Of a DNA stretch of 64,000 nt, positions 1 through 64,000 are shown piece after piece. A model generated the notes under the pieces. It worked only from the letters and a program-made list of their open reading frames with translations. It was not told where the DNA came from and ran no database searches. Both the position numbers and the translations under genes were made by a program. This stretch comes from a candidate division TA06 bacterium SM23_40 (GTDB lineage Bacteria; LJUI01; SM1-40). How positions within the stretch are numbered: position 1 is the stretch's first letter; the number at the start of each line of letters is the position of its first letter. The stretch spans positions 1-64,000 of the forward strand of contig LJUI01000001.1 of assembly GCA_001303705.1 (NCBI GenBank), given 5' to 3'.

Positions 1-527
1 AGGATCCTTCTCGACGGTGTTCTCCTCTCACCCAAGCGCGAGGACGGATGCCGGGAAGTCCGTATCGAGTATGCGCTTGGCGATTATGGGTGAAATCTTC
101 AATACGCTCCAGCCCGCAGACCGCTTCCTCAATGGGTGCTGTCCGTCCCGGCGCCCACTTCTCCCATGCAACATTCGTGCCAAGACAGTCGTGCCCGACT
201 GCCAGGACCGCTCTGTTGTCGGAACTTGCGCTTTCGCCGAACGTTAGCGTGCAGCCCCATAACCGAGGAACCGAATCGAAGATCGAGCAGCCGGACCACG
301 AAACGGCAACTCGATTTCCAGGACACGAGAGGCCGCCCCATAACCGACCGCTCTGGCGGGTGTTCCACGAGTGACAATGTACTTTGCTCGGGGGTACGAC
401 GTTGGCCTTTTCCAAAGACCAGTGACCAACAACGAAGTGAGGCGGTGACCTTTCAGGCTGATAGGAGGTGTTAGAACCCTGGTCGAGGCGAAAATCTCTG
501 GTAATTCTGGGGGGGGATCTGAACAGG
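1..527. other. Stretch without a supportable gene
   Basis: Several short frames overlap here on both strands, but none has a recognisable domain, a convincing ribosome binding site or consistent codon use. The only structure I see is a 13-bp direct repeat (GCCCCATAACCGA at 254-266 and 335-347) and a weak inverted repeat at about 170-245. It lies downstream of the NTPase gene that ends at 528, so it may be a 3' intergenic region or decayed sequence. Confidence 0.5.
254..347. repeat. 13-bp direct repeat pair
   Basis: GCCCCATAACCGA occurs at 254-266 and again at 335-347, 81 bp apart, inside the gene-free left end. The flanks differ after two to three bases. It could be a trace of a small duplicated element or chance; no function is assigned. 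Confidence 0.35.
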
Positions 528-1055
528 TCAAAGACTGGTTATCGTGCCGAGCGCATCGAGAATGCGGGGAACGAGCGCGTCGCGGTTGGCCTCTGTAACC
601 CGCACAACCGTCACATCGTCTCGCCGGCGGATGTCAGCAAGGAAGGGGTCTTTCCTCTCCTGGATAGTGCCCAGGACCGGCTTCGGAGAGTCGAGACAGC
701 ATATCACCATCCTCTTGAACGAAGGAGCATACAGCTCCATTCGTGCGATTTCGTCTATCACGATAAGGTCGGAGTCTCTGAGCGCGCCCTCCAGTGCCCG
801 CACCCCGATCCTCTCGATATCGTCGACATTGACGCCGTATCGTCCGACGCGCGAGCGGCTCTTGATGTCGACGTGAGCGAGTATGCCACGATCACCCGCG
901 AGGGAGACGATACCGAAACCTACGCGTCTCCTCCCCTCACGGATCTCATCTGTGTAGAACCCGCCACAGCGGACGTCGAGTCTGTCCAGACTCTTTCGGA
1001 TCAGGGTCGTCTTGCCGACGCCGGGCGTACCTGTGAGGAGAACATTTGTCCCCAT
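528..1055 (-). CDS. THEP1-type nucleoside-triphosphatase
   Basis: A small P-loop NTPase of about 175 residues, the usual size of the THEP1 (YtkD/MTH538-like) family, which hydrolyses NTPs in the cytoplasm; the physiological role is poorly known. A Walker A motif (GTPGVGKTT) lies directly after the start, and a Walker B-like strand ending in DEIARME lies mid-protein, followed by the family's typical GTIQER segment. The frame is open to 1085, but the first strand of the P-loop fold begins at the ATG at 1055, so I place the start there. It is the last gene of the leftward series, separated from nadB by about 200 bp containing a 9-bp tandem repeat. Confidence 0.85.
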   Translation of the reverse strand: MGTNVLLTGTPGVGKTTLIRKSLDRLDVRCGGFYTDEIREGRRRVGFGIVSLAGDRGILAHVDIKSRSRVGRYGVNVDDIERIGVRALEGALRDSDLIVIDEIARMELYAPSFKRMVICCLDSPKPVLGTIQERKDPFLADIRRRDDVTVVRVTEANRDALVPRILDALGTITSL

Positions 1056-1093
1056 AGCCGTTACTTGAATGCGGATAGGGGCCACGCTCGTCC

Positions 1094-1156
1094 GTCTCGT
1101 CCGTCTCGCTCGTCTCGCCCGTCTCGCTCGTCTCGTCCGTCTCGCTCGCCTCGCCC
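1094..1156. repeat. 9-bp tandem repeat (7 copies)
   Basis: Seven contiguous copies of a 9-bp unit GTCTCGNYC (the last one begins GCCTCG) run from 1094 to 1156, with partial copies on both sides. The array sits just upstream of the THEP1 start (1055), in its presumed leader or promoter region. The unit is a multiple of three, so if it were translated it would give an acidic/Thr-rich repeat (E-T-x). Such arrays can change copy number by slippage. Confidence 0.8.
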
Positions 1157-1263
1157 GTTTCTTCTCGTCTCACCGTGACCGTGTCTGCAGACGAAGATCC
1201 GCCGCCTGCGCAGGTGCCGCAGTCTCAGAACTCAACCTCGGCCACCGCGCCAGCGGCACAGGG

Positions 1264-2898
1264 CTAACTCGGCAGCCAGACGGGTAATCGAGCCTCTCCC
1301 TCGATCACAGAGTCCCGTTTCCACCTCTTGTCATCGAGATCGAGGTGATCCTCGTTCCAGTGGAGGCCACGGGATTCCTTGCGGTCTATAGCGCATCTGG
1401 CGACGAGCTCGGCGACGGTGGCGACAGACCGCAGCTCGATCGATTCCAGGCTGAGAGGCCACCGCCGGTATATCTCTGCCACCTCCTCTTTGAGATCGCT
1501 GATCCGGCGCATCGCCCTGTCCAGCAACTCGTCGGTCCGGACGATGCCGACGTAGTCCCACATCAACCGTCTTGTCTCTTCTCTGTTGTGGGCCACCACG
1601 ACGGCCTCGACCTCATCGCGCTGGCGTAACGGATAGACGGGCACGGCGGACGGCGTGTCCCGTTCGAACGCTTTCGTGCGAGCTATTCCTGACGCACGGT
1701 CCGCTGAGACAAGAGCCTCGAGGAGGGAATTCGATGCCAGTCGGTTCGCCCCGTGCACTCCAGTGCACGCGCACTCACCACATGCGTACAGCCCCTCGAT
1801 GTCAGTGTGTCCGTCGAGATCGGCACGTATTCCACCACAACAGTAGTGGGCCCCCGGAACGACGGGGATGGGTTCGCGCGTGACGTCTATGCCGAATGAG
1901 AGCGAGGTCCCGTAGATGAGTGGAAACCGCTCGCGAATTCGCCCCCTCCCGATGGGAGAGAGATCGAGTAGCACAAACTCATCACCGCGGCGCTTCAGTT
2001 CGCTGTCGATGGCGCGTGCTACCGTGTCTCGCGGCGCCAGGCCGCCCGACTCATGATACCGCTCCATGAATGTCTCGCCATCCTTCGTCTTGAGGACGGC
2101 GCCCTCCCCCCGAACCGCCTCGGAAATGAGGAAGGCACGATCATCGACGTGGTGCCCGAAAAGCGTGGTGGGATGGAATTGGACGAACTCCATGTTCGCT
2201 ACAGACGCCCCAGCCCTGAACGCCATCGCGATTCCGTCGCCGGTTGCGATCGGCGGGTTCGTTGTATGCAGGTATCCCCGCCCGGTCCCTCCCGCCGCCA
2301 GCAACGTCGCTCTCGCCGCAACCGATTTGATCTCGTTCTCCAGCCGATCGAGCACGTACGCTCCGAAGCACCGGCCCGGCTTGCTCTGATCGACGATGAG
2401 GTCGACCGCCAGGTGATTTTCGAGCACGGTGATGGAAGACATGCTCTGGATCTTCGCGAGCAGGGCGCGTTCGATCTCCCGCCCCGTCAGGTCGCCAGCG
2501 TGAACGATGCGCGAGCGAGAATGCCCGCCTTCACGCCCGAGTGAGAGCCGACCGGCGCCCCGGATAGCTTTCTCTTTTGAGAACTCAACGCCTATCTCTA
2601 TGAGCCTCTCCACGAGCTTCGGACCCTGTTCGACCATCATGGTCACTGCTTGCTCGTTGCACAGGCCTGCACCCGCCCGTAGCGTATCCTGAATATGAAG
2701 ATCATAGCTATCGTCGAGTCCAAAAACCGCTGCGATACCTCCCTGAGCGTAGTTCGTATTGGACTCGCTATCTTCCTTCTTGGTCACCAACACGACCCGC
2801 CCGGCATCCGCGACTCCCAGCGCGAATGTCAGCCCGGCGATGCCGCTGCCGATGACGAGAAAATCGGTATCGATGAACGGTGCCTGCAGCTCCTGCAT
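1264..2898 (-). CDS. nadB: L-aspartate oxidase
   Basis: Oxidises L-aspartate to iminoaspartate with FAD, the first step of de novo NAD synthesis in the cytoplasm. The N-terminus has the dinucleotide-binding motif GSGIAG (residues 17-22) followed by the NTNYAQGGIAAV segment typical of NadB. The active-site region APRDTVARAI and the FAD-binding signature HGANRLASNSLLEALV are both present. At 544 residues it has the normal family length. The ATG at 2898 is preceded by a G-rich Shine-Dalgarno-like GGGGGAAGG. The partners nadA and nadC are not in this window; the gene simply follows the large outer-membrane protein after 33 bp. Confidence 0.95.
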   Translation of the reverse strand: MQELQAPFIDTDFLVIGSGIAGLTFALGVADAGRVVLVTKKEDSESNTNYAQGGIAAVFGLDDSYDLHIQDTLRAGAGLCNEQAVTMMVEQGPKLVERLIEIGVEFSKEKAIRGAGRLSLGREGGHSRSRIVHAGDLTGREIERALLAKIQSMSSITVLENHLAVDLIVDQSKPGRCFGAYVLDRLENEIKSVAARATLLAAGGTGRGYLHTTNPPIATGDGIAMAFRAGASVANMEFVQFHPTTLFGHHVDDRAFLISEAVRGEGAVLKTKDGETFMERYHESGGLAPRDTVARAIDSELKRRGDEFVLLDLSPIGRGRIRERFPLIYGTSLSFGIDVTREPIPVVPGAHYCCGGIRADLDGHTDIEGLYACGECACTGVHGANRLASNSLLEALVSADRASGIARTKAFERDTPSAVPVYPLRQRDEVEAVVVAHNREETRRLMWDYVGIVRTDELLDRAMRRISDLKEEVAEIYRRWPLSLESIELRSVATVAELVARCAIDRKESRGLHWNEDHLDLDDKRWKRDSVIEGEARLPVWLPS

Positions 2899-2931
2899 GG
2901 CCTTCCCCCGCGGGTTGGTGGCTCATGATTA

Positions 2932-5900
2932 TCAGAAGTAGGCTCGAACCTCTGCCGATAGATTGTGTGAGACTGCGGTACCCGGGCGTCGCTCACCGCT
3001 GTAACTGAGAGAAGAGATCACGGAGCCCGATACCCGGTACTCAGCCAGCATATCCCAACTGGAGGAGACCCCCAGCGGATCGCTCGCCTGCAGATCTGGC
3101 GGCAACAGCGGCACCACCGCGTCCGTCGTCCGCTCCACCAGCTGTATGCCGCCGGACAGTCTGGCATGACGCACGAGGTGGTAGATGACACGAGGTTTCA
3201 GCGAAATGCGACTCACGTCTATCTTACCCAGATATCCGTAGAATGCCGGCTCCTCTACCCACTTCGTGCCCATCCCAAGCGTGATCGTGAGATCCAGACC
3301 GGCTGAGGGTGTATGTCTGATCGAAAGGCTCGCGGCGCGATCGTGCTCCTGACGTTCCAGTCCATGTTCCAGACTCGCTCTCCTCTCGTCATTGACCGCG
3401 GCCTCACCCTCGAACCACAGACCCGGAGCAGGAGTGAGGCGCACTCTGAGAGAACGATCTCTGGACAGTTCCTCTCGGTGCCGTCCTCCAATCCTGTTGT
3501 CTTCCCGGTTGGCCTCGCGGTAGCGGAATCGAATCGACAAGAGATGCGGTATGGGAAAGAGACTGATATCATGGCGCCACACGTTCCGACCCTCGATGGT
3601 GACGTCATTTTGTTGAAGAACGTGGGGACGAAGCAGGTACAGGGAGAGGAGATCTGGCTCCTGTGACAGCTCCTCGACTGACACTCTACTATCGACGGCG
3701 AACATCTCGGACGGAGCATAGCTGGCGTCAGCAAGGAGAAAGACCCTCCTCGCCATCACGCTCTCTCCACTGCTATCGACGTCCCGCTCGTAGTCGCCCC
3801 GCTCATATGGATAGTACAGGCCCGTCTCCGGATCGAACCCATAGGAGCCGGTGCCCTCCTCCACTTTCACATATCGCTCTCCTGCAAGCGGGGCGTCCTC
3901 GGCGCCGATACCGTACCGAGCATCGAAGCTCGCCCCGAGACTCCGCGGGCGGCAGGCCAGCCGGACGTCCGCAAGGTCAGTCTTCGAAATACGCGCACTG
4001 CCTCCAGTCATGCGGGCGCGTCGGTGGCGAGAAAGGTCGATGTGACCGGTGAACGAACCCGCCTCACGCGCGGCAAGATGGATCTTGTCGATCGTTCCTG
4101 TCGATTCAAGGTGCCGGCTCTCGCCGGACTCCCCGAACACCCAGTCTCGGCGATCCTGATGGTCGACCGACAACTCGAGTGGCTCCCCCTGTCCGAGCGT
4201 CAGGCCTGCTCCCCATTCCCGCACGTCCCGCCCGCTCGGGGTTGATGCGCGGCGCCCCTCACGCGCGTACTGGAATCTCGGCGTCGCAATCCCTCTGCGA
4301 TACTCGACGGCGTACTCATGCCTCCATCGCTCAAGGAAGGATGGTCCATCCCCATTCTGGCTCCCACTCTGATGGCGAGCTACATGCTCGTATCCGTACC
4401 GCAACTCCGGAGCGCCTCCCGGGGATAGCGCCGCCCCGAAGGCCATACGACGTGAGGAAGCATCACCCGGACGCGTCAGCCGCCCGATCCCGACATCCAT
4501 GGTAAGAGCATCGATGGGAGTGTAGGCGAGAGACACCTCACCTGCTCGCTCGTCATAGTGGCCAGCATCCTTGTCTATGTTCCATCGATACGCATAATCG
4601 ACATCGCGCCTTCTGCCCGGGAACCGGAACCTGCTGCCGACTGAGCGGTAGGATGCGTCAAGATCGAAATGGCCCAGGTCGTGCCCTCCGAATCCCGCAC
4701 GCCGGTCTTCGACCCGCAGGGCCGCGGCGTAGGCGTCGCCGGCGTTGTCGCCATCGTCACGCGAAGAGACTCTGTTACGATCCTCGCGGCTCTGAGCATA
4801 TTCCACGTCCACCGACACGCCGTCCGCCAGCGCCATCCCTCCATCTACCCCGAGCAACCACCGCTCCTCGGGCAACGAGAGCAGGCGGCGAGGGGCAAAC
4901 CGACCCTGCCCCTCTCCTACATAAGAGTATCCGCCAATGAGCGGGTCGTACTCGTACGCACCACCCTCTTCTCCGACATCGAAAAATGAAACCTGATAAT
5001 CGCCCTCGTGGGGACCGACGTAGACGAAATGGTCCACGTCGAACAGATAGTCACCGTTACCCTCACCCACTTCGACCGCGGTATCCACCCAGGCCTGTCT
5101 CGGATCGTCCCCCGCCCGGGAGAGGGCGGATCGATCGAAGCTGGCCACGCCCTCTGATCGCGGACGGTCCACGTCATCGCCCTCCCAGAAGCAGGTACCC
5201 CCGAGCCGGAAGGACTCATCTGGCGCGGTGACGACAGCCCGACTCACATAGAGGTTCTTCTCATAACGCTCACCCGAATACTGGAAGTCGACCTCGATAC
5301 GCGACTCGGAAGTGATGAGCCGGCGAGACGTGAAGCTGATCGTCCGGGCGGCATAATCGATGGTGTAGTCGTTCCCTTCGCCCCTCACGAGATCCTCTCC
5401 GTCTAGCCATACACGCTCCGATCCAGCGAGTATCACGAAGTCCCCCCCCGAGCCGGCTGGACACAGGTCATACGGCCCCTGCTTGCCGTCAACCCCCACC
5501 AACTCCAGTGTCGCGAATTCCCCTCTCGGCACAGCTCCGGCGACGAGAACGCGGCCACGAGAGAACCGACCCTCTCCCATGACGCCCTGAAGACGGCGCT
5601 CGATGGAACCGAAGGCGCTCTCCCCCAGTGCCAGATCGTAGTCGCCCAGCGTGCCGCGCGCACCGCCTCCCTCGATCTCAACGAATATCCGTTCCAGCTG
5701 ATCGAGCTCCCGCGTTGTCCCATCTGGCTGCAACGGCGATGACTTGTCTGCCAGCACCGCACGCACCGACAGATCGTTCGAAATCATCCCCTCGATGCTG
5801 AGCTCGAGCGACTGGTCCAGGGATGGCTGACGATTAGAGCCCAGCGTCACTGCCAGGGTCTTACTTCCACCCAGAATGAGAAATGAACCGGGAGTGCCAG

Positions 5901-6594
5901 CCGAACGCGCCCGGTTCCCGGCCTCGCTCGCCGACCCTCCCGTCCCCCTGGAATGACCGGTGCCGTGCTCATTCTCCAGTCGGGGTGATCCTGTCGAACC
6001 TCCCCCGTACAGCGGCTGACTGCCCCCGCCGCCCGCTGTCTCGGCTGCGTACGCTCCCCCCTCTCGAGTCATCACACCCGGTGACGATCTGTGCTCCGCA
6101 GTCGCCACACCCGGCAGTGATCTGTGCGAATAGACATCCTGTAAGGCGTACGGGTAGAATCTATACCGGACAGTCAGCGGTTTTGAAGAGGGAATGGCGT
6201 CAGCAAATGAGATGAGTCCAGCTCGACAGTCGACCGTGAACTCTCTTCCTGGATCGAGAAGACGCCCATCCATCGAGATCTCGACGGAATGGGCGAAGAG
6301 ATTCCGGTGCCCCAGCCGATAGGGGCCGGCAGTGCCGTCGCCGATGAGAATCATTTCGTATCGCGATGCTGTAGCGCGTAAGGAGGGAAATACAGAAGTG
6401 TCGGGCGTCGCACTGTCAGGCGCATCAGGATCGGGCGCGCCGGCCTGCCCCGCAGACAGGCAGACCCCTGTGAAGATGAAGATCAAGAAGAGGAGTTGAG
6501 GGAGCAACCGTATCGCCTGCCACGGATAGATGCGCGCGGACAACGCCTTATGATTGAGAGTGCGCATAGTCATAGTATGACAACGATCCGCCAC
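2932..6594 (-). CDS. Large outer-membrane beta-barrel protein, possibly SprA-like
   Basis: A 1220-residue exported protein I cannot assign to a named family. An N-terminal signal peptide (about residues 22-49) is followed by a Pro/Asp/Thr-rich linker. A strand-rich module at about 78-150 is echoed at about 393-440: each has a 'DG..L' turn, a 'DYTIDY'-like strand, a 'G.ISF' strand and a V.Y.Y strand. A low-complexity Gly/Ser linker covers about 180-235, and the rest is alternating amphipathic strands with many Arg/Tyr, ending in a terminal YF typical of outer-membrane barrels. Residues 240-330 (GSKTLAVTLG, then a strand-rich GDY segment) faintly recall the N-terminal region of SprA, the type IX translocon, though the protein is half as long. 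The GTG start at 6594 overlaps the preceding stop (TAGTG); an ATG at 6573 is possible. Confidence 0.7.
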   Translation of the reverse strand: MADRCHTMTMRTLNHKALSARIYPWQAIRLLPQLLFLIFIFTGVCLSAGQAGAPDPDAPDSATPDTSVFPSLRATASRYEMILIGDGTAGPYRLGHRNLFAHSVEISMDGRLLDPGREFTVDCRAGLISFADAIPSSKPLTVRYRFYPYALQDVYSHRSLPGVATAEHRSSPGVMTREGGAYAAETAGGGGSQPLYGGGSTGSPRLENEHGTGHSRGTGGSASEAGNRARSAGTPGSFLILGGSKTLAVTLGSNRQPSLDQSLELSIEGMISNDLSVRAVLADKSSPLQPDGTTRELDQLERIFVEIEGGGARGTLGDYDLALGESAFGSIERRLQGVMGEGRFSRGRVLVAGAVPRGEFATLELVGVDGKQGPYDLCPAGSGGDFVILAGSERVWLDGEDLVRGEGNDYTIDYAARTISFTSRRLITSESRIEVDFQYSGERYEKNLYVSRAVVTAPDESFRLGGTCFWEGDDVDRPRSEGVASFDRSALSRAGDDPRQAWVDTAVEVGEGNGDYLFDVDHFVYVGPHEGDYQVSFFDVGEEGGAYEYDPLIGGYSYVGEGQGRFAPRRLLSLPEERWLLGVDGGMALADGVSVDVEYAQSREDRNRVSSRDDGDNAGDAYAAALRVEDRRAGFGGHDLGHFDLDASYRSVGSRFRFPGRRRDVDYAYRWNIDKDAGHYDERAGEVSLAYTPIDALTMDVGIGRLTRPGDASSRRMAFGAALSPGGAPELRYGYEHVARHQSGSQNGDGPSFLERWRHEYAVEYRRGIATPRFQYAREGRRASTPSGRDVREWGAGLTLGQGEPLELSVDHQDRRDWVFGESGESRHLESTGTIDKIHLAAREAGSFTGHIDLSRHRRARMTGGSARISKTDLADVRLACRPRSLGASFDARYGIGAEDAPLAGERYVKVEEGTGSYGFDPETGLYYPYERGDYERDVDSSGESVMARRVFLLADASYAPSEMFAVDSRVSVEELSQEPDLLSLYLLRPHVLQQNDVTIEGRNVWRHDISLFPIPHLLSIRFRYREANREDNRIGGRHREELSRDRSLRVRLTPAPGLWFEGEAAVNDERRASLEHGLERQEHDRAASLSIRHTPSAGLDLTITLGMGTKWVEEPAFYGYLGKIDVSRISLKPRVIYHLVRHARLSGGIQLVERTTDAVVPLLPPDLQASDPLGVSSSWDMLAEYRVSGSVISSLSYSGERRPGTAVSHNLSAEVRAYF

Positions 6595-7535
6595 TACTTA
6601 TTTCTGGCCTTATACACGATCCGGAATACCTGAATGCGATCATTCCCTTTATCGGCGACATATATGAACTCGGTGCCGTCGAAGGCGATCCCTGTCGGCT
6701 GTCGCAAGCCGCCCGAACGTAATCCCTCGGTACCGACAGAGAAGAGGAACTCACCATCAGCACCATAGACGCAGACCCGATCGCTCCCCGCATCAGAGAC
6801 GAAGAGATTGCCCATCCCATCGGCACACACGTCCCAGGGCATCACCAGATCGCCGCCGACAAGCGAGCTTTCCCAGGCACCGAGGGCATCGAAGATCTCG
6901 ACACGCCCGTTGCCCGAGTCGGCGACATAGAGTCTCTGATCATCGGTTACTTCAACGCCCCGCGGATCGTCGAGCTGTCCGTGCCAGTGGCCGAACCCAC
7001 CGATCTCGAACGCTATCTGTCCCGCACGATTCAGCCCAACGACACGGTCCCTCTCCCCGTCGGAGAAGTAGAGAGCGCCTGCGCTTCCGAGGACCAAGCC
7101 CGCTGGCCTCCACGGCCCTCGCTCATCCGGTATAGAGACTGATCCCCGCGGGTCACCATCTCTCCCAAAGGTCTGGATCCGCTCATTCCCCCAATCAACT
7201 ACGAAGACGAGATCACTCACGACCGCTACATCGATCGGCGCATCGAACTCTCCCTCTCTCCATCCCCGGTGGCCGAATTCATACAGTAGATCGCCCTGGC
7301 TCGAGAAGACGACGATACGATCGTTACCTGTGTCTGCAACATACACCCGTCCGCGGAGATCAAGACACACCCCCTCGGGACCCGCCAATCCCGCCATCTC
7401 GCCGTGCCGGGCGCCGAGGATCCGTACAGCCTCGAGTGCTTCCGGTGCCTTAGCCGGCATGGAGGAACGCCTGACGAGGTCCGGAGAACATGACACGAAA
7501 AGCAACGAGACGATACCCACACAGGCCCTCAGCAT
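6594..7535 (-). CDS. NHL-repeat beta-propeller lipoprotein
   Basis: A predicted lipoprotein whose body is a six-bladed NHL propeller, a fold used for protein or ligand binding at the cell surface. Blade signatures repeat as 'P.GV..D..G..YVADTGNDRI.VF' (YVADTGNDRI, VVDWGNERI, YVADSGNGRV, FVSDAGSDRV, YVADKGNDRI). The start at 7535 is chosen because it begins a short hydrophobic signal ending in the lipobox-like FVSC and is preceded by GGAGG. The frame remains open to a GTG at 7655 that lacks a binding site. Its stop overlaps the start of the large barrel gene (TAGTG), so the two are probably translationally coupled and may act together in the outer membrane. Confidence 0.85.
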   Translation of the reverse strand: MLRACVGIVSLLFVSCSPDLVRRSSMPAKAPEALEAVRILGARHGEMAGLAGPEGVCLDLRGRVYVADTGNDRIVVFSSQGDLLYEFGHRGWREGEFDAPIDVAVVSDLVFVVDWGNERIQTFGRDGDPRGSVSIPDERGPWRPAGLVLGSAGALYFSDGERDRVVGLNRAGQIAFEIGGFGHWHGQLDDPRGVEVTDDQRLYVADSGNGRVEIFDALGAWESSLVGGDLVMPWDVCADGMGNLFVSDAGSDRVCVYGADGEFLFSVGTEGLRSGGLRQPTGIAFDGTEFIYVADKGNDRIQVFRIVYKARNK

Positions 7536-7703
7536 ACGGTCCCGCGCCTCCGGCGAAGGGATCTGCCGTATGTCACGTGCGCAGGCCATCTTCTCCATTA
7601 TCTCACGCCCAGGGGAAGCTGGATATATCAGACGAAAGTGAAGGCGAAGAAACACTGAACAGACAAGCAGGAAAAACAGAAGATGCGATCAGCAATCGAA
7701 TGG

Positions 7704-8594
7704 CTAGTACGTGTAGCAGATACCGACTCGGATCCCCGGCTCTGCTATCGTTGGCTCTACCTCCAGGCGCAGTGAAGATGGTTCTTCGATGCCCCGGTTG
7801 AACATCCGAACCGTCATCACCGCATCGACAGCGCTGATGAGACGATTAGCGAGGGCAGCAGCCGTGCAGTACGCAGCTCTGTGGAACGCTTCGCGGCTCC
7901 GCCCCCTCAAGGACCGATATTCTCCCCAGGCGGCAGCGCCCTTCCACTCCCACCAGTCTTCCTCTCCGAACAGATGCTCCGTGATGTACGCCTCGCGAGC
8001 ATCGTCATCGTAGGGATAGAGCTTCCTCGCCTCCCGCCTGACATCTTCATTGTACTCCTCGGTTGTGCGGTACTCCTCGATAGCGCGGAAATAATCTTCG
8101 TCCCCTCGTCCCGAGTTCGCACCAGCGTGCGCGATTGAGAAGAGGCGGCAGTCATCCTGCAGCAAGCGGCCCTGGACCAGGAAGACCGTGTACGTCGCCC
8201 ACACGGCCGCCTCGGCGATCAGGAAGGTCCGCGCCTTTCCTGGATCTTCGCCGTACCACTCACCAGCCCCCGGCAGGATGGCTGAGAGGACGGCAGCCTT
8301 CGCAAGCGACTTCTTCGCTTTCTTCTGTGTATCCTCGAGGCCATCGTGAACAGATACCTCGCCCGGGGTGGAAGGCGTGGAGGAGTCCAGTGAGAGAGAC
8401 GGAGGGAGCTCAAGCGATCCCGCGTTCGATTCCGCGAGCCGACCTCTAAGGGAGGTCTGCTCAGCGAAACCAGAGCCTCCGGGAGATCCTTCCCGACAAT
8501 GGGATATCCCGACGTCCCAGACGACCGCCATGTGGGTCGCCAACACGAACCATATCAAACTCCGATAGCGCAACGGTATCCTCCACGGCCCCAC
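7704..8594 (-). CDS. DUF5683-like membrane-associated protein
   Basis: A protein of about 290 residues with an N-terminal hydrophobic segment (signal or anchor). After a Ser-rich linker comes the motif SAILPGAGEWYGEDPGKA, which is characteristic of DUF5683-type envelope proteins common in FCB bacteria. A following helix (AAVWATYTVFLVQG) and an acidic/Tyr-rich middle precede a terminal helix with VDAV. Function is unknown. The GTG at 8594 begins the longest frame; a TTG at 8573 has a better-placed GGAGG. It lies between the M6 protease and the NHL lipoprotein with short gaps, suggesting an operon. Confidence 0.65.
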   Translation of the reverse strand: MGPWRIPLRYRSLIWFVLATHMAVVWDVGISHCREGSPGGSGFAEQTSLRGRLAESNAGSLELPPSLSLDSSTPSTPGEVSVHDGLEDTQKKAKKSLAKAAVLSAILPGAGEWYGEDPGKARTFLIAEAAVWATYTVFLVQGRLLQDDCRLFSIAHAGANSGRGDEDYFRAIEEYRTTEEYNEDVRREARKLYPYDDDAREAYITEHLFGEEDWWEWKGAAAWGEYRSLRGRSREAFHRAAYCTAAALANRLISAVDAVMTVRMFNRGIEEPSSLRLEVEPTIAEPGIRVGICYTY

Positions 8595-8600
8595 GTGGCC

Positions 8601-11600
8601 CTATCGTACCACAGCGATCTTGTGGAAACGGACCTCCTCTTCCCCCGCTCCCCTCGCTTCGACGCGGCAGATATACACTCCACTCGCAACATCCGATAGA
8701 TCCCAGACGGTCTCACACTCCTGAGGCGGCTGTGCCGCCTCCCCGTCCATCTGGGCAACGAGATCCCCGGCTAGGTTGTAAATGGTAATCGTCACTTCTG
8801 CCGGCCTGCCGAGGAAATATCTAATCGTCGTCTCATCCCCATACGCCGGGTTTGGATAGTTGAAGAGGCTCTCGCTCGGCAGGAGGTCCCCGGCATAGGC
8901 AGGCGGGTCCGGAGTGAACCGCCCGTGCAATATGCCCCGGTGACCCGGGTCGGCGCGATACATCCCCCACGGGAGGGTCAGCGTGTCTTCTGTGACACCG
9001 AGGTCCCAGGCGTACACCCAGCCACTCTCGGTACAGGCGACAAGCTCCCGTACTCCATCCGCATCTATGTCGCCCAGAATCGGACAGGACGTGACGGCGC
9101 CGCCCGCTGCCACGGGGAACCCGCTCACCTCCCGTCCATCACTCCGCCAGGCATGAATCTCCCCTGAACTGGTGCCGCAGACCAGGTCCACCTCTCTATC
9201 CCCATCCACATCTCCGATCACGACGGAGGAGCCAAAGACAATGCTGTCGGCCTCTACCACCGGCCAACCGCTGGCAAACGAGCCGTTGTGATTCAGGACG
9301 ACGATCTCGTTCGGCGTCGTCAACGCCACCTCGAGATAGCCATCTCCATCGACGTCGGCCAGCGCAGGATCTGTCTTCACGTTTTCTTCGATGCCCATAG
9401 GCCAGCCCGCTCTCAGATCCCCGCTTACTGAGAGACTATAGACACGACCCCCGCCAGTGACGGCGATCACTTCAAGCGATCCATTCCCGTCCATATCTCC
9501 CACCACCGTCGATGATTGAGAAAGCAATAACGACGGCGCTATTGCGGGCCAGCCGTCGAGAACCGTTCCGTCGGCGTCGATGAGGAAGAGACGGCCATCC
9601 CCTGACAGGACGGCCACCTCGAGTTCCGGATCATCATCCACATCGACAACTGTGGGAGAGGAACGGACTTCACCCCCCAAATCGACAGGAAAGCCAGGTA
9701 CAGCTCTCAACGTATCCACCGGCTCCAACTCCCAGACGTACAGGCGCATGTCGTCGGCACCCACGACGATCTCGTCTCTCCCGTCGCCGTCGATATCGGC
9801 CAGTGCCGGAGAGGACCGAACCGCACCGAGACCGATGGTAGCGATAGGAAATCCTGCGACGGGATCAGCGAGCGTATCGCCGTCGGCATCGAAGCTATGC
9901 CAGGCATACACACGTCCCTGCTCCGAACCGACCACAGTCTCGAGAAGCCCGTCTCCATCGAGATCGCCCAGGGCGACAGATGAATAGATCGAGTCTCCGA
10001 TCCCGGCCTGGGCGAACCACCCTGTCGGCCTCTCGGAGAAATAGGGTGATCCGTCGCCCTTCCACGCATAGGTCGCTCCATCGACTGAGGCCACGACGAT
10101 CTCGAGAGTTCCGTCCCCGTCGATGTCAGCCAGATTGGGCGATCCCATGAATGACGCCGAATCCCCGGCGGCCACGGGGAAGCCCGGCTGTGCCCACCGC
10201 CGTTCGATCAGACAGTCCATCGTGACACCAGATCGGCCGATGTCGGTTATCGAGACGTGACTGGCAGCGCCGCTGTAGCTATCGCTATTCGGCTGGGTGC
10301 TCGGAGCAAAGGACGTGTTGTTGCCCTCGCGGTAGGGATCTTCGGGACTGCCGAGGAACTCATAGGAAGAGAACGTCACCCAGCCGTCGAAGTCCTGGAT
10401 ACCGTCCGCCTCCTCGAGATCGACGCCTTTGTGATCGGGATATGCATTGACAGTATTCGTCGCGAATCGCTCCTCGATCGCTTGCTCGTCAATGTGCCAT
10501 ATGAGCACCCCTGATCCCGGCAGGAGGTAATCGTACTCGCCGTAGAAACTGATGATTACCCCATTCTCCATGTTGCCGATAACGATGCCGTCTCCGTCGA
10601 TGTCCTCCTGACGATTCTCGACGAGGAAGTACTCGTGCTCATTGATCGGTACCTGCACCACTCTCACATCGCTCGGATCGACGATCGGCTCATAGGTCAC
10701 GGTGTCCACCGGCACAGCCGCGGCCACGATCTCCAGCGCCTGGGACAGGTCCTCCGCAACGATAGGCGTCTCCCATCCCATGTACATCCGGCACCATGCC
10801 GACAGATAGGGCGGAATGATCCCAGCCGGGATCCCGGCCGCGCTCAGCCAGTATCCGGTCGACATCTCACACCAGCCCCCGATGCCAGAGGACCATCCGT
10901 ACACATCGTACAGATCGGGGAGGCCGATCATGTGGCCGAACTCGTGCGCAACCAGCCCCTGGATCCCGTTCGTCACCCCATCCTGAATTTGCGATTCTGC
11001 CACGATCGAGATCTCGTAGACCGTATCGGTGCCGGCGTTGGCAATGATCGGATGCTCTAGATAGTACTCGATCGCACCACCCGGTATGAATGCGCTCGCG
11101 ATGTCATAGGGGCTGTCCCACATGATATCTGACTGCCAGCTCGCTCCCGCATGGAAGACGATGAAGGCGTCGAATCCCGTCGTATCCCCGATGTAGTCAG
11201 GTGTGAAGTTGACGTTTGCAATAGTGTCGGCATCCGCAGCCGCGACTGCGTCGCGCACTAATACGACGAGGCCCCGCTCCCTGTTGCTGGGATCTCCGTA
11301 GTAGAGCATCGTGTGAGGGAGAGAGTAGGTCAACGTCTCTTCATTCGGCACGACCCGGAAGTCTACGTACAGATGGCCAAGGGAGGTAGAGAGGTAGTAG
11401 TTGCGGAGGGCTTCGAGCTGTCGCTCGAAATAGAGTTTGGTATGTGGGGGATCGTAGTACAGAGAGAGGGTATCCTCCTCGTTTCCCTCCAGATCCATTC
11501 TCCCGTTTCCCGTGGTCAGGCTGCTCTCATCTTCCTGGAACTCGACTCGGATCGCTAGAACACGCACGGTGTCCTGGACCTGCTGCGCCGCCAGTTGGGG

Positions 11601-11861
11601 CGCAAGCATGACCCGTTCTGCCCGTTTGCGCTCCAGGATGCGCCGCTCTGAAACGCCATCCCGCAGGCCTGGAACATGGAACCTCTCCACACCGGCATGC
11701 TCAGGTATGGGGCCCGCAGGGCGCGAGCCCTTATCGACTTCAATACGCGCGGCGCGTGACGGCAGGACGCTGGCGAGAGCGACAAACAGAACAAGACACG
11801 CCGCGAGCAGAAGACGACAGAGGTCCCGAGCTGGGTTACAGGCGTGGCCCCCAGACACCAC
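8601..11861 (-). CDS. Secreted M6-family metalloprotease with FG-GAP repeats and FlgD-like C-terminal domain
   Basis: A 1086-residue secreted zinc protease of the immune-inhibitor-A/M6 type. A signal peptide spans about residues 14-38. The catalytic motif HEFGHMIGLPD (His306, Glu307, His310, Asp316) fits HExxHxxGxxD. From about 585 to 985 there are eight FG-GAP/VCBS-like repeats with calcium-loop sequences such as DIDGDG, DLDGDG and DVDGDG, forming a propeller. The last ~90 residues, beginning NYPNPAYGDETTIRY and ending in GVYICRVEA, are a FlgD-like Ig module resembling type IX sorting tails. The GTG start is preceded by AGGAG. It directly follows PorV- and PorU-like genes, so it is a plausible cargo of that export system. 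Confidence 0.9.
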   Translation of the reverse strand: MVSGGHACNPARDLCRLLLAACLVLFVALASVLPSRAARIEVDKGSRPAGPIPEHAGVERFHVPGLRDGVSERRILERKRAERVMLAPQLAAQQVQDTVRVLAIRVEFQEDESSLTTGNGRMDLEGNEEDTLSLYYDPPHTKLYFERQLEALRNYYLSTSLGHLYVDFRVVPNEETLTYSLPHTMLYYGDPSNRERGLVVLVRDAVAAADADTIANVNFTPDYIGDTTGFDAFIVFHAGASWQSDIMWDSPYDIASAFIPGGAIEYYLEHPIIANAGTDTVYEISIVAESQIQDGVTNGIQGLVAHEFGHMIGLPDLYDVYGWSSGIGGWCEMSTGYWLSAAGIPAGIIPPYLSAWCRMYMGWETPIVAEDLSQALEIVAAAVPVDTVTYEPIVDPSDVRVVQVPINEHEYFLVENRQEDIDGDGIVIGNMENGVIISFYGEYDYLLPGSGVLIWHIDEQAIEERFATNTVNAYPDHKGVDLEEADGIQDFDGWVTFSSYEFLGSPEDPYREGNNTSFAPSTQPNSDSYSGAASHVSITDIGRSGVTMDCLIERRWAQPGFPVAAGDSASFMGSPNLADIDGDGTLEIVVASVDGATYAWKGDGSPYFSERPTGWFAQAGIGDSIYSSVALGDLDGDGLLETVVGSEQGRVYAWHSFDADGDTLADPVAGFPIATIGLGAVRSSPALADIDGDGRDEIVVGADDMRLYVWELEPVDTLRAVPGFPVDLGGEVRSSPTVVDVDDDPELEVAVLSGDGRLFLIDADGTVLDGWPAIAPSLLLSQSSTVVGDMDGNGSLEVIAVTGGGRVYSLSVSGDLRAGWPMGIEENVKTDPALADVDGDGYLEVALTTPNEIVVLNHNGSFASGWPVVEADSIVFGSSVVIGDVDGDREVDLVCGTSSGEIHAWRSDGREVSGFPVAAGGAVTSCPILGDIDADGVRELVACTESGWVYAWDLGVTEDTLTLPWGMYRADPGHRGILHGRFTPDPPAYAGDLLPSESLFNYPNPAYGDETTIRYFLGRPAEVTITIYNLAGDLVAQMDGEAAQPPQECETVWDLSDVASGVYICRVEARGAGEEEVRFHKIAVVR

Positions 11862-11983
11862 AGGCTGATTCTCCTCTCAACTACGCTCCCCTGAAGCAAG
11901 AAGTGTGAAGACCGGATGACCTCCGGCGCCGGAAGACCGCGCTGCGCTCCCCAGCTCGGATGACCATCCGGGATTGGCAGAAG

Positions 11984-12970
11984 CTAGAACCGCGCACCTA
12001 GCGAGAACTTCTTATTGTCATGCTGCACTTCGCCCCCGGGCTCCATGGCGAAGTCGAACATGAAGAACTTGACATTGAATCCGACCCCGAACGTCGGACC
12101 CTGAATCCGGCCTATCTTATCGTACACATATCCAGTCCGGAGCGCGAAGATATCGTAATAGATGTACTCAGCTCCCACGTGCTTCACTGCTTCATCGAAC
12201 TCGTATCCAAGGTCGTCACCAAGTGCGACCAGTACCTTCGTCACCTCGCCGGCGACGGTCAACCGGGAGATCTCGTCGTCGAGCAGCCGATAGGCGAAGC
12301 CAAGCCGCAGATTCCGTGCCAGGGGGTCCGATTCCTCAGGGCTGATATAGCTGATGTTGGGCCCGAGATTCTGAAGGACCCCGGCCAGCGTGAGGTATGG
12401 CACAGGGCCCTTGTACAGGATGCCCAGGTCGAGGGCATAGCTCGAGCCAGTACCCTTCCCCTGTTCCACGCCCGTGCCGAGATCGGCGAGATGGCTGTAG
12501 ATATACTTCAGATTGGCTCCCACCCCCACGCTCTCAGACAGCTTCATGCCATAGGAGACGGCCGGCGCAATGTCATAGGCATAGAATTCGCCTAACTCCT
12601 CACCTTCTTCATTTGTCCGCACCTGCTTCCCGTATGAGAGCCAGGTGACATTCCCTCCCACGACGCCCCATTCCCCTAGCGGATGAACGTAGCTGCTGAA
12701 CATGTAGTACAGATCGGGCGCGAATTCAGGCAGCCATTGAGAGTACATATACGTGATCTCATGCTCTGTGAGGAACGCGAGGCCAGCCGGATTGAAGTAC
12801 GTGGCCGACGCGTCATCCGCCACCGCAGCGAATGCGCTGCCCATTCCGCTTGCCCTTGCCCCGGGGCGTATGAGCAGAAAGATCGTCCCGTACTCCGAGA
12901 TAGCGTACGACTTGGAGGCGGCCCCGACGATAGCAGACGCTGCCATCAGAAGGATGACTATCCGTCTCAT
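11984..12970 (-). CDS. PorV/PorQ-family outer-membrane protein
   Basis: A 328-residue outer-membrane barrel of the PorV/PorQ (UPF0164, FadL-like) type. A signal peptide (MRRIVILLMAASAIVGAAS) is followed by the family hallmark RPGARASGMGSAFAAVADDASATYFNPAGL, here seen as GARASGMGSAFAAV then ATYFNPAGLA. Strand pairs follow, ending in an aromatic SLGARF terminus. In Bacteroidetes, PorV shuttles type IX cargo from the translocon to the PorU sortase. Here it sits between a PorU-like gene and a large secreted protease, which supports that role. The ATG has AAGGAGG about 12 bases upstream and its own promoter at 13010-13038. Confidence 0.85.
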   Translation of the reverse strand: MRRIVILLMAASAIVGAASKSYAISEYGTIFLLIRPGARASGMGSAFAAVADDASATYFNPAGLAFLTEHEITYMYSQWLPEFAPDLYYMFSSYVHPLGEWGVVGGNVTWLSYGKQVRTNEEGEELGEFYAYDIAPAVSYGMKLSESVGVGANLKYIYSHLADLGTGVEQGKGTGSSYALDLGILYKGPVPYLTLAGVLQNLGPNISYISPEESDPLARNLRLGFAYRLLDDEISRLTVAGEVTKVLVALGDDLGYEFDEAVKHVGAEYIYYDIFALRTGYVYDKIGRIQGPTFGVGFNVKFFMFDFAMEPGGEVQHDNKKFSLGARF

Positions 12971-13009
12971 GTAATGATTCCTCCTTTGATAAGGCTCATC
13001 CCTGAGTAA

Positions 13010-13038
13010 ATCCTAGTAGCCGCGCCCACAGCTGTCAA
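13010..13038 (-). promoter_or_regulatory. Sigma-70-type promoter of the PorV-like gene
   Basis: On the minus strand, TTGACA (13038-13033) and TAGGAT (13015-13010) are separated by exactly 17 bp. The start codon follows about 40 bp downstream at 12970, behind AAGGAGG. The -35 box is perfect and the -10 box matches four of six TATAAT positions. This suggests that porV and the genes after it can be transcribed independently of the PorU-like gene. Confidence 0.75.
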
Positions 13039-13092
13039 GCGAAATCAGACTTGTCGGCCCGGCTTCCCGGCAGAGGCGGTCTCCCCCAGGCG

Positions 13093-16000
13093 CTACCGCA
13101 GCACCGCCAGCCTCCCAATGGCACTCGCCTCCAGAATCACAGAACCGGACAACCCCGCACCACTCCTGGACGCCCTGGCGATGATCTTATAGATGTATAC
13201 ACCATTCGCCAACCGGTCTCCATCCTCGTCCCTGCCGTTCCACCAGACCTGGTTGTAGCCTGCCTCACCTGCGATGCCGGTAACCTTCCTTATAAGGCGC
13301 CCGCTCACTGTGAAGATCCGTATCTCGACGTCGGCATCCCGCGTGAGCTGGAAGGTGAAGTGGGTGTCATTCGGAAATGGATTGGGATAGTTAACGACGT
13401 GATCGATCCGCAGATCGATATCTTCGACGACTCTCACCACGGTCGAGACGCTCGTCCGATTGAGATGACTGTCGGACGCAGTCACCTCAATGGTGTCTTC
13501 TCCGGCCGGCAGAGTCAGTGGATACGTGAACCGGCCGCTCTGATAACTCCCCTGGTCATACACGAAATAGTCTGTGACGTCCAGCCAGTTCGCGGGGTCG
13601 TTGTTGATGATTATACGGATCTGATGCCCGGTGATACCAGAGATGTTGATGCCGCTCGGGTCTGCGATTACGGCCTCCAGCGTGAGGTCTTCAGGAACGT
13701 AGTCTCCATCGACGATAGGCTTTCCGCTTGCGAACAGACGGATGCTCGGACCGAGCGTATCGGAGGTCGGCGCAGCTCCTGACCCACGGACACTCAGCGA
13801 ATCGATCAATCCGCGACCCTCGCTCAACCCGTCCCAGAGATAGGCCGTCACCCTCCCCCTCTGTCCGCTATCGATTCCTTCCGGCACCACAAATTCGGCG
13901 CGCAACTGTCCGCCCACGACCTGGGAGGTGCCCCTGAACAACTCGTCCCCGGGGAGGAGGTAACGCACCGTACTTCCGTTCGGTATCTGGTGATCGACCG
14001 TATCGATTGCCCCCGAGACAACGACAAACGCCATCCCATCGACCGGAGCGCCCCCCAGCGTTACCGTCCCCTCCAGACTGAGTAGTTCTCCCGCAATCAG
14101 GCTATCCCTCGTCACAACGCTGTCGCCCACGACCGTAGTCAGCGAATCGAGCAGTACCGTCATGGGTGTCTCGGGCCGGCGATAGGCAATGGCGGGATCA
14201 CCGAAGATCAGGTAGTATCTGTTAGTGGTCCAGAAGTTCGCCATCTTCCCGGAAGTCAGGCACTCTCCAACTGTCAGCAGGCTGTCGGCCAGAAGCGCGG
14301 CCAATGTCGTATCTGTCAACTCGGCGTTAGGAGTGCTCTGGGTGGGACGACTCGCCGCAAAGCAAACCACCGCACCATCGTCGATGCGACTCATGTAACC
14401 GGCCATCGATTCGAGCAGTGGATCATCAAACTGCCCCACCGAGCAGGAAGCCACCATCATGATGTACCACATCGGCCGATTGGCGAACCGATCGATATCG
14501 ACGGGATGTCGGAGTACCCGCTCGTGGGCGAGGACCGACGAATTCCCGTGCCCGATGTAGGAGACGACTCCAACGCCCCGATTGATCCCACGGATGATGT
14601 CCTCTCTCGCCTCCGGCTTCTGCCCTCCGGAATCTCTGGGATACTCCATGAGATAGACCTTCACCTGGTCATAGAGATCCGGGATATGATTATGAGAGAG
14701 ATCTTCCGTATCCCTTACGTGTACTGTTTCCAGATTGCTGAATTCGCTGAATTCATCGTCCGCTATCAGCAGCACCCGGTTTCGCCAGGCGCCGAGCTCC
14801 GGACTGCCCTCGTACGCAAGCGTCTTGGCGATCCATGAAGCCGCCTCGGATTCCGAGCGAACGGCGAACCGACCGAGGTGTATGTCAGGAAAGCGGTCGT
14901 TTCCGTCGAAGTAGGCAAACCAGTCGTCATAGGCTATGGTCTGGCTCTCATATGTGGGAATGAAGTTGAGGGAGATGGTGAGGCCCAGATTGTTCTTGAA
15001 ATCGTAGCTTGCCGTGCCCAGAAACAGACAATAGGCGGGGGCCGGTGACCACTCGCCGCTCCTGACTGCATGTCTGAGGAAGTCCCGTATGGCTGTAGGA
15101 TCGAGGAGCCCACCAGCGAATTCATCATAGACATCCTGTGCGTCGATCAGCATCGCCCTGGGGGCAGTGACGCGGGCTAGATGATCCTCCCGCCAATCGA
15201 CAAGCGCCTGAGCGGCTGAGAGGAAATCTTCATGACTGATGACGATATAGTCGGCGCCTGCCACAGGATGGCGAAGGTCAGAAGGTGAATCGGCCTCTAT
15301 CCTCTCGGGCGACCGCAACCCTGAACCGTCAACAGCCAGGTACTGCGAAGGTTCACTCGGTCCGTCATCGAACGTGAGACTGTCCGACCCGGCGGCGAAC
15401 CCCGTGATCTCGACCGGCGAAAGCGGATCCGTGATGTCCCACACCTCGGCATCGGTCCCTATGCCTCGCACCGTGAACCGATAGATCCCTGTTGGAGCGA
15501 TCGGACTCCCGAATCGCAGTCCGCCGCCAGCAGCGACAAATGCCCGCCTGTATTCGAGCTCGAAGTAGTCGAGGCGGACAGTGCTCGATGTCTCATCATC
15601 GGGTCCCCGGTAGTGCTCTATCTCGATCGTATTCTGGCCTTCCTCCAGCCACGGTCCCTCCCCGGCGATGTTCACCTGGCCACTCCCCCAGACGGCCTCC
15701 CCCGCGAGATGGTCGTTCAGATAGAGACGTATGCGATGTGGATCGCCGCTCGATGCACTGAGGAGGGCCGCTCTGATCAGGACAGTATCGCCGCTCGTCA
15801 CGCCTTCGAGGTTAACAGTATAGTACGTGCTCACACTCGATTCCGTGCTCCCGCGTGTCAGTTCCTCCCAGATCCACTCCAGGCCCGAGCGCTCGTAGAG
15901 ATTGATACGTTCCTCCTCAAGACGAATGCGGTCGGTGAATCTCGAGATGTCGACGGCACCCGGGTTCACCGGCGCCCCATACCGTTGCGGAACCCGTGCC

Positions 16001-17046
16001 CCCTGGACGCCGCCCCAACTCAGCCAGTAGACATTCTCGTCTGTATATGGATTTCCATAGTAGAGGTATTGGCTGGACAGAGAATCGAACTCCCAGTCCG
16101 CCACTCCTACACCGTAGAAGAGGAGGTAATCCCCGGGGTCGAACGCCTCATCCTCCTCACCATTGACTTTGATCGGAACCTCTACCGAGTCGGGGCGAGG
16201 ATCGGTGAGCGAAGTCGGGAGCACCCTTCCTCCCCAGCTATGCACCTTGAATGTCTGGGGATCGATCATCTCCACAGGAAGGCCGGCCGCAGCGAGATCG
16301 TTGTAGGTGAGCGCATAGAGCCCCGGCTCCGTCACGACAACCTTGTACCGCTCCCCCTGTGTCCACATTCCCCTCGCCGGGTAGGCCTCAGCTTCACTGC
16401 ATCGCCTCCAGGATCTCGCCTGGTCGTAGTTGAGCAGCGTTCGCCGATAGATGGACTCAAACGGATCATCGGGTTCGGCAGGTGCACACCCCTCGCCCTC
16501 CACCGCAAACCGGACGTCCACGACTATCCGCCGGGCGATCACAGCCCTTCCTCGGGCCGGTTCGTACCGCACTGGAAAGAGCGTCACGGAAAAAACGCGT
16601 TGATTGCGGAGAAAGGTCGGCTCGTCTGTTACCATCGGCGGCATCGGCGTCTCACGTTCAGCCGCCCGCGGGCCGGATCCGGCGGGGACAACGATGGGGA
16701 TGTCTGCCTCAACCTCCGCGCCCCACTGCACCTCGATCAGTTCTGCCTCCACCGATCCTTCGAGGGGTACTCCGACGTGCACGCGCCGGATGGGCAGTTC
16801 GGGCTTCCCGATCTCCTGCAGACGCACGGTCCCTGGGAGGTAGAGTCTCCTCCCACGGAAGGAGGGCGTGCCCGGCTGGTACTCGAATACCAGGCCGTCA
16901 CCCCGTGTTTCGATAATCTTCACCACGGCATCGTCTCTGCTTGCGTCTGCGCTGCCGGCCCACACGGTCACGATAGCCGCGATGATGAACGGGGCCACGC
17001 ACCAGAGCAACGGAGATGAGCGTTTCATCATTCGGTATCCGAGCAT
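13093..17046 (-). CDS. Gingipain-like C25 peptidase, PorU-type
   Basis: A 1317-residue exported cysteine protease related to gingipains and to PorU, the type IX sortase. A signal peptide lies within residues 7-36. The C25 catalytic region covers roughly 597-960. Its features are a LFLGTASYDFKNNLG strand (PorU/gingipain hallmark), the catalytic His in SYIGHGN (His833) and the catalytic Cys in VASCSVGQFDDP (Cys868), spaced as in gingipains. The C-terminal ~100 residues (NYPNPFPNDTHFTF through NGVYIYKIIAR) are a FlgD-like Ig domain. It may cleave and attach surface proteins, or itself be a secreted protease. Start at 17046, one base after the Trm112-like gene; ATG at 17028 is an alternative. Confidence 0.88.
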   Translation of the reverse strand: MLGYRMMKRSSPLLWCVAPFIIAAIVTVWAGSADASRDDAVVKIIETRGDGLVFEYQPGTPSFRGRRLYLPGTVRLQEIGKPELPIRRVHVGVPLEGSVEAELIEVQWGAEVEADIPIVVPAGSGPRAAERETPMPPMVTDEPTFLRNQRVFSVTLFPVRYEPARGRAVIARRIVVDVRFAVEGEGCAPAEPDDPFESIYRRTLLNYDQARSWRRCSEAEAYPARGMWTQGERYKVVVTEPGLYALTYNDLAAAGLPVEMIDPQTFKVHSWGGRVLPTSLTDPRPDSVEVPIKVNGEEDEAFDPGDYLLFYGVGVADWEFDSLSSQYLYYGNPYTDENVYWLSWGGVQGARVPQRYGAPVNPGAVDISRFTDRIRLEEERINLYERSGLEWIWEELTRGSTESSVSTYYTVNLEGVTSGDTVLIRAALLSASSGDPHRIRLYLNDHLAGEAVWGSGQVNIAGEGPWLEEGQNTIEIEHYRGPDDETSSTVRLDYFELEYRRAFVAAGGGLRFGSPIAPTGIYRFTVRGIGTDAEVWDITDPLSPVEITGFAAGSDSLTFDDGPSEPSQYLAVDGSGLRSPERIEADSPSDLRHPVAGADYIVISHEDFLSAAQALVDWREDHLARVTAPRAMLIDAQDVYDEFAGGLLDPTAIRDFLRHAVRSGEWSPAPAYCLFLGTASYDFKNNLGLTISLNFIPTYESQTIAYDDWFAYFDGNDRFPDIHLGRFAVRSESEAASWIAKTLAYEGSPELGAWRNRVLLIADDEFSEFSNLETVHVRDTEDLSHNHIPDLYDQVKVYLMEYPRDSGGQKPEAREDIIRGINRGVGVVSYIGHGNSSVLAHERVLRHPVDIDRFANRPMWYIMMVASCSVGQFDDPLLESMAGYMSRIDDGAVVCFAASRPTQSTPNAELTDTTLAALLADSLLTVGECLTSGKMANFWTTNRYYLIFGDPAIAYRRPETPMTVLLDSLTTVVGDSVVTRDSLIAGELLSLEGTVTLGGAPVDGMAFVVVSGAIDTVDHQIPNGSTVRYLLPGDELFRGTSQVVGGQLRAEFVVPEGIDSGQRGRVTAYLWDGLSEGRGLIDSLSVRGSGAAPTSDTLGPSIRLFASGKPIVDGDYVPEDLTLEAVIADPSGINISGITGHQIRIIINNDPANWLDVTDYFVYDQGSYQSGRFTYPLTLPAGEDTIEVTASDSHLNRTSVSTVVRVVEDIDLRIDHVVNYPNPFPNDTHFTFQLTRDADVEIRIFTVSGRLIRKVTGIAGEAGYNQVWWNGRDEDGDRLANGVYIYKIIARASRSGAGLSGSVILEASAIGRLAVLR

Positions 17047-17047
17047 T

Positions 17048-17218
17048 CTAGTCGTCGATCTTCTTTGCTTCGTCTATGAGCATGATCGGGATATCGTCCC
17101 TGATCGGGTAAGCGAGCTTGCATGCGCGACAGAGGAGACGTTCCCCCTTCTGGTCATATTCGAGCTCTCCCTTGCACTTGGGACATGCCAGAATCTCGAG
17201 AAGCTTATCATCCAGCAT
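17048..17218 (-). CDS. Trm112/UPF0434-family zinc-ribbon protein
   Basis: A 56-residue protein starting MLDDKLLEILACPKCKGELE. It has two Cys pairs, CPKC (12-15) and CRAC (30-33), and the family C-terminal motif YPIRDDIPIMLIDEA. Members of the Trm112/YcaR family act as small activators of methyltransferases (in archaea and eukaryotes) or are uncharacterised in bacteria. The ATG at 17218 is preceded by AGGAGG at a good distance. It is separated by one base from the PorU-like gene, so the two are likely cotranscribed, although no functional link is obvious. Confidence 0.93.
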   Translation of the reverse strand: MLDDKLLEILACPKCKGELEYDQKGERLLCRACKLAYPIRDDIPIMLIDEAKKIDD

Positions 17219-17279
17219 TGCAGAACCTCCTGATTCGGAACCGCTTACTCGCCGATGACACCCCCTGGGAGAGGGGTAT

Positions 17280-18620
17280 CTAACGCGCTGTAATCTCCTT
17301 CACCACCAATGCCACCGGAAGGGGACCGCTCTCTAGAATTGCGACAAGGCCACGCACCTCGTCCGAGGACATGCCGAGGCCGAATCTGATGATGCCGAGC
17401 TGTCCCCGCCTCACGATCGGTGCATCAACCACCCGCCGGTCCACAACGACCGCCAGGGGACGATCGACCAGACGTCCATCCTCGCCCAATCGCGCGGCGC
17501 AGAGTGAATCGAGTTCTATCTCGACGAGAGGGCGGCTTAGATCGTCAAACGCCGAGCGCACTGCCCGCATACACCCCTGTGGTGTTCCGGACAGAGGGCG
17601 GAGAAGCACTAGAGGCCGGCTCACCTTCTCTCTTTCGAAGGCCAGCCTGGCGCCCTCTCCATAGCGCGATTCGACCCCCTCAGCACGGAGCGTCACGACA
17701 TCTTCATCGGGCCAGCAGCCGAGCCACAACTCCAGCGAGCCCGGCCGGACGGCAACCTGAGCCACCTTGAACGGCGCATCCACATTTCCCAGGTCCAACA
17801 CAATGCGCCGCCCCGCCACATCGACCTCGATGTCCGCTTCCGGGGCAAAGGATCGACATCGAGCCTCGACCACGGTGCGAGCCGCCTGAAGGAGTTGTTG
17901 TTGGGGACGCTCTTCAGCGCCGGGTTCTAACACGATCCGGTGGCGTCGACCAGCTGTGGGCAGCCGGAGCTCAAGGGGCCCCCCGATCTCATCGAACGCC
18001 ATTTCCCACCATAGAGAGGGGGACGCCACGCCGTCCTCCCGCGCCAGTATGCGCTCGGGCAACAGCCGTTCGGCATCCACCCAGATCTGTCCGGTGACCG
18101 ACTTCGTCATCGTGGGATCGAGGAGCGCAACATTCGGCTCAAATCCGAATACGTACATTCTCTTTTCACGGTGGATCTCCTCGCCCTCGAATGAGAACGG
18201 CCCCTTACCGAGGACCACCTCCACCTGGCCCAGAGGATTACTCGCCTCCTCGCGGGGGCCTCTCACCCACTCCCGTTCAGTTCCCAGAGACTTATACTGC
18301 TGGTCGCCTATGCCGTACGCCTCCTCCTCTTCCTCTTCCTCTCCGAATCGCCACGCTCCCCGGACATGCACGAGATCGGGCCAGACACGCTCACCCTCAA
18401 ACGTAGCCTCCACCTGGCCGAGCGCGCCACCTGCATGCCTTCTCAGTTCCCAGCGAAAGCGGAATGGCTGCTCAGCGAGGTTCCCGAGTGCGTGCTCAAC
18501 CATCTCCTCGGGCGGTGCAGGAGGGACGAGTGGGGTCTGATAACGAACCGGGGCGGGACAGCCCGCCACCGTCAACATCGACGCCAGTGCGCATGCTCGA
18601 GCAACCATCAGGAACCGCAC
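17280..18620 (-). CDS. Lipoprotein with a SecD-like C-terminal domain
   Basis: A predicted lipoprotein of about 446 residues: an N-terminal hydrophobic stretch ends in the lipobox TVAGC. The N-terminal half is a strand-rich domain resembling LolA/LppX-like lipoprotein-binding folds ('V.GQIWVDAERLLPERI' pattern), with a run of seven Glu. The C-terminal ~110 residues resemble the periplasmic P1 head of SecD: a LAVVVDRRVVDAPIVR strand pair, a GLGMSSDEVRGLVAIL helix and SGPLPVALVV. In SecD that domain contacts exported proteins. No SecD membrane part is present. The start is taken at the GTG at 18620 behind GGAGGA; the frame opens at 18638. The gene sits between the BamA-like fusion and the Trm112/PorU genes. 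Confidence 0.65.
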   Translation of the reverse strand: MRFLMVARACALASMLTVAGCPAPVRYQTPLVPPAPPEEMVEHALGNLAEQPFRFRWELRRHAGGALGQVEATFEGERVWPDLVHVRGAWRFGEEEEEEEAYGIGDQQYKSLGTEREWVRGPREEASNPLGQVEVVLGKGPFSFEGEEIHREKRMYVFGFEPNVALLDPTMTKSVTGQIWVDAERLLPERILAREDGVASPSLWWEMAFDEIGGPLELRLPTAGRRHRIVLEPGAEERPQQQLLQAARTVVEARCRSFAPEADIEVDVAGRRIVLDLGNVDAPFKVAQVAVRPGSLELWLGCWPDEDVVTLRAEGVESRYGEGARLAFEREKVSRPLVLLRPLSGTPQGCMRAVRSAFDDLSRPLVEIELDSLCAARLGEDGRLVDRPLAVVVDRRVVDAPIVRRGQLGIIRFGLGMSSDEVRGLVAILESGPLPVALVVKEITAR

Positions 18621-18741
18621 GACTCCTCCGGCGGACACGGCGAATCAATCTTGCAGGTCTCCGGCTCCTCAGTCCCGTACCGACCGGCGATGCGTGAGAC
18701 TCGCGCACTTTTGGTCGAAGACTGCGGATGTAAGGAAAGGA

Positions 18742-21729
18742 TCAGAATTCCGGTCCGAGGCTGACATAGTGCCGGGGCCTTGTCGTCTCCCGGAGGTTGC
18801 TAGCCCAACCGACATCATAGCGAATTACGAGAAACGACAGCCGGACCCGCACACCCGCGCCAAACCCGAGCCGAAGATCCACAAGTTCCGGCTCACCACT
18901 CGTGTCTCGCCAGAGCTCAAAGTCCTCATCTTCTTCGTACACCGCCCCGAGATCGACGAAGGTTGCACCACGGACACTGCGTAGCTCCACCGGCAGAGGG
19001 AATGCCACCAGAAAATGGTCTACAAATGGAAAGCGGAGCTCGGCAGTCGCCAGCCCGACCCTGGTTCCGAAGAGAGAATCTCCTAACGTGTATCCCCTCA
19101 GTGTCTCGTTGCCGCCAAGCCAGAACCGCTCCCGGTCGCGCCCCATGCTCCCTGCACCCAACAGGCGGAGGGCAAGGGTGTGGCGCTGGCCGAGTCGCAG
19201 GTATCGCCGACAATCGAAATACCCCGTCGTGAACTTCAGATCGGACCCCAGCTCGGGGAGCGACCTCGCCGCGGAGAAGATACAGCGGCTTCCGTTGACA
19301 GGGCCGGTCACGCCCCAGAGTGCATTGTCTTGCACGAACGAGATCGCCGGCAGGAGGACAAATGCCCGTGATCTCGTGCGCACGGCCTCGATGTCGTAAT
19401 ATCCTCTCTGCACGAAGGTAATCGAGTCCTCCTGAATGACATATCCGTCAAGTGAGAAATCGAGGCGATGGTACCGGCTGAACGGATACCGCGCGAGTGC
19501 ACTGGCTCCGAACGTCCGGAGGGCGATCAGACCATCGCCGGAGAAGTAGTAATAGCGCTGCTGATAGACGGCAGCACCCCAGTCTATCCTTCGAGGCAGA
19601 TAATAGTACGCGAGCACGAAATTGGATTCCGTGATGTTGCTGAACAGGTCAGACTCGAAGTAGATCCTGTGATTTCCCAGGATATCGCTGAACGAAAGAC
19701 CTGTCTGGCCGGCGAAGCCGTAACCGGTCGAGTACTGTAACCCGCCTGTAATCCAGTCCGGCGTGAACCTGATCCGGTACTTCTCGACCTCGGGACGCTC
19801 CTCCTCGTCTACTCCTGGTAAGCTCTCTTCTGTCTCACCCAGGACCTCTGTCTCAGTGACATCACTCAGACCGGCCTCTTCTCCCGGCTCATCTGCTTCC
19901 TCAGAGTATAGAGCCTCGTGTACGTCGGCCATCTCTGTGAGCTCGGTTCCACCTGCATCGGCAACGGTGCTCTCAGTGGGGACACGCGTGAGATTCTCAA
20001 CCGGGTCTTTAACCGTGAAGATGTCCCACCCTCGCTCGCCATAGATGGCCATAGCCATTCGTTTCCCATCGGCCGACCACGACGGAGTGTATACGCCCCC
20101 GACCAGGTCAGTCACACGTGCCTCGGTCGAATCGGAGAGATCGTAGAGGTGTAGATTTCTGGTGCCGCTCGCATCGGAGACATATATGAGCTTCGTTCCC
20201 TCTTCGGACCAGCAGGGCCGACTCGCCTGGGAACCTCGAGCAGTCAGGCGACGGATCTCACCGCCGGGCCGCACAGGGCTGAGCACGAATGCGGCATACT
20301 GTCCGAATACCGCATCCTCACTCTCCCCATCTGTTCTGTCCGATACAAAGGCGAGCTGATTGCCGTCAGGATTCCATGCGGGATCGCGGTCGTCGAACTG
20401 GTCATCCGTCAAGCGGGTCACTGAGCGATCACCAAGGCTCACAAGATAGAGATCCTGCCTCCCATTCATGAGTCCGGCGAACGCAATTGCGGAGCCATCT
20501 GGCGACCATGCGGGAGAGGAACAGGCATCGAGATCGACATCGATTCGATCGATGAGCCTTCCACTTTGCGCTTCGATGATATAGATATAGTCCTTCCCGC
20601 CACTCTTCCCAACCACCGCAATCCTCTGCCCGTCAGACGTCCACGATATGGCGCTCTCCATGGCGTGGAGGGATTCAAATCCTGCCGACCTCTCTCCCTT
20701 CACCAACCGCCTCAACACCCGGCCGTCGATAGCCGATATCAGCAGGAGATCAGTGTACTCGTTCCGATTCGAGAAGAACGCTATCTTGTCGCCCTCAGGT
20801 GAAACGGCGGGACTCAGGTTTATGAACGAACCGTCGACCCTGTGATCGGTGAGCCGATGGGCCTCACTCGGCGCTTCATCTCTGCTGCCGAACTCCGGCC
20901 AGAACGTCCGCTTCATCTGCTTCGACCACTCCTCGCTCAGCTCAGCAGCCCCCTTACCGATAACCGCCATCAGGGCTCCATCCATCTCCTGTCTCATCCT
21001 GACCTGGTGCAGTATTTCGCCCACCTTCTGGCGACCGTACGACTGAGCCACGTACCGGATGACCGACTCCCCCTCCTTATATACAATGAACGAGCCTCCG
21101 TAGAACTCGAGCCTATCGATCGGAATCAACGCGTCGTAGATTGCGGCGTCCCTGAGGATCATATTCGTCTCTGTAAGGGACTCAATAGACTGGAACTCGG
21201 CCACGCCCTCCATGAGCCACAGCGGCGGCTGATAGAAGTACTGTCTCGACAACAGGGATCCGAAGGCATCCCCGTACAACAGATCGAACTGGAAGGCGTG
21301 AGTCAGCTCGTGTACTATGACGTGACGGAAATCTTCATAAGAGCCGTTGAACGGCACGACAACCCTCGTCTTGAATATCTCGGTAAATCCGCCCACGGAC
21401 TCCTCGATCAACTCGGTGATGACATTAGTCTGCTCGAAGTGACTGTGACACCTGTAGATGATTACAGGAAATTGACGCGATGGTGAGTGCTGGAGATCCT
21501 TCTCCAGCCGGTCATACGCCGCTTCGGCAATGTCGGCCACGTACTGTACCAGCTCCTCCGCACCCTCATAAAAGTAGATGTCGAAGTGCTCAGTGTGTCT
21601 GATCGACCACTCGAAGCCCCGATACTGGACCTTATTCTGGCCGTATATCTGGGCTTCAGAACCGGATATCCAGATCGCGATGACTGCCGCCAGGGCGAGT
21701 CCACATACGACCGAGCCCGTGCTCCTCAT
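18742..21729 (-). CDS. HExxH domain + TolB-type propeller + BamA-like barrel fusion protein
   Basis: A 995-residue outer-membrane protein with three parts. After a signal peptide (1-26) comes a peptidase-MA-like domain with HELTHAFQFD (His140, Glu141, His144), a gluzincin zinc site. From about 285 to 590 there are PD40/WD40-like blades of the TolB type (SPEGDKIAFFSNR, SPAWSPDGSAIAF, DPAWNPDGNQLAF, TPSWSADGKRMAM). An acidic linker leads to a surface-antigen/BamA barrel (about 655-995) containing RFWLGGNETLRGY and ending in SLGPEF. BamA-type barrels insert or export outer-membrane proteins; the propeller may hold partners and the protease may act on them. The start overlaps the preceding stop by four bases. 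Similar multidomain proteins occur in FCB genomes. Confidence 0.85.
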   Translation of the reverse strand: MRSTGSVVCGLALAAVIAIWISGSEAQIYGQNKVQYRGFEWSIRHTEHFDIYFYEGAEELVQYVADIAEAAYDRLEKDLQHSPSRQFPVIIYRCHSHFEQTNVITELIEESVGGFTEIFKTRVVVPFNGSYEDFRHVIVHELTHAFQFDLLYGDAFGSLLSRQYFYQPPLWLMEGVAEFQSIESLTETNMILRDAAIYDALIPIDRLEFYGGSFIVYKEGESVIRYVAQSYGRQKVGEILHQVRMRQEMDGALMAVIGKGAAELSEEWSKQMKRTFWPEFGSRDEAPSEAHRLTDHRVDGSFINLSPAVSPEGDKIAFFSNRNEYTDLLLISAIDGRVLRRLVKGERSAGFESLHAMESAISWTSDGQRIAVVGKSGGKDYIYIIEAQSGRLIDRIDVDLDACSSPAWSPDGSAIAFAGLMNGRQDLYLVSLGDRSVTRLTDDQFDDRDPAWNPDGNQLAFVSDRTDGESEDAVFGQYAAFVLSPVRPGGEIRRLTARGSQASRPCWSEEGTKLIYVSDASGTRNLHLYDLSDSTEARVTDLVGGVYTPSWSADGKRMAMAIYGERGWDIFTVKDPVENLTRVPTESTVADAGGTELTEMADVHEALYSEEADEPGEEAGLSDVTETEVLGETEESLPGVDEEERPEVEKYRIRFTPDWITGGLQYSTGYGFAGQTGLSFSDILGNHRIYFESDLFSNITESNFVLAYYYLPRRIDWGAAVYQQRYYYFSGDGLIALRTFGASALARYPFSRYHRLDFSLDGYVIQEDSITFVQRGYYDIEAVRTRSRAFVLLPAISFVQDNALWGVTGPVNGSRCIFSAARSLPELGSDLKFTTGYFDCRRYLRLGQRHTLALRLLGAGSMGRDRERFWLGGNETLRGYTLGDSLFGTRVGLATAELRFPFVDHFLVAFPLPVELRSVRGATFVDLGAVYEEDEDFELWRDTSGEPELVDLRLGFGAGVRVRLSFLVIRYDVGWASNLRETTRPRHYVSLGPEF

Positions 21730-22106
21730 ATCAGTCTCCCAACAATGAAACCTACGATGATACCAACCAGGAATGCGCTCACCAGGATCCGCGTCTTCAG
21801 AACGTCGACCTTATACCCCCTTTTGATAGCGAGGAATGTGACGAGGTACGCGATCCCGTTAACCAGGAGAAAGAAGGGAAGTGTGACTATGTTGACGATG
21901 AGCGGTCCGACCAACGGCACCGCCCCGACGAGAATGAGGAGGCCGGAAAATGCCTGCGTCAGGAGGCCGGCCACCACGACCCCGATGGCGATTACCTTCT
22001 TATCGAGGCCGCTCAACAAGCCAACGGTTATGAACGCCGCGATCAGAAGCCATACGGCGATAACCTTCCCGAATCTCTTGAAGAATGGTTTCAGACCAGC
22101 GAACAT
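21726..22106 (-). CDS. Small multi-pass membrane protein
   Basis: A protein of about 126 residues with probably four transmembrane helices: VIAVWLLIAAFITVGLL, VIAIGVVVAGLLTQAF with GLLILVGAVPLVG, FFLLVNGIAYLVTFLAI and ILVSAFLVGIIVGFIVG. No family recognised. The ATG at 22106 is preferred because GGGAAG precedes it and because the longer frame, open to 22163, runs into a terminator hairpin. The stop overlaps the start of the BamA-like gene, so the two are probably translated together and may share a role in the envelope. Confidence 0.7.
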   Translation of the reverse strand: MFAGLKPFFKRFGKVIAVWLLIAAFITVGLLSGLDKKVIAIGVVVAGLLTQAFSGLLILVGAVPLVGPLIVNIVTLPFFLLVNGIAYLVTFLAIKRGYKVDVLKTRILVSAFLVGIIVGFIVGRLI

Positions 22107-22140
22107 CGAACGCTTCCCGAAACGAGAGTCATGCGGGATG

Positions 22141-22172
22141 AGAGAAACAGCCCAGGCCACCACGGCCTGGGC
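22141..22172 (-). terminator. Intrinsic terminator after trxA
   Basis: On the minus strand GCCCAGGCC, a 5-nt loop and GGCCTGGGC form a perfect 9-bp G+C-rich stem (22172-22150). The T-rich run TGTTTCTCTC follows. It lies about 100 bp after the thioredoxin stop and before the preferred start of the membrane-protein gene. Confidence 0.7.
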
Positions 22173-22274
22173 GATTTCCGCTCCACTCGCGGGATGAAGT
22201 CACGAAGTTGGGTCCGCCTCCATCCCTCAGCAATCACACCACTGCCTTGCCAGTGTGGCGCCGCATCGGGCACG

Positions 22275-22610
22275 CTACCCCTCTAGCAACGCTTCGAGTT
22301 TGGCAACGATCTCAGCTTTCGGCTTCGCCCCCACAGCTTGATCGACAACTTTCCCATCCTTGAAGAACAAGACAGTGGGGATTGACCGAATCATGTAGCG
22401 CGCCGCGGTCGACTGATTGGCGTCTACATCGAGCTTTCCTACCTTCACCTTGCCCGAGTACTCCTGTGATACCTCCTCGAGAACCGGGACTATGAATTTG
22501 CAGGGCACACACCACTCTGCCCAGAAATCCACGACTACCGGCGTGTCAGCTTTCAGTACCTGCTCATCGAAATCGGCGTCTGAGAAGTCTAAGATGTTCG
22601 CGCTACCCAA
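22275..22610 (-). CDS. trxA: Thioredoxin with CVPC active site
   Basis: A cytoplasmic thiol-disulfide oxidoreductase of about 111 residues that reduces protein disulfides. The thioredoxin fold is complete: DTPVVVDFWAEWCVPCK carries the active site, IRSIPTVLFFKDGK holds the cis-proline loop, and VGAKPKAEI the last strand and helix. The dithiol motif is CVPC instead of the usual CGPC, which should shift the redox potential modestly. The TTG at 22610 is preferred (GSANILDF start, GGGGGTGA upstream); the frame extends to a GTG at 22631. A near-consensus promoter at 22662-22690 and a terminator at 22141-22172 indicate it is transcribed by itself. Confidence 0.93.
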   Translation of the reverse strand: MGSANILDFSDADFDEQVLKADTPVVVDFWAEWCVPCKFIVPVLEEVSQEYSGKVKVGKLDVDANQSTAARYMIRSIPTVLFFKDGKVVDQAVGAKPKAEIVAKLEALLEG

Positions 22611-22661
22611 CTTCGCTCTCACCCCCTTCACGATTCGCTGTTCACACCCCCCGTCTTCTAA

Positions 22662-22690
22662 ATCTTAGTAGAGCCTACGAGCCGTGTCAA
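22662..22690 (-). promoter_or_regulatory. Sigma-70-type promoter of trxA
   Basis: TTGACA (22690-22685) and TAAGAT (22667-22662) on the minus strand are separated by 17 bp. The predicted transcript starts near 22655, giving a leader of about 45 nt before the TTG start. The match (6/6 and 4/6) and the spacing are those of a strong housekeeping promoter. Confidence 0.8.
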
Positions 22691-22696
22691 CATATT

Positions 22697-22724
22697 TTTC
22701 GCCCGCCAGCCACAACGGGCGAAA
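22697..22724. repeat. Perfect 9-bp inverted repeat upstream of the trxA promoter
   Basis: TTTCGCCCG at 22697-22705 and CGGGCGAAA at 22716-22724 are perfect inverse copies around a 10-nt loop. The right edge of the -35 box is only 6 bp away. No T run follows on either strand, so it is not a standard terminator. It may be an operator for a dimeric regulator or a transcript-end hairpin for the hybrid kinase gene. Confidence 0.6.
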
Positions 22725-22799
22725 TCCTGTCATTTCGGGGAGTGCGTGCGGCCGTATGAGCCGTTGAGTGGGGCCCGACTCCCCCATCTCTGAGTGCAC

Positions 22800-22827
22800 G
22801 GGGACAGCAAATTAGGCCCCTGTCTCC
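22800..22827. repeat. REP-like hairpin
   Basis: GGGGACAG (22800-22807) and CTGTCTCC (22820-22827) pair with one G-T mismatch around the loop CAAATTAGGCCC. The sequence resembles short GGGGACAG-bordered palindromes scattered in many bacterial genomes. It lies in the 249-bp gap between the hybrid kinase stop (22918) and the trxA promoter region and could end the kinase transcript. Confidence 0.4.
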
Positions 22828-22917
22828 TCATCAACAAGCCGGATCGAGGACCAACGATGGCCGGGGGAGTAGGTCGAAGATGGCGGTCTCTTATGCGAGC
22901 TGCTGTACCAGATAACC

Positions 22918-24168
22918 CTAGGACAGTGTGGAGTCCGATGCTTCCAGGGAAAGCGAGATACGTATGGTCGTCCCTTTCCCCTCAGAACTCTCGACTCCTA
23001 TCGATCCTCCGTGATCCTTGACGATCTTGTAGGCCTCGGAGAGTCCGACCCCTGTACCTCTGCCCGGGTCTCTCGTGGTGAAGAAAGGCTCAAACACACG
23101 ACTACGTATGTCCTCCGGGATGCCGACCCCGGTGTCCCGGAAGGCGATGTGAACCTCCCCTTTCTTCGATCTTGTCTCTATCGTTAGCTCTCCGCCTCCC
23201 GGCATAGCCTGACTCGCGTTCCTGATAATGGCGGCGAACGCACGCATGAGCTGCGACTCGTTCGCAGCCATCTCGGGCAGTTCTGGTGATAGATCGAGCG
23301 TCAGCAATATGTCGTTATCGTCCAGTTCGTGTCCGAAAAGGGACAGGGTCCGCTCTATTGCCACATTGACATTGCACGGACCGTATTTGTCCACACGGGA
23401 TCTTGAATAGAGAGACAGATTGTCGAGTGTATCCACCGTTCGTGCGGCCTCGTACTGGATAATCTCCAGAGAGTCTACCACCTCCCTTGGCAAATCCAGC
23501 TCTTTTGCTTTCCGCAGCAATAGCTGAGTTCTTCCCATGACCGTTGTTAGCGGATTGGCGATCTCGTGTGTGACTCCAGCGGCAAGCTGGTAGATGCCGA
23601 GCATTTTCTCCGACTCCACAAGCTGCGCCTGCAGGGATTTCCGGCCAGCGATCTCCTGCTGCAGTTCCATATTGTTCTGCTCCAGTCGGACATTCATTCC
23701 GCGCAGTTCCTCAAGTAGTCGTCGATTCTCGAACACAAGTCGCTGCTTCTCCAATGCCCTGCCTATCGAACTCCTCGCACCTGGGATGTCGATCGGCTTG
23801 AGGATGTAGCCCTCAGCTCCGAGATTGATGGCATCGACCGAAGACTCAAGAGACGCGTGGCCTGTTACGACCATTACGATCGTGTCAGGACTCGTGCCCT
23901 TGATCTGGGTGAGCAAATCGAGACCATCCACGCCGGGGAGTCTGAGGTCGATCAACGCGAGATGATAGAACTGCCGTGCTACCAGTTCCCGCGCGGCTGA
24001 CGCCTCACCCACGGCGTCAACCTCATATCCTTCCATCTCCAAGATGTCCGCCAACGTCTCTCGCATACCCTTGTCATCATCCACAACCAACAGGCGCGCG
24101 CTCTCATCATCGGCGCGATCCAGAGTCGAGACTCGGCTGGACTCTTTCGTTTGGTTCTCCACAGTCAT
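22918..24168 (-). CDS. Receiver-histidine kinase hybrid (receiver first)
   Basis: A 416-residue cytoplasmic signalling protein with an N-terminal receiver (about 24-140; acidic pocket DDD, phospho-acceptor Asp in [13 protein letters not shown], conserved Lys in ILKPIDI) and a coiled linker. A HisKA domain (H box [11 protein letters not shown]) and an HATPase domain (N box [10 protein letters not shown]1 DTGVGIP, F box FEPFFTT, G2 GTGVGLS) follow. There is no membrane segment, so it takes its signal from another kinase through the receiver. The start overlaps the upstream receiver stop as ATGA, so the two are translationally coupled. It ends the signalling block. Confidence 0.92.
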
Positions 24169-24551
24169 ACGGCAACTGGCCTCGGTTCAGTGGTGACTTT
24201 TCTAATAGTGTTGAGTAGATCCCCGAGATCGAGGGGCTTGTATGCCACTCCTATCGCTCCTTCCCGAAGTGCCTCCTCCAGCCTGTCATCGACCGCGTAG
24301 GCAGTCATCATGAGGACTTTCACGTTCCCTTTCATCTGGTTAAGGCACTTCAGTGTGTCAACACCGTTCATCCCCGGCATTTTGACATCCATCAGCACAA
24401 GGTCGAACTGTTGTCTTCTGAAGAGCTGTACCGCTTCTTCACCGCTCTTTGCGATCGCCACCTCATGTCCCTTGTCGAGTAGGACATCTGCCAAGGTCTC
24501 GCACATACCTTCATCGTCATCGACGATGAGGACGCTAAACGGACGCTCCAT
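24165..24551 (-). CDS. Single-domain response regulator (CheY-like)
   Basis: About 128 residues, one receiver domain and no output domain. The acidic pair in VLIVDDDEG, the phospho-acceptor Asp in LVLMDVKMPGMNG, the Thr in MMTAYA and the Lys in VAYKPLD are all present. The ATG at 24551 is chosen because GGAAGGAGG precedes it at good spacing; the longer frame to 24584 adds an Arg/Cys-rich leader. It overlaps the upstream receiver gene by 17 bp and the downstream hybrid kinase by 4 bp. It probably passes phosphate between the block's kinases. Confidence 0.92.
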   Translation of the reverse strand: MERPFSVLIVDDDEGMCETLADVLLDKGHEVAIAKSGEEAVQLFRRQQFDLVLMDVKMPGMNGVDTLKCLNQMKGNVKVLMMTAYAVDDRLEEALREGAIGVAYKPLDLGDLLNTIRKVTTEPRPVAV

Positions 24552-24945
24552 GAGGTTCCTCCTTCCCTTCTGGCATCTGCACACTCTCGCCCTGCAGAAC
24601 TTCCTGAATCTTCCTCTTCATGTCTTCTACATCGACCGGCTTCACGAGGTACCCACTTATGTTCGACGTGGCGAGTGCGAAGTCGTCCTCCATGTGACGG
24701 AAGGCCGTACAGATGATGACCGGAAGGTGCTCATCCTGTTCCCTGATCTTCTCAAGAACCTCTATACCATGAAGGCCCGGCATCTTGATGTCGAGGATTA
24801 CCAGATCCGGCTTCTCTCGGAAGATCTTCTGCAGCGCCTCATGACCACTCACCGCGGTCATCACCTGATATCCGGCATCGCTCAGCGCTTCGTAGAACAG
24901 AAGCCTCACATTCGGTTCATCATCGGCAATGAGTATCTTCTTCAT
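24535..24945 (-). CDS. Single-domain response regulator
   Basis: A 136-residue receiver without output domain. It has the DDE acidic pocket (ILIADDEPN), phospho-acceptor Asp in LVILDIKMPGLHG, Thr in ICTAFRH and Lys in YLVKPVDVED. A short charged tail follows the domain. The ATG is preceded by AGAGAGG. It lies 17 bp after the HAMP kinase stop, the position expected of a cognate receiver. Together with the next gene and the hybrid kinase there are three receivers in a row, as in a phosphorelay. Confidence 0.92.
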   Translation of the reverse strand: MKKILIADDEPNVRLLFYEALSDAGYQVMTAVSGHEALQKIFREKPDLVILDIKMPGLHGIEVLEKIREQDEHLPVIICTAFRHMEDDFALATSNISGYLVKPVDVEDMKRKIQEVLQGESVQMPEGKEEPHGASV

Positions 24946-24962
24946 TAGCAGCCTCTCTGGTC

Positions 24963-26777
24963 TCAGGTCTCGTCTCGCTCTCTTCCCTCCGCCAACACGC
25001 CCCGAAACGTGACTCTCTCACTCGCCTTCTCTGCATCGGGGACCTCGCTGTGCCCATTCGTCTCCCCGACGCTCATGCCAGCACCTATGTCAGCAGCGCC
25101 AGTCATCACTTTCCTATCTTTCAACCCAGAGACTGGCAACGTCACCACGAATCGCGCCCCTCTTCCAACCCCCTTTCGGACCTCGAGGACACCGCGGTGA
25201 TTCTCCACGATCGCTTTTGCCACCGACAGCCCGAGGCCGATCCCCCGCGCCTTTGTGCTGAACAAGGGCTCGAAGATCTTACTTTCTATTTCCCGTGAGA
25301 TCCCGGATCCCGTATCGTCGAATGCGATCTCCACCGCGCTTACATCGCGCTCCTCGATCTCATCACGGAGCCAGGAGGACCTCGTCGATATCGCAAGCGT
25401 TCCCGTACCTTCCATTGCCTGGTCGGCGTTCTTGATGATGCTAACAAAGACCCGCTCCACCTGACCTTGGTCGATTTCAACGACCGGCAGGTCTCCGCTC
25501 AGATTAAGGGTGATTCTCACTCCTGTTGAGAGTTCGGCACGCTCTACCGACCGCCTGACGAGCGCATTGAGATCACTCGGCCTCTTCTTCGGCTCGCTCA
25601 GTCGCGAGAATGTGAGGAGGCCGGTGACAATCGTGTTCGCCATCTCGACCTCCTGATCGATCAGGTCGAGATGCCGTTTGATTTTCTCGTCAGCGTCGAT
25701 ACGCGATTCGATGAAGAACTTCGAGTTGCGGATCACCCCCAGGGGGTTCCTCAGTTCGTGGGCCAGGCTCCCGGCGAAGTGTCCGACGGTAGCCCACCGT
25801 TCGGACTGTACCAGACGGCGTTGCCATTCCTGGAGCCGATCAAGCATCTGATTGAAGGATTGTGCGAGGTCCCCGATCTCATCACCGCCGGCGATATGAA
25901 CTCGGCGCGATAGATCTCCTCCGCGAATGTCTTCTGCCGCTTCGGCCAGTTCCTTGAGCGGGCTGAGAACCAGACGGATAAAGGTGAGGGTCAGAAGGAC
26001 GCCCACAACGATCACTCCAAGCGTGAACGCCGCGGTTGTCCTCTTGATCCTCCCGATCAGACCTGATAGCTCCCGGCGCGAAAGTCCCAGCTGTAGCGTA
26101 CCGATCTGTTCTGAGACGGTCAGTTCCTCACCCAATCCTTCTCCCTGGAGAGCTCGGTCAGGGGGACCGGCAAGTGCGATCTCATCTGACCGTCCCGATG
26201 TCCACAGCGCAACCGAGTCCGGGGATCGCGAACCTAAGGAAGGTCTCAGGGGGCCCACATACCCGAACTCGAGCTCCTCGCGGGCCAGGGGCCTGAGAGC
26301 CACCATGATCGGAACGGATATCTCGTACAGTTCCTCCCCATCTTCTGTGAGCCCCCCACCACGTACTACTGCCGTACCCACCTCGATACGCGGCGTCTCA
26401 TCGAACGCCTGTGAGGCCGGGCAATGCGGCGCGGGCGATTCCCCGCAGGCACACGAGGGATCCTCACAAACACATGACGCCACACCGCCGTCGGCATCCA
26501 GCAAGCGGACATAGATATGAGACTCACTGCTGATGAGCGTCCTAAAATGATCCTCAAGGGAAGATAGATTTCTGGTCAGGAGCGCGTAGTCTGACTCGTC
26601 GGCGAGATGCTGGGCAAGTACCGCGCCGTCTTCAATGTACCGCCGGAACATCTGCCTCGAAGCCAGCTGTATGAAGGCGATGCTGAGCGACACTGAGGTC
26701 ATCACTACAAGAAGAGAGACCAATATGCTCGCCTTGCCCGTAAGGGTGAAGCGGAATCGAGGTCTTCCTTGTATCAT
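24963..26777 (-). CDS. HAMP-domain sensor histidine kinase with cysteine-rich periplasmic loop
   Basis: A 604-residue membrane kinase. Helix 1 lies at about 15-38, a periplasmic sensor region at about 40-245, helix 2 at about 249-271, then HAMP, HisKA (H box LAHELRNPLGVI) and HATPase (N box IIKNADQAM, G1 DTGSGIS, F box FEPLFST, G2 GIGLGLS). The sensor region carries five cysteines in 18 residues (102, 104, 109, 111, 119) in a CVCEDPSCAC arrangement that could bind metal or sense redox state. A 50-residue hydrophilic tail follows the ATPase. The ATG at 26777 has GAGGT upstream. The two downstream receivers are likely partners, and the upstream substrate-binding protein may be its ligand carrier. 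Confidence 0.9.
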   Translation of the reverse strand: MIQGRPRFRFTLTGKASILVSLLVVMTSVSLSIAFIQLASRQMFRRYIEDGAVLAQHLADESDYALLTRNLSSLEDHFRTLISSESHIYVRLLDADGGVASCVCEDPSCACGESPAPHCPASQAFDETPRIEVGTAVVRGGGLTEDGEELYEISVPIMVALRPLAREELEFGYVGPLRPSLGSRSPDSVALWTSGRSDEIALAGPPDRALQGEGLGEELTVSEQIGTLQLGLSRRELSGLIGRIKRTTAAFTLGVIVVGVLLTLTFIRLVLSPLKELAEAAEDIRGGDLSRRVHIAGGDEIGDLAQSFNQMLDRLQEWQRRLVQSERWATVGHFAGSLAHELRNPLGVIRNSKFFIESRIDADEKIKRHLDLIDQEVEMANTIVTGLLTFSRLSEPKKRPSDLNALVRRSVERAELSTGVRITLNLSGDLPVVEIDQGQVERVFVSIIKNADQAMEGTGTLAISTRSSWLRDEIEERDVSAVEIAFDDTGSGISREIESKIFEPLFSTKARGIGLGLSVAKAIVENHRGVLEVRKGVGRGARFVVTLPVSGLKDRKVMTGAADIGAGMSVGETNGHSEVPDAEKASERVTFRGVLAEGRERDET

Positions 26778-26876
26778 GCCGCTACCTCGTGAAGATCACG
26801 CAAAGGCGTTCCTTCCCATCGTTTCGGCGGAGGCCGGGCTCACCGCACTCGCGTTCTTCTCTCACAAGTGACTGGT

Positions 26877-27902
26877 TCAGGGAGATACCTGTTGTGCCTT
26901 TTCGAGCACTTCCTCAGGGATGTCGATCCCAATCGCCTCCGCCGTCCTCAGATTGATCACATGCTGAACGATCTCGGGTCTCTCGATCGGTATCTCGCCG
27001 GGCGGCCTGCCCTCGAGTATGTGTATCACCAACGTTCCGGCCTGGCGTCCAAGCCCCTCGTAGTCACAGGCCAAGGCCATCAACGCACCGGCATCGACAT
27101 AGGGACGAGAGATCGCGAATAGGGGCAGTCTCCACTTGAGGGTCTCCACGATGACGTACCGAGTTGACGCTTCAGTGTAGACCCTTCCATCGGCAACCAT
27201 CCATAACACATCTGCGTCACGAGTTATGCGCTCCATCGCAGCCGGGATATCCGTCGATTTTACGATTCGCTCGGCCACGAGCTCCATCCCCATATTTCCC
27301 GCAACCCGTTCCGCCTCACCGACGACCTGACCAGTCTCAGTCTCATTGTAGAGGACGCCAATACGTCTCACCTTTCCGCCACAGACCGACCGTATGGCCT
27401 CAAACTGGTCTTCGATCGGAATGTCCATCGCGACACCGGTGATATTGCGGCCTGTTGGCCCCAAATGCTCGACCAGTCCGCTGGCCACAGGATTGAGGAC
27501 CACAGAGAAGACGATCGGCACCTCACTCGAAGAGGCGATTGCGGCCTCAGTAGCCACTGAACCGAGCGTCACTATTACGGATGGCGACTTCTCCAGTACT
27601 CCCGCCATCATGCGACGTCCTTCCTCAACGTCGCCTCTCAGCTCGTAGTCGACCACCCATAGGGGGAGGTCGTTCGATTTCTCCTCTATCTGTCGCCGCA
27701 GGCCCCTCAGGGCATTCTCGTACGGACCAAGCGCGCCGCTCTTGATCACCACTACGATGCTTGCGTCGCGATCGGCAGCGCCCGACACCATCATGCTTCC
27801 ACTCAGGGCGATCGCTGCCGCCACCAACACCATAATCACCCGCTGCCCATCTACCCGATAGAACTGATACCGTTCAACTGCACCAGATGGATGCCGGATC
27901 AT
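26877..27902 (-). CDS. ABC-type periplasmic substrate-binding protein (PF04392 type)
   Basis: A 341-residue exported binding protein of the ABC_sub_bind/LivK-like TrpX type. A hydrophobic signal lies at about 23-42. Typical segments are VIVTLGSVATEAA, VPIVFSVVLNPVASGLV, GRNITGVAMDIP and RIGVLYNETE. Family members bind small ligands such as amino acids or act as sensor parts of kinases. No permease or ATPase gene is nearby; the next gene is a membrane histidine kinase, suggesting a sensing role. The ATG at 27902 overlaps the last stop of a decayed TonB-receptor tail as ATGA, which supports this start and an old operon order; an ATG at 27833 is the alternative. Confidence 0.85.
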   Translation of the reverse strand: MIRHPSGAVERYQFYRVDGQRVIMVLVAAAIALSGSMMVSGAADRDASIVVVIKSGALGPYENALRGLRRQIEEKSNDLPLWVVDYELRGDVEEGRRMMAGVLEKSPSVIVTLGSVATEAAIASSSEVPIVFSVVLNPVASGLVEHLGPTGRNITGVAMDIPIEDQFEAIRSVCGGKVRRIGVLYNETETGQVVGEAERVAGNMGMELVAERIVKSTDIPAAMERITRDADVLWMVADGRVYTEASTRYVIVETLKWRLPLFAISRPYVDAGALMALACDYEGLGRQAGTLVIHILEGRPPGEIPIERPEIVQHVINLRTAEAIGIDIPEEVLEKAQQVSP

Positions 27903-28060
27903 CTGCTGTATCCCGGTGATATGCCGTCCGCCACCTGCCTGGCAATCCCATCGGCATCTAGATATTCACACATCCGTCACTCCGTTCTCCCACTCCGTGC
28001 TACGAACGAATTGCGATTCCACTGTGACAGGGGCCAGAGACAACAGTCTTACTGGATGGA
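27899..28060 (-). pseudogene. Decayed C-terminal tail of a second TonB receptor
   Basis: The gap between the receptor stop (28088) and the binding-protein start translates to VESQFVRSTEWENG in one frame and, after a stop and frame shift, to EYLDADGIARQVADGI. The intact receptor next to it ends with SHFVSSTEWETG and EYPDAYLLERQVSVGI. At DNA level 15 bases (CTCCCACTCCGTGCT) are identical. The parts between (about 35 residues) are missing. The tail's final stop overlaps the binding protein's start as ATGA. This looks like the end of a duplicated receptor gene left after deletion of the rest. Confidence 0.75.
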
Positions 28061-28087
28061 CTTCGAGTTCGGTCGCTCGTCGACACC

Positions 28088-30049
28088 TCACCTGAGGTGA
28101 GACAACAGGATCCCGACTGAAACCTGCCTTTCCAGTAGATACGCGTCCGGGTACTCCCTCATCTCTTCCCCCAGTAGATTGACAACCGCCACCTCTATGA
28201 CCATCCGGTCCTTCCACAGATCATGTGCCAGATATCCGTTAACCAGCAACCGATCATCCACTCTCCCTGTCTCCCACTCCGTGCTGCTCACGAAATGAGA
28301 CCAGAGCGTCGCCGTGGATCTGAACGGCAGGCCCAGATCGACTCCGAGAGAAGCCTTATGCCGTGGCGAAAGACTGAGGCCACTCTCTGTGTCTGGATCC
28401 TCGACCCGCTGGTAGCTGTAAGAACTCAGTACCCGTAGACCTTTCGACGGCGCAACGGAGAGCGAGAACTCACCCCCATAGACTTTTCCGTCTGTTTCGT
28501 TCCTATACTCGATGCTCATCGGCACGCCTGGTATGGGCGCCGGCGGCGACGGAATCGTCTCAACGACCTTCCGCATGATCAGGTCGGAGAGCTCACAGTG
28601 GAACGCCTCAGCCCGCAAGGTGAACTCCGGCCTCGCAAACCGGTATCCAAGCTCATAGGATATGACTGTTTCGGGCGAAAGCCCTTCATCGCCCCGGACA
28701 GAAAGATCGAATCCTGGCACTGATGACGTCACGTAGCTGATGTAGGACTCAAGAAACGTGGGATTGAGGAAGGCAGATCCTCCCGACGCACGGATGTAGT
28801 GCCCCTTCCACGGATTAACGACCATGCTGGCTCGTGGGGTGAGGTGCTCACCTGTCAACTCATGGTAGTCCGCACGCCCTCCCAACAGTATCTCAACGTG
28901 CTGTGTCGGCCGCCACTCATGTTGAACGTACCCCGCAGTGAGATACTGGACACGATCCCCTCCGAGCAGGTCGCACCTTATGTCATTCCGGCGCATCGAG
29001 CCGCCTACGACAAGCCGCTGCCCCGGACCGAGTATCCTCGAGTACTGTGCCTCGCCGTCGTAGGTCATGATCCGGCCATCCGAACTCCCGTCGAAGATCG
29101 AATCAGTCTGACTGAACGATATCACGTTAGTGAACATCTGAAGCGAGAGCTCTCCAACGTCAAGATCCACCTCGCCGTATCCGGTCCAACCATCTATCTC
29201 GTTGTAGTTGAGGTGGTCGATCAAGTACTGGAACTGCCCGTCGACTGCGCCGGCCGATATGGTCAGCATCGCGTTCTGGCCGAACCCTCGTTGTGCCAGC
29301 ACTGTTACTTTCTTCATGGCGTACGGTGCAGCTCCCTCGCAAACCTCCCGTTGCCGCCATCCACCTGTGAACTTATATCCCCAAGATCCAATCGTGTCGG
29401 CGTGGATCACCGAATTCTCGAAGAAATGGCGGTCGCCGATCCGTGTCGCCAGCCTTGTGCCGACAGATGACTCGACTGGTCTGGTGACGATGTTTATCAC
29501 CCCATTGAACGCGTTGGCCCCGTACAAGGCTGAGCCCGGACCACGGATGATCTCTATACGCTCGATGTCTTCAAGAACCACCGGCAGTGCATCCCACGGC
29601 GTGAGGCCGTGGAAGTCCGCATACACTGTCCGCCCATCAACCATAACCAGCATCCGTTTGGACAGGAGTTGATTGAACCCACGTGCTGTCACCTCCCATT
29701 GGTTCGGAGTGACCCGCAATACATCGATCCCAGCGATCCCCCGGAATGCATCCGCCAGTCCCAACGTGCCCCATCTTTTCACGTCTTCGCCGGACAGGAC
29801 GGTAACACTCGATTGGGCCTCCTCTGGCGACTGGGCACGCATCGCCGGCAGCGTGACGACCTCGACTTCCCTGAAGGCCAGGAGCTCCCTGCCCTTCCCG
29901 ATCAAGGCCATGCTCTGTTCTGTCTCGCCGGGGACTTCGTCCGCGGAGAGACTGCACGCCAACAGGACGGAAATGAGTGCCCCACACACCGCAGCCCCCC
30001 CCAGCCGGCGCCGGGTCATGGCCCCCAATCTCTCATCCCTGGTTCTCAT
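28088..30049 (-). CDS. TonB-dependent outer-membrane receptor
   Basis: About 653 residues. A signal peptide (GGAAVCGALISVLLACSLSA) is followed by the plug domain: SVTVLSGEDVKRWG, then GVDGRTVYAD-like MVDGRTVYAD, then ERIEIIRGPGSALYGANAFNGVINIVTR, the classic plug signature seen here in pieces. A 22-strand-type barrel fills the rest; it ends LLSHLR instead of the usual aromatic residue. Such receptors import chelates, vitamins or glycans with TonB energy, and the nearby binding protein and kinases suggest a ligand-sensing chain. The start is the ATG at 30049 behind GAGAGGTG; the frame opens at 30085, overlapping the upstream kinase by 17 bp. Confidence 0.92.
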   Translation of the reverse strand: MRTRDERLGAMTRRRLGGAAVCGALISVLLACSLSADEVPGETEQSMALIGKGRELLAFREVEVVTLPAMRAQSPEEAQSSVTVLSGEDVKRWGTLGLADAFRGIAGIDVLRVTPNQWEVTARGFNQLLSKRMLVMVDGRTVYADFHGLTPWDALPVVLEDIERIEIIRGPGSALYGANAFNGVINIVTRPVESSVGTRLATRIGDRHFFENSVIHADTIGSWGYKFTGGWRQREVCEGAAPYAMKKVTVLAQRGFGQNAMLTISAGAVDGQFQYLIDHLNYNEIDGWTGYGEVDLDVGELSLQMFTNVISFSQTDSIFDGSSDGRIMTYDGEAQYSRILGPGQRLVVGGSMRRNDIRCDLLGGDRVQYLTAGYVQHEWRPTQHVEILLGGRADYHELTGEHLTPRASMVVNPWKGHYIRASGGSAFLNPTFLESYISYVTSSVPGFDLSVRGDEGLSPETVISYELGYRFARPEFTLRAEAFHCELSDLIMRKVVETIPSPPAPIPGVPMSIEYRNETDGKVYGGEFSLSVAPSKGLRVLSSYSYQRVEDPDTESGLSLSPRHKASLGVDLGLPFRSTATLWSHFVSSTEWETGRVDDRLLVNGYLAHDLWKDRMVIEVAVVNLLGEEMREYPDAYLLERQVSVGILLSHLR

Positions 30050-30068
30050 TGGACACCTCTCAGGCAGG

Positions 30069-31826
30069 TTAGCACTGTGAGTCAATGCCTTGCGTCTGCG
30101 CTACGGCGGCAGGCTCCGTCTCTCGATGCTCCCTGTACCCACCATCTTTTCGAGGGATTTTGATAGTGAAACGAGTACCCCTTCCCTCCTCACTCGCGAC
30201 TGCGACCGTTCCCCCATGGCCCTCGACGATCCGCCTCGAGACCACCAATCCAAGACCCGTGCCCCTCTCCTTCGTCGTGAAGAATGGCTCGAAAATCCGC
30301 TCTCTGACCTCTTCACTCATCCCACACCCCTGGTCGGCAACCTCTATCGTCAGCCACTGGTCATCGATCCCGGTACTGACCTCCACAGTAGTTCCGCCCT
30401 CGCTCGCATCGATTGCATTGTGCAGTAGATTGAAGAAGACTTCCCTCATCTGATTCCCGTCCACCTCGATCGGCGGCAGACCCGAGGCGAACAGGAATTC
30501 AATCGACACGCCATTCTTCTCGCTCTTCTCGCGAACCGCTCGTCCCACGTCATCTAACAGCCCATTTATATCTGTGGCTCTGAAGTCGGGAACTCTCTTT
30601 CGCGCGAAACCCAGAATATCTTCGATAATCCGGTCAATGCGCTCGGCCTCCCTCAGGACGACCTCAGCATATTCTCTCCGTTTGTCATCTTCGGATGACT
30701 TCTGTCGGATCAGCTGCGCGAATCCATTGATCGAGTTCAGAGGATTTCGAATCTCATGCGCGACACAGGCTGCCATCTCCCCGAGGATTGCCAGCTGTTG
30801 TGCCTCTCTCACTCGCTTCTCTAGATATCTGGTGGCGGTGATGTCTTTGAATATGGCGATGATGCCGCACGGGCCGTCACCCTCTTCTTTGACAAGCGAT
30901 GTTGTTATGCCGAGCTGGATCGCCGGTTCGCCTTCTCGCACGATTTCGGCTTCTTTGCCGAAGGATAGGCGATGGCTCGAATGGGCATCGACGAGGATCT
31001 CGGCGAGGGGCGAGGGGAGGCCCACCTGGGTGAACGGCCTACCGAGTACTCGGCCAGGTTCCAGACCCGTAGTCTGCTCAGCGGCCTTATTGAAGTTGGT
31101 GATGCTCCCAGAACCATCGACGATGATGACCCCGCTCGTCATGCTGCTCAGGATGCTCTCGCGGTGCCTGTCCATCGTGCGAGCATCCCGGGTCGCCTTC
31201 TCTCCCACCATAGTGGCGACCTCGACTTGGTGCTGGAGGTCCTTGATGAAACGCTGCTGGCGTTCTTGTTCTTTCCTGCGCAGCCTTGCCTGGCGCGCGA
31301 GCAGGCTACTCGTTGCAGCAATGACAAACAGAAACGGAATACGGATGAGAAATGCGCCTTCAGTCAGCGCCGCCGCTCCGGATGAACTGAAGACCTGCCA
31401 TCCATAGAGGATGCTTGCTACGGCGCCCGTGAGCATCGAACCCCAGGCATGTCTCCCCGCAGCAGCAGCGATGAAGATGACGAGGAAGTAGATGAGATAG
31501 AGGTCGCTCCGGAATCCACTCGAGAAGTAAATGGCGGCCGTCACGAACACGGTATCGGCGAGGAAAATGATGTTCAACATGGCCGCTGAGCGGAACCGTC
31601 TCCTTGGGATTGCAAGGAGGCCGAGATTTGAGACGAAGATTGCGATGGCGAGATAGTATCCTGCCGAGGCAAACCGCAGGCCTCTTGTCCCGAATACCAT
31701 GAGAGCTACAAGCACGAAGACAAGTAGCCATCGGAAGATGAGTATGGACTGCTTCTCATCAAGCGAGGCCAAGCTCGGCGATGACAGATGCAAGAGGAAC
31801 CTCTTTTTTCTCTCTCCCATGTTCAC
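30069..31826 (-). CDS. Membrane-bound PAS sensor histidine kinase
   Basis: A 585-residue kinase with about six N-terminal helices in residues 28-185 (for example FRWLLVFVLVALMVFGT, LYLIYFLVIFIAAAAG, FLIRIPFLFVIAATSSLLA). A coiled coil, a PAS domain (ILSSMTSGVIIVDGSGSIT, then GRPFTQVGLP), HisKA (H box VAHEIRNPLNSI) and HATPase (N box LLHNAIDA, G1 DQGCGMS, FEPFFTT, GTGLGL) follow. The NtrB/AtoS-like catalytic part suggests a partner of the NtrC type, but none is encoded nearby; the local receivers may serve. The GTG start overlaps the ParA-CBM stop (GTGA), so the two are translationally coupled. Confidence 0.92.
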   Translation of the reverse strand: MNMGERKKRFLLHLSSPSLASLDEKQSILIFRWLLVFVLVALMVFGTRGLRFASAGYYLAIAIFVSNLGLLAIPRRRFRSAAMLNIIFLADTVFVTAAIYFSSGFRSDLYLIYFLVIFIAAAAGRHAWGSMLTGAVASILYGWQVFSSSGAAALTEGAFLIRIPFLFVIAATSSLLARQARLRRKEQERQQRFIKDLQHQVEVATMVGEKATRDARTMDRHRESILSSMTSGVIIVDGSGSITNFNKAAEQTTGLEPGRVLGRPFTQVGLPSPLAEILVDAHSSHRLSFGKEAEIVREGEPAIQLGITTSLVKEEGDGPCGIIAIFKDITATRYLEKRVREAQQLAILGEMAACVAHEIRNPLNSINGFAQLIRQKSSEDDKRREYAEVVLREAERIDRIIEDILGFARKRVPDFRATDINGLLDDVGRAVREKSEKNGVSIEFLFASGLPPIEVDGNQMREVFFNLLHNAIDASEGGTTVEVSTGIDDQWLTIEVADQGCGMSEEVRERIFEPFFTTKERGTGLGLVVSRRIVEGHGGTVAVASEEGRGTRFTIKIPRKDGGYREHRETEPAAVAQTQGIDSQC

Positions 31827-32896
31827 TCAACCTCAACGACTGAACTCAATCGTCCGAATCGGTCGGTCTCCACAGCCGGATTGCTGGGATCGGTGACCCA
31901 CCGGCCGTCGATCACGAACCGGTAGTGGTATCTGCCGGGCTTGAGTGGTGCAACTGCCGTCCACACACCATCGTCTCGGCTCGTCATGATAACCGAATTG
32001 GGGACCCACCCTTTGAAGTCACCGACGAGATGAGCCGACTGAGCATCCGGCGCGACGAGCGTGAAGCAGATGCCTTCAGGTACTCGACGCGGGCCCCTTG
32101 AGTCGATCACAGATCCTTCCTGAAGGCTCCTCTCCTCATCTGCGATCACCTCCCTCGCAAGTGAACAGTAGTCTTGAAAGCCCTGACAGTTGCGGTCGTA
32201 CTCGCTGATCGCGCACCCGAAGCTCGCCGCCTCCTTCAATCGCACATTTGCGTGTATCGTTGTCAGGAAGAGCTTTCCTGGGAAGCGCCTTTTCGCCTCA
32301 TCGATGACTTCGCGCGAAAGCTTCATCTTGCTATCGACGCACGTCATGAGCAGGCGCACCTCCAGATCGTGGCCGGAGTTCTCACGGATACTCTCTACCA
32401 TCTCCATGATCTTGCCGACGCCGTGGAGGGCGAAGAAGCTGGGCTCGATCGGCACGATCACCTTCCGGGCTGCCTGGAGAGCGTTGAGCGTCAGCAGTCC
32501 GAGGTTGGTCGGAGCATCTATCACGGTGTAGTCGAAGTCGCGCTCCAGACGCAACAAGGCGACGCGCAGGCGATGTTCTGCGCCTCGCCCGCGCCCCAGC
32601 AGGCGCTCGCACCTGGAGAGACTGGGTGAGGAGGGAGCGAGCCAGAAGTTCTCGCCGCGCTGGACCAGAACCTCATCCAGAGTCGCAGGAACGTCGCCGT
32701 CTCCGGCCATCACCTCATAGACGGTCTTCGTGAGCGCCTCCACATCCACATTCAGTCCCAGAGAAGCATGAGACTGGGGATCCAGATCAACAAGGAGGAC
32801 GCTCTTTCCCTCTAGCGCAAGGCAGGCAGAGAGATTGATGGCCGTCGTCGTCTTACCGCACCCGCCCTTCTGATTCGCTATTGCCACTACGCACAC
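31823..32896 (-). CDS. ParA-type ATPase fused to a glycogen-binding (AMPK-beta/CBM48) domain
   Basis: A 357-residue fusion. Residues 1-255 form a ParA/MinD-type ATPase: deviant Walker A KGGCGKTTT (10-18), Walker A' VLLVDLDPQSHAS (33-45), and DAPTNLGLLTLNAL (128-140). Such ATPases position cargo in the cell. Residues about 275-357 match the AMPK-beta glycogen-binding domain: GDFKGW (Trp297), a YHYRFVIDGRW strand pair (Trp333) and DPSNP. Both tryptophans that stack on glucose in AMPK-beta are kept. No ParB is nearby. The GTG start has GGAGG eight bases upstream, and the gene is coupled to the following kinase. Possibly it places a signalling complex on a polyglucan; that is inference. Confidence 0.88.
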   Translation of the reverse strand: MCVVAIANQKGGCGKTTTAINLSACLALEGKSVLLVDLDPQSHASLGLNVDVEALTKTVYEVMAGDGDVPATLDEVLVQRGENFWLAPSSPSLSRCERLLGRGRGAEHRLRVALLRLERDFDYTVIDAPTNLGLLTLNALQAARKVIVPIEPSFFALHGVGKIMEMVESIRENSGHDLEVRLLMTCVDSKMKLSREVIDEAKRRFPGKLFLTTIHANVRLKEAASFGCAISEYDRNCQGFQDYCSLAREVIADEERSLQEGSVIDSRGPRRVPEGICFTLVAPDAQSAHLVGDFKGWVPNSVIMTSRDDGVWTAVAPLKPGRYHYRFVIDGRWVTDPSNPAVETDRFGRLSSVVEVE

Positions 32897-33054
32897 AACC
32901 TGGCCTCCTGTTCAGGATCCACCTCCAAAGACCATCGGTCCAGGCGCAGGAAAAGCCCGAAGTGCCAGCGACGGCTCAAGACTATGACAGAAACGAGGAT
33001 ATCTAAATCTGTCCAATTATCGGCTTTCCCGCAATACCTCTCTGCACGGCCAGT
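32897..33054. other. Gap between polysaccharide locus and signalling block
   Basis: These 158 bp separate the last polysaccharide gene from the ParA fusion gene. They contain the GGAGG of the ParA gene and a weak hairpin on the minus strand (AGCC near 32973 to GGCT near 32955) followed by TTTT, which may end the polysaccharide transcript. I see no convincing -35/-10 pair, though the genes on either side are functionally different, so a promoter is likely here. Confidence 0.4.
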
Positions 33055-34344
33055 TCATTTTCTGCGTACCGGCGTAATCCCTTGTGCCGCTGACACATCG
33101 ACGACATCCTGGCCTGATCCTTCCTCCTGCCTGGCGATCTCAATCTCCGCTCCGTACAGATGGATGCGCCAGATCGCCCGGCAGATGCCGTCGATCTCTT
33201 CGTCCCGCATGGCAGTGTACAGCGGAATCGAGAGGAGACTCTCCGATAGGAGTTCGGTCACAGGAAGTGGACTTCTCTGTGTTGCCCGCCACCCGGCGTA
33301 CGCATCCTGAAGGTGGACCGGCGGACAGAAGTACTTCCGTGTCGAGACGTTCTCTCGGCCGAGTGCCTCGGCCAGCGTGTCTCGATCGATCCCGAACTCA
33401 CAGGGTTGGATGAAAAGAGAGAAATCTTTGTATGTGGTGCGGCAGTATTCAGGTATGTGCTGAAAACAGATGCCGGGAATCGACGCCAGCGCCCGACGAT
33501 AGCGCAGAGCGATCTCGCCACGTCGGCGAACGGTCCCCTCGATCTGCTCCAGATTCCTCCTCGCAAGAAGGGCCGAGATCTCCTGCATGCGGGCATTCAA
33601 ACCTACGAACCTGCAGTTGTAGTCACCCGGGTTCCCGTAGTCCCTGCCCATCCGCACTCTCCTGGCAACTTCGCCGGATCTGAGCGAGACGAGCCCCCCC
33701 TCTCCCGCCACGAGAGGCTTCGTAGGGCTGAGACTGAAGACTTCGGCATCGCCGAACGTGCCAGCGTGGCGATCTCCGTAGTAACTGCCAAACGCGTGGG
33801 CAGCATCGAATATGAGGCGCAGTCCGCGGTCACGCGCAATATCCTCCAATGCAGTCATGTCCGGAGGATTTCCGAATATGTATGTGGCGATGATCGCGGA
33901 CGTCTCTGGAGTCATTGCCGCCGCCACACAGGCGGGATCGATCGTGTAGGTCTCCGGGTCGCAATCGACGAAGACCGGCTCTAGCCTATTCCAGACGACG
34001 GCATGCGCAGTCGCTGCGAACGTGAAACTCGGGAGTATGACTTCTCCCCGAAGATCAAGAGCCCTCAGTACCAGCATCAGACCCGATGTACAGCACGAAA
34101 CCGCCACAACCTCGTCGACTTCCAGATACTCTGCAGCCAGTCTCTCCAGTGAAGCTACATGCGTGCTGTTCGTCATCAGCCCGCTCGCGAGCACGTCAGC
34201 GATCTCCGCTCCCACGACGTCAAACCCGACGGTGGTAGGGCGGGCCAGTGGTATCTCTTTATCGAAAATCGGCTCTCCCCCGAGAATCGCCGGCATGTCG
34301 TGAATCATCTGCACCCCCTGATCGGTGGCGAGGGGACTGTTCAT
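33055..34344 (-). CDS. DegT/DnrJ/EryC1-family sugar aminotransferase
   Basis: A 429-residue PLP enzyme that transfers an amino group to a keto-sugar nucleotide in the cytoplasm. Aspartate and histidine of the cofactor site appear in LIFDAAHAFGS (Asp180, His183), and the Schiff-base lysine in FSLSPTKPLVAGEGG (Lys209). The ATG overlaps the stop of the dehydratase gene as ATGA. The natural chain is dehydratase (4-keto sugar) followed by this aminotransferase, giving an amino sugar for the polysaccharide. It is the last gene of the locus. Confidence 0.93.
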   Translation of the reverse strand: MNSPLATDQGVQMIHDMPAILGGEPIFDKEIPLARPTTVGFDVVGAEIADVLASGLMTNSTHVASLERLAAEYLEVDEVVAVSCCTSGLMLVLRALDLRGEVILPSFTFAATAHAVVWNRLEPVFVDCDPETYTIDPACVAAAMTPETSAIIATYIFGNPPDMTALEDIARDRGLRLIFDAAHAFGSYYGDRHAGTFGDAEVFSLSPTKPLVAGEGGLVSLRSGEVARRVRMGRDYGNPGDYNCRFVGLNARMQEISALLARRNLEQIEGTVRRRGEIALRYRRALASIPGICFQHIPEYCRTTYKDFSLFIQPCEFGIDRDTLAEALGRENVSTRKYFCPPVHLQDAYAGWRATQRSPLPVTELLSESLLSIPLYTAMRDEEIDGICRAIWRIHLYGAEIEIARQEEGSGQDVVDVSAAQGITPVRRK

Positions 34345-36341
34345 CTACCCTGATAGTTCGCACCGACGTTCGTTCCCGCATAATCTCGGTCTAACGGTCC
34401 GGGCCAACGTCTGAGGACAGACGGCTGCGCTGTACCCGGTCTCGGCAAGTCCGAACGGAGCTCTGCTATGTGCTGCCTCATCTCCCGGCCCACAGGACGA
34501 TACTCGGGAACGAGTGCGGTCAGCCGCTCCATCACCTCGTCTCGGTCCAGGTCGACGACCTGGCGCGCCAATCTCTCCGCCCGCGTGCAGAATCGCCTGC
34601 CATCGAAGGAAGCTGGCACGACACTCAAGATCGGCTCAAACGGAGTCGGCTCGACATGCTCGTTCTCATTCCACAGCTCCTCGCGAAGTTTCTCACCTGG
34701 CCTCAGACCGACATACTCGATCTCGATGTCGCGCCCTGGTTCGAGGCCCGAGAGACGCACGAGGTTTTCGGCCAGATCGAGAATGCGAACAGGCTGACCC
34801 ATCTTCAGCACAAGAATCTCTCCCTGTCCGCCGAGCGTTCCGGCTCGTATCACGAGCCGCACGGCCTCAGCGATCGTCATGAGATAGCGCACCGCATCGG
34901 GATGAGTCACGGTCACGGGCCCGCCGAGGCGGATTTGACGTTTGAACAGAGGGATGACGCTTCCTTCGCTCCCCAGAACATTCCCGAACCGGACAGCCGT
35001 GAATGAAGTGCTGCTCTGCTGAGCCATCGACTGTATGATGAGTTCAGCAACGCGTTTGGTCGCGCCCATGATATTAAGAGGGTTGACCGCCTTATCAGTC
35101 GATATGAGCACAAAACGCTCCGTTCCCCATCGGTCTGCTGCTTTGGCGACATTCAGAGTGCCGAGCACGTTGTTCTTCACTCCTTCTCCGACACACAGCT
35201 CCATCAACGGAACGTGCTTGTGGGCCGCAGCATGGAAGAGTATCTGGGGTCGATACTGCTTCATGACGCCACTCACTCGTGGCTCGTCCCGAACATCTCC
35301 GATCGCCGGCACGACCCGGGTGTCCCGCCCCATCGATCTGAGTGTGAGCGTCAGGAAGTACATGTTATTCTCGTTATGGTCGAACAGAATGAGCCGATCT
35401 GGGTCGAACTGAAGAAGCTGCCGGCACAGCTCCTGTCCGATCGAGCCTGCAGCACCTGTCACCATGATCGACTTCCCCCGGTAGGCATCGCCTATTGATT
35501 CATCTTCATCCTCCATCGCCTCGCTCCGGTCTAGCAACTCCTCCTCTCTCACATCGCGAATCTTGCTCAGCTGAACATCCCCACAGATGAGATCACGTAT
35601 GCCCGGCACGGTCTTGACCAGCACACCACTACGCCCCGATCTCTTACAGAGATCGACAACGCCCCGTTGCAACTCCCTGGAAGCAGAGGCAACTGTCACT
35701 ATCACCTCGTCGACGTCGTGCTGCGCCACGAGCTGCGGGATCTCTTGCGTGGTTCCCAAAATGGGGATGCCATGGATCCGCAGACCTATCTTGTTGATGT
35801 CATCGTCGACGAATCCGACCGGTACATACCGAACATCAGGGCGCCGAAGCATTTCGCGCACGACGAGTTCTCCTGTATCGCCAGCGCCGACGAACAGCGC
35901 GCGGGTCCTCCCTGTCGGCTGGTCTATTTTTGTGTCGCCTCTGCCGGTGATCTTCTTCCGCAACACCCTCCACGCGAGGCGGCTTCCGCCCACGATGAAC
36001 AAGCAGAGGACTCCATCTGTCACGATGATGGTCCAGGGGATCATCGACCCTGCCGTCGCCAACAGGACGACGCCAGATAGGACCGAGCTAACCGCGACAG
36101 CCCGCGAAAGACCTATGAGTTCCCCGATGCTTGCATAATCGAGCAGGCCTTCATAGAGTCTCGACCGATAGAAGGCCAGGAGCCTGAAGACTGCCGTTAG
36201 AAGACAGACTGGAAAGAGCACTCTCAGGTCAATCTCGCCCACTTGTGCGTCGTAGTGCAGAACGAAAGCGGCCAGCGTGGAGAAGGTAACGAGGAAGAAA
36301 TCCACAACAATGAGCCGAATCCTGCGCGATGAGAGGGACAT
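34341..36341 (-). CDS. WbpM/PglF/FlaA1-type nucleotide-sugar 4,6-dehydratase
   Basis: A 666-residue inner-membrane enzyme. Four N-terminal helices (about 8-115) precede a Rossmann domain (ALFVGAGDTGELVVREML) and a catalytic short-chain-dehydrogenase domain (SIMVTGAAGSIGQELCRQL, about 288-595). The catalytic Tyr of ordinary SDRs is replaced by Met in NIMGATKRVAEL, as in the WbpM group with its Ser-Met-Lys triad; the SerThr is in LISTDKAVNP. It converts UDP-GlcNAc-type sugars to 4-keto-6-deoxy forms. GGAGG precedes the ATG. The next gene is an aminotransferase. An Arg/Pro-rich C-terminal tail is unusual but short. Confidence 0.95.
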   Translation of the reverse strand: MSLSSRRIRLIVVDFFLVTFSTLAAFVLHYDAQVGEIDLRVLFPVCLLTAVFRLLAFYRSRLYEGLLDYASIGELIGLSRAVAVSSVLSGVVLLATAGSMIPWTIIVTDGVLCLFIVGGSRLAWRVLRKKITGRGDTKIDQPTGRTRALFVGAGDTGELVVREMLRRPDVRYVPVGFVDDDINKIGLRIHGIPILGTTQEIPQLVAQHDVDEVIVTVASASRELQRGVVDLCKRSGRSGVLVKTVPGIRDLICGDVQLSKIRDVREEELLDRSEAMEDEDESIGDAYRGKSIMVTGAAGSIGQELCRQLLQFDPDRLILFDHNENNMYFLTLTLRSMGRDTRVVPAIGDVRDEPRVSGVMKQYRPQILFHAAAHKHVPLMELCVGEGVKNNVLGTLNVAKAADRWGTERFVLISTDKAVNPLNIMGATKRVAELIIQSMAQQSSTSFTAVRFGNVLGSEGSVIPLFKRQIRLGGPVTVTHPDAVRYLMTIAEAVRLVIRAGTLGGQGEILVLKMGQPVRILDLAENLVRLSGLEPGRDIEIEYVGLRPGEKLREELWNENEHVEPTPFEPILSVVPASFDGRRFCTRAERLARQVVDLDRDEVMERLTALVPEYRPVGREMRQHIAELRSDLPRPGTAQPSVLRRWPGPLDRDYAGTNVGANYQGR

Positions 36342-36353
36342 TGGGCCTCCGTA

Positions 36354-36533
36354 TCAGAAGAGTGCGTAGATGAATGGTGCTACGGCAGATCCCTCAGCCA
36401 ACACGATGAGCAGGCTCATCACGATGAGCAACATCAACATCGGAGCGAGCCACCATTTCCGCCTCACCCGCATGAATTGCCAGAGCTCGACGAAGATCGC
36501 AGCGCGTGATTGCAGTCGACTGAACGCATTCAT
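36354..36533 (-). CDS. DUF5989 single-pass membrane peptide
   Basis: A 59-residue protein beginning MNAFSRLQSRAAIFVELW and continuing with an amphipathic Arg/Trp segment (RVRRKWWLAP). One helix (MLMLLIVMSLLIVLAEG) and the family end GSAVAPFIYALF follow. The GSAVAPFIY-LF tail is the mark of DUF5989, whose members usually sit in exopolysaccharide gene clusters; the function is not known. The ATG is preceded by GAGGAGCGAGG. It lies between the WecA-like transferase (77 bp before) and the dehydratase (12 bp after), which suggests a role with membrane-bound enzymes. Confidence 0.9.
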   Translation of the reverse strand: MNAFSRLQSRAAIFVELWQFMRVRRKWWLAPMLMLLIVMSLLIVLAEGSAVAPFIYALF

Positions 36534-36609
36534 TGCCTCGCTCCTCGTCTATTGGTCCTGTGAAACAATCCCGCACTATCTCGTTTCTGTCTGGGCTCTG
36601 CGTACCACC

Positions 36610-37566
36610 CTACGATGGTCCCCTCCCGATCGATCCCACGATCAACAACCCACATGCTACGCAGGCGACCCCGATCGCGTAGCAGGCAAGGACAGCTCCC
36701 CGGTGGCCTAAGCCACGCTCTACCATTCTGTTATAGATGTGCCCGAGATCACCCGCAAGTATCGATTGCCGCTGCCGGCGCCGACGGACTATGCTCCACG
36801 CCGTGTCGACGATCGGTAGGCCGAGAATGACGAGCGGCGCTACAAACCAACGCGGATCGTGGCGGTCCGTCACGACGCCGATCATGAGAACGGCGAGCAA
36901 GAAGCCGATCAGATTCGATCCAGAGTCTCCCAGGAATATCCTCGCAGGGTGGAAGTTATGAAGGAGGAATCCAAGACAGCTTCCCAAGAGAACAAGCGCG
37001 AGTCCACTCACGATAGGAACTCCCGCCGCCATACCGACTGCGACGAAACCAAGCGCAGCGATAGCGGCAACGCCAGTCGCAAGCCCATCGAGCCCATCGA
37101 TGAGGTTCATCGCGTTCGAGCTTCCCAGGACGTAAACCGGTACGATGATGACAGCCAGCGGAGCCGGGAGGAAGTCCGGCCTGATGCCAACGAGAACGAG
37201 ACAGCCAGCTGCCGCCAGCTGCCCGATTGCTTTAACCAGTGGGGTAGTGCCCTTCGTGTCGTCCCACAGGCCGACGCACGTCACGATGCCTGCACCGGTC
37301 AATACCCCTATCATCTCCCGCGACCAAGAGATCGCCCCGCTGCCTGCTGCCATCCCCCCGAGCACCGCCACGAGCAGGCCGCCGGCCAACGCCAAGCCTC
37401 CTGATCGAGGGATCGGCCTGGTATGGATCTTTCCCTGTCCCGGGCTGTCGACCGCACCGATTCTCCGCCCCACTCGACCGGCCACGGGGGTGAGAAGAGC
37501 TGTGCCTGCCACCGCCACCCAGAATGGAAGACTGCTGAGGACTGCGCGCAGGCTATCGAGAATCAC
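36610..37566 (-). CDS. WecA/MraY-like polyprenyl-phosphate sugar-1-phosphate transferase
   Basis: An integral membrane enzyme of about 318 residues with around ten helices that transfers a sugar-1-phosphate to undecaprenyl phosphate and so starts the lipid-linked glycan. Motifs in order: HTRPIPRSGGLAL, LWDDTKG (catalytic Asp pair), NAMNLIDGLDGLATG, FLGDSGSN and the terminal HIYNRMVERGLGHR loop. The GTG at 37566 is the chosen start, with GGAGG nine bases upstream and the previous stop 4 bp before; a longer frame to 37650 would overlap the preceding gene by 80 bp. It is the likely initiating transferase for the locus. Confidence 0.93.
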   Translation of the reverse strand: MILDSLRAVLSSLPFWVAVAGTALLTPVAGRVGRRIGAVDSPGQGKIHTRPIPRSGGLALAGGLLVAVLGGMAAGSGAISWSREMIGVLTGAGIVTCVGLWDDTKGTTPLVKAIGQLAAAGCLVLVGIRPDFLPAPLAVIIVPVYVLGSSNAMNLIDGLDGLATGVAAIAALGFVAVGMAAGVPIVSGLALVLLGSCLGFLLHNFHPARIFLGDSGSNLIGFLLAVLMIGVVTDRHDPRWFVAPLVILGLPIVDTAWSIVRRRRQRQSILAGDLGHIYNRMVERGLGHRGAVLACYAIGVACVACGLLIVGSIGRGPS

Positions 37567-37570
37567 CAGG

Positions 37571-38857
37571 TCACACCTCCAATCTTGCCAGTTCCCTCCG
37601 GCGGCTGAACCTGCGTCCGGAGCTCCGTCCTTCACGATCGTTGACCACATCGTCCAGCAAACTCAAGTAGCGCCCGGCCACAATCTGGCGTGAGCAGTTG
37701 ACAAGAGCAAAGCGCCGTCCGTTCCTCCCGAGACACTCCCTCTGTGCCTGGTTCCCTGTTAACGCAAGCACAGCACGGCAAAGCGATTCAGGATCGTCCG
37801 GCTCGGCTGCCGTACCAGCACCAGCCTTCTCCACCAGCATGCGGGCCTGGCCCTTTCCAGCGATCACGATCGGACGCCCGCATGCCATGTAGTCGAACAG
37901 CTTGGCTGGCAGATTTCCCAGATTGAGTTCGCACCGCCCCGTCTGGACAAGACATATATCAGCCGAAGAGATGAGCGATGCCACCCTTCGCCTGGACTGC
38001 AGTGGGAGAATGACAACATTCCTGAGCCGCCATTCCGCCCTGGCGCGCTCCAACTTGCCTCGATCGCATCCATCGCCGACAAGAACGAACCCGATGTCGG
38101 GAGTCCCCTTCAGAAGAGCGGCTGCCTTTAGCACCGTAATCAGGTTCTGCTGGAGGCCGAAGGTCCCGGCGTACAGCACGATATGCTTCCCATTCCGGAA
38201 TAGCTCCTTGAGCAGAGGATCACGCTCGCGGCGCGGTCGAAATAGGAAGGTATCAGTCCCATTGATGATGATTTTGACGTTTCCCCTCGACACGCCGTGA
38301 TTGAGGACGTGGTCCACGAAACCCGGTGAGACGACAACTACGCGCGAAGCATGCCGGTAGCAGATACGCTCTGCTAACCGTGCCAGCTTAATGATGCTAC
38401 GGTTGCGGATGATGCCAAACGAAATGGCCGCGTCGGGCCAAAGATCACGCACCTCGAAGACAAATGGCCTTCTCCTCGACCGCGCCACCGCAAGTCCAAC
38501 AAGCCCTACCTCAAGCGGCGGCGAGCTCGCAACCACTACGTCGCACTCACCAGCGAAGAGGCTCGCCACACCGGCCGAGACCATGAACGACAGATGACCC
38601 AGAACACGACGGACGAACGAGCCGGCGCTTGCGGGAATCGCAAAGACCCGGATGACCCGCACGCCATCGACTCGCTCGACACGCCACAAGCGATGTCGAT
38701 AGCCCGGACGGATCACCCCGCTCGGGTAGTTGGGCATCCCGGTGATCACGGTGACGCTCAGCCCACTGCGCACCCATTCCCGTGACACTTCGTGTATCTT
38801 AGTCGCCGAAGGTTCGACTTCCGGCGGGAAGTACTGGTTGACGATGAGCACGCGCAC
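37571..38857 (-). CDS. WbuB-like GT4 glycosyltransferase
   Basis: A 428-residue GT-B enzyme of the WbuB/WcaI group, which often adds a 6-deoxy-amino sugar to a lipid-linked acceptor. Family landmarks: VNQYFPPEVEPSA near the N-terminus, FEVRDLWPDAA, IINGTDTFLF, YAGTFGLQQN, and the donor-site region LPAKLFDYMACGRP. The GTG start is preceded by AAGGGAAG and overlaps the asparagine-synthase gene by 59 bp. The WecA-like transferase follows after 4 bp, so the two are likely consecutive steps. Confidence 0.9.
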   Translation of the reverse strand: MRVLIVNQYFPPEVEPSATKIHEVSREWVRSGLSVTVITGMPNYPSGVIRPGYRHRLWRVERVDGVRVIRVFAIPASAGSFVRRVLGHLSFMVSAGVASLFAGECDVVVASSPPLEVGLVGLAVARSRRRPFVFEVRDLWPDAAISFGIIRNRSIIKLARLAERICYRHASRVVVVSPGFVDHVLNHGVSRGNVKIIINGTDTFLFRPRRERDPLLKELFRNGKHIVLYAGTFGLQQNLITVLKAAALLKGTPDIGFVLVGDGCDRGKLERARAEWRLRNVVILPLQSRRRVASLISSADICLVQTGRCELNLGNLPAKLFDYMACGRPIVIAGKGQARMLVEKAGAGTAAEPDDPESLCRAVLALTGNQAQRECLGRNGRRFALVNCSRQIVAGRYLSLLDDVVNDREGRSSGRRFSRRRELARLEV

Positions 38858-40772
38858 GAGCTTCCCTCTTCTCTTTCTGGCTCAGGCGGCCCTCCCCGTC
38901 CAGATAGAGGCGGTTCCAGAGCTCCAGGATCAGCAGTGCCCAGACACGTACTCCAGATCCGCGTTTCCCGTCGAGACATTCGAACAGCAGCCGCTCGATT
39001 CGATCTCCCCTGAAATATGGACGGCGAAGTGTGCTGGGATCGAGCAGAACTTCCTGTACATAGACACGCAACTCTCTACGCAACCAGCGCTCAACCGGAA
39101 GTACGAACCCCTGCTTGCGCCTGGACAACGTGTCGCGCGGGAGAAGGTCACGCACCGCCTCCCTCATAAGATACTTCGGTCTCAGATGGCGCATCTTCAC
39201 CCACGAAGGGATTCCGAGGGCATATTCGACGAGGCGATGGTCACACAGAGGTACACGCGTTTCGAGAGATACGGCCATACTCATTCGATCGAAGTATGTC
39301 AGGAGGTTATCTGTCAGGTAGGCCCTCACATCGGTATAAGCGAGTTGATTCACCGGGTCGCTCCCATCATCCTGTCTTAGATAGGGATCGAGGACCGATG
39401 CGCTGTCCTCACCACCGAGAGCAGCACAGAGGTCTGGCGAGTACAGCTCTCTTTTCTCGTCCTCGGTGAACAGAGATATCAGGCCGAAGTAGCGCCGCTC
39501 TCGACTCATGTCCGCAACCCGGTCGAATTCGCGAAATCGATATATCAGCCGATTGAAGTGCGGGTCGTGCTCCATCACATCAAGGATTCTGGAAACAGTG
39601 TGGCGACGCAGTCGACGGGGCAACTCGGCATACCACGCAATAAACCTCCATCCGATATATCTCGGATAGCCGCCAAACAACTCGTCCCCTCCGATACCGT
39701 TCAATACGACACTGACATAACGCTTCGCCATCTCTGAAATAAGGTACGCGGCGATCGCCGTCGGATTGCCGAACGGCTCGTCGAAGAAACGGACCATGCG
39801 AGGTAGGTACGACACAATGTTCGGGCTCACGAGAAGTTCATGATGCTCAGTGCCGTACATACCGGCGATGTGGCGGGCGTATGCCCGTTCGTCACAGTGC
39901 TGATCCTCCTCCTCCGCAAAGCCCACCGTGAACGTCCTGAGCCGTTCGGCTGAGTAGGTGGCCGCCAAGGCGGTAACGGTACTCGAGTCGGCCCCACCGC
40001 TGAGAAGAACACCCACAGGTGAATCGCTCCGCAGCTCCCGCCGCACCGCATCTTCCATGAGGTGCCGGATCGCCTCGCGATGCTGTGTGGGCGTCCTGCC
40101 GTCGGGATTGTGGGGTTGCACCTCCCAGTAGCATCGCGTCGCCACCACCCCCCCACGATAGGTGAGGAGGTGCCCGGGACGGAGCTTGCGAATGTTCTTC
40201 ATCATAGTGCGGGGCGCAGGAACGCAGAGATAGCTCAGGTAGTCATGGAGGGCTCGTGGATCGACCTCAACTCCAAGCGATTCGTATTCGAGCAGCGCCT
40301 TGATCTCAGAACCGAACAGCAACCTATTGCCGAGAATCGCGTAGTGGAGCGGCTTGATACCGATCCTGTCTCTGGCAAGCATGAGGACACGTTGCCGCCC
40401 GTCCCAGAGAGCAAAGGCAAACATCCCCTCGATCCACTGGAGGCAACCTTCTCCCTTTTCCTCATACAGATGGAGAATTGTCTCTGTATCGCTCGCCGTG
40501 CGGAAGGTGTGTCCCTTGGATAGCAGCTGCCGTCTCAGCTCGGGCGAGTTGTAGATCTCTCCGTCGAAAACGATCCAGATCGTCCTCTCCTCGTTGTGCA
40601 TTGGCTGACGCCCGGTCACCGAATCGATGACGGCCAGTCGGGTCGAACCCAGGCCAACCCCTTCATCGCAGAACATGCCCCACCCGTCTGGACCGCGGTG
40701 TCTCAGTGTCGCGCACATACGCACTAGTAGATCGCGTTCACTGAACCCCGCCATACCGCAGATGCCGCACAT
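38799..40772 (-). CDS. asnB: Asparagine synthase-type glutamine amidotransferase
   Basis: A 657-residue cytoplasmic enzyme with an N-terminal Ntn glutaminase domain and a C-terminal ATP-pyrophosphatase domain. Cys2 in MCGICGMAG is the nucleophile, and the synthase domain holds the PP-loop SGGADSSTVTAL. Other landmarks: TRLAVID, HNEERTIWIVFDGEIYN and GIGGDELFGGYPRY. Within polysaccharide loci such enzymes are thought to amidate uronic acids or other carboxylated sugars rather than make free asparagine; both remain possible. ATG preceded by GGGAG; it overlaps the preceding GT4 gene by 35 bp. Confidence 0.94.
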   Translation of the reverse strand: MCGICGMAGFSERDLLVRMCATLRHRGPDGWGMFCDEGVGLGSTRLAVIDSVTGRQPMHNEERTIWIVFDGEIYNSPELRRQLLSKGHTFRTASDTETILHLYEEKGEGCLQWIEGMFAFALWDGRQRVLMLARDRIGIKPLHYAILGNRLLFGSEIKALLEYESLGVEVDPRALHDYLSYLCVPAPRTMMKNIRKLRPGHLLTYRGGVVATRCYWEVQPHNPDGRTPTQHREAIRHLMEDAVRRELRSDSPVGVLLSGGADSSTVTALAATYSAERLRTFTVGFAEEEDQHCDERAYARHIAGMYGTEHHELLVSPNIVSYLPRMVRFFDEPFGNPTAIAAYLISEMAKRYVSVVLNGIGGDELFGGYPRYIGWRFIAWYAELPRRLRRHTVSRILDVMEHDPHFNRLIYRFREFDRVADMSRERRYFGLISLFTEDEKRELYSPDLCAALGGEDSASVLDPYLRQDDGSDPVNQLAYTDVRAYLTDNLLTYFDRMSMAVSLETRVPLCDHRLVEYALGIPSWVKMRHLRPKYLMREAVRDLLPRDTLSRRKQGFVLPVERWLRRELRVYVQEVLLDPSTLRRPYFRGDRIERLLFECLDGKRGSGVRVWALLILELWNRLYLDGEGRLSQKEKREARARAHRQPVLPAGSRTFGD

Positions 40773-41949
40773 TTGGGTCTCCCAGTCTCTCTTCCACGTC
40801 GGTGCAATCGCTCAGCACCGACCACAATTTCGTTGTAGTTGATGCCCAGTTGAAATCGTGCTCGACTCTGCGCCTGCCTGAAGAGCCGAGCCTCTGCGCC
40901 AGGGCCCCATCTCGCAAGATAGTGACCAGCGCTCTCGCGATGCCATCGACATCGCCTGGCTCGACCAATAGACCAGTGACACCTGCGACTATTGCCTCGC
41001 CCACGCCCCCCGAGTCTCCTCCCACTACTGGCTTGCCGCAGGCATTCGCTTCGAGAAAGACGAGTCCAAACCCTTCAACGTCCTTTTCCGTCTCATGTGG
41101 AATCATGACCAAGACATCGGCCAGATTGTACATCTGTACAAGTCGACCCTCATCCACGGAACCAGCAAACCTGATCCATCCATCCACCCCCAGGCCGCGC
41201 GCAAGCTCCTCCAACTCACGCTTACGCGGCCCTTCGCCAACGACAAGATAGACGGCCTCCCGCACCTGCCTGATGACCTCTGGCAGCGCCTGAATGACGT
41301 CCGCATGTCCTTTGTGATAGTCAAGCCTCGCCACCGTGAGGATCACGCGTTTCCCCTCCAGACCGTACGCCGCAACCAGATCCGCCGACGGCGGCTGCAT
41401 GCAGAATCTCTTCTCGTCAACGCCATTCGGGACGGCTGTAGCCCTGGTAGGATCCGCTCCCGCCAGCACCGCCAGAGCGCGCGTGTAGTCACTGACGGCC
41501 ACGACAGCTTCCGCACTCTTCAGCACCCTTCGCCGGAGCCAACCGAGTCGCCTCCTCACCGCATCCTTCAGCCTCTCCCCCGCATTCTGCCGATCGAGCA
41601 GTTCCGACCCGTGAGCGGCAACAACATATGGCACGGAGACAAGCCGTGAGACGAGCATGGCAATGGCACCACATGGCAACCAGACAGCGTTGAAAATGAC
41701 GTCTGCGCGCCCCCTCAGTGCGAACCAGAGTGTAACCAAGAACATCGCGGCTTCCCTGACCAGGCCGATCCTCGGCACATACACCAATCGAAATGCAGGG
41801 TCTCTCCCCATACGGCCGCCGCCGCATTTCGGGACGACGACGATTAGATCCTCGGCCCGCGCCGCGAGTTGTCGAGCAACCTCGTACGTGTAGACCTGGA
41901 CGCCGCCTCGCGACGGCGGATACCCTGAACTGAGGAAGAGGACTCTCAC
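40738..41949 (-). CDS. GT4 glycosyltransferase
   Basis: A 403-residue GT-B enzyme. N-terminal SSGYPPSRGGVQVYTYEVARQLA is the usual acceptor-side glycine loop; a nucleotide-sugar site follows with VPNGVDEKRF, LTVARLDYHKGHADVI, VGEGPRKRELE, and EGFGLVFLEANACGKPVVGGDSGG, the E-x7-E motif of retaining GT4 enzymes. It resembles the PimB-like enzyme at 50745-51917. The GTG start has ACGGAGAG upstream, and the gene follows the phosphodiesterase after 17 bp. Donor and acceptor cannot be read from the sequence. Confidence 0.93.
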   Translation of the reverse strand: MRVLFLSSGYPPSRGGVQVYTYEVARQLAARAEDLIVVVPKCGGGRMGRDPAFRLVYVPRIGLVREAAMFLVTLWFALRGRADVIFNAVWLPCGAIAMLVSRLVSVPYVVAAHGSELLDRQNAGERLKDAVRRRLGWLRRRVLKSAEAVVAVSDYTRALAVLAGADPTRATAVPNGVDEKRFCMQPPSADLVAAYGLEGKRVILTVARLDYHKGHADVIQALPEVIRQVREAVYLVVGEGPRKRELEELARGLGVDGWIRFAGSVDEGRLVQMYNLADVLVMIPHETEKDVEGFGLVFLEANACGKPVVGGDSGGVGEAIVAGVTGLLVEPGDVDGIARALVTILRDGALAQRLGSSGRRRVEHDFNWASTTTKLWSVLSDCTDVEERLGDPNVRHLRYGGVQ

Positions 41950-41966
41950 TATGACTCTCCGTTACG

Positions 41967-43505
41967 CTACTCGATGTAACCCAAGCCCCGGAGTCTCTCG
42001 CCCACAATACTCTCCGCGACCAGTCTCTCCTCGATCTCAGCCGGCTCGGGTCCCGGGTGCGCACTCTCTTCATATGAGTCGACGTAGCGGATCGGGTGGC
42101 GACGTAGAAACTCAGGCTCGATGGTCTCTGACAACACTCTCCCATCCATGTCCCTCCCCACCGCCAGGTTCATCAGGACGAGCATCGTCGGAGTCAGGTC
42201 GAGGACGCTCACCACTCCAATGTCAGCTCCCCTGTTCACTGCAGGCCCCCGCATGATCAGAATCCCCGTCGGATCATGAGTGCCGGAGATCTCCGCCTTC
42301 TCTATCAATAGCTCCTGAAGCCGGACCTCTCCGCCCAGCATGCGTATCGACGGGTTGTCGCCCTGGTCGACGATCTGTCTCGGCCGAATGCCTATCGACG
42401 CATCATCTGATCCCAGATCGACCTCGAGGAATGACTCCCTGCTGTCCCTGTATTCGATGCCACGCAACATCTCGACGAGTTCACTCCGCTCAGCTCGGCT
42501 CCCGGCCCTCAACCTCAAATGGACCTTGTCGAGGATGATGCTGACATAGACCCTGTCGTCGATACCGAGCCGTTGCAGTAAGAGGCCAACGTTGAGCTGA
42601 CGCTTCATCCAGCAGTCTTTGCTGGCTCGAAATCCATGATCCGAGGCAACTATGACATTAGTCTCCCTTCCGACGCTTTGCATCAGACGCCCGACCATCC
42701 GGTCCGCAGCTCGGTAGCATCGCGCCACGACATCTCCGTACCGTCGCTTCTCCCGAGGCGAGACATCTCTAAAGAGATGGGGCTCGTAGTACTTCCAGTA
42801 GTGGTGCGAAATCCCATCCAGGCCCGCGTAGATGCTGGCTGAGAAGTCCAATCTCTGTTTTCTCATCAGCCGCGAGTAGATATCCCCGGCGATCAACGCC
42901 TCCAGAAGTTGCTTCCGGTAGTGCAGTTCGACATTGCTCGGCTTGAGCAGCCGTTGGTAGAGCGCGACGAGCGCACATCGTGTGAGCGTGGAGACCCTCA
43001 TCCCATGAATGAGCCCACGCAAGCCGACGTCCAGATAGTGCATCAACGCCGTGTTCGTGCTCGGGAGACCCGCCATCTCGATCTCTTTGATGAACCGCAG
43101 ATGTGCTGGAACAGTCTCCGGAGATCGCGCGGTCCAACCCGGCACGACAAATGCGAGGCCCCGCTCGGGCGGCCAGGTGAAGAGATACTTGTACAGTCCG
43201 ATCTTCGCCTCTGGTCTCTGTTGACGAACGATGTCCCATATCCGCTTTGCCTTGATGGCTGATTGTGTTGCGAAGAAGTCCTTGATTCCGTGCTTCTCAG
43301 GAACCTTACCGGTGGCAATGCTTGTCCAGACGAGTGGAGAAGCCAGAGGCTCGAATGAGAGCAGATCTCCACGGACCCCTTCCGCTGCCAGGCGAGCAAG
43401 CGTGGGCAGCTGTCCTTTCTCCATCAGCGGCTTCATCACACGCCAGTCGGCGCCGTCAAGCCCAATGAGAAGCATCCTCGGGACTTTGCTCCCCGGAGCT
43501 GTCAT
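41967..43505 (-). CDS. Alkaline-phosphatase-superfamily phosphodiesterase
   Basis: A protein of about 512 residues of the nucleotide pyrophosphatase/phosphodiesterase type. Metal-binding and catalytic residues are visible: Asp in LLIGLDGADW, nucleophile Thr in WTSIATGKVPEKHG, Asp/His in YAGLDGISHHYW, and DH in VIVASDHGF. No signal peptide or membrane helix is clear, so it seems cytoplasmic or loosely attached. It may trim or transfer phosphate-linked groups in the glycan. The start is placed at the ATG at 43505 behind AGGAGG; the frame opens at 43583 and overlaps the ferredoxin gene either way. ATG 43475 is also possible. Confidence 0.85.
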   Translation of the reverse strand: MTAPGSKVPRMLLIGLDGADWRVMKPLMEKGQLPTLARLAAEGVRGDLLSFEPLASPLVWTSIATGKVPEKHGIKDFFATQSAIKAKRIWDIVRQQRPEAKIGLYKYLFTWPPERGLAFVVPGWTARSPETVPAHLRFIKEIEMAGLPSTNTALMHYLDVGLRGLIHGMRVSTLTRCALVALYQRLLKPSNVELHYRKQLLEALIAGDIYSRLMRKQRLDFSASIYAGLDGISHHYWKYYEPHLFRDVSPREKRRYGDVVARCYRAADRMVGRLMQSVGRETNVIVASDHGFRASKDCWMKRQLNVGLLLQRLGIDDRVYVSIILDKVHLRLRAGSRAERSELVEMLRGIEYRDSRESFLEVDLGSDDASIGIRPRQIVDQGDNPSIRMLGGEVRLQELLIEKAEISGTHDPTGILIMRGPAVNRGADIGVVSVLDLTPTMLVLMNLAVGRDMDGRVLSETIEPEFLRRHPIRYVDSYEESAHPGPEPAEIEERLVAESIVGERLRGLGYIE

Positions 43506-43788
43506 CCTCCTCCTCATTTTCGAAGCTGAACAACAGGCTGATGCTGCCGGAGGGGCAGCGGGCTTTGCAGGCACCGCAGCCAATGCATGCCTCCGTATCG
43601 AAGACGTCAGGATGGGAGAAGACTCCCTCGACGTCCAGAACCATCACGAGCGCACCCTCGGGGCACCCTTCGGCGCAGCAACCGCATCCCTGGCATGTCG
43701 TCAGATCGACGTTGATCTGCCCGACCAGAACATCAATTCGCAGGACGCTGTCGCTCTCGGTGGCTCCGACCTCAGCTGGCAATTTCAT
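43456..43788 (-). CDS. 2x[4Fe-4S] ferredoxin
   Basis: About 110 residues with two [4Fe-4S] motifs: CQGCGCCAEGCP and CIGCGACKARCP. A variable stretch and a DVLVGQINVDLTTC strand come before the first motif, and a Glu/Asp/Ser-rich tail follows. It should carry electrons in the cytoplasm. The start at 43788 lies directly after GGAGG in the end of the aldo/keto-reductase-like gene, so translation is probably coupled. The frame to 43905 is Arg-rich and unlikely to be translated. Its neighbour, an oxidoreductase-like TIM barrel, is the probable partner; such ferredoxins are rare in polysaccharide loci. Confidence 0.9.
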   Translation of the reverse strand: MKLPAEVGATESDSVLRIDVLVGQINVDLTTCQGCGCCAEGCPEGALVMVLDVEGVFSHPDVFDTEACIGCGACKARCPSGSISLLFSFENEEEDDSSGEQSPEDASHWA

Positions 43789-44710
43789 ACCTCCGGTCAA
43801 AGTCGTCCCCCAGTATCGATCGTGCGGCACCGAATGTCTTCTCTGCCTCCTCGATAGTGGCCACGCCGATCGCCGCCGACTCGACGCCCACCTCCTCGAA
43901 CACATATCTCAGCGCCCCTTCTGGCTCGATGACGCCTCCGGCCAGGACCTTCTTGGCTATGATTAGCGTGGATCCACGATCGCCCGCCACGTCAAGACAT
44001 GCGTCCACCGAAGGATTCATCATGAACCCAAGCGGGTTGAATGGTGCCATTATCACGGGAACGCTGAGCTCCATTGCCGTCAGGTTCCGCCACATCACTC
44101 CCAGGTTGTGAGTGGCAAGCCCAGCGACGGCGCCGGTGGCCCTCACCTTCTTGATGAACGTCTCCACCACAGAGCGATGTCTGATCGCGCATGCCATGTC
44201 AGCGAGCATTCCGTGTAAGAGAATGATCCTGGGATGGACCTGGGAGACAAGACCTATCTCGGTCTCGAGCACCTCTTCGACGAGCGGCAGGACGTTCCCG
44301 CTCACGCCGGCCGAGACGAGACGCGGCATCGATCGGACGATGAACTTGATCTTCTCCCGAGTCGCCGTCCCTGCCATCTCCCCTGTCTGCCTCGCCATCG
44401 CCTCGTACACATCGGGCAGAACGGCCACCGTGTCAGGAAGGCCGCCGTATCGAGCCTGGGCCATCTTCAGTGCCTCCACCTGAGCCTGGCGCGCATAGCA
44501 GTGTGCCGTCGTGACGCCCAGCTCGAGGCAGTGCCCGATCACCTCGAGAATTGCTTCAGGGCGGGAAAAGCGACTCCGATATTCCCTCCTCAGTGCTTCG
44601 CTCTTGTACGAGACCCCCTGGAAGGGATTGGACCCGACCATCAGCCGCGGAAGAAGAAGTCTCTCGCTATCCGCCGCGAGCGTAGCACTCACTTCTTGGC
44701 CAGATGTCAT
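43772..44710 (-). CDS. Aldo/keto-reductase-like TIM-barrel protein
   Basis: About 312 residues with alternating helices and strands of a TIM barrel. Pieces recall aldo/keto reductases: LMVGSNPFQGVSY at the start, ELGVTTAHCYARQ, GLATHNLGVMWRNL and SAAIGVATIEEAEKTFGAAR at the end. The classical catalytic Tyr/Lys pair is not obvious, so the reaction is uncertain. The start is the ATG at 44710 behind GGGGAAAG; a GTG at 44737 is possible. It overlaps the Gfo/Idh/MocA gene before it and the ferredoxin after it, hinting at a redox step that uses NAD(P) or ferredoxin on a sugar. Confidence 0.6.
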   Translation of the reverse strand: MTSGQEVSATLAADSERLLLPRLMVGSNPFQGVSYKSEALRREYRSRFSRPEAILEVIGHCLELGVTTAHCYARQAQVEALKMAQARYGGLPDTVAVLPDVYEAMARQTGEMAGTATREKIKFIVRSMPRLVSAGVSGNVLPLVEEVLETEIGLVSQVHPRIILLHGMLADMACAIRHRSVVETFIKKVRATGAVAGLATHNLGVMWRNLTAMELSVPVIMAPFNPLGFMMNPSVDACLDVAGDRGSTLIIAKKVLAGGVIEPEGALRYVFEEVGVESAAIGVATIEEAEKTFGAARSILGDDFDRRYEIAS

Positions 44711-45773
44711 CGTTCTTTCCCCATTCCCGTTCGTCACGATCCAAAGGAAACGAGACGATGGCAGGTTGAGAAGCGGTAGCCTTTAGAGCAGCAACAAATT
44801 CATCTACGCGATATCCGTCCTCCCAGCTGGGCGAACCAGATCTCCCTGATGTGATCGCCCCGGCAAATGCCTCCATCTCCCGGGAAAGCGGCTTTCCTGT
44901 GAAATCGAAGCCTGTCCGGCCCCAGATCTCTGGACCGTAGAGCACAGACTCCCCTCGCCCGAAATCATCGGTCGGTTCTTGGAGGCGCAGGCACAACTGA
45001 TCGGTTTCGACCAACATCGAGCCTTTAGTCCCAGTCATAGTGAAATTGAAGTGCGGCTTATCGATCCCGTGGTGACTCCACCCGAGATCCACAATCCCGT
45101 GGGCCCCGCCGCGAAATCGACAGACTGCGGACGCGAAGTCGACTAACCCCTCCGCGTTCCCTGCTGTCCCCAGAGCAGCAAGCTCTTCGATCTCTCCTCC
45201 GTACCACAACACTATGTCGATGACGTGGGGCGCGAACACCCCGAAGAGCCCTCCGCGATCGATCAGATCCTTGCGCTTCGAGATGTCGACTCGCTCCGCC
45301 ACCTCTCCGTCATGGGCGACTGCCATGAGGTAGCGCACGTCCCCGATCACTCCACTGTCGAGCAACTGCTTCGCCTTGGCATAGACAGGATGAAATCTCA
45401 TGTCGTAGCCCACCTGATGAACTGCGCCGGTGTGCCGCGCTGCTTCGAGCATTCGCTTCGATTCGGGCAGGGTGGTACCGAGCGGCTTCTCACACAACAC
45501 GTGCTTTCCCGCACGTACGGCCTCGATAGCGACCTCGCAGTGGGCATGTGGCGGCGTACAGACCATCACTGCGTCAACGTCTTCCTGCCTCATTGCCCTG
45601 GTCAGCGAGCGATAGCAGGGGACTCCGAACTGCCGGGCAGCAATCCTCCCAACCATTCTGCTCTGTTCCACGAGGCAGACGAGCTCGTAACAGGGAAGCG
45701 CATTGGCCACCACAGCTCGTGAGACGCCCATCTCACCAACTCCGACGATCGCCAGTCGTATGGCCCTACTCAC
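44667..45773 (-). CDS. Gfo/Idh/MocA-family oxidoreductase
   Basis: A 368-residue NAD(P)-dependent sugar oxidoreductase. The Rossmann motif is AIVGVGEMGVSRA, and the family's catalytic-lysine segment appears as VLCEKPLGTT. The C-terminal half is the usual open sheet (for example GGAHGIVDLGWSHHG). It probably oxidises or reduces a nucleotide sugar for the polysaccharide, possibly in line with the DegT aminotransferase. It follows the GT4 gene at 45835 after 61 bp and overlaps the next gene by about 44 bp. Confidence 0.92.
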   Translation of the reverse strand: MSRAIRLAIVGVGEMGVSRAVVANALPCYELVCLVEQSRMVGRIAARQFGVPCYRSLTRAMRQEDVDAVMVCTPPHAHCEVAIEAVRAGKHVLCEKPLGTTLPESKRMLEAARHTGAVHQVGYDMRFHPVYAKAKQLLDSGVIGDVRYLMAVAHDGEVAERVDISKRKDLIDRGGLFGVFAPHVIDIVLWYGGEIEELAALGTAGNAEGLVDFASAVCRFRGGAHGIVDLGWSHHGIDKPHFNFTMTGTKGSMLVETDQLCLRLQEPTDDFGRGESVLYGPEIWGRTGFDFTGKPLSREMEAFAGAITSGRSGSPSWEDGYRVDEFVAALKATASQPAIVSFPLDRDEREWGKNDDIWPRSECYARGG

Positions 45774-45834
45774 CGACGTCTCCTTTCATCACCGGCTGAA
45801 GCGTCCTCCGGCTCTCATGCCGCTACCTCTTTAT

Positions 45835-46971
45835 CTATCGGCAGAGGCACGCCTCCTCCAGAATCCCCCATACTTCTTCTCCCACTTTCGTCCATTCTCG
45901 TGCGGGACTGACAGTCTCGAGTGCGCCATCGGACAGTGTTCGGGCGTATTCAGGATGTTCGATCAGATACCTCATGGCGCGGGCAAGATCTGGTACATTG
46001 CCGGCCTCCACCAGCAGTCCATTCCTCCCGTCGGAGACTATCTCGGGAATACCTCCTACGCGTGTGGCGATGACAGGGAGGCCAAAAGACATCGCCTCCA
46101 GCAGGACGATTCCGTAGCCCTCCCACAGGGACGGCAGCACGAGGATGTCAGATCGTGCATACCACTCCGCAAGCACCGCCTCCTCGTCAATCCTCCCAAC
46201 GAAGTGGACCCTCGTCCTGAGCCCGAGCCGGCCGACCAACTGCCGGAGGCTCTCGAAGTATTCCGGATCCTCATCTGTGTCCCCAACGATTCCCAATCTA
46301 ACGTCGTGATCGCCCAGCAGCGCCATCGCTTTGAGGAGATCCTCAAGCCCCTTGATCGGTTCGCATCGACCGACGAACAAGATGTTCGTCCGTCCTCTCG
46401 TCACGAGCTGCGGAATCGCCTGGGTTTGTGCAGAACGCCGGGGGGGGCTCAGTCCCGGGTGGACCACGCGAATCTTGCTGCGGTCGATCCCGAACTGCAG
46501 CACACCCTCAGCCGTGCTGCGGCTGTTCGCGATGATCACATCCACCTGCCGGAAAAAGTGCCTCACTGCGATCTGGTCGAGGACCCTGGCCAGACTAGAC
46601 CGGAGAATCGAGTGATAGAAGAGATGACTCTGGACGATTCCCACGATGCGCACGGGGCGAAGTAGCTTCAGCACCCAATTGGCGATAACCACCCTCGGGT
46701 GATGATGGAAATCCTCCAGCAACACGATCGGCCGTCCCTGGATACGCAGCAGTCTCCTCAGCAGCCACAGGTTCGTGAGGAAACTCGAGAGAACGACGCC
46801 ACCCCGCCTCACCCAGACAGGAAGATCGGAAAGTACTATCAGTCGTACGTCGCCCCACCCTCGTCCCGCGACGTACCGGTACACCTCGCTCAGGTATCGC
46901 TCGCCTCCTGTCCTCAAGGTCGGCCGGGAGGCGATAGCCACAAAGATGGTCTCACTCACCATCCCCGGGAC
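45835..46971 (-). CDS. GT4 glycosyltransferase
   Basis: About 378 residues with GT-B architecture. N-terminal TLRTGGERYLSEVYRYV, then IIANSRSTAEGVLQFG, VVHPGLSPPRR, LFVGRCEPIKGLEDLLKAM and the donor motif EGYGIVLLEAMSFGLPVIATRVGG with the paired glutamates. The ATG at 46971 behind AGGAAAGGG is preferred; the frame opens at a GTG at 47055 that would overlap the preceding stop (GTGA) but would add 28 residues unlike the family. Sugar specificity unknown. Confidence 0.92.
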   Translation of the reverse strand, partial: VPGMVSETIFVAIASRPTLRTGGERYLSEVYRYVAGRGWGDVRLIVLSDLPVWVRRGGVVLSSFLTNLWLLRRLLRIQGRPIVLLEDFHHHPRVVIANWVLKLLRPVRIVGIVQSHLFYHSILRSSLARVLDQIAVRHFFRQVDVIIANSRSTAEGVLQFGIDRSKIRVVHPGLSPPRRSAQTQAIPQLVTRGRTNILFVGRCEPIKGLEDLLKAMALLGDHDVRLGIVGDTDEDPEYFESLRQLVGRLGLRTRVHFVGRIDEEAVLAEWYARSDILVLPSLWEGYGIVLLEAMSFGLPVIATRVGGIPEIVSDGRNGLLVEAGNVPDLARAMRYLIEHPEYARTLSDGALETVSPAREWTKVGEEVWGILEEACLCR

Positions 46972-47051
46972 CATCAGCCCTTTCCTACCCTGATCTATCC
47001 TCCGAGAGGTATCTCCCCCGATGCCTTCAGATAGATAATCTCCCACCGAAT

Positions 47052-48251
47052 TCACCTCACACCCTGCAGATGAGGTCGCAGCGCATCTTCCACCTGGCGA
47101 ACTCGTTCGCTCCAGGTATGTCTTTCCGCCTCCTCCAATCTCCCACTGCGCGCAGCGACTGTGTCCTGTCTGAGTACCTGCTCCACGAGCTCAATGAACA
47201 CATCATCGGTCTTCGCCACCTCCACATGGTTACGGAGTCGTTCCACATCACCGGTCGCCGTCGAAACAACTGGCTTCCCCGCGGCGAGGTAGAGAAGGAG
47301 TTTCTGCGCATTCCGCGAGCGATTGGCATCGGTCGGTCTGTACAGCTGCAGACAGACATCAATATGCTTCAGATACCCTGCCAATGCCCCATAGGGCTTC
47401 CTGCCGAGGAAGTGGATCGAGGGATATCTTCTGAGCCTGCGGCGGAGACCCGGCTCCACCTTCACCGCCCCGATGAATACGAGTGACCACTCCGGGCGCG
47501 TCTGTGCAAGGCGCTCGACGAGCTCCCAGTGATAGCTGTTGTTGATTCCCCCTATCGATACAAGCCGCGGCCTGGGGATGTGGCGCAAGTCCGCTGGCTC
47601 CCCCTCTCCATCACCTCCAAACACGTCGATGTCCACACCATTCGGTATGCGAATCACATCCTGCCGTACGCGCCGCCTCGAGATTTCAAGATAGTCCGAG
47701 ACGACCGTGGCGACCTTTGCCGAGCGCGTGAACGACTGATCCGCGATGTAAAACCGCCGGCGCGCGTACTCGGGGTATTCCGCGAATTCGCTGAACTCCT
47801 CCGTACAGTCGTAGCAGAGCAGATTCCCACCAAGCCGCTCCGGCGTCTTGAGGGGGAGAAAGGGATGGCTGACCCACAGGAGCACATCCTTCACCCCGTA
47901 TCGCTTCAGGAACCATCGAACGAGATAGACCTCAGCCCAGTGACGCATCTTCAGATCCAGGTCCAACAGGAAGCCGCTTCCCCGGAGCGGGATGGTGAGC
48001 GGAGTCAAGACATAGACTTCGCGTGGTTTCATCTTGGCAACAAATCCCCGTCGCAGAACCCTGCGCCAGCGATGCCGCGCATCCTCATCTCCCCCCCCGA
48101 AGCAGAACTTGAGGAATGAGAACAACGTCAATGGCTGTTCGACATAGACGACGCCATCGAGTAGCTCACTCCGAGCAAGACGCCACATCAATTGCTGGCG
48201 ACGCCTCCAGGCATCGTCCCAGTAGTCGCCAAAGCAGACGAGGACGGCCAT
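47052..48251 (-). CDS. Glycosyltransferase (GT-B fold, TuaH-like)
   Basis: About 399 residues. The N-terminus (VLVCFGDYWDDAWRRRQQLM) and the C-terminal half (RPRLVSIGGI, PEWSLVFIGAV, YLKHIDVCLQLYRPT, LLLYLAAGKPVVST) match the second-class GT-B enzymes often named TuaH-like. It is similar to the protein at 52024-53385. The ATG at 48251 is preceded by AGGAGGAGG, and the frame open to 48377 would overlap the preceding gene heavily; even so the overlap is 64 bp. Likely adds one sugar of the repeat unit. Confidence 0.85.
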   Translation of the reverse strand: MAVLVCFGDYWDDAWRRRQQLMWRLARSELLDGVVYVEQPLTLFSFLKFCFGGGDEDARHRWRRVLRRGFVAKMKPREVYVLTPLTIPLRGSGFLLDLDLKMRHWAEVYLVRWFLKRYGVKDVLLWVSHPFLPLKTPERLGGNLLCYDCTEEFSEFAEYPEYARRRFYIADQSFTRSAKVATVVSDYLEISRRRVRQDVIRIPNGVDIDVFGGDGEGEPADLRHIPRPRLVSIGGINNSYHWELVERLAQTRPEWSLVFIGAVKVEPGLRRRLRRYPSIHFLGRKPYGALAGYLKHIDVCLQLYRPTDANRSRNAQKLLLYLAAGKPVVSTATGDVERLRNHVEVAKTDDVFIELVEQVLRQDTVAARSGRLEEAERHTWSERVRQVEDALRPHLQGVR

Positions 48252-49489
48252 CTCCTCCTCCTGGTCTTCCCATTCGATCGGTCTCGGCCACCTGTGGCTT
48301 CGCGGACAATCTGCCGGTACGTCTCTGTGAATTGGCCGATCCGCTCGTTCCACGTCAGTCCCGCGCCCGTAGCACACGCACCGTCCCTCAGCCGCCGGCC
48401 CAGGGCATCATCGCTCAGGATCTCGATGATGGCCTCCGCCAGCGCGCGCTCGTCCCCAGGGGGTACGAGCAAGCCGTTCCGCCCGTGCCGCACAATCTCC
48501 GGTATTCCACCCACCTCGGAGGCCACCACCGGAACCCCACATGAGAGTGCCTGCATCAGCGCCAGCCCCATCGGCTCATTCAACGACGGCATCACGAATA
48601 GATCGGCGAGGCCGTAGTAGGAGGGCAAATCCTGATAGGGGACATGCCCCACGAATGAGATGGAGTCCTGGATGCCCTGAAGGCGCGCCAGTTCCTCACA
48701 CCTATCCCGCTCGGGGCCATCTCCCACCATGACAAAGTGAGCATCCGGTGCGTTCTCGAGGATGTGAGGTATGGCCCGCACGAGAACCTCCGGACCCTTC
48801 ACCGGCCTGAACCCTCCCACGAACAGACAGGCCCGTCCCCTCGGACGCACGTGCCTACCAACCGCCGGGGCGCTTTGCACGGCGCCATTCCGGCGCCCAC
48901 CCCTTCCACCCGCTGACGCACCAGGAGCAAAGAGCTCAGAGTCAACGGGGTTGAAGAGTAACCGTATCTTGCGCGGCGGCGCCCCGCCGCGCAGGGCGCA
49001 CTCGACCATCTCTCGACTCGGACAGATGACGAGATCGGAGGCCCGACACACATATCGGTTGGTGAGCTGGAAGATCTGCGCAGCATGCCACGCATAGTCT
49101 CGGTCCCGGCCGGGGCTGAGAATCGATGCCTGCATGGTGAAGACGGAACGAACGCCACTCACGCGACAGAACAGGTCAACGCCGAGAAAGGCAACTGAAT
49201 CGTGCACATGGACGACATCGACCGGGTCCCTCTGATGCAACGATAGGAGCTTCAAGAAGATAAACAGAGGCTGCGGCAGACCTACAACGTCCGGCACCCT
49301 GACATATCGAATGCCGTCGCTGCCAGTACCATCCTGGACATCGCGGCTTATGACGCTCACTCCGTTCCCCTCACCTGAGAGATATTTCGCCAGATCCCTC
49401 ACATGGGTCGAGACACCCGTCCTTCCCCCCACCTCACTCACCACGAGTGACACATGCAGTCGATTCCTCACGGTACGGCTCCGCGCCAT
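48188..49489 (-). CDS. GT4 glycosyltransferase
   Basis: A 433-residue GT-B enzyme. SLVVSEVGGRTGVSTHVRDL at the N-terminus, then LVICPSREMVE, LLFNPVDSELF, LFVGGFRPVKGPEVLVRAI, VGDGPERDRCEELA and the donor site NEPMGLALMQALSCGVPVVASEVGG are typical. A low-complexity Arg/Gly stretch near residue 200 (GASAGGRGGRRNG) links the two domains. AGGAG precedes the ATG. The last ~20 residues (Arg/Ser-rich) overlap the next gene and may be an extension outside the fold. Confidence 0.93.
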   Translation of the reverse strand: MARSRTVRNRLHVSLVVSEVGGRTGVSTHVRDLAKYLSGEGNGVSVISRDVQDGTGSDGIRYVRVPDVVGLPQPLFIFLKLLSLHQRDPVDVVHVHDSVAFLGVDLFCRVSGVRSVFTMQASILSPGRDRDYAWHAAQIFQLTNRYVCRASDLVICPSREMVECALRGGAPPRKIRLLFNPVDSELFAPGASAGGRGGRRNGAVQSAPAVGRHVRPRGRACLFVGGFRPVKGPEVLVRAIPHILENAPDAHFVMVGDGPERDRCEELARLQGIQDSISFVGHVPYQDLPSYYGLADLFVMPSLNEPMGLALMQALSCGVPVVASEVGGIPEIVRHGRNGLLVPPGDERALAEAIIEILSDDALGRRLRDGACATGAGLTWNERIGQFTETYRQIVREATGGRDRSNGKTRRRRWPSSSALATTGTMPGGVASN

Positions 49490-49494
49490 ATCAT

Positions 49495-50751
49495 CTATCT
49501 CCTGAAGTGGCGGAGTACCTTGCGAACAGCAGAGACGACATCTTTCGCATCCTGATCGTGCATTCCGGCCGTGAGCGGGAGGGAGAGTGTCCTCGCAGAG
49601 ACATCCTCTGCGTTCGGGAAATCCCCCCTACGATGGCCCAGCCATTCGCGATAGAACGGATGAAGGTGGAGCGCTATATAATGAATCCCGGTTCCGATAT
49701 TCTCTGCAAGCAGCGCCCCGGCGACCCGATCCCTATCTACTTTCAGCGTATCCAGGTTCAGATGGACGACGTACAGATGATGGGCGTGCCGGATCCCGGA
49801 TATGACCGATGGCAGCATCAAGTAGGGTGAAGGACGGAACGCACGATCGTAGATCTCCGCGATCTTCCGTCGGCGCCTACGGAATCGCTCTATCTTGGAG
49901 AGCTGATGAATGCCCAGTGATGCCTGAACATCCGTCATGTTGTACTTGTACCCTGGTTCCTCGACCATGCTCAGCGTGAGCTTGGACGAGTTGTACCGCC
50001 CCCAGGCATCGCTCGACAGGCCGTGGAGCCTCAGGCGCCTGATCCTCTCGGCCCACGTGCTGCTTTCGGTTGTCACCATTCCTCCCTCGATGGTCGTGAT
50101 GTTCTTGTTCGGATAGAAACTGAAGGCAGTCAGATGACCGAGGCTCCCGACTTTCTGACCGTGATACATTGCTCCTACGGCATGTGCCGCATCCTCGACG
50201 ACATCGAGGTCGTGCCGATTGGCGATTCCCATGATCTCGTCCATCTGGCATGGCTGTCCGGCAAAGTGAACCGGCACGATCACCTTCGTTCTTCGGGTGA
50301 TCGCCCGCTCGATTGACTCCGGATCGATATTCATCGTCTCCCTGACTATGTCGGCGAACACAGGTGTAGCGCCGAGCTGGACGATCACATTCACGGTCGC
50401 AGCGAACGTGAGAGGACTCGTGATCACTTCGTCTCCCGCCCCCACGCCGAGCGTGCTGAGGGCAAGGTGGAGCGCCGCTGTGCACGAACTCACCGCAACC
50501 GCGTGTGATGCCCCCACATAATCAGCAAAACGTCGCTCGAACTCCATCACTTTGGGCCCTGTTCCGATCCAGCCGGAACGCAGCGTATCGACAACTTCAT
50601 CGATCTCCTCCGGGCCCAGGAGGGGAGCGCCGAATACCAGGAACTGTTCCCTCGTCGGACTGCCTCCTTCGATCGCCAGGTCGTCGAGATGTAGGCTCTC
50701 GTCGCGCGAAGGAGCGACTGCGGCTCCATACTCATCTCTCACTTCTACCAC
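49495..50751 (-). CDS. DegT/DnrJ/EryC1-family sugar aminotransferase
   Basis: About 418 residues; the second aminotransferase of the locus, closer to the ArnB/PseC type. The cofactor Asp/His region is LDVVEDAAHAVGA, and the lysine lies in FSFYPNKNITTIEGGM. LGVGAGDEVITSPLTF and VIVPVHFAGQPCQMDEI are other family landmarks. The GTG at 50751 overlaps the stop of the preceding GT4 gene and is preferred over the open frame to 50829. Two aminotransferases in one locus suggest two different amino sugars in the glycan. Confidence 0.93.
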   Translation of the reverse strand: MVEVRDEYGAAVAPSRDESLHLDDLAIEGGSPTREQFLVFGAPLLGPEEIDEVVDTLRSGWIGTGPKVMEFERRFADYVGASHAVAVSSCTAALHLALSTLGVGAGDEVITSPLTFAATVNVIVQLGATPVFADIVRETMNIDPESIERAITRRTKVIVPVHFAGQPCQMDEIMGIANRHDLDVVEDAAHAVGAMYHGQKVGSLGHLTAFSFYPNKNITTIEGGMVTTESSTWAERIRRLRLHGLSSDAWGRYNSSKLTLSMVEEPGYKYNMTDVQASLGIHQLSKIERFRRRRRKIAEIYDRAFRPSPYLMLPSVISGIRHAHHLYVVHLNLDTLKVDRDRVAGALLAENIGTGIHYIALHLHPFYREWLGHRRGDFPNAEDVSARTLSLPLTAGMHDQDAKDVVSAVRKVLRHFRR

Positions 50752-51917
50752 CAGCCTTTCCTTGCCATTCTCTCGGTTTTCAGAAGATGTTCGAGATGTT
50801 CTCCCACCTGGCGCCCTGTCCGCTCCCATGTCAGTTCCTCTCTCACCCTCTCCAGACCTCTCCGCCCCATCTCCAGAGCCAGCGATCTATCAGCCAAGAG
50901 CCTCGTCATTGCCTCAGCGAGCTGCGGCACATTCCCGGGGTCAACGAGAATGCCGGTCACGCCGTCGATCACCGCCTCAGGGATTCCTCCGGTCCTCGAA
51001 CCGATAGCCGGGAGCCCGCACGATGCGGCCTCGCAGAAGGCGATACCGAAGCCCTCCACATCACCTGAATCCTCGGGCCCCAGCTCTTCTGCCGGCATCA
51101 CAAAGAGGTCAGCGGCGCGGTAATACGCAGGAAGCTCGCCCCGGCCAACGTAGCCGACAAAGCGGACGTGCGCATCGAGCCCACACTCCCGCACAAGAGC
51201 GCGAAGCCGACCCTCCTCCGGACCTCTCCCGACGATCACGTAGACGACGGGCCCGATCTTCTCCATCACCGCTGGCAGCGCCCGGATCACCGCCGCATGC
51301 CCCTTTCGCTGGGCAAGCCGTGAAACGGTGATCACTATGGGACGACCGTCGAGTTTCTGTTTTCGTCGCACCTCACCGGGGTCCACCTGTTGATTGAACA
51401 GTGCAGCATCGACACCCGGGTGTACGACCGAGACTCTCTCGGCCGGATACCCACAGGACAACAGACGGTTGCGTGTATGGTCACTGTTCACCATGACGGA
51501 GAGTGCGCTAAATAGGATGCGCCGCCCGATGAGAGCATCGACCGTCGAACGCGTAAGGCAGTACCGGAGATCAGTCCCGTGGATCAGTATGACGTATGGA
51601 AGTCCGAGCAGGCGACGGCAGAGAAGCGGCGAGAGCGCATGCGTCGTCATGAGATGCCCGAGAAAGACGATCTCCGGCCGATATCTCCTGACGGCCCGGC
51701 TGAAGGCCTGTGCCGTCCCGATTGCAGCGAACCGCCGCGGGCGTGAGTAACGCTCCACTCGATATGACTGATTCTCATCAGTACCGTTGCGCGGTCCAGG
51801 AGCAAGTACCGAGACCTCGCTTCCGTGTCGGTGGAGCGCGGACGCCAGCTGATGGACAAACTCAGCTGTACCCCCGACGCACGGGGGAAAATCTTGTGTC
51901 AAGATCACGATTCGCAT
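50745..51917 (-). CDS. GT4 glycosyltransferase (PimB-like)
   Basis: A 390-residue GT-B enzyme related to PimB/PimC-type mannosyltransferases. TQDFPPCVGGTAEFVHQLA, VVHPGVDAALF, ITVSRLAQRKGHAAVIRAL, VGRGPEEGRLRAL, then the donor site EGFGIAFCEAASCGLPAIGSRTGG. It is close in pattern to the enzyme at 40738-41949. The ribosome binding site is weak (TAATAAG before ATG). A 106-bp gap separates it from the upstream glycosyltransferase gene. Confidence 0.93.
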   Translation of the reverse strand: MRIVILTQDFPPCVGGTAEFVHQLASALHRHGSEVSVLAPGPRNGTDENQSYRVERYSRPRRFAAIGTAQAFSRAVRRYRPEIVFLGHLMTTHALSPLLCRRLLGLPYVILIHGTDLRYCLTRSTVDALIGRRILFSALSVMVNSDHTRNRLLSCGYPAERVSVVHPGVDAALFNQQVDPGEVRRKQKLDGRPIVITVSRLAQRKGHAAVIRALPAVMEKIGPVVYVIVGRGPEEGRLRALVRECGLDAHVRFVGYVGRGELPAYYRAADLFVMPAEELGPEDSGDVEGFGIAFCEAASCGLPAIGSRTGGIPEAVIDGVTGILVDPGNVPQLAEAMTRLLADRSLALEMGRRGLERVREELTWERTGRQVGEHLEHLLKTERMARKGWW

Positions 51918-52023
51918 CTTATTAGGGTAGGTGGCAACACGCTACACAGGCCGGAAGGAGATCTCGTTCCGCAACGTGAGTGCGGACACAATAGTCTCTC
52001 GGCCGATCTCTGCCTCCGTGCCT

Positions 52024-53385
52024 TCATTGATTGATCCCTCCTGCGCCAGCCGTTCCCCTGACCGGCTCCGGCGAGTACGGAGCCGGTTCGACATCGTACG
52101 GCCACGGCACAGAGGGAATCGACCTATCCCCTCCTCTCGCCAGTCCATGATGAGAAGGAGGAACCTGCCCGACGCGGCCCTCCCCACAGAGGTTGCGGCC
52201 CGCGCGCTTCTCTCCGAGCACCGAACTGAGTGTCTGGAGCATTCGGCCGGCGAGACGGTCCCAGGAGTGGTCTCGCGCGACCGCCATTCGCCGCTGTCGG
52301 CCGGCCTGACTGCACTCGGCTATCGCTGAACCGATTGCCCGCCTGAATTCATCGATTCCATCAGCAATCCAGACTACATCCCTCATGTCCTCGAGTTCGT
52401 GCAGCGGAGTGCTGACTACCGGGAGGCCCGCAGCCAGATACTCCCACAGCTTCAGGGGATTGCGATGCTTGTTAAACCCGTTGCGCTTGTATGGTATGAG
52501 GCCAACGTCAAACGCACGCAGATACCCAACAAGGTCATCGCGACGCTTTGCGCCAAGTACGTGGAGATTGGCGCGACCACGGAATGGAGCGAGCTTCTCT
52601 TCGGTTGTCCCATCGATTGGACCAACGAAAACGAAGGACCAGTCCGGTCTCGTCCGTGATAAGCCCTCCAGTAGCTCCAGATCGAGGGCATCCGACAGCC
52701 TGCCCACGTACCCCAACCTCGGCCTGGGGACGTGGCGTATCTCCTCGGGAAGGGAAGTGTTCGGATCTGCGGCACGCGCCACGTTCTGGAAATCGACGCC
52801 GTTAGGTGCGTACTCGATCCGCAATCCCTCTCTCCTGCGATCCTCAATCAATGAACGAGCAGTGGCGAAGACGAGATCTACCCGCTCGAGGAGCGCAGCT
52901 TCCATGGCGGCGACCTCCGGTATTGCTATACCGTCCCAGTAGTTCAGCCGATATTCATCGAAGCACTCGTATACGACGAATTCCTCGCCCGCCATGCCCA
53001 GATTGTACACCTGGTCCGGGCGGTACATCCAGGCCACAACAGGGTCGTCAGCGCCCCCCACCAACGAGAGAGCCCACCGTACCTGCCGCTCGACAATCGA
53101 CCGCCACGTCCTGTTTCGCCTCCCCCTCCGCCCGACAAATGGCAGCCATATGTAAGGGCGCGTAAGAAAGATGTTCGGGGCAATTCGCTGGTGGAATGGC
53201 TGCCCCACTCCTCTGTTGGTCCGCGCACTCCCCCGCAGCAGATGGCGTAGTGACCTGGGAGGAGAGACACAAAGCAGATTTGCACACCCCAGTCCGCTCC
53301 GCGCCAGCGCTTCGAGCATGGGACGTCGGTGGAAATGCTCCCATTCTCCCAGGAGGTACACCACGATCCTGATACCAGTCGCCAT
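52024..53385 (-). CDS. Glycosyltransferase (GT-B fold, TuaH-like)
   Basis: About 453 residues. N-terminal VVYLLGEWEHFHRRPMLEAL; later VVYECFDEYRLNYWDG, YAPNGVDFQNV, RPRLGYVGRLSDALDLELLE, PDWSFVFVGPI and LWEYLAAGLPVVSTPLHEL. It resembles the enzyme at 47052-48251 in the same locus, probably by old duplication. A long hydrophilic tail of about 60 residues follows the fold. The start at 53385 behind GGGGG is chosen over the frame opening at 53403. Confidence 0.85.
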   Translation of the reverse strand: MATGIRIVVYLLGEWEHFHRRPMLEALARSGLGCANLLCVSPPRSLRHLLRGSARTNRGVGQPFHQRIAPNIFLTRPYIWLPFVGRRGRRNRTWRSIVERQVRWALSLVGGADDPVVAWMYRPDQVYNLGMAGEEFVVYECFDEYRLNYWDGIAIPEVAAMEAALLERVDLVFATARSLIEDRRREGLRIEYAPNGVDFQNVARAADPNTSLPEEIRHVPRPRLGYVGRLSDALDLELLEGLSRTRPDWSFVFVGPIDGTTEEKLAPFRGRANLHVLGAKRRDDLVGYLRAFDVGLIPYKRNGFNKHRNPLKLWEYLAAGLPVVSTPLHELEDMRDVVWIADGIDEFRRAIGSAIAECSQAGRQRRMAVARDHSWDRLAGRMLQTLSSVLGEKRAGRNLCGEGRVGQVPPSHHGLARGGDRSIPSVPWPYDVEPAPYSPEPVRGTAGAGGINQ

Positions 53386-53497
53386 CGATCCCCCCGATCT
53401 CACGATCCTGCCGCCGCTCCCCCGCCCGGGCTTCCCGCAACTCCCCCTCAGTCCGGCCCAGCCTTTCTACACTGTTCACTACTGCTGACCAGCCGTC

Positions 53498-54649
53498 TCA
53501 CGGTCTGTCCGTTCTCCGCACCTGATCCCAGAACCTCACCTGCTGTTGACTCACCTCACACGTGACATCTTCCGTCGAGCTCCCACCCGCATCGTGCAGG
53601 CCACCGATCCGCGCACTCCGACGGCTCACGGCGACTTTCATCAGTTCCTCGTACAGGTATTCGATGTACCTTTGCTCTTTTCCCCTACCGGAACCATCAT
53701 GGCTCTCAGGCCCCCTGTTTCTCCGAAGAGCATCGAATACCGCTCTGTCGTCGTACAGCCGCATCGCCCTCGTCCTTCTCCTCGCGGTGACCACGCGAGG
53801 CCACCTGAGCGCAATGTCGAGATGAGCCAACATTCGACTCACATCGCCTGACACTGCTGCCTTGAGAACGCGCAGTGCGAAGAACGTGAGACATTGGCTC
53901 AACATCGTATGGTTCTCGATATTCTTGAGGACGAACAGGGTCCGCACACGCTCCTCCACTCGTCTCCACTTCCTCGAAGGCCCACCTCCCCGCCCCAGCG
54001 AGGCTCCGCCAATGTGAAAGACCACACTGCGTGGCTCGAAGATGACGCGCCATCCGAGAAGCCAGGCAGCATAGGAGAGATCCAGGTCCTCGTATAGACA
54101 CTTCCAATAGAGACTGTCGAACCCTCCCAGCGCGAGGAACTTCTCTCTGTCGAGAGCTGCCGCGCCACCGTGAGCGAGCAGGGTCAGTTGAACACCCGGC
54201 GATGAGAAATCAGGCCTGGTATGCAGCACGCCTCTGCTGAGGATCGGATACCTTCTGCACCCGAACCGTTCAGTGGGCTTATCAGATCGGATGTGCGGCG
54301 TTACCGCAAAGACTCGCCGATCGGAGAAGTGCTCCAACAACGGAGGCAGGAAATCGGGCTCAACTATCACATCGTTGTTCAGAATGACTACCCAATCCGT
54401 CTCACACTCGGAGATAGCGTCGTTGAATGAGAGAAGATACCTATTGCGTGTCTTTCGCCTGACTTCAACCTGAGGGAAATCCCGTCTCAGCAGCTCCACG
54501 CTCCTATCCGTGCTGGCATTGTCGACCACGACTACGCAATGCTCCTGACCGCCGAATCTCGACGCAGCCACGACGCTGGGAAGGCACTTTTCGAGCAGTG
54601 CCGCGCCATTATGGTTGAGCACTAATAGGGTCGCCCGCCTGGATGACAT
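53498..54649 (-). CDS. GT2 glycosyltransferase
   Basis: A 383-residue family-2 (GT-A fold) enzyme resembling rhamnosyltransferases. LLVLNHNGAALLEKCLPS, VVVVDNASTDRSVELL and VILNNDVIVEP (metal-binding Asp) are the nucleotide-sugar site; a WKCLYEDLDLSYAAWLLGW segment holds the catalytic ED. The C-terminal ~90 residues are hydrophilic. GAGGG precedes the ATG. It overlaps the upstream GT2 gene by 41 bp, so the two are likely translated together. Confidence 0.92.
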   Translation of the reverse strand: MSSRRATLLVLNHNGAALLEKCLPSVVAASRFGGQEHCVVVVDNASTDRSVELLRRDFPQVEVRRKTRNRYLLSFNDAISECETDWVVILNNDVIVEPDFLPPLLEHFSDRRVFAVTPHIRSDKPTERFGCRRYPILSRGVLHTRPDFSSPGVQLTLLAHGGAAALDREKFLALGGFDSLYWKCLYEDLDLSYAAWLLGWRVIFEPRSVVFHIGGASLGRGGGPSRKWRRVEERVRTLFVLKNIENHTMLSQCLTFFALRVLKAAVSGDVSRMLAHLDIALRWPRVVTARRRTRAMRLYDDRAVFDALRRNRGPESHDGSGRGKEQRYIEYLYEELMKVAVSRRSARIGGLHDAGGSSTEDVTCEVSQQQVRFWDQVRRTDRP

Positions 54650-55550
54650 CCTTCATTCCCTCTTCCATTGCCCGTCTCATAAGGTACTGATACACCCCAC
54701 CCGCAACCATCTTCGTCTCCAGTGCTGATCCCAATCGATAGGAGAGACCATATCTATATCGAGAGGCCATCCGCCGCCATCGGAGAAGCCCACCGCCCCG
54801 TTTCACTCGCGGCCAATCATCCGTCTTTCGACAGTACATGACATACGACGCCCCCACCCGTCTCATCCTGTCGATTGCCTCATCGAGCGACGTGGGATGC
54901 CAGTGGTAGCCCACCGCTTCTCGACGATAGACGATGCGGAGACCTTGCTGTACAAGGCGTCGCCCGAGCTCGATATCTTCATACGAGGCGAAAGGAAAAT
55001 CCTCATCAAATGATCCATATCTATCCAAGAAATCCTTGTTTAGTGAGATGTTGGACGTGTAGAAGTGCTGATACGGAACATCTTCTTGATCTTCGATCGC
55101 CCAGTACTTGAACTGCGGGCCGCCGCTTTCGAGCCACGCCATGAACGGCGTCACCGTAATCTCGGGCGCCCAGGTGACATGCCCGAGGACCGCGACATTC
55201 TCGTCCGGCATGCTCCGGTGGGTGGACATATGCGTACTCAGCATTCTCTCGGAGGCAATGATGTCATCGCCGGTGAAGAGGACAACCCTCCCCCGTGCGT
55301 ACTCGAGTCCTCTATTCCTGGCCGCAGCAGGCCCCCGCGTCTCTTGCCTCACATAGAGAATGGCTCGATCTGTCCCTGTGGCTGCCTCATGTACTGCACC
55401 GCACGTATCGTCCGTACTTCCGTCGTCCACGACGATCACCTCATAGGCCAGACTCTCGGGCTCCTGACCCAGCAGTGCCTTGAGGCATCGCCGCAATACT
55501 GCACTTCTCGTGCGAGTCGGTACGATCACTGACAGTTCCGGCCTATCCAT
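54609..55550 (-). CDS. GT2 glycosyltransferase
   Basis: A 313-residue GT-A fold enzyme. ELSVIVPTRTRSAVLRRCL, VIVVDDGSTDDTC, RGPAAARNRGLEYARG and VVLFTGDDI mark the donor site, and SNISLNKDFLDRYGSFDEDF with ASYEDIELGRRL the acceptor side and catalytic base. It overlaps the preceding GT4 gene by 8 bp and the following GT2 gene by 41 bp. Confidence 0.93.
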   Translation of the reverse strand: MDRPELSVIVPTRTRSAVLRRCLKALLGQEPESLAYEVIVVDDGSTDDTCGAVHEAATGTDRAILYVRQETRGPAAARNRGLEYARGRVVLFTGDDIIASERMLSTHMSTHRSMPDENVAVLGHVTWAPEITVTPFMAWLESGGPQFKYWAIEDQEDVPYQHFYTSNISLNKDFLDRYGSFDEDFPFASYEDIELGRRLVQQGLRIVYRREAVGYHWHPTSLDEAIDRMRRVGASYVMYCRKTDDWPRVKRGGGLLRWRRMASRYRYGLSYRLGSALETKMVAGGVYQYLMRRAMEEGMKDVIQAGDPISAQP

Positions 55551-56742
55551 GCTTCGCTGCCTTCATAGCCCTGGGTCTGGTCGGCATACGAACTTCTCCT
55601 GCAATGACTTTTCGGTACACGTCCTCCATCCACTCCATATTGCAGTCTTGATCGGCGCACTGCTGGACCATCCCCACGTTTCTTTCGGCCATCTTCTCTC
55701 TTCGATCGTCATCTGCTAGCAAGTCCCCGATAGCCTCTGCCAGACCGACATGGTCATCCGGCCCCACCACCAGTCCGTTCCTCCCATGATCGATCCATTC
55801 GCTCACGCACGCCAGATCACTGACTATCGGTGCTGCTCCACATGCCATAGCTTCAATGAGTGAGACAGGACCTGAATCGAAACGTGGAACTGAGACAAAC
55901 AGATCAGCGGCGCGATAGTACCGGTGCACCTGTGAGTAGTCGATGGGACCAACAAACCGAGTCCACCGCCCTATTCCGAGTTCATCTACTATTTTCCGGA
56001 TCTTCCCGGAATAGGCTCTGTCCTCATAGTTCCAGAGGAAGAGAAAATCGGTGTTTGGTGCCCGTTTCACGACTTCCGGTATGGCCCGGACGATCAATTC
56101 AGTGTTGCATGTCGCGTCCAGGTTTCGCGAAGAGAGAACCACCTTTCTCCCGTCGGCATCCAGCCCCAGGCTGGCGCGCACACTCTCCCTGGACTTGTCT
56201 CTGTTGAAGACCGCCAGATCGACCCCCCAGTGGAAGACGCAGACTCTCTCCTGAGCCACCCGGAGTCTGAGAATCTCGCCCACCAGACTGGTCGAGATCC
56301 CGGTCACTACCCTCCCCCTCTCCAGAGCCCATCGCGACAGCCCCTGGCGCAGCAGCCACGGCCCTTTCGCTAGTGGCAACCAGACGTCGTCAAACGCCCA
56401 GACGGTGATCACTCGCGGAACCATACTGACGAAGGCTCCCAGGTAGCCGGGGTAATACATCGATTGGACATGCACGACGTCAGGCCTGATCTCTCTCACG
56501 AGGCGCCGCACTCTTCCGACTGCCGTCGCCACGGCCGCGTACCTTGCCCTGAACTCAAAGTGAGCATATCGATCCACTCTCGAGCGGGCCCCGGACCCCG
56601 CAGTCAGGTCATGCATCACGACCCCCGACATCGGAACAGGGTGGTGGGTGATGACGTGGACCTCGTGTCCTCTGTCCGAGAACCACCGAGCAAACCGACG
56701 CACGTGAGGGTAGTCGCCCCACCCCGTGTAGCATATTCTCAA
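55543..56742 (-). CDS. GT4 glycosyltransferase
   Basis: A 399-residue GT-B enzyme. N-terminal TGWGDYPHVRRFARWFSDRG, IRPDVVHVQSMYYPGYLG, then VFHWGVDLAVFNRDKS, LSSRNLDATCNTELIVRAI, YRAADLFVSVPRFDSGPVSL and EAMACGAAPIVSDL, the donor site. The sequence differs from the other GT4 enzymes in having DSGPVSLIEAMA in place of the usual EGFG motif. It follows the flippase gene after 37 bp. Confidence 0.9.
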   Translation of the reverse strand: MRICYTGWGDYPHVRRFARWFSDRGHEVHVITHHPVPMSGVVMHDLTAGSGARSRVDRYAHFEFRARYAAVATAVGRVRRLVREIRPDVVHVQSMYYPGYLGAFVSMVPRVITVWAFDDVWLPLAKGPWLLRQGLSRWALERGRVVTGISTSLVGEILRLRVAQERVCVFHWGVDLAVFNRDKSRESVRASLGLDADGRKVVLSSRNLDATCNTELIVRAIPEVVKRAPNTDFLFLWNYEDRAYSGKIRKIVDELGIGRWTRFVGPIDYSQVHRYYRAADLFVSVPRFDSGPVSLIEAMACGAAPIVSDLACVSEWIDHGRNGLVVGPDDHVGLAEAIGDLLADDDRREKMAERNVGMVQQCADQDCNMEWMEDVYRKVIAGEVRMPTRPRAMKAAKHG

Positions 56743-56779
56743 GAGTTCTCACCCCCATGCCTGTCGCCGACACGCAGCC

Positions 56780-58252
56780 TCATGCTCTGCTTCGGGCGAG
56801 AGGGTTTTTCGACTGGCAGACCGCCCACACTCTCGAACCGACGGAGCGCAGTTCTCCGTCGCATCGCAACAGCAGAAGTCCGTACACCAATATCAGGATG
56901 AGCGACGTGCCTATGGCTCCAGTCCACGACTGCAATATCGCTGGATACCGTGCCGCTAGTGCCAACCCCATAATGGCGGCGGCACCCGTGCAGCCGGCGG
57001 GCAAGCCGAGCCAATGCAGATAGTCCGCAGCCTCTATTCCGAGCAATCGATTAGCACGCCAAATGAGCAGCGCCGTGGCAACTACCTGCACTGTTGCGAA
57101 CAACGCAGCTACGCCGATGATGCCTCCGTGGACCGCGGAGTGATAGATGAACCCGATGGTGAGAGCGCCTTTTATCGCATTGATCGTGAGGGAGTCCCTC
57201 GGCCGACCCAGGGCATACAGAACCGTCGCGGCCGGCGCGCCGATCCCGGTCGTGACTCCGTATATGACGAGAATCCTGAGTGCTCCCAGAGCCGGGACCC
57301 ATTTGCCGCCATAGAGAAGCACCGCAAATGATGGCCCAAGCCCGGCCAGAGCGGCCGACACCGGCACGACGATTATCGCCAGGTAGCGAATCGTCTGAAG
57401 GTAGGTCTGTTTCAATTCGTTCACGTCCCGCTGAAGCCGAGAGTAGACCGGAAACATGACATTTGACACCACCCGTGTCACCCTCGTCGCCGGCAGATTG
57501 GCAACCCGGTACGCGAAATCATAGTAACCGAGCGGTTTCACGCCGAGAATCCTGCCTATCGCTGCTCGATCGAATGTCATCAGGAGGAAGATAAGGATAT
57601 TGTCGAGAAGTGCGATATTACCGTATCCCACAAGCCTCCTGGCAGTCTGCCACTTAAATCGAAGCCGCGGCCGGAAGGGAGAAATGAACCAGTAGTGGAC
57701 TGTCAACAGCGCGTTGCCGAAGAGAGACCCGACGACGATACTCCATACCCCATACCCGAGCAGGGCGAGGGAGACACAGACGATCCCGTGAGCAAGAGAG
57801 GAGATGAGGGGCGGTATCGAGTTCTTCTTGAAATTCAGATTCTTCTGCAGCATCGTTGCTTGAACGACTCGCAGCGATATTATGATGAACGAGAAGCCGA
57901 GCACGCGCAGCACTGCTGTCAGCTCACTCGTCCCGAAGAACCGGGCGGCAATCGGCGATACCGCCCAGGTGCCGGCGCAGAGCACCACCGCGGTGCCCGT
58001 AATCAACGTGAACGCAGTGTGCGCCGACTCCTCGATCTCCTCCTGGTTGTGGATCAGGGCTGCCCCGAACCCCAGGTCCCTGACCATCCCCATCCAGCCG
58101 ATCACGAGGGATGCCATCGCAAAGACACCGAAGTCCTCGGGAGCGAGAAGAGCGGCGAGAAAGAGCGCCGTACAGAACTCGATACCCTGTCTGGCAGAGG
58201 TGCTGAACGAAACCCAGAAAAGACCTCTACGTACCGCAGACTCGACCTTCAT
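56780..58252 (-). CDS. Wzx-type oligosaccharide flippase
   Basis: A 490-residue inner-membrane protein with about 12-14 helices of the MATE/polysaccharide-transport superfamily, which moves lipid-linked repeat units across the membrane. The N-terminus AVRRGLFWVSFSTSARQGIEF is the family's entry helix; LLAPEDFGVFAMASLVIG and LGFGAALIHNQEEIEESAHTAF are typical, the latter close to the WzxC group. With the WecA-like transferase and the ligase/polymerase it completes a Wzx/Wzy-like route. Confidence 0.93.
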   Translation of the reverse strand: MKVESAVRRGLFWVSFSTSARQGIEFCTALFLAALLAPEDFGVFAMASLVIGWMGMVRDLGFGAALIHNQEEIEESAHTAFTLITGTAVVLCAGTWAVSPIAARFFGTSELTAVLRVLGFSFIIISLRVVQATMLQKNLNFKKNSIPPLISSLAHGIVCVSLALLGYGVWSIVVGSLFGNALLTVHYWFISPFRPRLRFKWQTARRLVGYGNIALLDNILIFLLMTFDRAAIGRILGVKPLGYYDFAYRVANLPATRVTRVVSNVMFPVYSRLQRDVNELKQTYLQTIRYLAIIVVPVSAALAGLGPSFAVLLYGGKWVPALGALRILVIYGVTTGIGAPAATVLYALGRPRDSLTINAIKGALTIGFIYHSAVHGGIIGVAALFATVQVVATALLIWRANRLLGIEAADYLHWLGLPAGCTGAAAIMGLALAARYPAILQSWTGAIGTSLILILVYGLLLLRCDGELRSVGSRVWAVCQSKNPLARSRA

Positions 58253-58322
58253 TAGCCGCCTCGCCGCTCAACTGCGTGCTGTCCAGTTCGTCTGCCTCTA
58301 TCCCACGTGGAGACGGGAACGC

Positions 58323-60188
58323 TCATACCGAGACCGTCTCATTCTGTCGTGCCCTGCGGGAGGGACGAATAGATCCGCCATCTCTGTCAGAGAATACGGC
58401 CGCCAGTCGTTTCAAATCGCGTCTTCTCGCTGCAAGAGTCCTGGGCAACTGCACAAGGTTCCAGCCGAAACCGTAGAGGAGGATCCCCCCATTGACCACG
58501 ATGTTCGAAGGACGAAGGCGCCTGTGGTGCGCGAACGTGGCGCTGACGCGCCTCAGCGGATTACAGGCAATGCTCACCAGATCCGCCATCTGGATCGCGA
58601 TTTCCTTCACCGAGAGGTTCTTGATCGCGTAGCGGAGCTGGTTTCTCATCGCCAGCCGGCTTCGGGCCAGCCCGCGTTCTCCGCCCCCCTCTGAGAAGTG
58701 CCACAACGGCACGTTCACCCGTATCATCCTGTAGCCCGCGCGCTTTGCCCTCAACTCGAAGTCGTCTTCATCTCCGTAACAGAAGTACGCCTCGTCGAGG
58801 AGCCCAACGGCGTGAATGACGTCGACCTTTATCAGAAGAGCACAACCGCTGATGTGTTCTGACTCTCTCGTCTCCAATCGATCCCATGATTCCGTCGCTT
58901 CATGAAACCGCGAGACATCCTCCTTACCGTACTCGCCAACCACATGGAACCCTACGATGCCGACTTTCTCATCTTCCTCCGCAGCCTGCACGCCGTAGTA
59001 CAGCCATCGAGAATCGAAAAACATGTCGGTATTGACAAGAGCCACATACCGGGCACCGGTTCCGAGGGCATGTCGAATGCCGACGTTGTTACCTCCGGTC
59101 CATCCCAGATTCTCTGCATTCCGAATGATGATTAGCCGAGGCATCAAGCGAGACGCGAATTCTACCGAGTCATCTTCCGATCCGTTATCGACGAACACGT
59201 ATTCGGCATTTGAATAGCGCGTCTTGCTGAGCGACGGGAGGGAGTAGGCCAGGTGTCGATGACCGTTCCAGTTCACCATGATTACACAGACTTTCGGGTA
59301 CTCTGCCAGCTGATGTGGAGCCCGCAGAGCACCTGGCGATCTGTCGCGGACCCGGGGCGATGGATTCTGGCAGACCGCCAGAAGATCGAGTGCCGAATCG
59401 ATATTCTCCGGCGATACCCAGAAGTCGGCCGTCGTAATGAACGCCTTGCGGCAGAGCATGCCGAGCCGGGCCACCGCGGCGGCCGCATTCACGAGACTCT
59501 CTTTCACGCCTTCCGGAATCAGCCGGCGCATCCCCCAGAAATCATATCGGGCCATCCGGGTCCGCGTCCGAGACCTCCGCCGCCGAGGAGAATCTGCGAC
59601 GAATTCCAGGTCGCGGACCCTCTGGCTGGCCTGAACGCCGAGGATCTCAACGTCAGTGAACCGCTCACAGAGGAGTTCATGAAGCTCCGGTGCCTCGAAC
59701 TCCCTGACGTGGCACTCTACACAGCAAGTCCCCTGACGTGGGGAATAGAGTCTCTTGTTCAGCGTAGAGACAATGAACGTTCCGCCCGGTTCCAGGACCC
59801 GAGCAACCTCCTCTAGATAGCGCCTGGGGTGCTCCAGGTGCTCTATCGTCTGAAAGGAGACGACCATCTTGAATACTCCACTACGCAACCCGAGGTGCTG
59901 TGCGTCCATGGCGGCAAATGATGCGCCATCTCCTCCGTAGGTGCCCTCCGCCCGAGCTACTGCGGCAGAAGAGATGTCGACTCCGACAACCACAGCTCCG
60001 CCCCTGGCGAGCAGTGATGAACCGTACCCTTCGCCACTTCCCAGATCGAGCACTCGCATCCCAGCCCGCAGTCGAGACGAAACGAACTCATATGCAAACA
60101 GATGCTTGCAGAACTCATGTCGGGAACCAAGGTGATCGGGGATTGCCCGCTCCCCGTTGAAAACGAGAGAAGACTGTGCGTGCGCCAT
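58323..60188 (-). CDS. Methyltransferase-GT2 fusion protein
   Basis: About 621 residues in two domains. The N-terminal half (about 1-230) is a class-I SAM methyltransferase: VLDLGSGEGYGSSLLARGG, VVGVDIS, FQTIEHLEHP and LEPGGTFIVSTLN. The C-terminal half (about 300-560) is a GT2 enzyme: VCVIMVNWNGHRHLAYSLPS, YVFVDNGSEDDSVEF, LVNTDMFFDSRW and AYFCYGDEDDFELRAKRAG. It may add a sugar and methylate it, for example to cap a chain. A Cys-rich bit (QGTCCVECHV) lies at the methyltransferase end. ATG at 60188 (GGGGTGATC upstream) preferred; frame opens at 60224. Confidence 0.9.
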   Translation of the reverse strand: MAHAQSSLVFNGERAIPDHLGSRHEFCKHLFAYEFVSSRLRAGMRVLDLGSGEGYGSSLLARGGAVVVGVDISSAAVARAEGTYGGDGASFAAMDAQHLGLRSGVFKMVVSFQTIEHLEHPRRYLEEVARVLEPGGTFIVSTLNKRLYSPRQGTCCVECHVREFEAPELHELLCERFTDVEILGVQASQRVRDLEFVADSPRRRRSRTRTRMARYDFWGMRRLIPEGVKESLVNAAAAVARLGMLCRKAFITTADFWVSPENIDSALDLLAVCQNPSPRVRDRSPGALRAPHQLAEYPKVCVIMVNWNGHRHLAYSLPSLSKTRYSNAEYVFVDNGSEDDSVEFASRLMPRLIIIRNAENLGWTGGNNVGIRHALGTGARYVALVNTDMFFDSRWLYYGVQAAEEDEKVGIVGFHVVGEYGKEDVSRFHEATESWDRLETRESEHISGCALLIKVDVIHAVGLLDEAYFCYGDEDDFELRAKRAGYRMIRVNVPLWHFSEGGGERGLARSRLAMRNQLRYAIKNLSVKEIAIQMADLVSIACNPLRRVSATFAHHRRLRPSNIVVNGGILLYGFGWNLVQLPRTLAARRRDLKRLAAVFSDRDGGSIRPSRRARQNETVSV

Positions 60189-60296
60189 GATCACCCCGCA
60201 TCGACGTCGGACTGTCACTCTCACTGCCTACGAGCACCAGCGCCCCCTCCGCGACCCCGACCGACCGACTCCCGGGCCGTCAGGTACATGTGAGGA

Positions 60297-61673
60297 TTAA
60301 GAACGTCTTGCGGCCAGAAGATCGAATTCGACCAGATAGCGCCCCACGATCTCTCCCAGTAGGCGATGGCCAGCCGAGTTCAGATGCCAATCGGTCTTGT
60401 AGTACAGGCGTCCGCCGGACGTCGCTCGATGGTCTCTAAACTCCGGCAGGGGATCTATGACCGAGATGCCGGCTCGCTCAGCCATTGGCCGAATCTGAGA
60501 TGAGACCACATCATCGAAGCGGAGGTCGGGTCTCTCGAGGCTCAGTATATGAGCGACCCTTGCTGTTCTTTCCTGATCGTCGTCCGGCTCGACTTGCTGC
60601 TTCGTCGGCAGCAGAACCAGGAGACACTCCGCTCCCACCGTCCCCACCTCATCTCCAAGCCAATCCAGGACCCTGTCGCACTTCCTGAATGCAGCTGCGA
60701 TCTCATCTGGCCGCGTCCTGGCGAGATGGGCCTGAGTAAGACTCTGACCCATGCCCTCCGGTGAGATTGCCTCTGCGGCCTGACGTGCATTCACGGTGGC
60801 CTTTTCAGGGTCTGCCAGACCGAGCGTGGCCAGCACTGGACCAAGAGGCGACCGCTTTACCCAGTCTCTCATCAGTCGATAGCTCACCAGGTGCCGCTCG
60901 AGAAAGAATTTGGCAGCAAGGACCATTCCCCTGTCGTTTCCTGTCGGCGGAAGGGACGGCTGAATAGGATAGTCAGCCAGCACGAACTCGTTTCCTGCCG
61001 CCTCCTCGAGATGCGGAACGGTCTCACTGAGCAGATTGACAATGTCGTTTCCCACATAGAAGACGACTATCACTATGTCGGGACGGTACAGGATCCCATA
61101 CTGACGGAGCCAGAGGAGTTGTTGGAGGGGTCCATAGGTGGCGACTGCCGCGTTCAGCACCTGTACTCTGGGTCTTGTGCCGTGCTCGATGTTCGATCTG
61201 AAGAATTCCTCCAGGCGAGCTGCGAATAGTTCCTCGTTGTTGACTACACCATCCATGTGAGAGTCGCCCAGCACCAATAGCCGCAGACATCCTTCTGGCT
61301 TCTCGTAGTAGCTATCACCGTCCTGCCGCAGACCCTGGTTATTCGTCCTGAAACAGACGCGCTTCTGCTCGTGTTCGGGAAACGAGATGGAGACGTTTAC
61401 GTCGGGATTGTGTTCAACGCCCAGCGAGGGGCTCGGCCGCATCAGCGTCTCCCACAGCGGCGGCTCTGTCTGACTTCGAATCCCCATCCAGACACGCAGA
61501 CCGACCTCTACAAATGTCAGACCGAACGCGCATGTGAAAATCAGGACGACGAGGTTTCCCGAAAGAGCCGAGAATCGACTCGCCCTTTCTGCCCGCACCC
61601 TGCCGCCTCGACCCATGGGATCCGCGCTCTCCAATCGCTCCTTGGCGAATGCAACTACTCCCTGCTCGTTCAA
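60297..61673 (-). CDS. Membrane-anchored SGNH hydrolase
   Basis: A 458-residue protein with one N-terminal helix (about 40-60, LVVLIFTCAFGLTFVEVGL) and a periplasmic SGNH/GDSL domain. GDSH (Ser138) is the nucleophile block, YVGNDIVNL supplies Gly/Asn and DWHLN (Asp428, His430) the catalytic pair. Relatives (AlgX/AlgJ-like) add or remove acetyl groups on exopolysaccharides; no MBOAT O-acetyltransferase is in the window. The TTG start overlaps the stop of the ligase gene (TTGA). Confidence 0.85.
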   Translation of the reverse strand: MNEQGVVAFAKERLESADPMGRGGRVRAERASRFSALSGNLVVLIFTCAFGLTFVEVGLRVWMGIRSQTEPPLWETLMRPSPSLGVEHNPDVNVSISFPEHEQKRVCFRTNNQGLRQDGDSYYEKPEGCLRLLVLGDSHMDGVVNNEELFAARLEEFFRSNIEHGTRPRVQVLNAAVATYGPLQQLLWLRQYGILYRPDIVIVVFYVGNDIVNLLSETVPHLEEAAGNEFVLADYPIQPSLPPTGNDRGMVLAAKFFLERHLVSYRLMRDWVKRSPLGPVLATLGLADPEKATVNARQAAEAISPEGMGQSLTQAHLARTRPDEIAAAFRKCDRVLDWLGDEVGTVGAECLLVLLPTKQQVEPDDDQERTARVAHILSLERPDLRFDDVVSSQIRPMAERAGISVIDPLPEFRDHRATSGGRLYYKTDWHLNSAGHRLLGEIVGRYLVEFDLLAARRS

Positions 61674-63364
61674 CTCTGTCGATCCCCCGACTCCACGATG
61701 AGATGCAGTGAACAGATCATTCCGACGATCAGCCAGAACATCATGCCGCCATCAATCACTCTTCTCAGATCCCACGTGCGCATATGAAGGGAAGCAGCTC
61801 CTCCTATCATGCCCACTGTCAGGAAGCCGACGAAACTCCAGAGGTACCCCACAGTGAGACTCCGCGCTCTCCGATCCACCGCCGTACGGAGAGTCCGAAC
61901 ACTCTTCTTGAGCACGACCGCGATGAGGCCGATCCAGGCGATGAGCAGAGGCACCCCCCCTGTCGCTGCCTGATGGAGGAGGATGTGATGGGCCGAATTT
62001 ACATAGAGCCGCATTTTCCCCCACCAGAAGATCCGCTCGGTGTACAAGGTGTAGTACCTGTCCCACATCCCCTCCCCAATGCCGGTCAGTGGGTAGTCGC
62101 GCAGGATCTTGAGCGCCACTTTCCAGGCATCGATCCGCGGCACCTGGCCCGCGACGACAGTGCTCCATGATTGCCAGCCCTGAAACCGCGAGAACAGGTT
62201 CGGCTGCACTGTGAATCCGATGATCAACACCGCCACGATGAGTCCCGACGTACAACAGAGAATCGGCAGACGCCGTGTGCGGTGAAGCGCGATGAAAGGG
62301 AGGGTTGTCAGCATCGGGAGTACTGTCGAACGCACCTGGGATGAGACGATTGCCGCGCCACAGAAGACAGCTCCCAAGGAGGCGAGAACAAGTGAACGCC
62401 GAACCTTCGCTATGGCGACGAGAGATATAGCCAGCGGCATCACGAAGATTCCCATGCAGCCGATAAGCCCCACGTGGTCGATCACACGGTAGATCTGCAC
62501 GGAGTTGAGGATGGCAGCCTGTGACATGTCAAACTGTTGGACTTGCAGGTAGAAGTAGTAGACGATACCGATTCTGAGTATCCCGTAACAGACTATTCCC
62601 CATGTCACCATCACGGCTTCCCTCGCCGACCGTACCCGGCTCGCGACGATCACAAAAAAGAGCGGGAAACAGAATATCTCGAGAGACGCCTCCTGCAGAC
62701 TCATGAGGGGGTCGACCGCGGCAAGGGAAGAGAGCAACACGAGAAAGATCCACGCCCCGACGTACGGACCGATTCCCGCGAGGCTGATGCTCCCTCGCCC
62801 GACGATGACAGGAGCCAGCGAGAAGAGGAAAAACATCCACACCGCGATCACGGTCGGCGAGATGAGAAATGGTCCCACCAAGCCGCCCGCGAACCACGCT
62901 GCGCGGAAGTCCCATTCCAGAAATGCGAGAAAGGGGAGAACGAGAAGCAGGGCGACCAGACCTTCGGGCCCTGGGCGCCTGACCGTCAGAACGCAGGCAA
63001 TTGTGAATCCTGTCACGACGATCAGTCCGGCCAGCGAATATGTGAGGCCCACGATCTGGCCGACAAGGATGAGAGGCAGGCAAGCCGAAGCCAGTGCAGC
63101 CCCCAGAGCCACATCTCCGAGAGTGCCGCGATCGCGAAGATCCAGCCCGGACAGAAATTGGCGGATATCGACGACTGCGACGACGAACGCAACGCACAAC
63201 ACCGCCAGACTGGGCAGCAAGATCTTGACGAATCCCCCCAAGGTGCAGCCTTCGGCTGCCTGGCACACCGCCCGCCCGACGGCGGCTGCCCCGTACAGGA
63301 GGAGTCCATAGGCGACCCATCGACGAGCTGGTTCCTGCCTCCACTCCCTGCTCATAGAGATCAT
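61670..63364 (-). CDS. O-antigen ligase/polymerase family protein
   Basis: A 564-residue inner-membrane protein with about 12 helices and a large loop near the C-terminus. The Wzy_C signature is seen as TGIGEGMWDRYY and NSAHHILLHQAATGGVPLL, including the conserved His of this family. Such proteins either polymerise repeat units (Wzy) or join them to a lipid acceptor (WaaL); sequence alone does not decide. The ATG overlaps the stop of the coiled-coil gene as ATGA, so the two are probably translationally coupled. Confidence 0.92.
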   Translation of the reverse strand: MISMSREWRQEPARRWVAYGLLLYGAAAVGRAVCQAAEGCTLGGFVKILLPSLAVLCVAFVVAVVDIRQFLSGLDLRDRGTLGDVALGAALASACLPLILVGQIVGLTYSLAGLIVVTGFTIACVLTVRRPGPEGLVALLLVLPFLAFLEWDFRAAWFAGGLVGPFLISPTVIAVWMFFLFSLAPVIVGRGSISLAGIGPYVGAWIFLVLLSSLAAVDPLMSLQEASLEIFCFPLFFVIVASRVRSAREAVMVTWGIVCYGILRIGIVYYFYLQVQQFDMSQAAILNSVQIYRVIDHVGLIGCMGIFVMPLAISLVAIAKVRRSLVLASLGAVFCGAAIVSSQVRSTVLPMLTTLPFIALHRTRRLPILCCTSGLIVAVLIIGFTVQPNLFSRFQGWQSWSTVVAGQVPRIDAWKVALKILRDYPLTGIGEGMWDRYYTLYTERIFWWGKMRLYVNSAHHILLHQAATGGVPLLIAWIGLIAVVLKKSVRTLRTAVDRRARSLTVGYLWSFVGFLTVGMIGGAASLHMRTWDLRRVIDGGMMFWLIVGMICSLHLIVESGDRQS

Positions 63365-64000
63365 CGTCGCCTCAATTTCGACTCTTTCTTGAAACCCTTG
63401 AAAACATCTGCGGGCGACCGAGGGCCTTCTTCTCCGGCCTCAGCGCTCTTCGTCTCCTCCTTGACTCCGCGGGCCGCAGGCGAAGCGGAAGTGACACCAG
63501 CTTGACCCGCCTTGCGTCCATACTCATGAGACAGACGTTCGATTGATTCTTTGAGCCCGGCCCGTCTCCTGAGCAACACTTCCTGGTGGTGCCGTTCGTC
63601 CTCGAGACGACGCCTCAGCTCTTCGCTCTCCTGTTTGAGCTTTTCAACATTCGCTGTGAGTTTCTGATACTCCTCGGTTCGAGCCTCTGTCTCCTGTACA
63701 AGGCGCTCCTGCTGGGCAGTAATCTGTTTCGTCCTCTTCTCCGCCTCTGCCAATTCCTTAGTGAGCTGCTCGAGCGTGGCCTTCTCCTGCGCAGCCTTCT
63801 CCCTCAGAGAGGACTCCTCCTTCTTCGTCTTCGCCAGACTGGCTTTACACGTCTCTTCCTCCTGTTTGAGCTTCCCTATCGTTTCCGAGAGTTCCCCTTC
63901 TCTTCCGGATTCGATCGCCGTTCGTATCTCCTGCACGGTCCTCGCTACGACGCCTCCCACCAAGAATGACACCCCCACAACTCCCAGAATCGCTGCGACC
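63361..64000 (-). CDS. Membrane-anchored coiled-coil protein (5' end outside window)
   Basis: At least 212 residues; the reading frame continues past the right end of the window. The visible N-terminal part is hydrophobic (VAAILGVVGVSFLVGGVVA) and looks like a membrane helix, so the GTG at 63978 is probably not the start. Then a long Glu/Lys/Gln-rich coiled coil of about 130 residues (for example KKEESSLREKAAQEKATLEQ) and a Lys/Arg-rich end (FKKESKLRRR). No family recognised; perhaps a chain-length or scaffold component for the ligase/polymerase, with which it overlaps. Confidence 0.7.
   Translation of the reverse strand, partial: VAAILGVVGVSFLVGGVVARTVQEIRTAIESGREGELSETIGKLKQEEETCKASLAKTKKEESSLREKAAQEKATLEQLTKELAEAEKRTKQITAQQERLVQETEARTEEYQKLTANVEKLKQESEELRRRLEDERHHQEVLLRRRAGLKESIERLSHEYGRKAGQAGVTSASPAARGVKEETKSAEAGEEGPRSPADVFKGFKKESKLRRR

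Follow-up and report, generated by a model that had tools for sequence, protein, structure and literature searches.

ParA-class ATPases are known to position DNA, carboxysomes, flagella and chemotaxis arrays. One ParA-like protein, BcsQ, serves cellulose secretion and carries no glycogen-binding domain (GBD). The partners of ParA/MinD ATPases show extreme diversity and work through an N-terminus that carries positive charge (PMC10241942, PMC7993993, PMC12462528). A literature search limited to open-licence papers returned nothing relevant on a ParA with a glycogen- or carbohydrate-binding domain. Such a protein is encoded in the window, the whole 64,000-nucleotide stretch that was analysed, where the following features of the fusion gene were delineated:

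31823..32896, minus strand: parA-GBD fusion gene, recognized from the list of open reading frames and from full-length homologues in many phyla
32135..32890, minus strand: ParA/Soj-type ATPase domain, residues 3-254, recognized by AAA_31, PDB ParA 8ray and Foldseek
32846..32872, minus strand: deviant Walker A motif QKGGCGKTT, with K10 and K15 invariant in 62 fusions
31826..32074, minus strand: AMPK-beta-type GBD (CBM48 clan), residues 275-357, recognized by Pfam, profile, model and Z-score
32006..32008, minus strand: Trp297, predicted glucose-stacking residue, invariant (62/62)
31898..31900, minus strand: Trp333, predicted glucose-stacking residue, invariant (62/62)

The fusion protein is encoded by an uninterrupted open reading frame of 357 amino acids, which starts with GTG at 32896 and ends with TGA at 31823-31825. 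An initial sequence-only reading had placed this frame correctly, leaving the strand unstated, and the motifs and residue numbers it quoted (KGGCGKTTT, VLLVDLDPQ, W297 in GDFKGW and W333 in DGRW) agree with the gene; its description of a complete ParA ATPase joined to an AMPK-beta-like domain is borne out by Pfam matches to AAA_31, AMPK1_CBM and CBM_48, all above the curated cut-offs. Structure prediction of the full-length fusion yielded a mean pLDDT of 88.6, with values below 50 confined to a short linker (residues 261-266). A frameshift or assembly error merging two genes, which the same reading had named as a possible flaw, is vanishingly improbable: no point in its favour was found, and it is refuted by 62 distinct full-length fusions (the window protein and 61 others, hereafter the conservation set) from independent assemblies. 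Because the 61 other distinct sequences show the same architecture, which is kept at full length in many genomes, the fusion is genuine.

The N-terminal part has the hallmarks of a ParA ATPase. Pfam AAA_31 matches residues 3-179 (1e-44), and the nearest solved chain is ParA 8ray (E 3.4e-48), with 1wcv/2bek also among the best PDB matches. Superposition of the full model on Soj/ParA structures with Foldseek gave rmsd values of 1.8-1.9 A (E 9.3e-28 at 1.9 A for Soj). The ParA core is intact: K10 and K15 (the signature lysine and Walker A) as well as D37, D39 and D127 (the Walker A'/B region) are each present in 62/62 fusions. The basic residue of the NVRL motif, R219, an indirect pointer to DNA binding, is R or K in 59/62. 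The fusion protein does not end in a membrane helix of the MinD type. By motifs and fold, the fusion is assigned to the ParA/MinD ATPases with a deviant Walker A motif, for which binding to DNA or membrane and an ATP-dependent dimer are predicted.

The C-terminal part is most similar to the GBD of AMPK-beta. AMPK1_CBM (PF16561) matches residues 285-357 (9.4e-12; 45.4 bits vs a cut-off of 26.8) and CBM_48 matches residues 272-337 (1.4e-10; 41.7 bits vs 22.4), and the closest solved chains are AMPK-beta GBDs. A profile built from 19 domains of this type retrieved 1z0n (3.9e-16), followed by starch phosphatases, a pullulanase and GlgB. When predicted in isolation (pLDDT 95), the domain adopts the fold of an AMPK-beta GBD, in line with the E-set/CBM48 fold proposed from the sequence: it is matched best by AMPK-beta carbohydrate-binding modules, the top two by Z-score being the cyclodextrin complexes 4yee and 4yef (Z 13.8, rmsd 1.3-1.4 A). 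Both glucose-stacking tryptophans, W297 and W333, are kept in 62/62 fusions, as the sequence-only reading had stated for the window protein, and so are F294 and Y325; of the positions of the Lys and Asn site residues, 326 is R or K in 61/62 and 351 is N or D in 61/62, with Ser at 351 found in the window protein alone and Asn or Asp in the 61 others. The positions that contact sugar are those we take to do so from the known AMPK-beta structure.

Alternatively, the C-terminal domain could be an E-set without affinity for sugar, serving contacts between proteins or the geometry of the dimer. Among the CBM48-type E-sets of GH13 enzymes, several are non-binding, and the presence of glycogen synthase is not tightly tied to that of the fusion. 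However, the positions in contact with sugar in AMPK-beta are those that never vary, while the remainder of the domain drifts, with 32-45% identity to the window domain, and we consider a non-binding domain improbable. The glucan site is intact, and the domain assignment and the prediction of a polyglucan-binding ParA are well supported by the kept ligand-site tryptophans and by the position of the family outside the Soj clade (see below).

The fusion is an old, conserved family found across many little-studied bacterial phyla. Full-length fusions were identified in genomes titled Omnitrophota, Rokuibacteriota, Myxococcales, Deltaproteobacteria, Gammaproteobacteria/Thiogranum, Gemmatimonadales and Sedimentisphaerales, as well as in several further phyla. 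The sequence-only reading had suggested a search in FCB genomes, a scope that turned out too narrow for a family that also includes members from Omnitrophota, Rokuibacteriota, Myxococcota, Gammaproteobacteria and Planctomycetota. In one phylum, 60/80 genomes carry the fusion (counted from the match table) and in another, 7/8 do, one copy being cut by a contig end; the phylum of the window genome is represented by that genome alone among the genomes searched.

In a tree of 72 rows comprising GBD-ParA and Soj proteins, the Soj rows form a clade supported at 100/98 with no GBD row inside, and the GBD label needs 2 changes. Two KGGCGKT proteins without a GBD are nested among the GBD rows, for which losses are the simplest reading; these ParAs (L039:8001-8900 and L003:1501-2463) are followed downstream by the partner peptide described below. 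Judged from the tree, the fusion arose once or a few times and was then retained across phyla, and the GBD-ParA family is distinct in sequence from chromosomal Soj; an ordinary Soj identity was rejected on the same topology.

A standard ParA for chromosome or plasmid partition, with a spare domain acquired, would account for an ATPase nearest to Soj/ParA in sequence and fold. Yet the fusion falls outside the Soj clade, it has no adjoining ParB gene, and the one thing its partners have in common is an N-terminal peptide, extended by an SHxFLS specific to this system. Furthermore, the genomes that carry the fusion also encode other, Soj-like ParAs, so that the fusion is not the sole ParA of its host genomes. 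Given these points, a partition ParA is very improbable. The window fusion gene lies between a DegT gene and a histidine kinase gene, and no parB was seen there, in agreement with the initial reading.

In most relatives, the next downstream gene starts with a basic stretch followed by (R/K)xLxxISHxFLS, and in L005 this partner overlaps the fusion gene by 4 bp. The strict peptide pattern occurs within 400 nt downstream in 34/59 fusion loci, compared to 0.25 expected from shuffled sequences and 0/94 Soj loci, and looser variants add further fusion loci. In several lineages the peptide begins with LGRGL, like the ParB N-termini (LGKGLDALI) encoded beside Soj in L009-L011. The partner peptide resembles the ParB and PomX peptides that trigger ParA ATPases and may, by analogy, do likewise. 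The partner bodies vary: many contain a degenerate MinD-like domain, and a different domain is present in L033, L005 and L006/L042. The only feature common to the partners is the basic N-terminal peptide.

Other genes recur at these loci. The Omnitrophota loci have, directly upstream of the fusion, a gene for a single-pass membrane protein, unlike the partner elsewhere, with a carbohydrate-binding-like ectodomain (weak Pfam matches) and a looser LAxxYL near the N-terminus (L031:7423-7998, L034:7309-7887, L037:7256-7993 and L047:7339-8001). A conserved third gene (L197:11698-12261 and L032:9940-10737), fused into the partner in L033 (9160-9786), has no Pfam match (e.g., L197:11698-12261) and its sequence, inspected by eye, looks like that of a restriction-endonuclease-like fold (GxIDLLAVD...IIDFE in L033). 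Finally, L036, L038, L039, L040, L041 and L198, which belong to Myxococcota, Gammaproteobacteria and Nitrospirota, have upstream of the ParA gene a MerR-type gene whose product is conserved in its C-terminal part (TGDVVLVFxGxxAFDALTGQQW).

In the window, the fusion gene is followed by a different kind of gene:

30069..31826, minus strand: membrane histidine kinase (PilS-like 6TM, PAS, HisKA, HATPase_c), recognized by Pfam; possible partner by position

The GTGA overlap with this kinase gene, pointed out in the sequence-only reading, is present at 31823-31826; it requires that the kinase start with GTG; an ATG follows two codons later. Although basic, the N-terminus of the kinase, MNMGERKKRFLLHLSS, has a peptide-matrix score of -0.1, compared to 14.8-40.3 for known partners and a random 95% level of 1.0, and the kinase was therefore rejected as a peptide-bearing partner. 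Because of this score, it is by position only that the overlapping kinase is the obvious candidate for the window partner. Thus, the coupling to a histidine kinase proposed in that reading holds for the window but not for the family, most members of which have another, peptide-bearing partner. Two-component genes were found near the fusion in 6/39 loci and in 0/52 Soj controls, which were not taxon-matched, and are not the immediate partner. Another window gene (24963-26777) reached a peptide score of 10.2, but the matching segment, which is without the core of the motif, comes after the first membrane helix, and was judged to be due to chance. Searches with body and peptide profiles found no peptide partner beside the fusion or elsewhere in the window genome (89.8% complete), the genome matches being unrelated MinD-like proteins and one match antisense to a dehydrogenase gene. 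Downstream of the fusion and kinase genes, a TonB receptor, an ABC-type substrate-binding protein, a histidine kinase with a HAMP domain and a hybrid of receiver and kinase are encoded in a row (22918-30085, minus strand).

Since the fusion protein contains no membrane or export feature, its GBD is expected to face the cytosol, where the glucan would most probably be glycogen, the usual alpha-glucan there. The window genome encodes a GlgA-type synthase (E 6e-86) and no other AMPK1_CBM proteins. GlgA was found in 30/34 fusion genomes, mostly from two phyla, vs 53/80 genomes not counted as fusion-positive, and glycogen synthase was accordingly rejected as a marker of fusion genomes; a strong GlgA match is absent from several fusion lineages (Planctomycetes, Rokubacteria and Myxococcota MAGs). 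No linkage to glycogen genes was seen in the neighbourhoods read, except in one genome, in which a small standalone GBD protein is followed by a glycosyltransferase gene, MRILMLGWEFPPYISGGLGTACRGL (L192:11850-12500), ~1.6 kb downstream of one of the two fusion copies.

We propose that the fusion is part of a positioning system of the ParA type, docked on a cytosolic alpha-glucan, with the glucan as cargo handle or sensor, a model to which we assign slightly less than an even chance. The Ser at 351 of the window protein, the poor discrimination by GlgA, the scarce linkage to glycogen genes and the failure to find a peptide partner in the window genome count against it. An ATP-bound dimer would sit on the nucleoid; we infer nucleoid binding because the fusion shares the basic NVRL residue with Soj and lacks a MinD-type membrane helix. 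The N-terminal peptide of the partner would then stimulate the ATPase to hydrolyse its ATP and let go, in the manner of ParB, MinE and PomX, a switch proposed on account of the published parallel with the charged N-termini of ParA/MinD partners. The GBD could tether the ATPase to a particle of glucan; alternatively, glucan occupancy could alter the ATPase cycle in the way that glycogen acts on AMPK, making the glucan cargo in the former case and signal in the latter. The variable partner body (a membrane protein, a degenerate MinD-like domain, etc.) may provide a second anchor, and the outcome would be glucan distributed throughout the cell or recruited to a complex at the membrane.

The main rival to docking on a glucan comes from the genes on the other side of the fusion:

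33055..63978, minus strand: surface-polysaccharide cluster, upstream of the fusion gene across a 158-nt gap

This cluster includes genes for DegT, a CapD-like protein, a WecA-like glycosyltransferase, asparagine synthase, several GT4 enzymes, a Wzx flippase and a Wzy/O-antigen ligase. A similar linkage was observed in a second phylum, where 8 loci from two families carry the fusion, partner, Wzy and WecA genes in one order and on one strand, most of them with a GT4 gene between; this order occurs in 0/52 Soj control loci, which, however, were not taxon-matched. The link to surface polysaccharides suggested in the sequence-only reading hence receives some support. The fusion might accordingly be a spatial or regulatory ATPase for Wzx/Wzy-type, WecA-initiated surface-polysaccharide assembly, its GBD reading a cytosolic sugar signal (the glycogen level, maltodextrins or a lipid-linked precursor) rather than holding glycogen as cargo. 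The position of the window gene after a Wzx/Wzy-type cluster and the conserved gene order in the second phylum are consistent with such a role, as are weak structural matches to BcsQ with its part in cellulose secretion. Conversely, the linkage is restricted to two phyla, with most other loci having no such genes nearby, the window cluster is parted from the fusion gene by the 158-nt gap, and an exported polymer made outside the cytosol would be beyond the reach of the GBD. On balance, we regard a role in surface-polysaccharide assembly as rather unlikely.

Returning to docking on a cytosolic glucan, a far-reaching form of it would be a bacterial system for glycogen positioning, partition or sensing, in which a ParA holds the glucan through a fused AMPK-beta-type domain and is switched off by unrelated partners through a shared peptide; we put this forward tentatively, as a minority expectation. 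If true, glycogen stores would gain ParA-type inheritance, as carboxysomes have, and bacteria would possess a parallel to glycogen sensing by AMPK. The model bears on how cells position and pass on polysaccharide stores or machines. With a conserved ParA, an intact glucan site and a candidate activating peptide, the model is testable with few point mutants, and the partner peptide offers a route to assign cargo to orphan ParAs.

No description of this architecture was found in the open-licence papers searched, and it is apparently new; it falls within the ParA/MinD positioning class and does not constitute a separate kind. The fusion shares with Soj/ParA the fold, the deviant Walker A and Walker B motifs and the basic NVRL residue, and its best PDB matches (8ray and 1wcv/2bek) come from that group, but it differs in forming a separate clade, in the Cys of KGGCGKT, in the C-terminal GBD and in having no ParB alongside. 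Its GBD is similar to that of AMPK-beta in fold and in both stacking tryptophans, but is joined to a ParA ATPase, whereas that of AMPK is joined to the scaffold of a kinase complex, and the window protein has Ser at 351. BcsQ is likewise a ParA/MinD-class protein tied to polysaccharide production and matches the fusion weakly in Pfam (1.1e-06); however, it is linked to cellulose synthase and not to Wzx/Wzy, and the BcsQ score here is far below those of the ParA/Soj models. Finally, the combination, in most relatives, of a ParA-class ATPase with adjacent, unrelated partners sharing a basic N-terminal peptide appears, at the sequence level, to be similar to the McdA-McdB, PomZ-PomX and ParC-type systems, for which the cited papers describe no sugar-binding domain on the ATPase and from which the fusion loci differ also in the sequence of the peptide.
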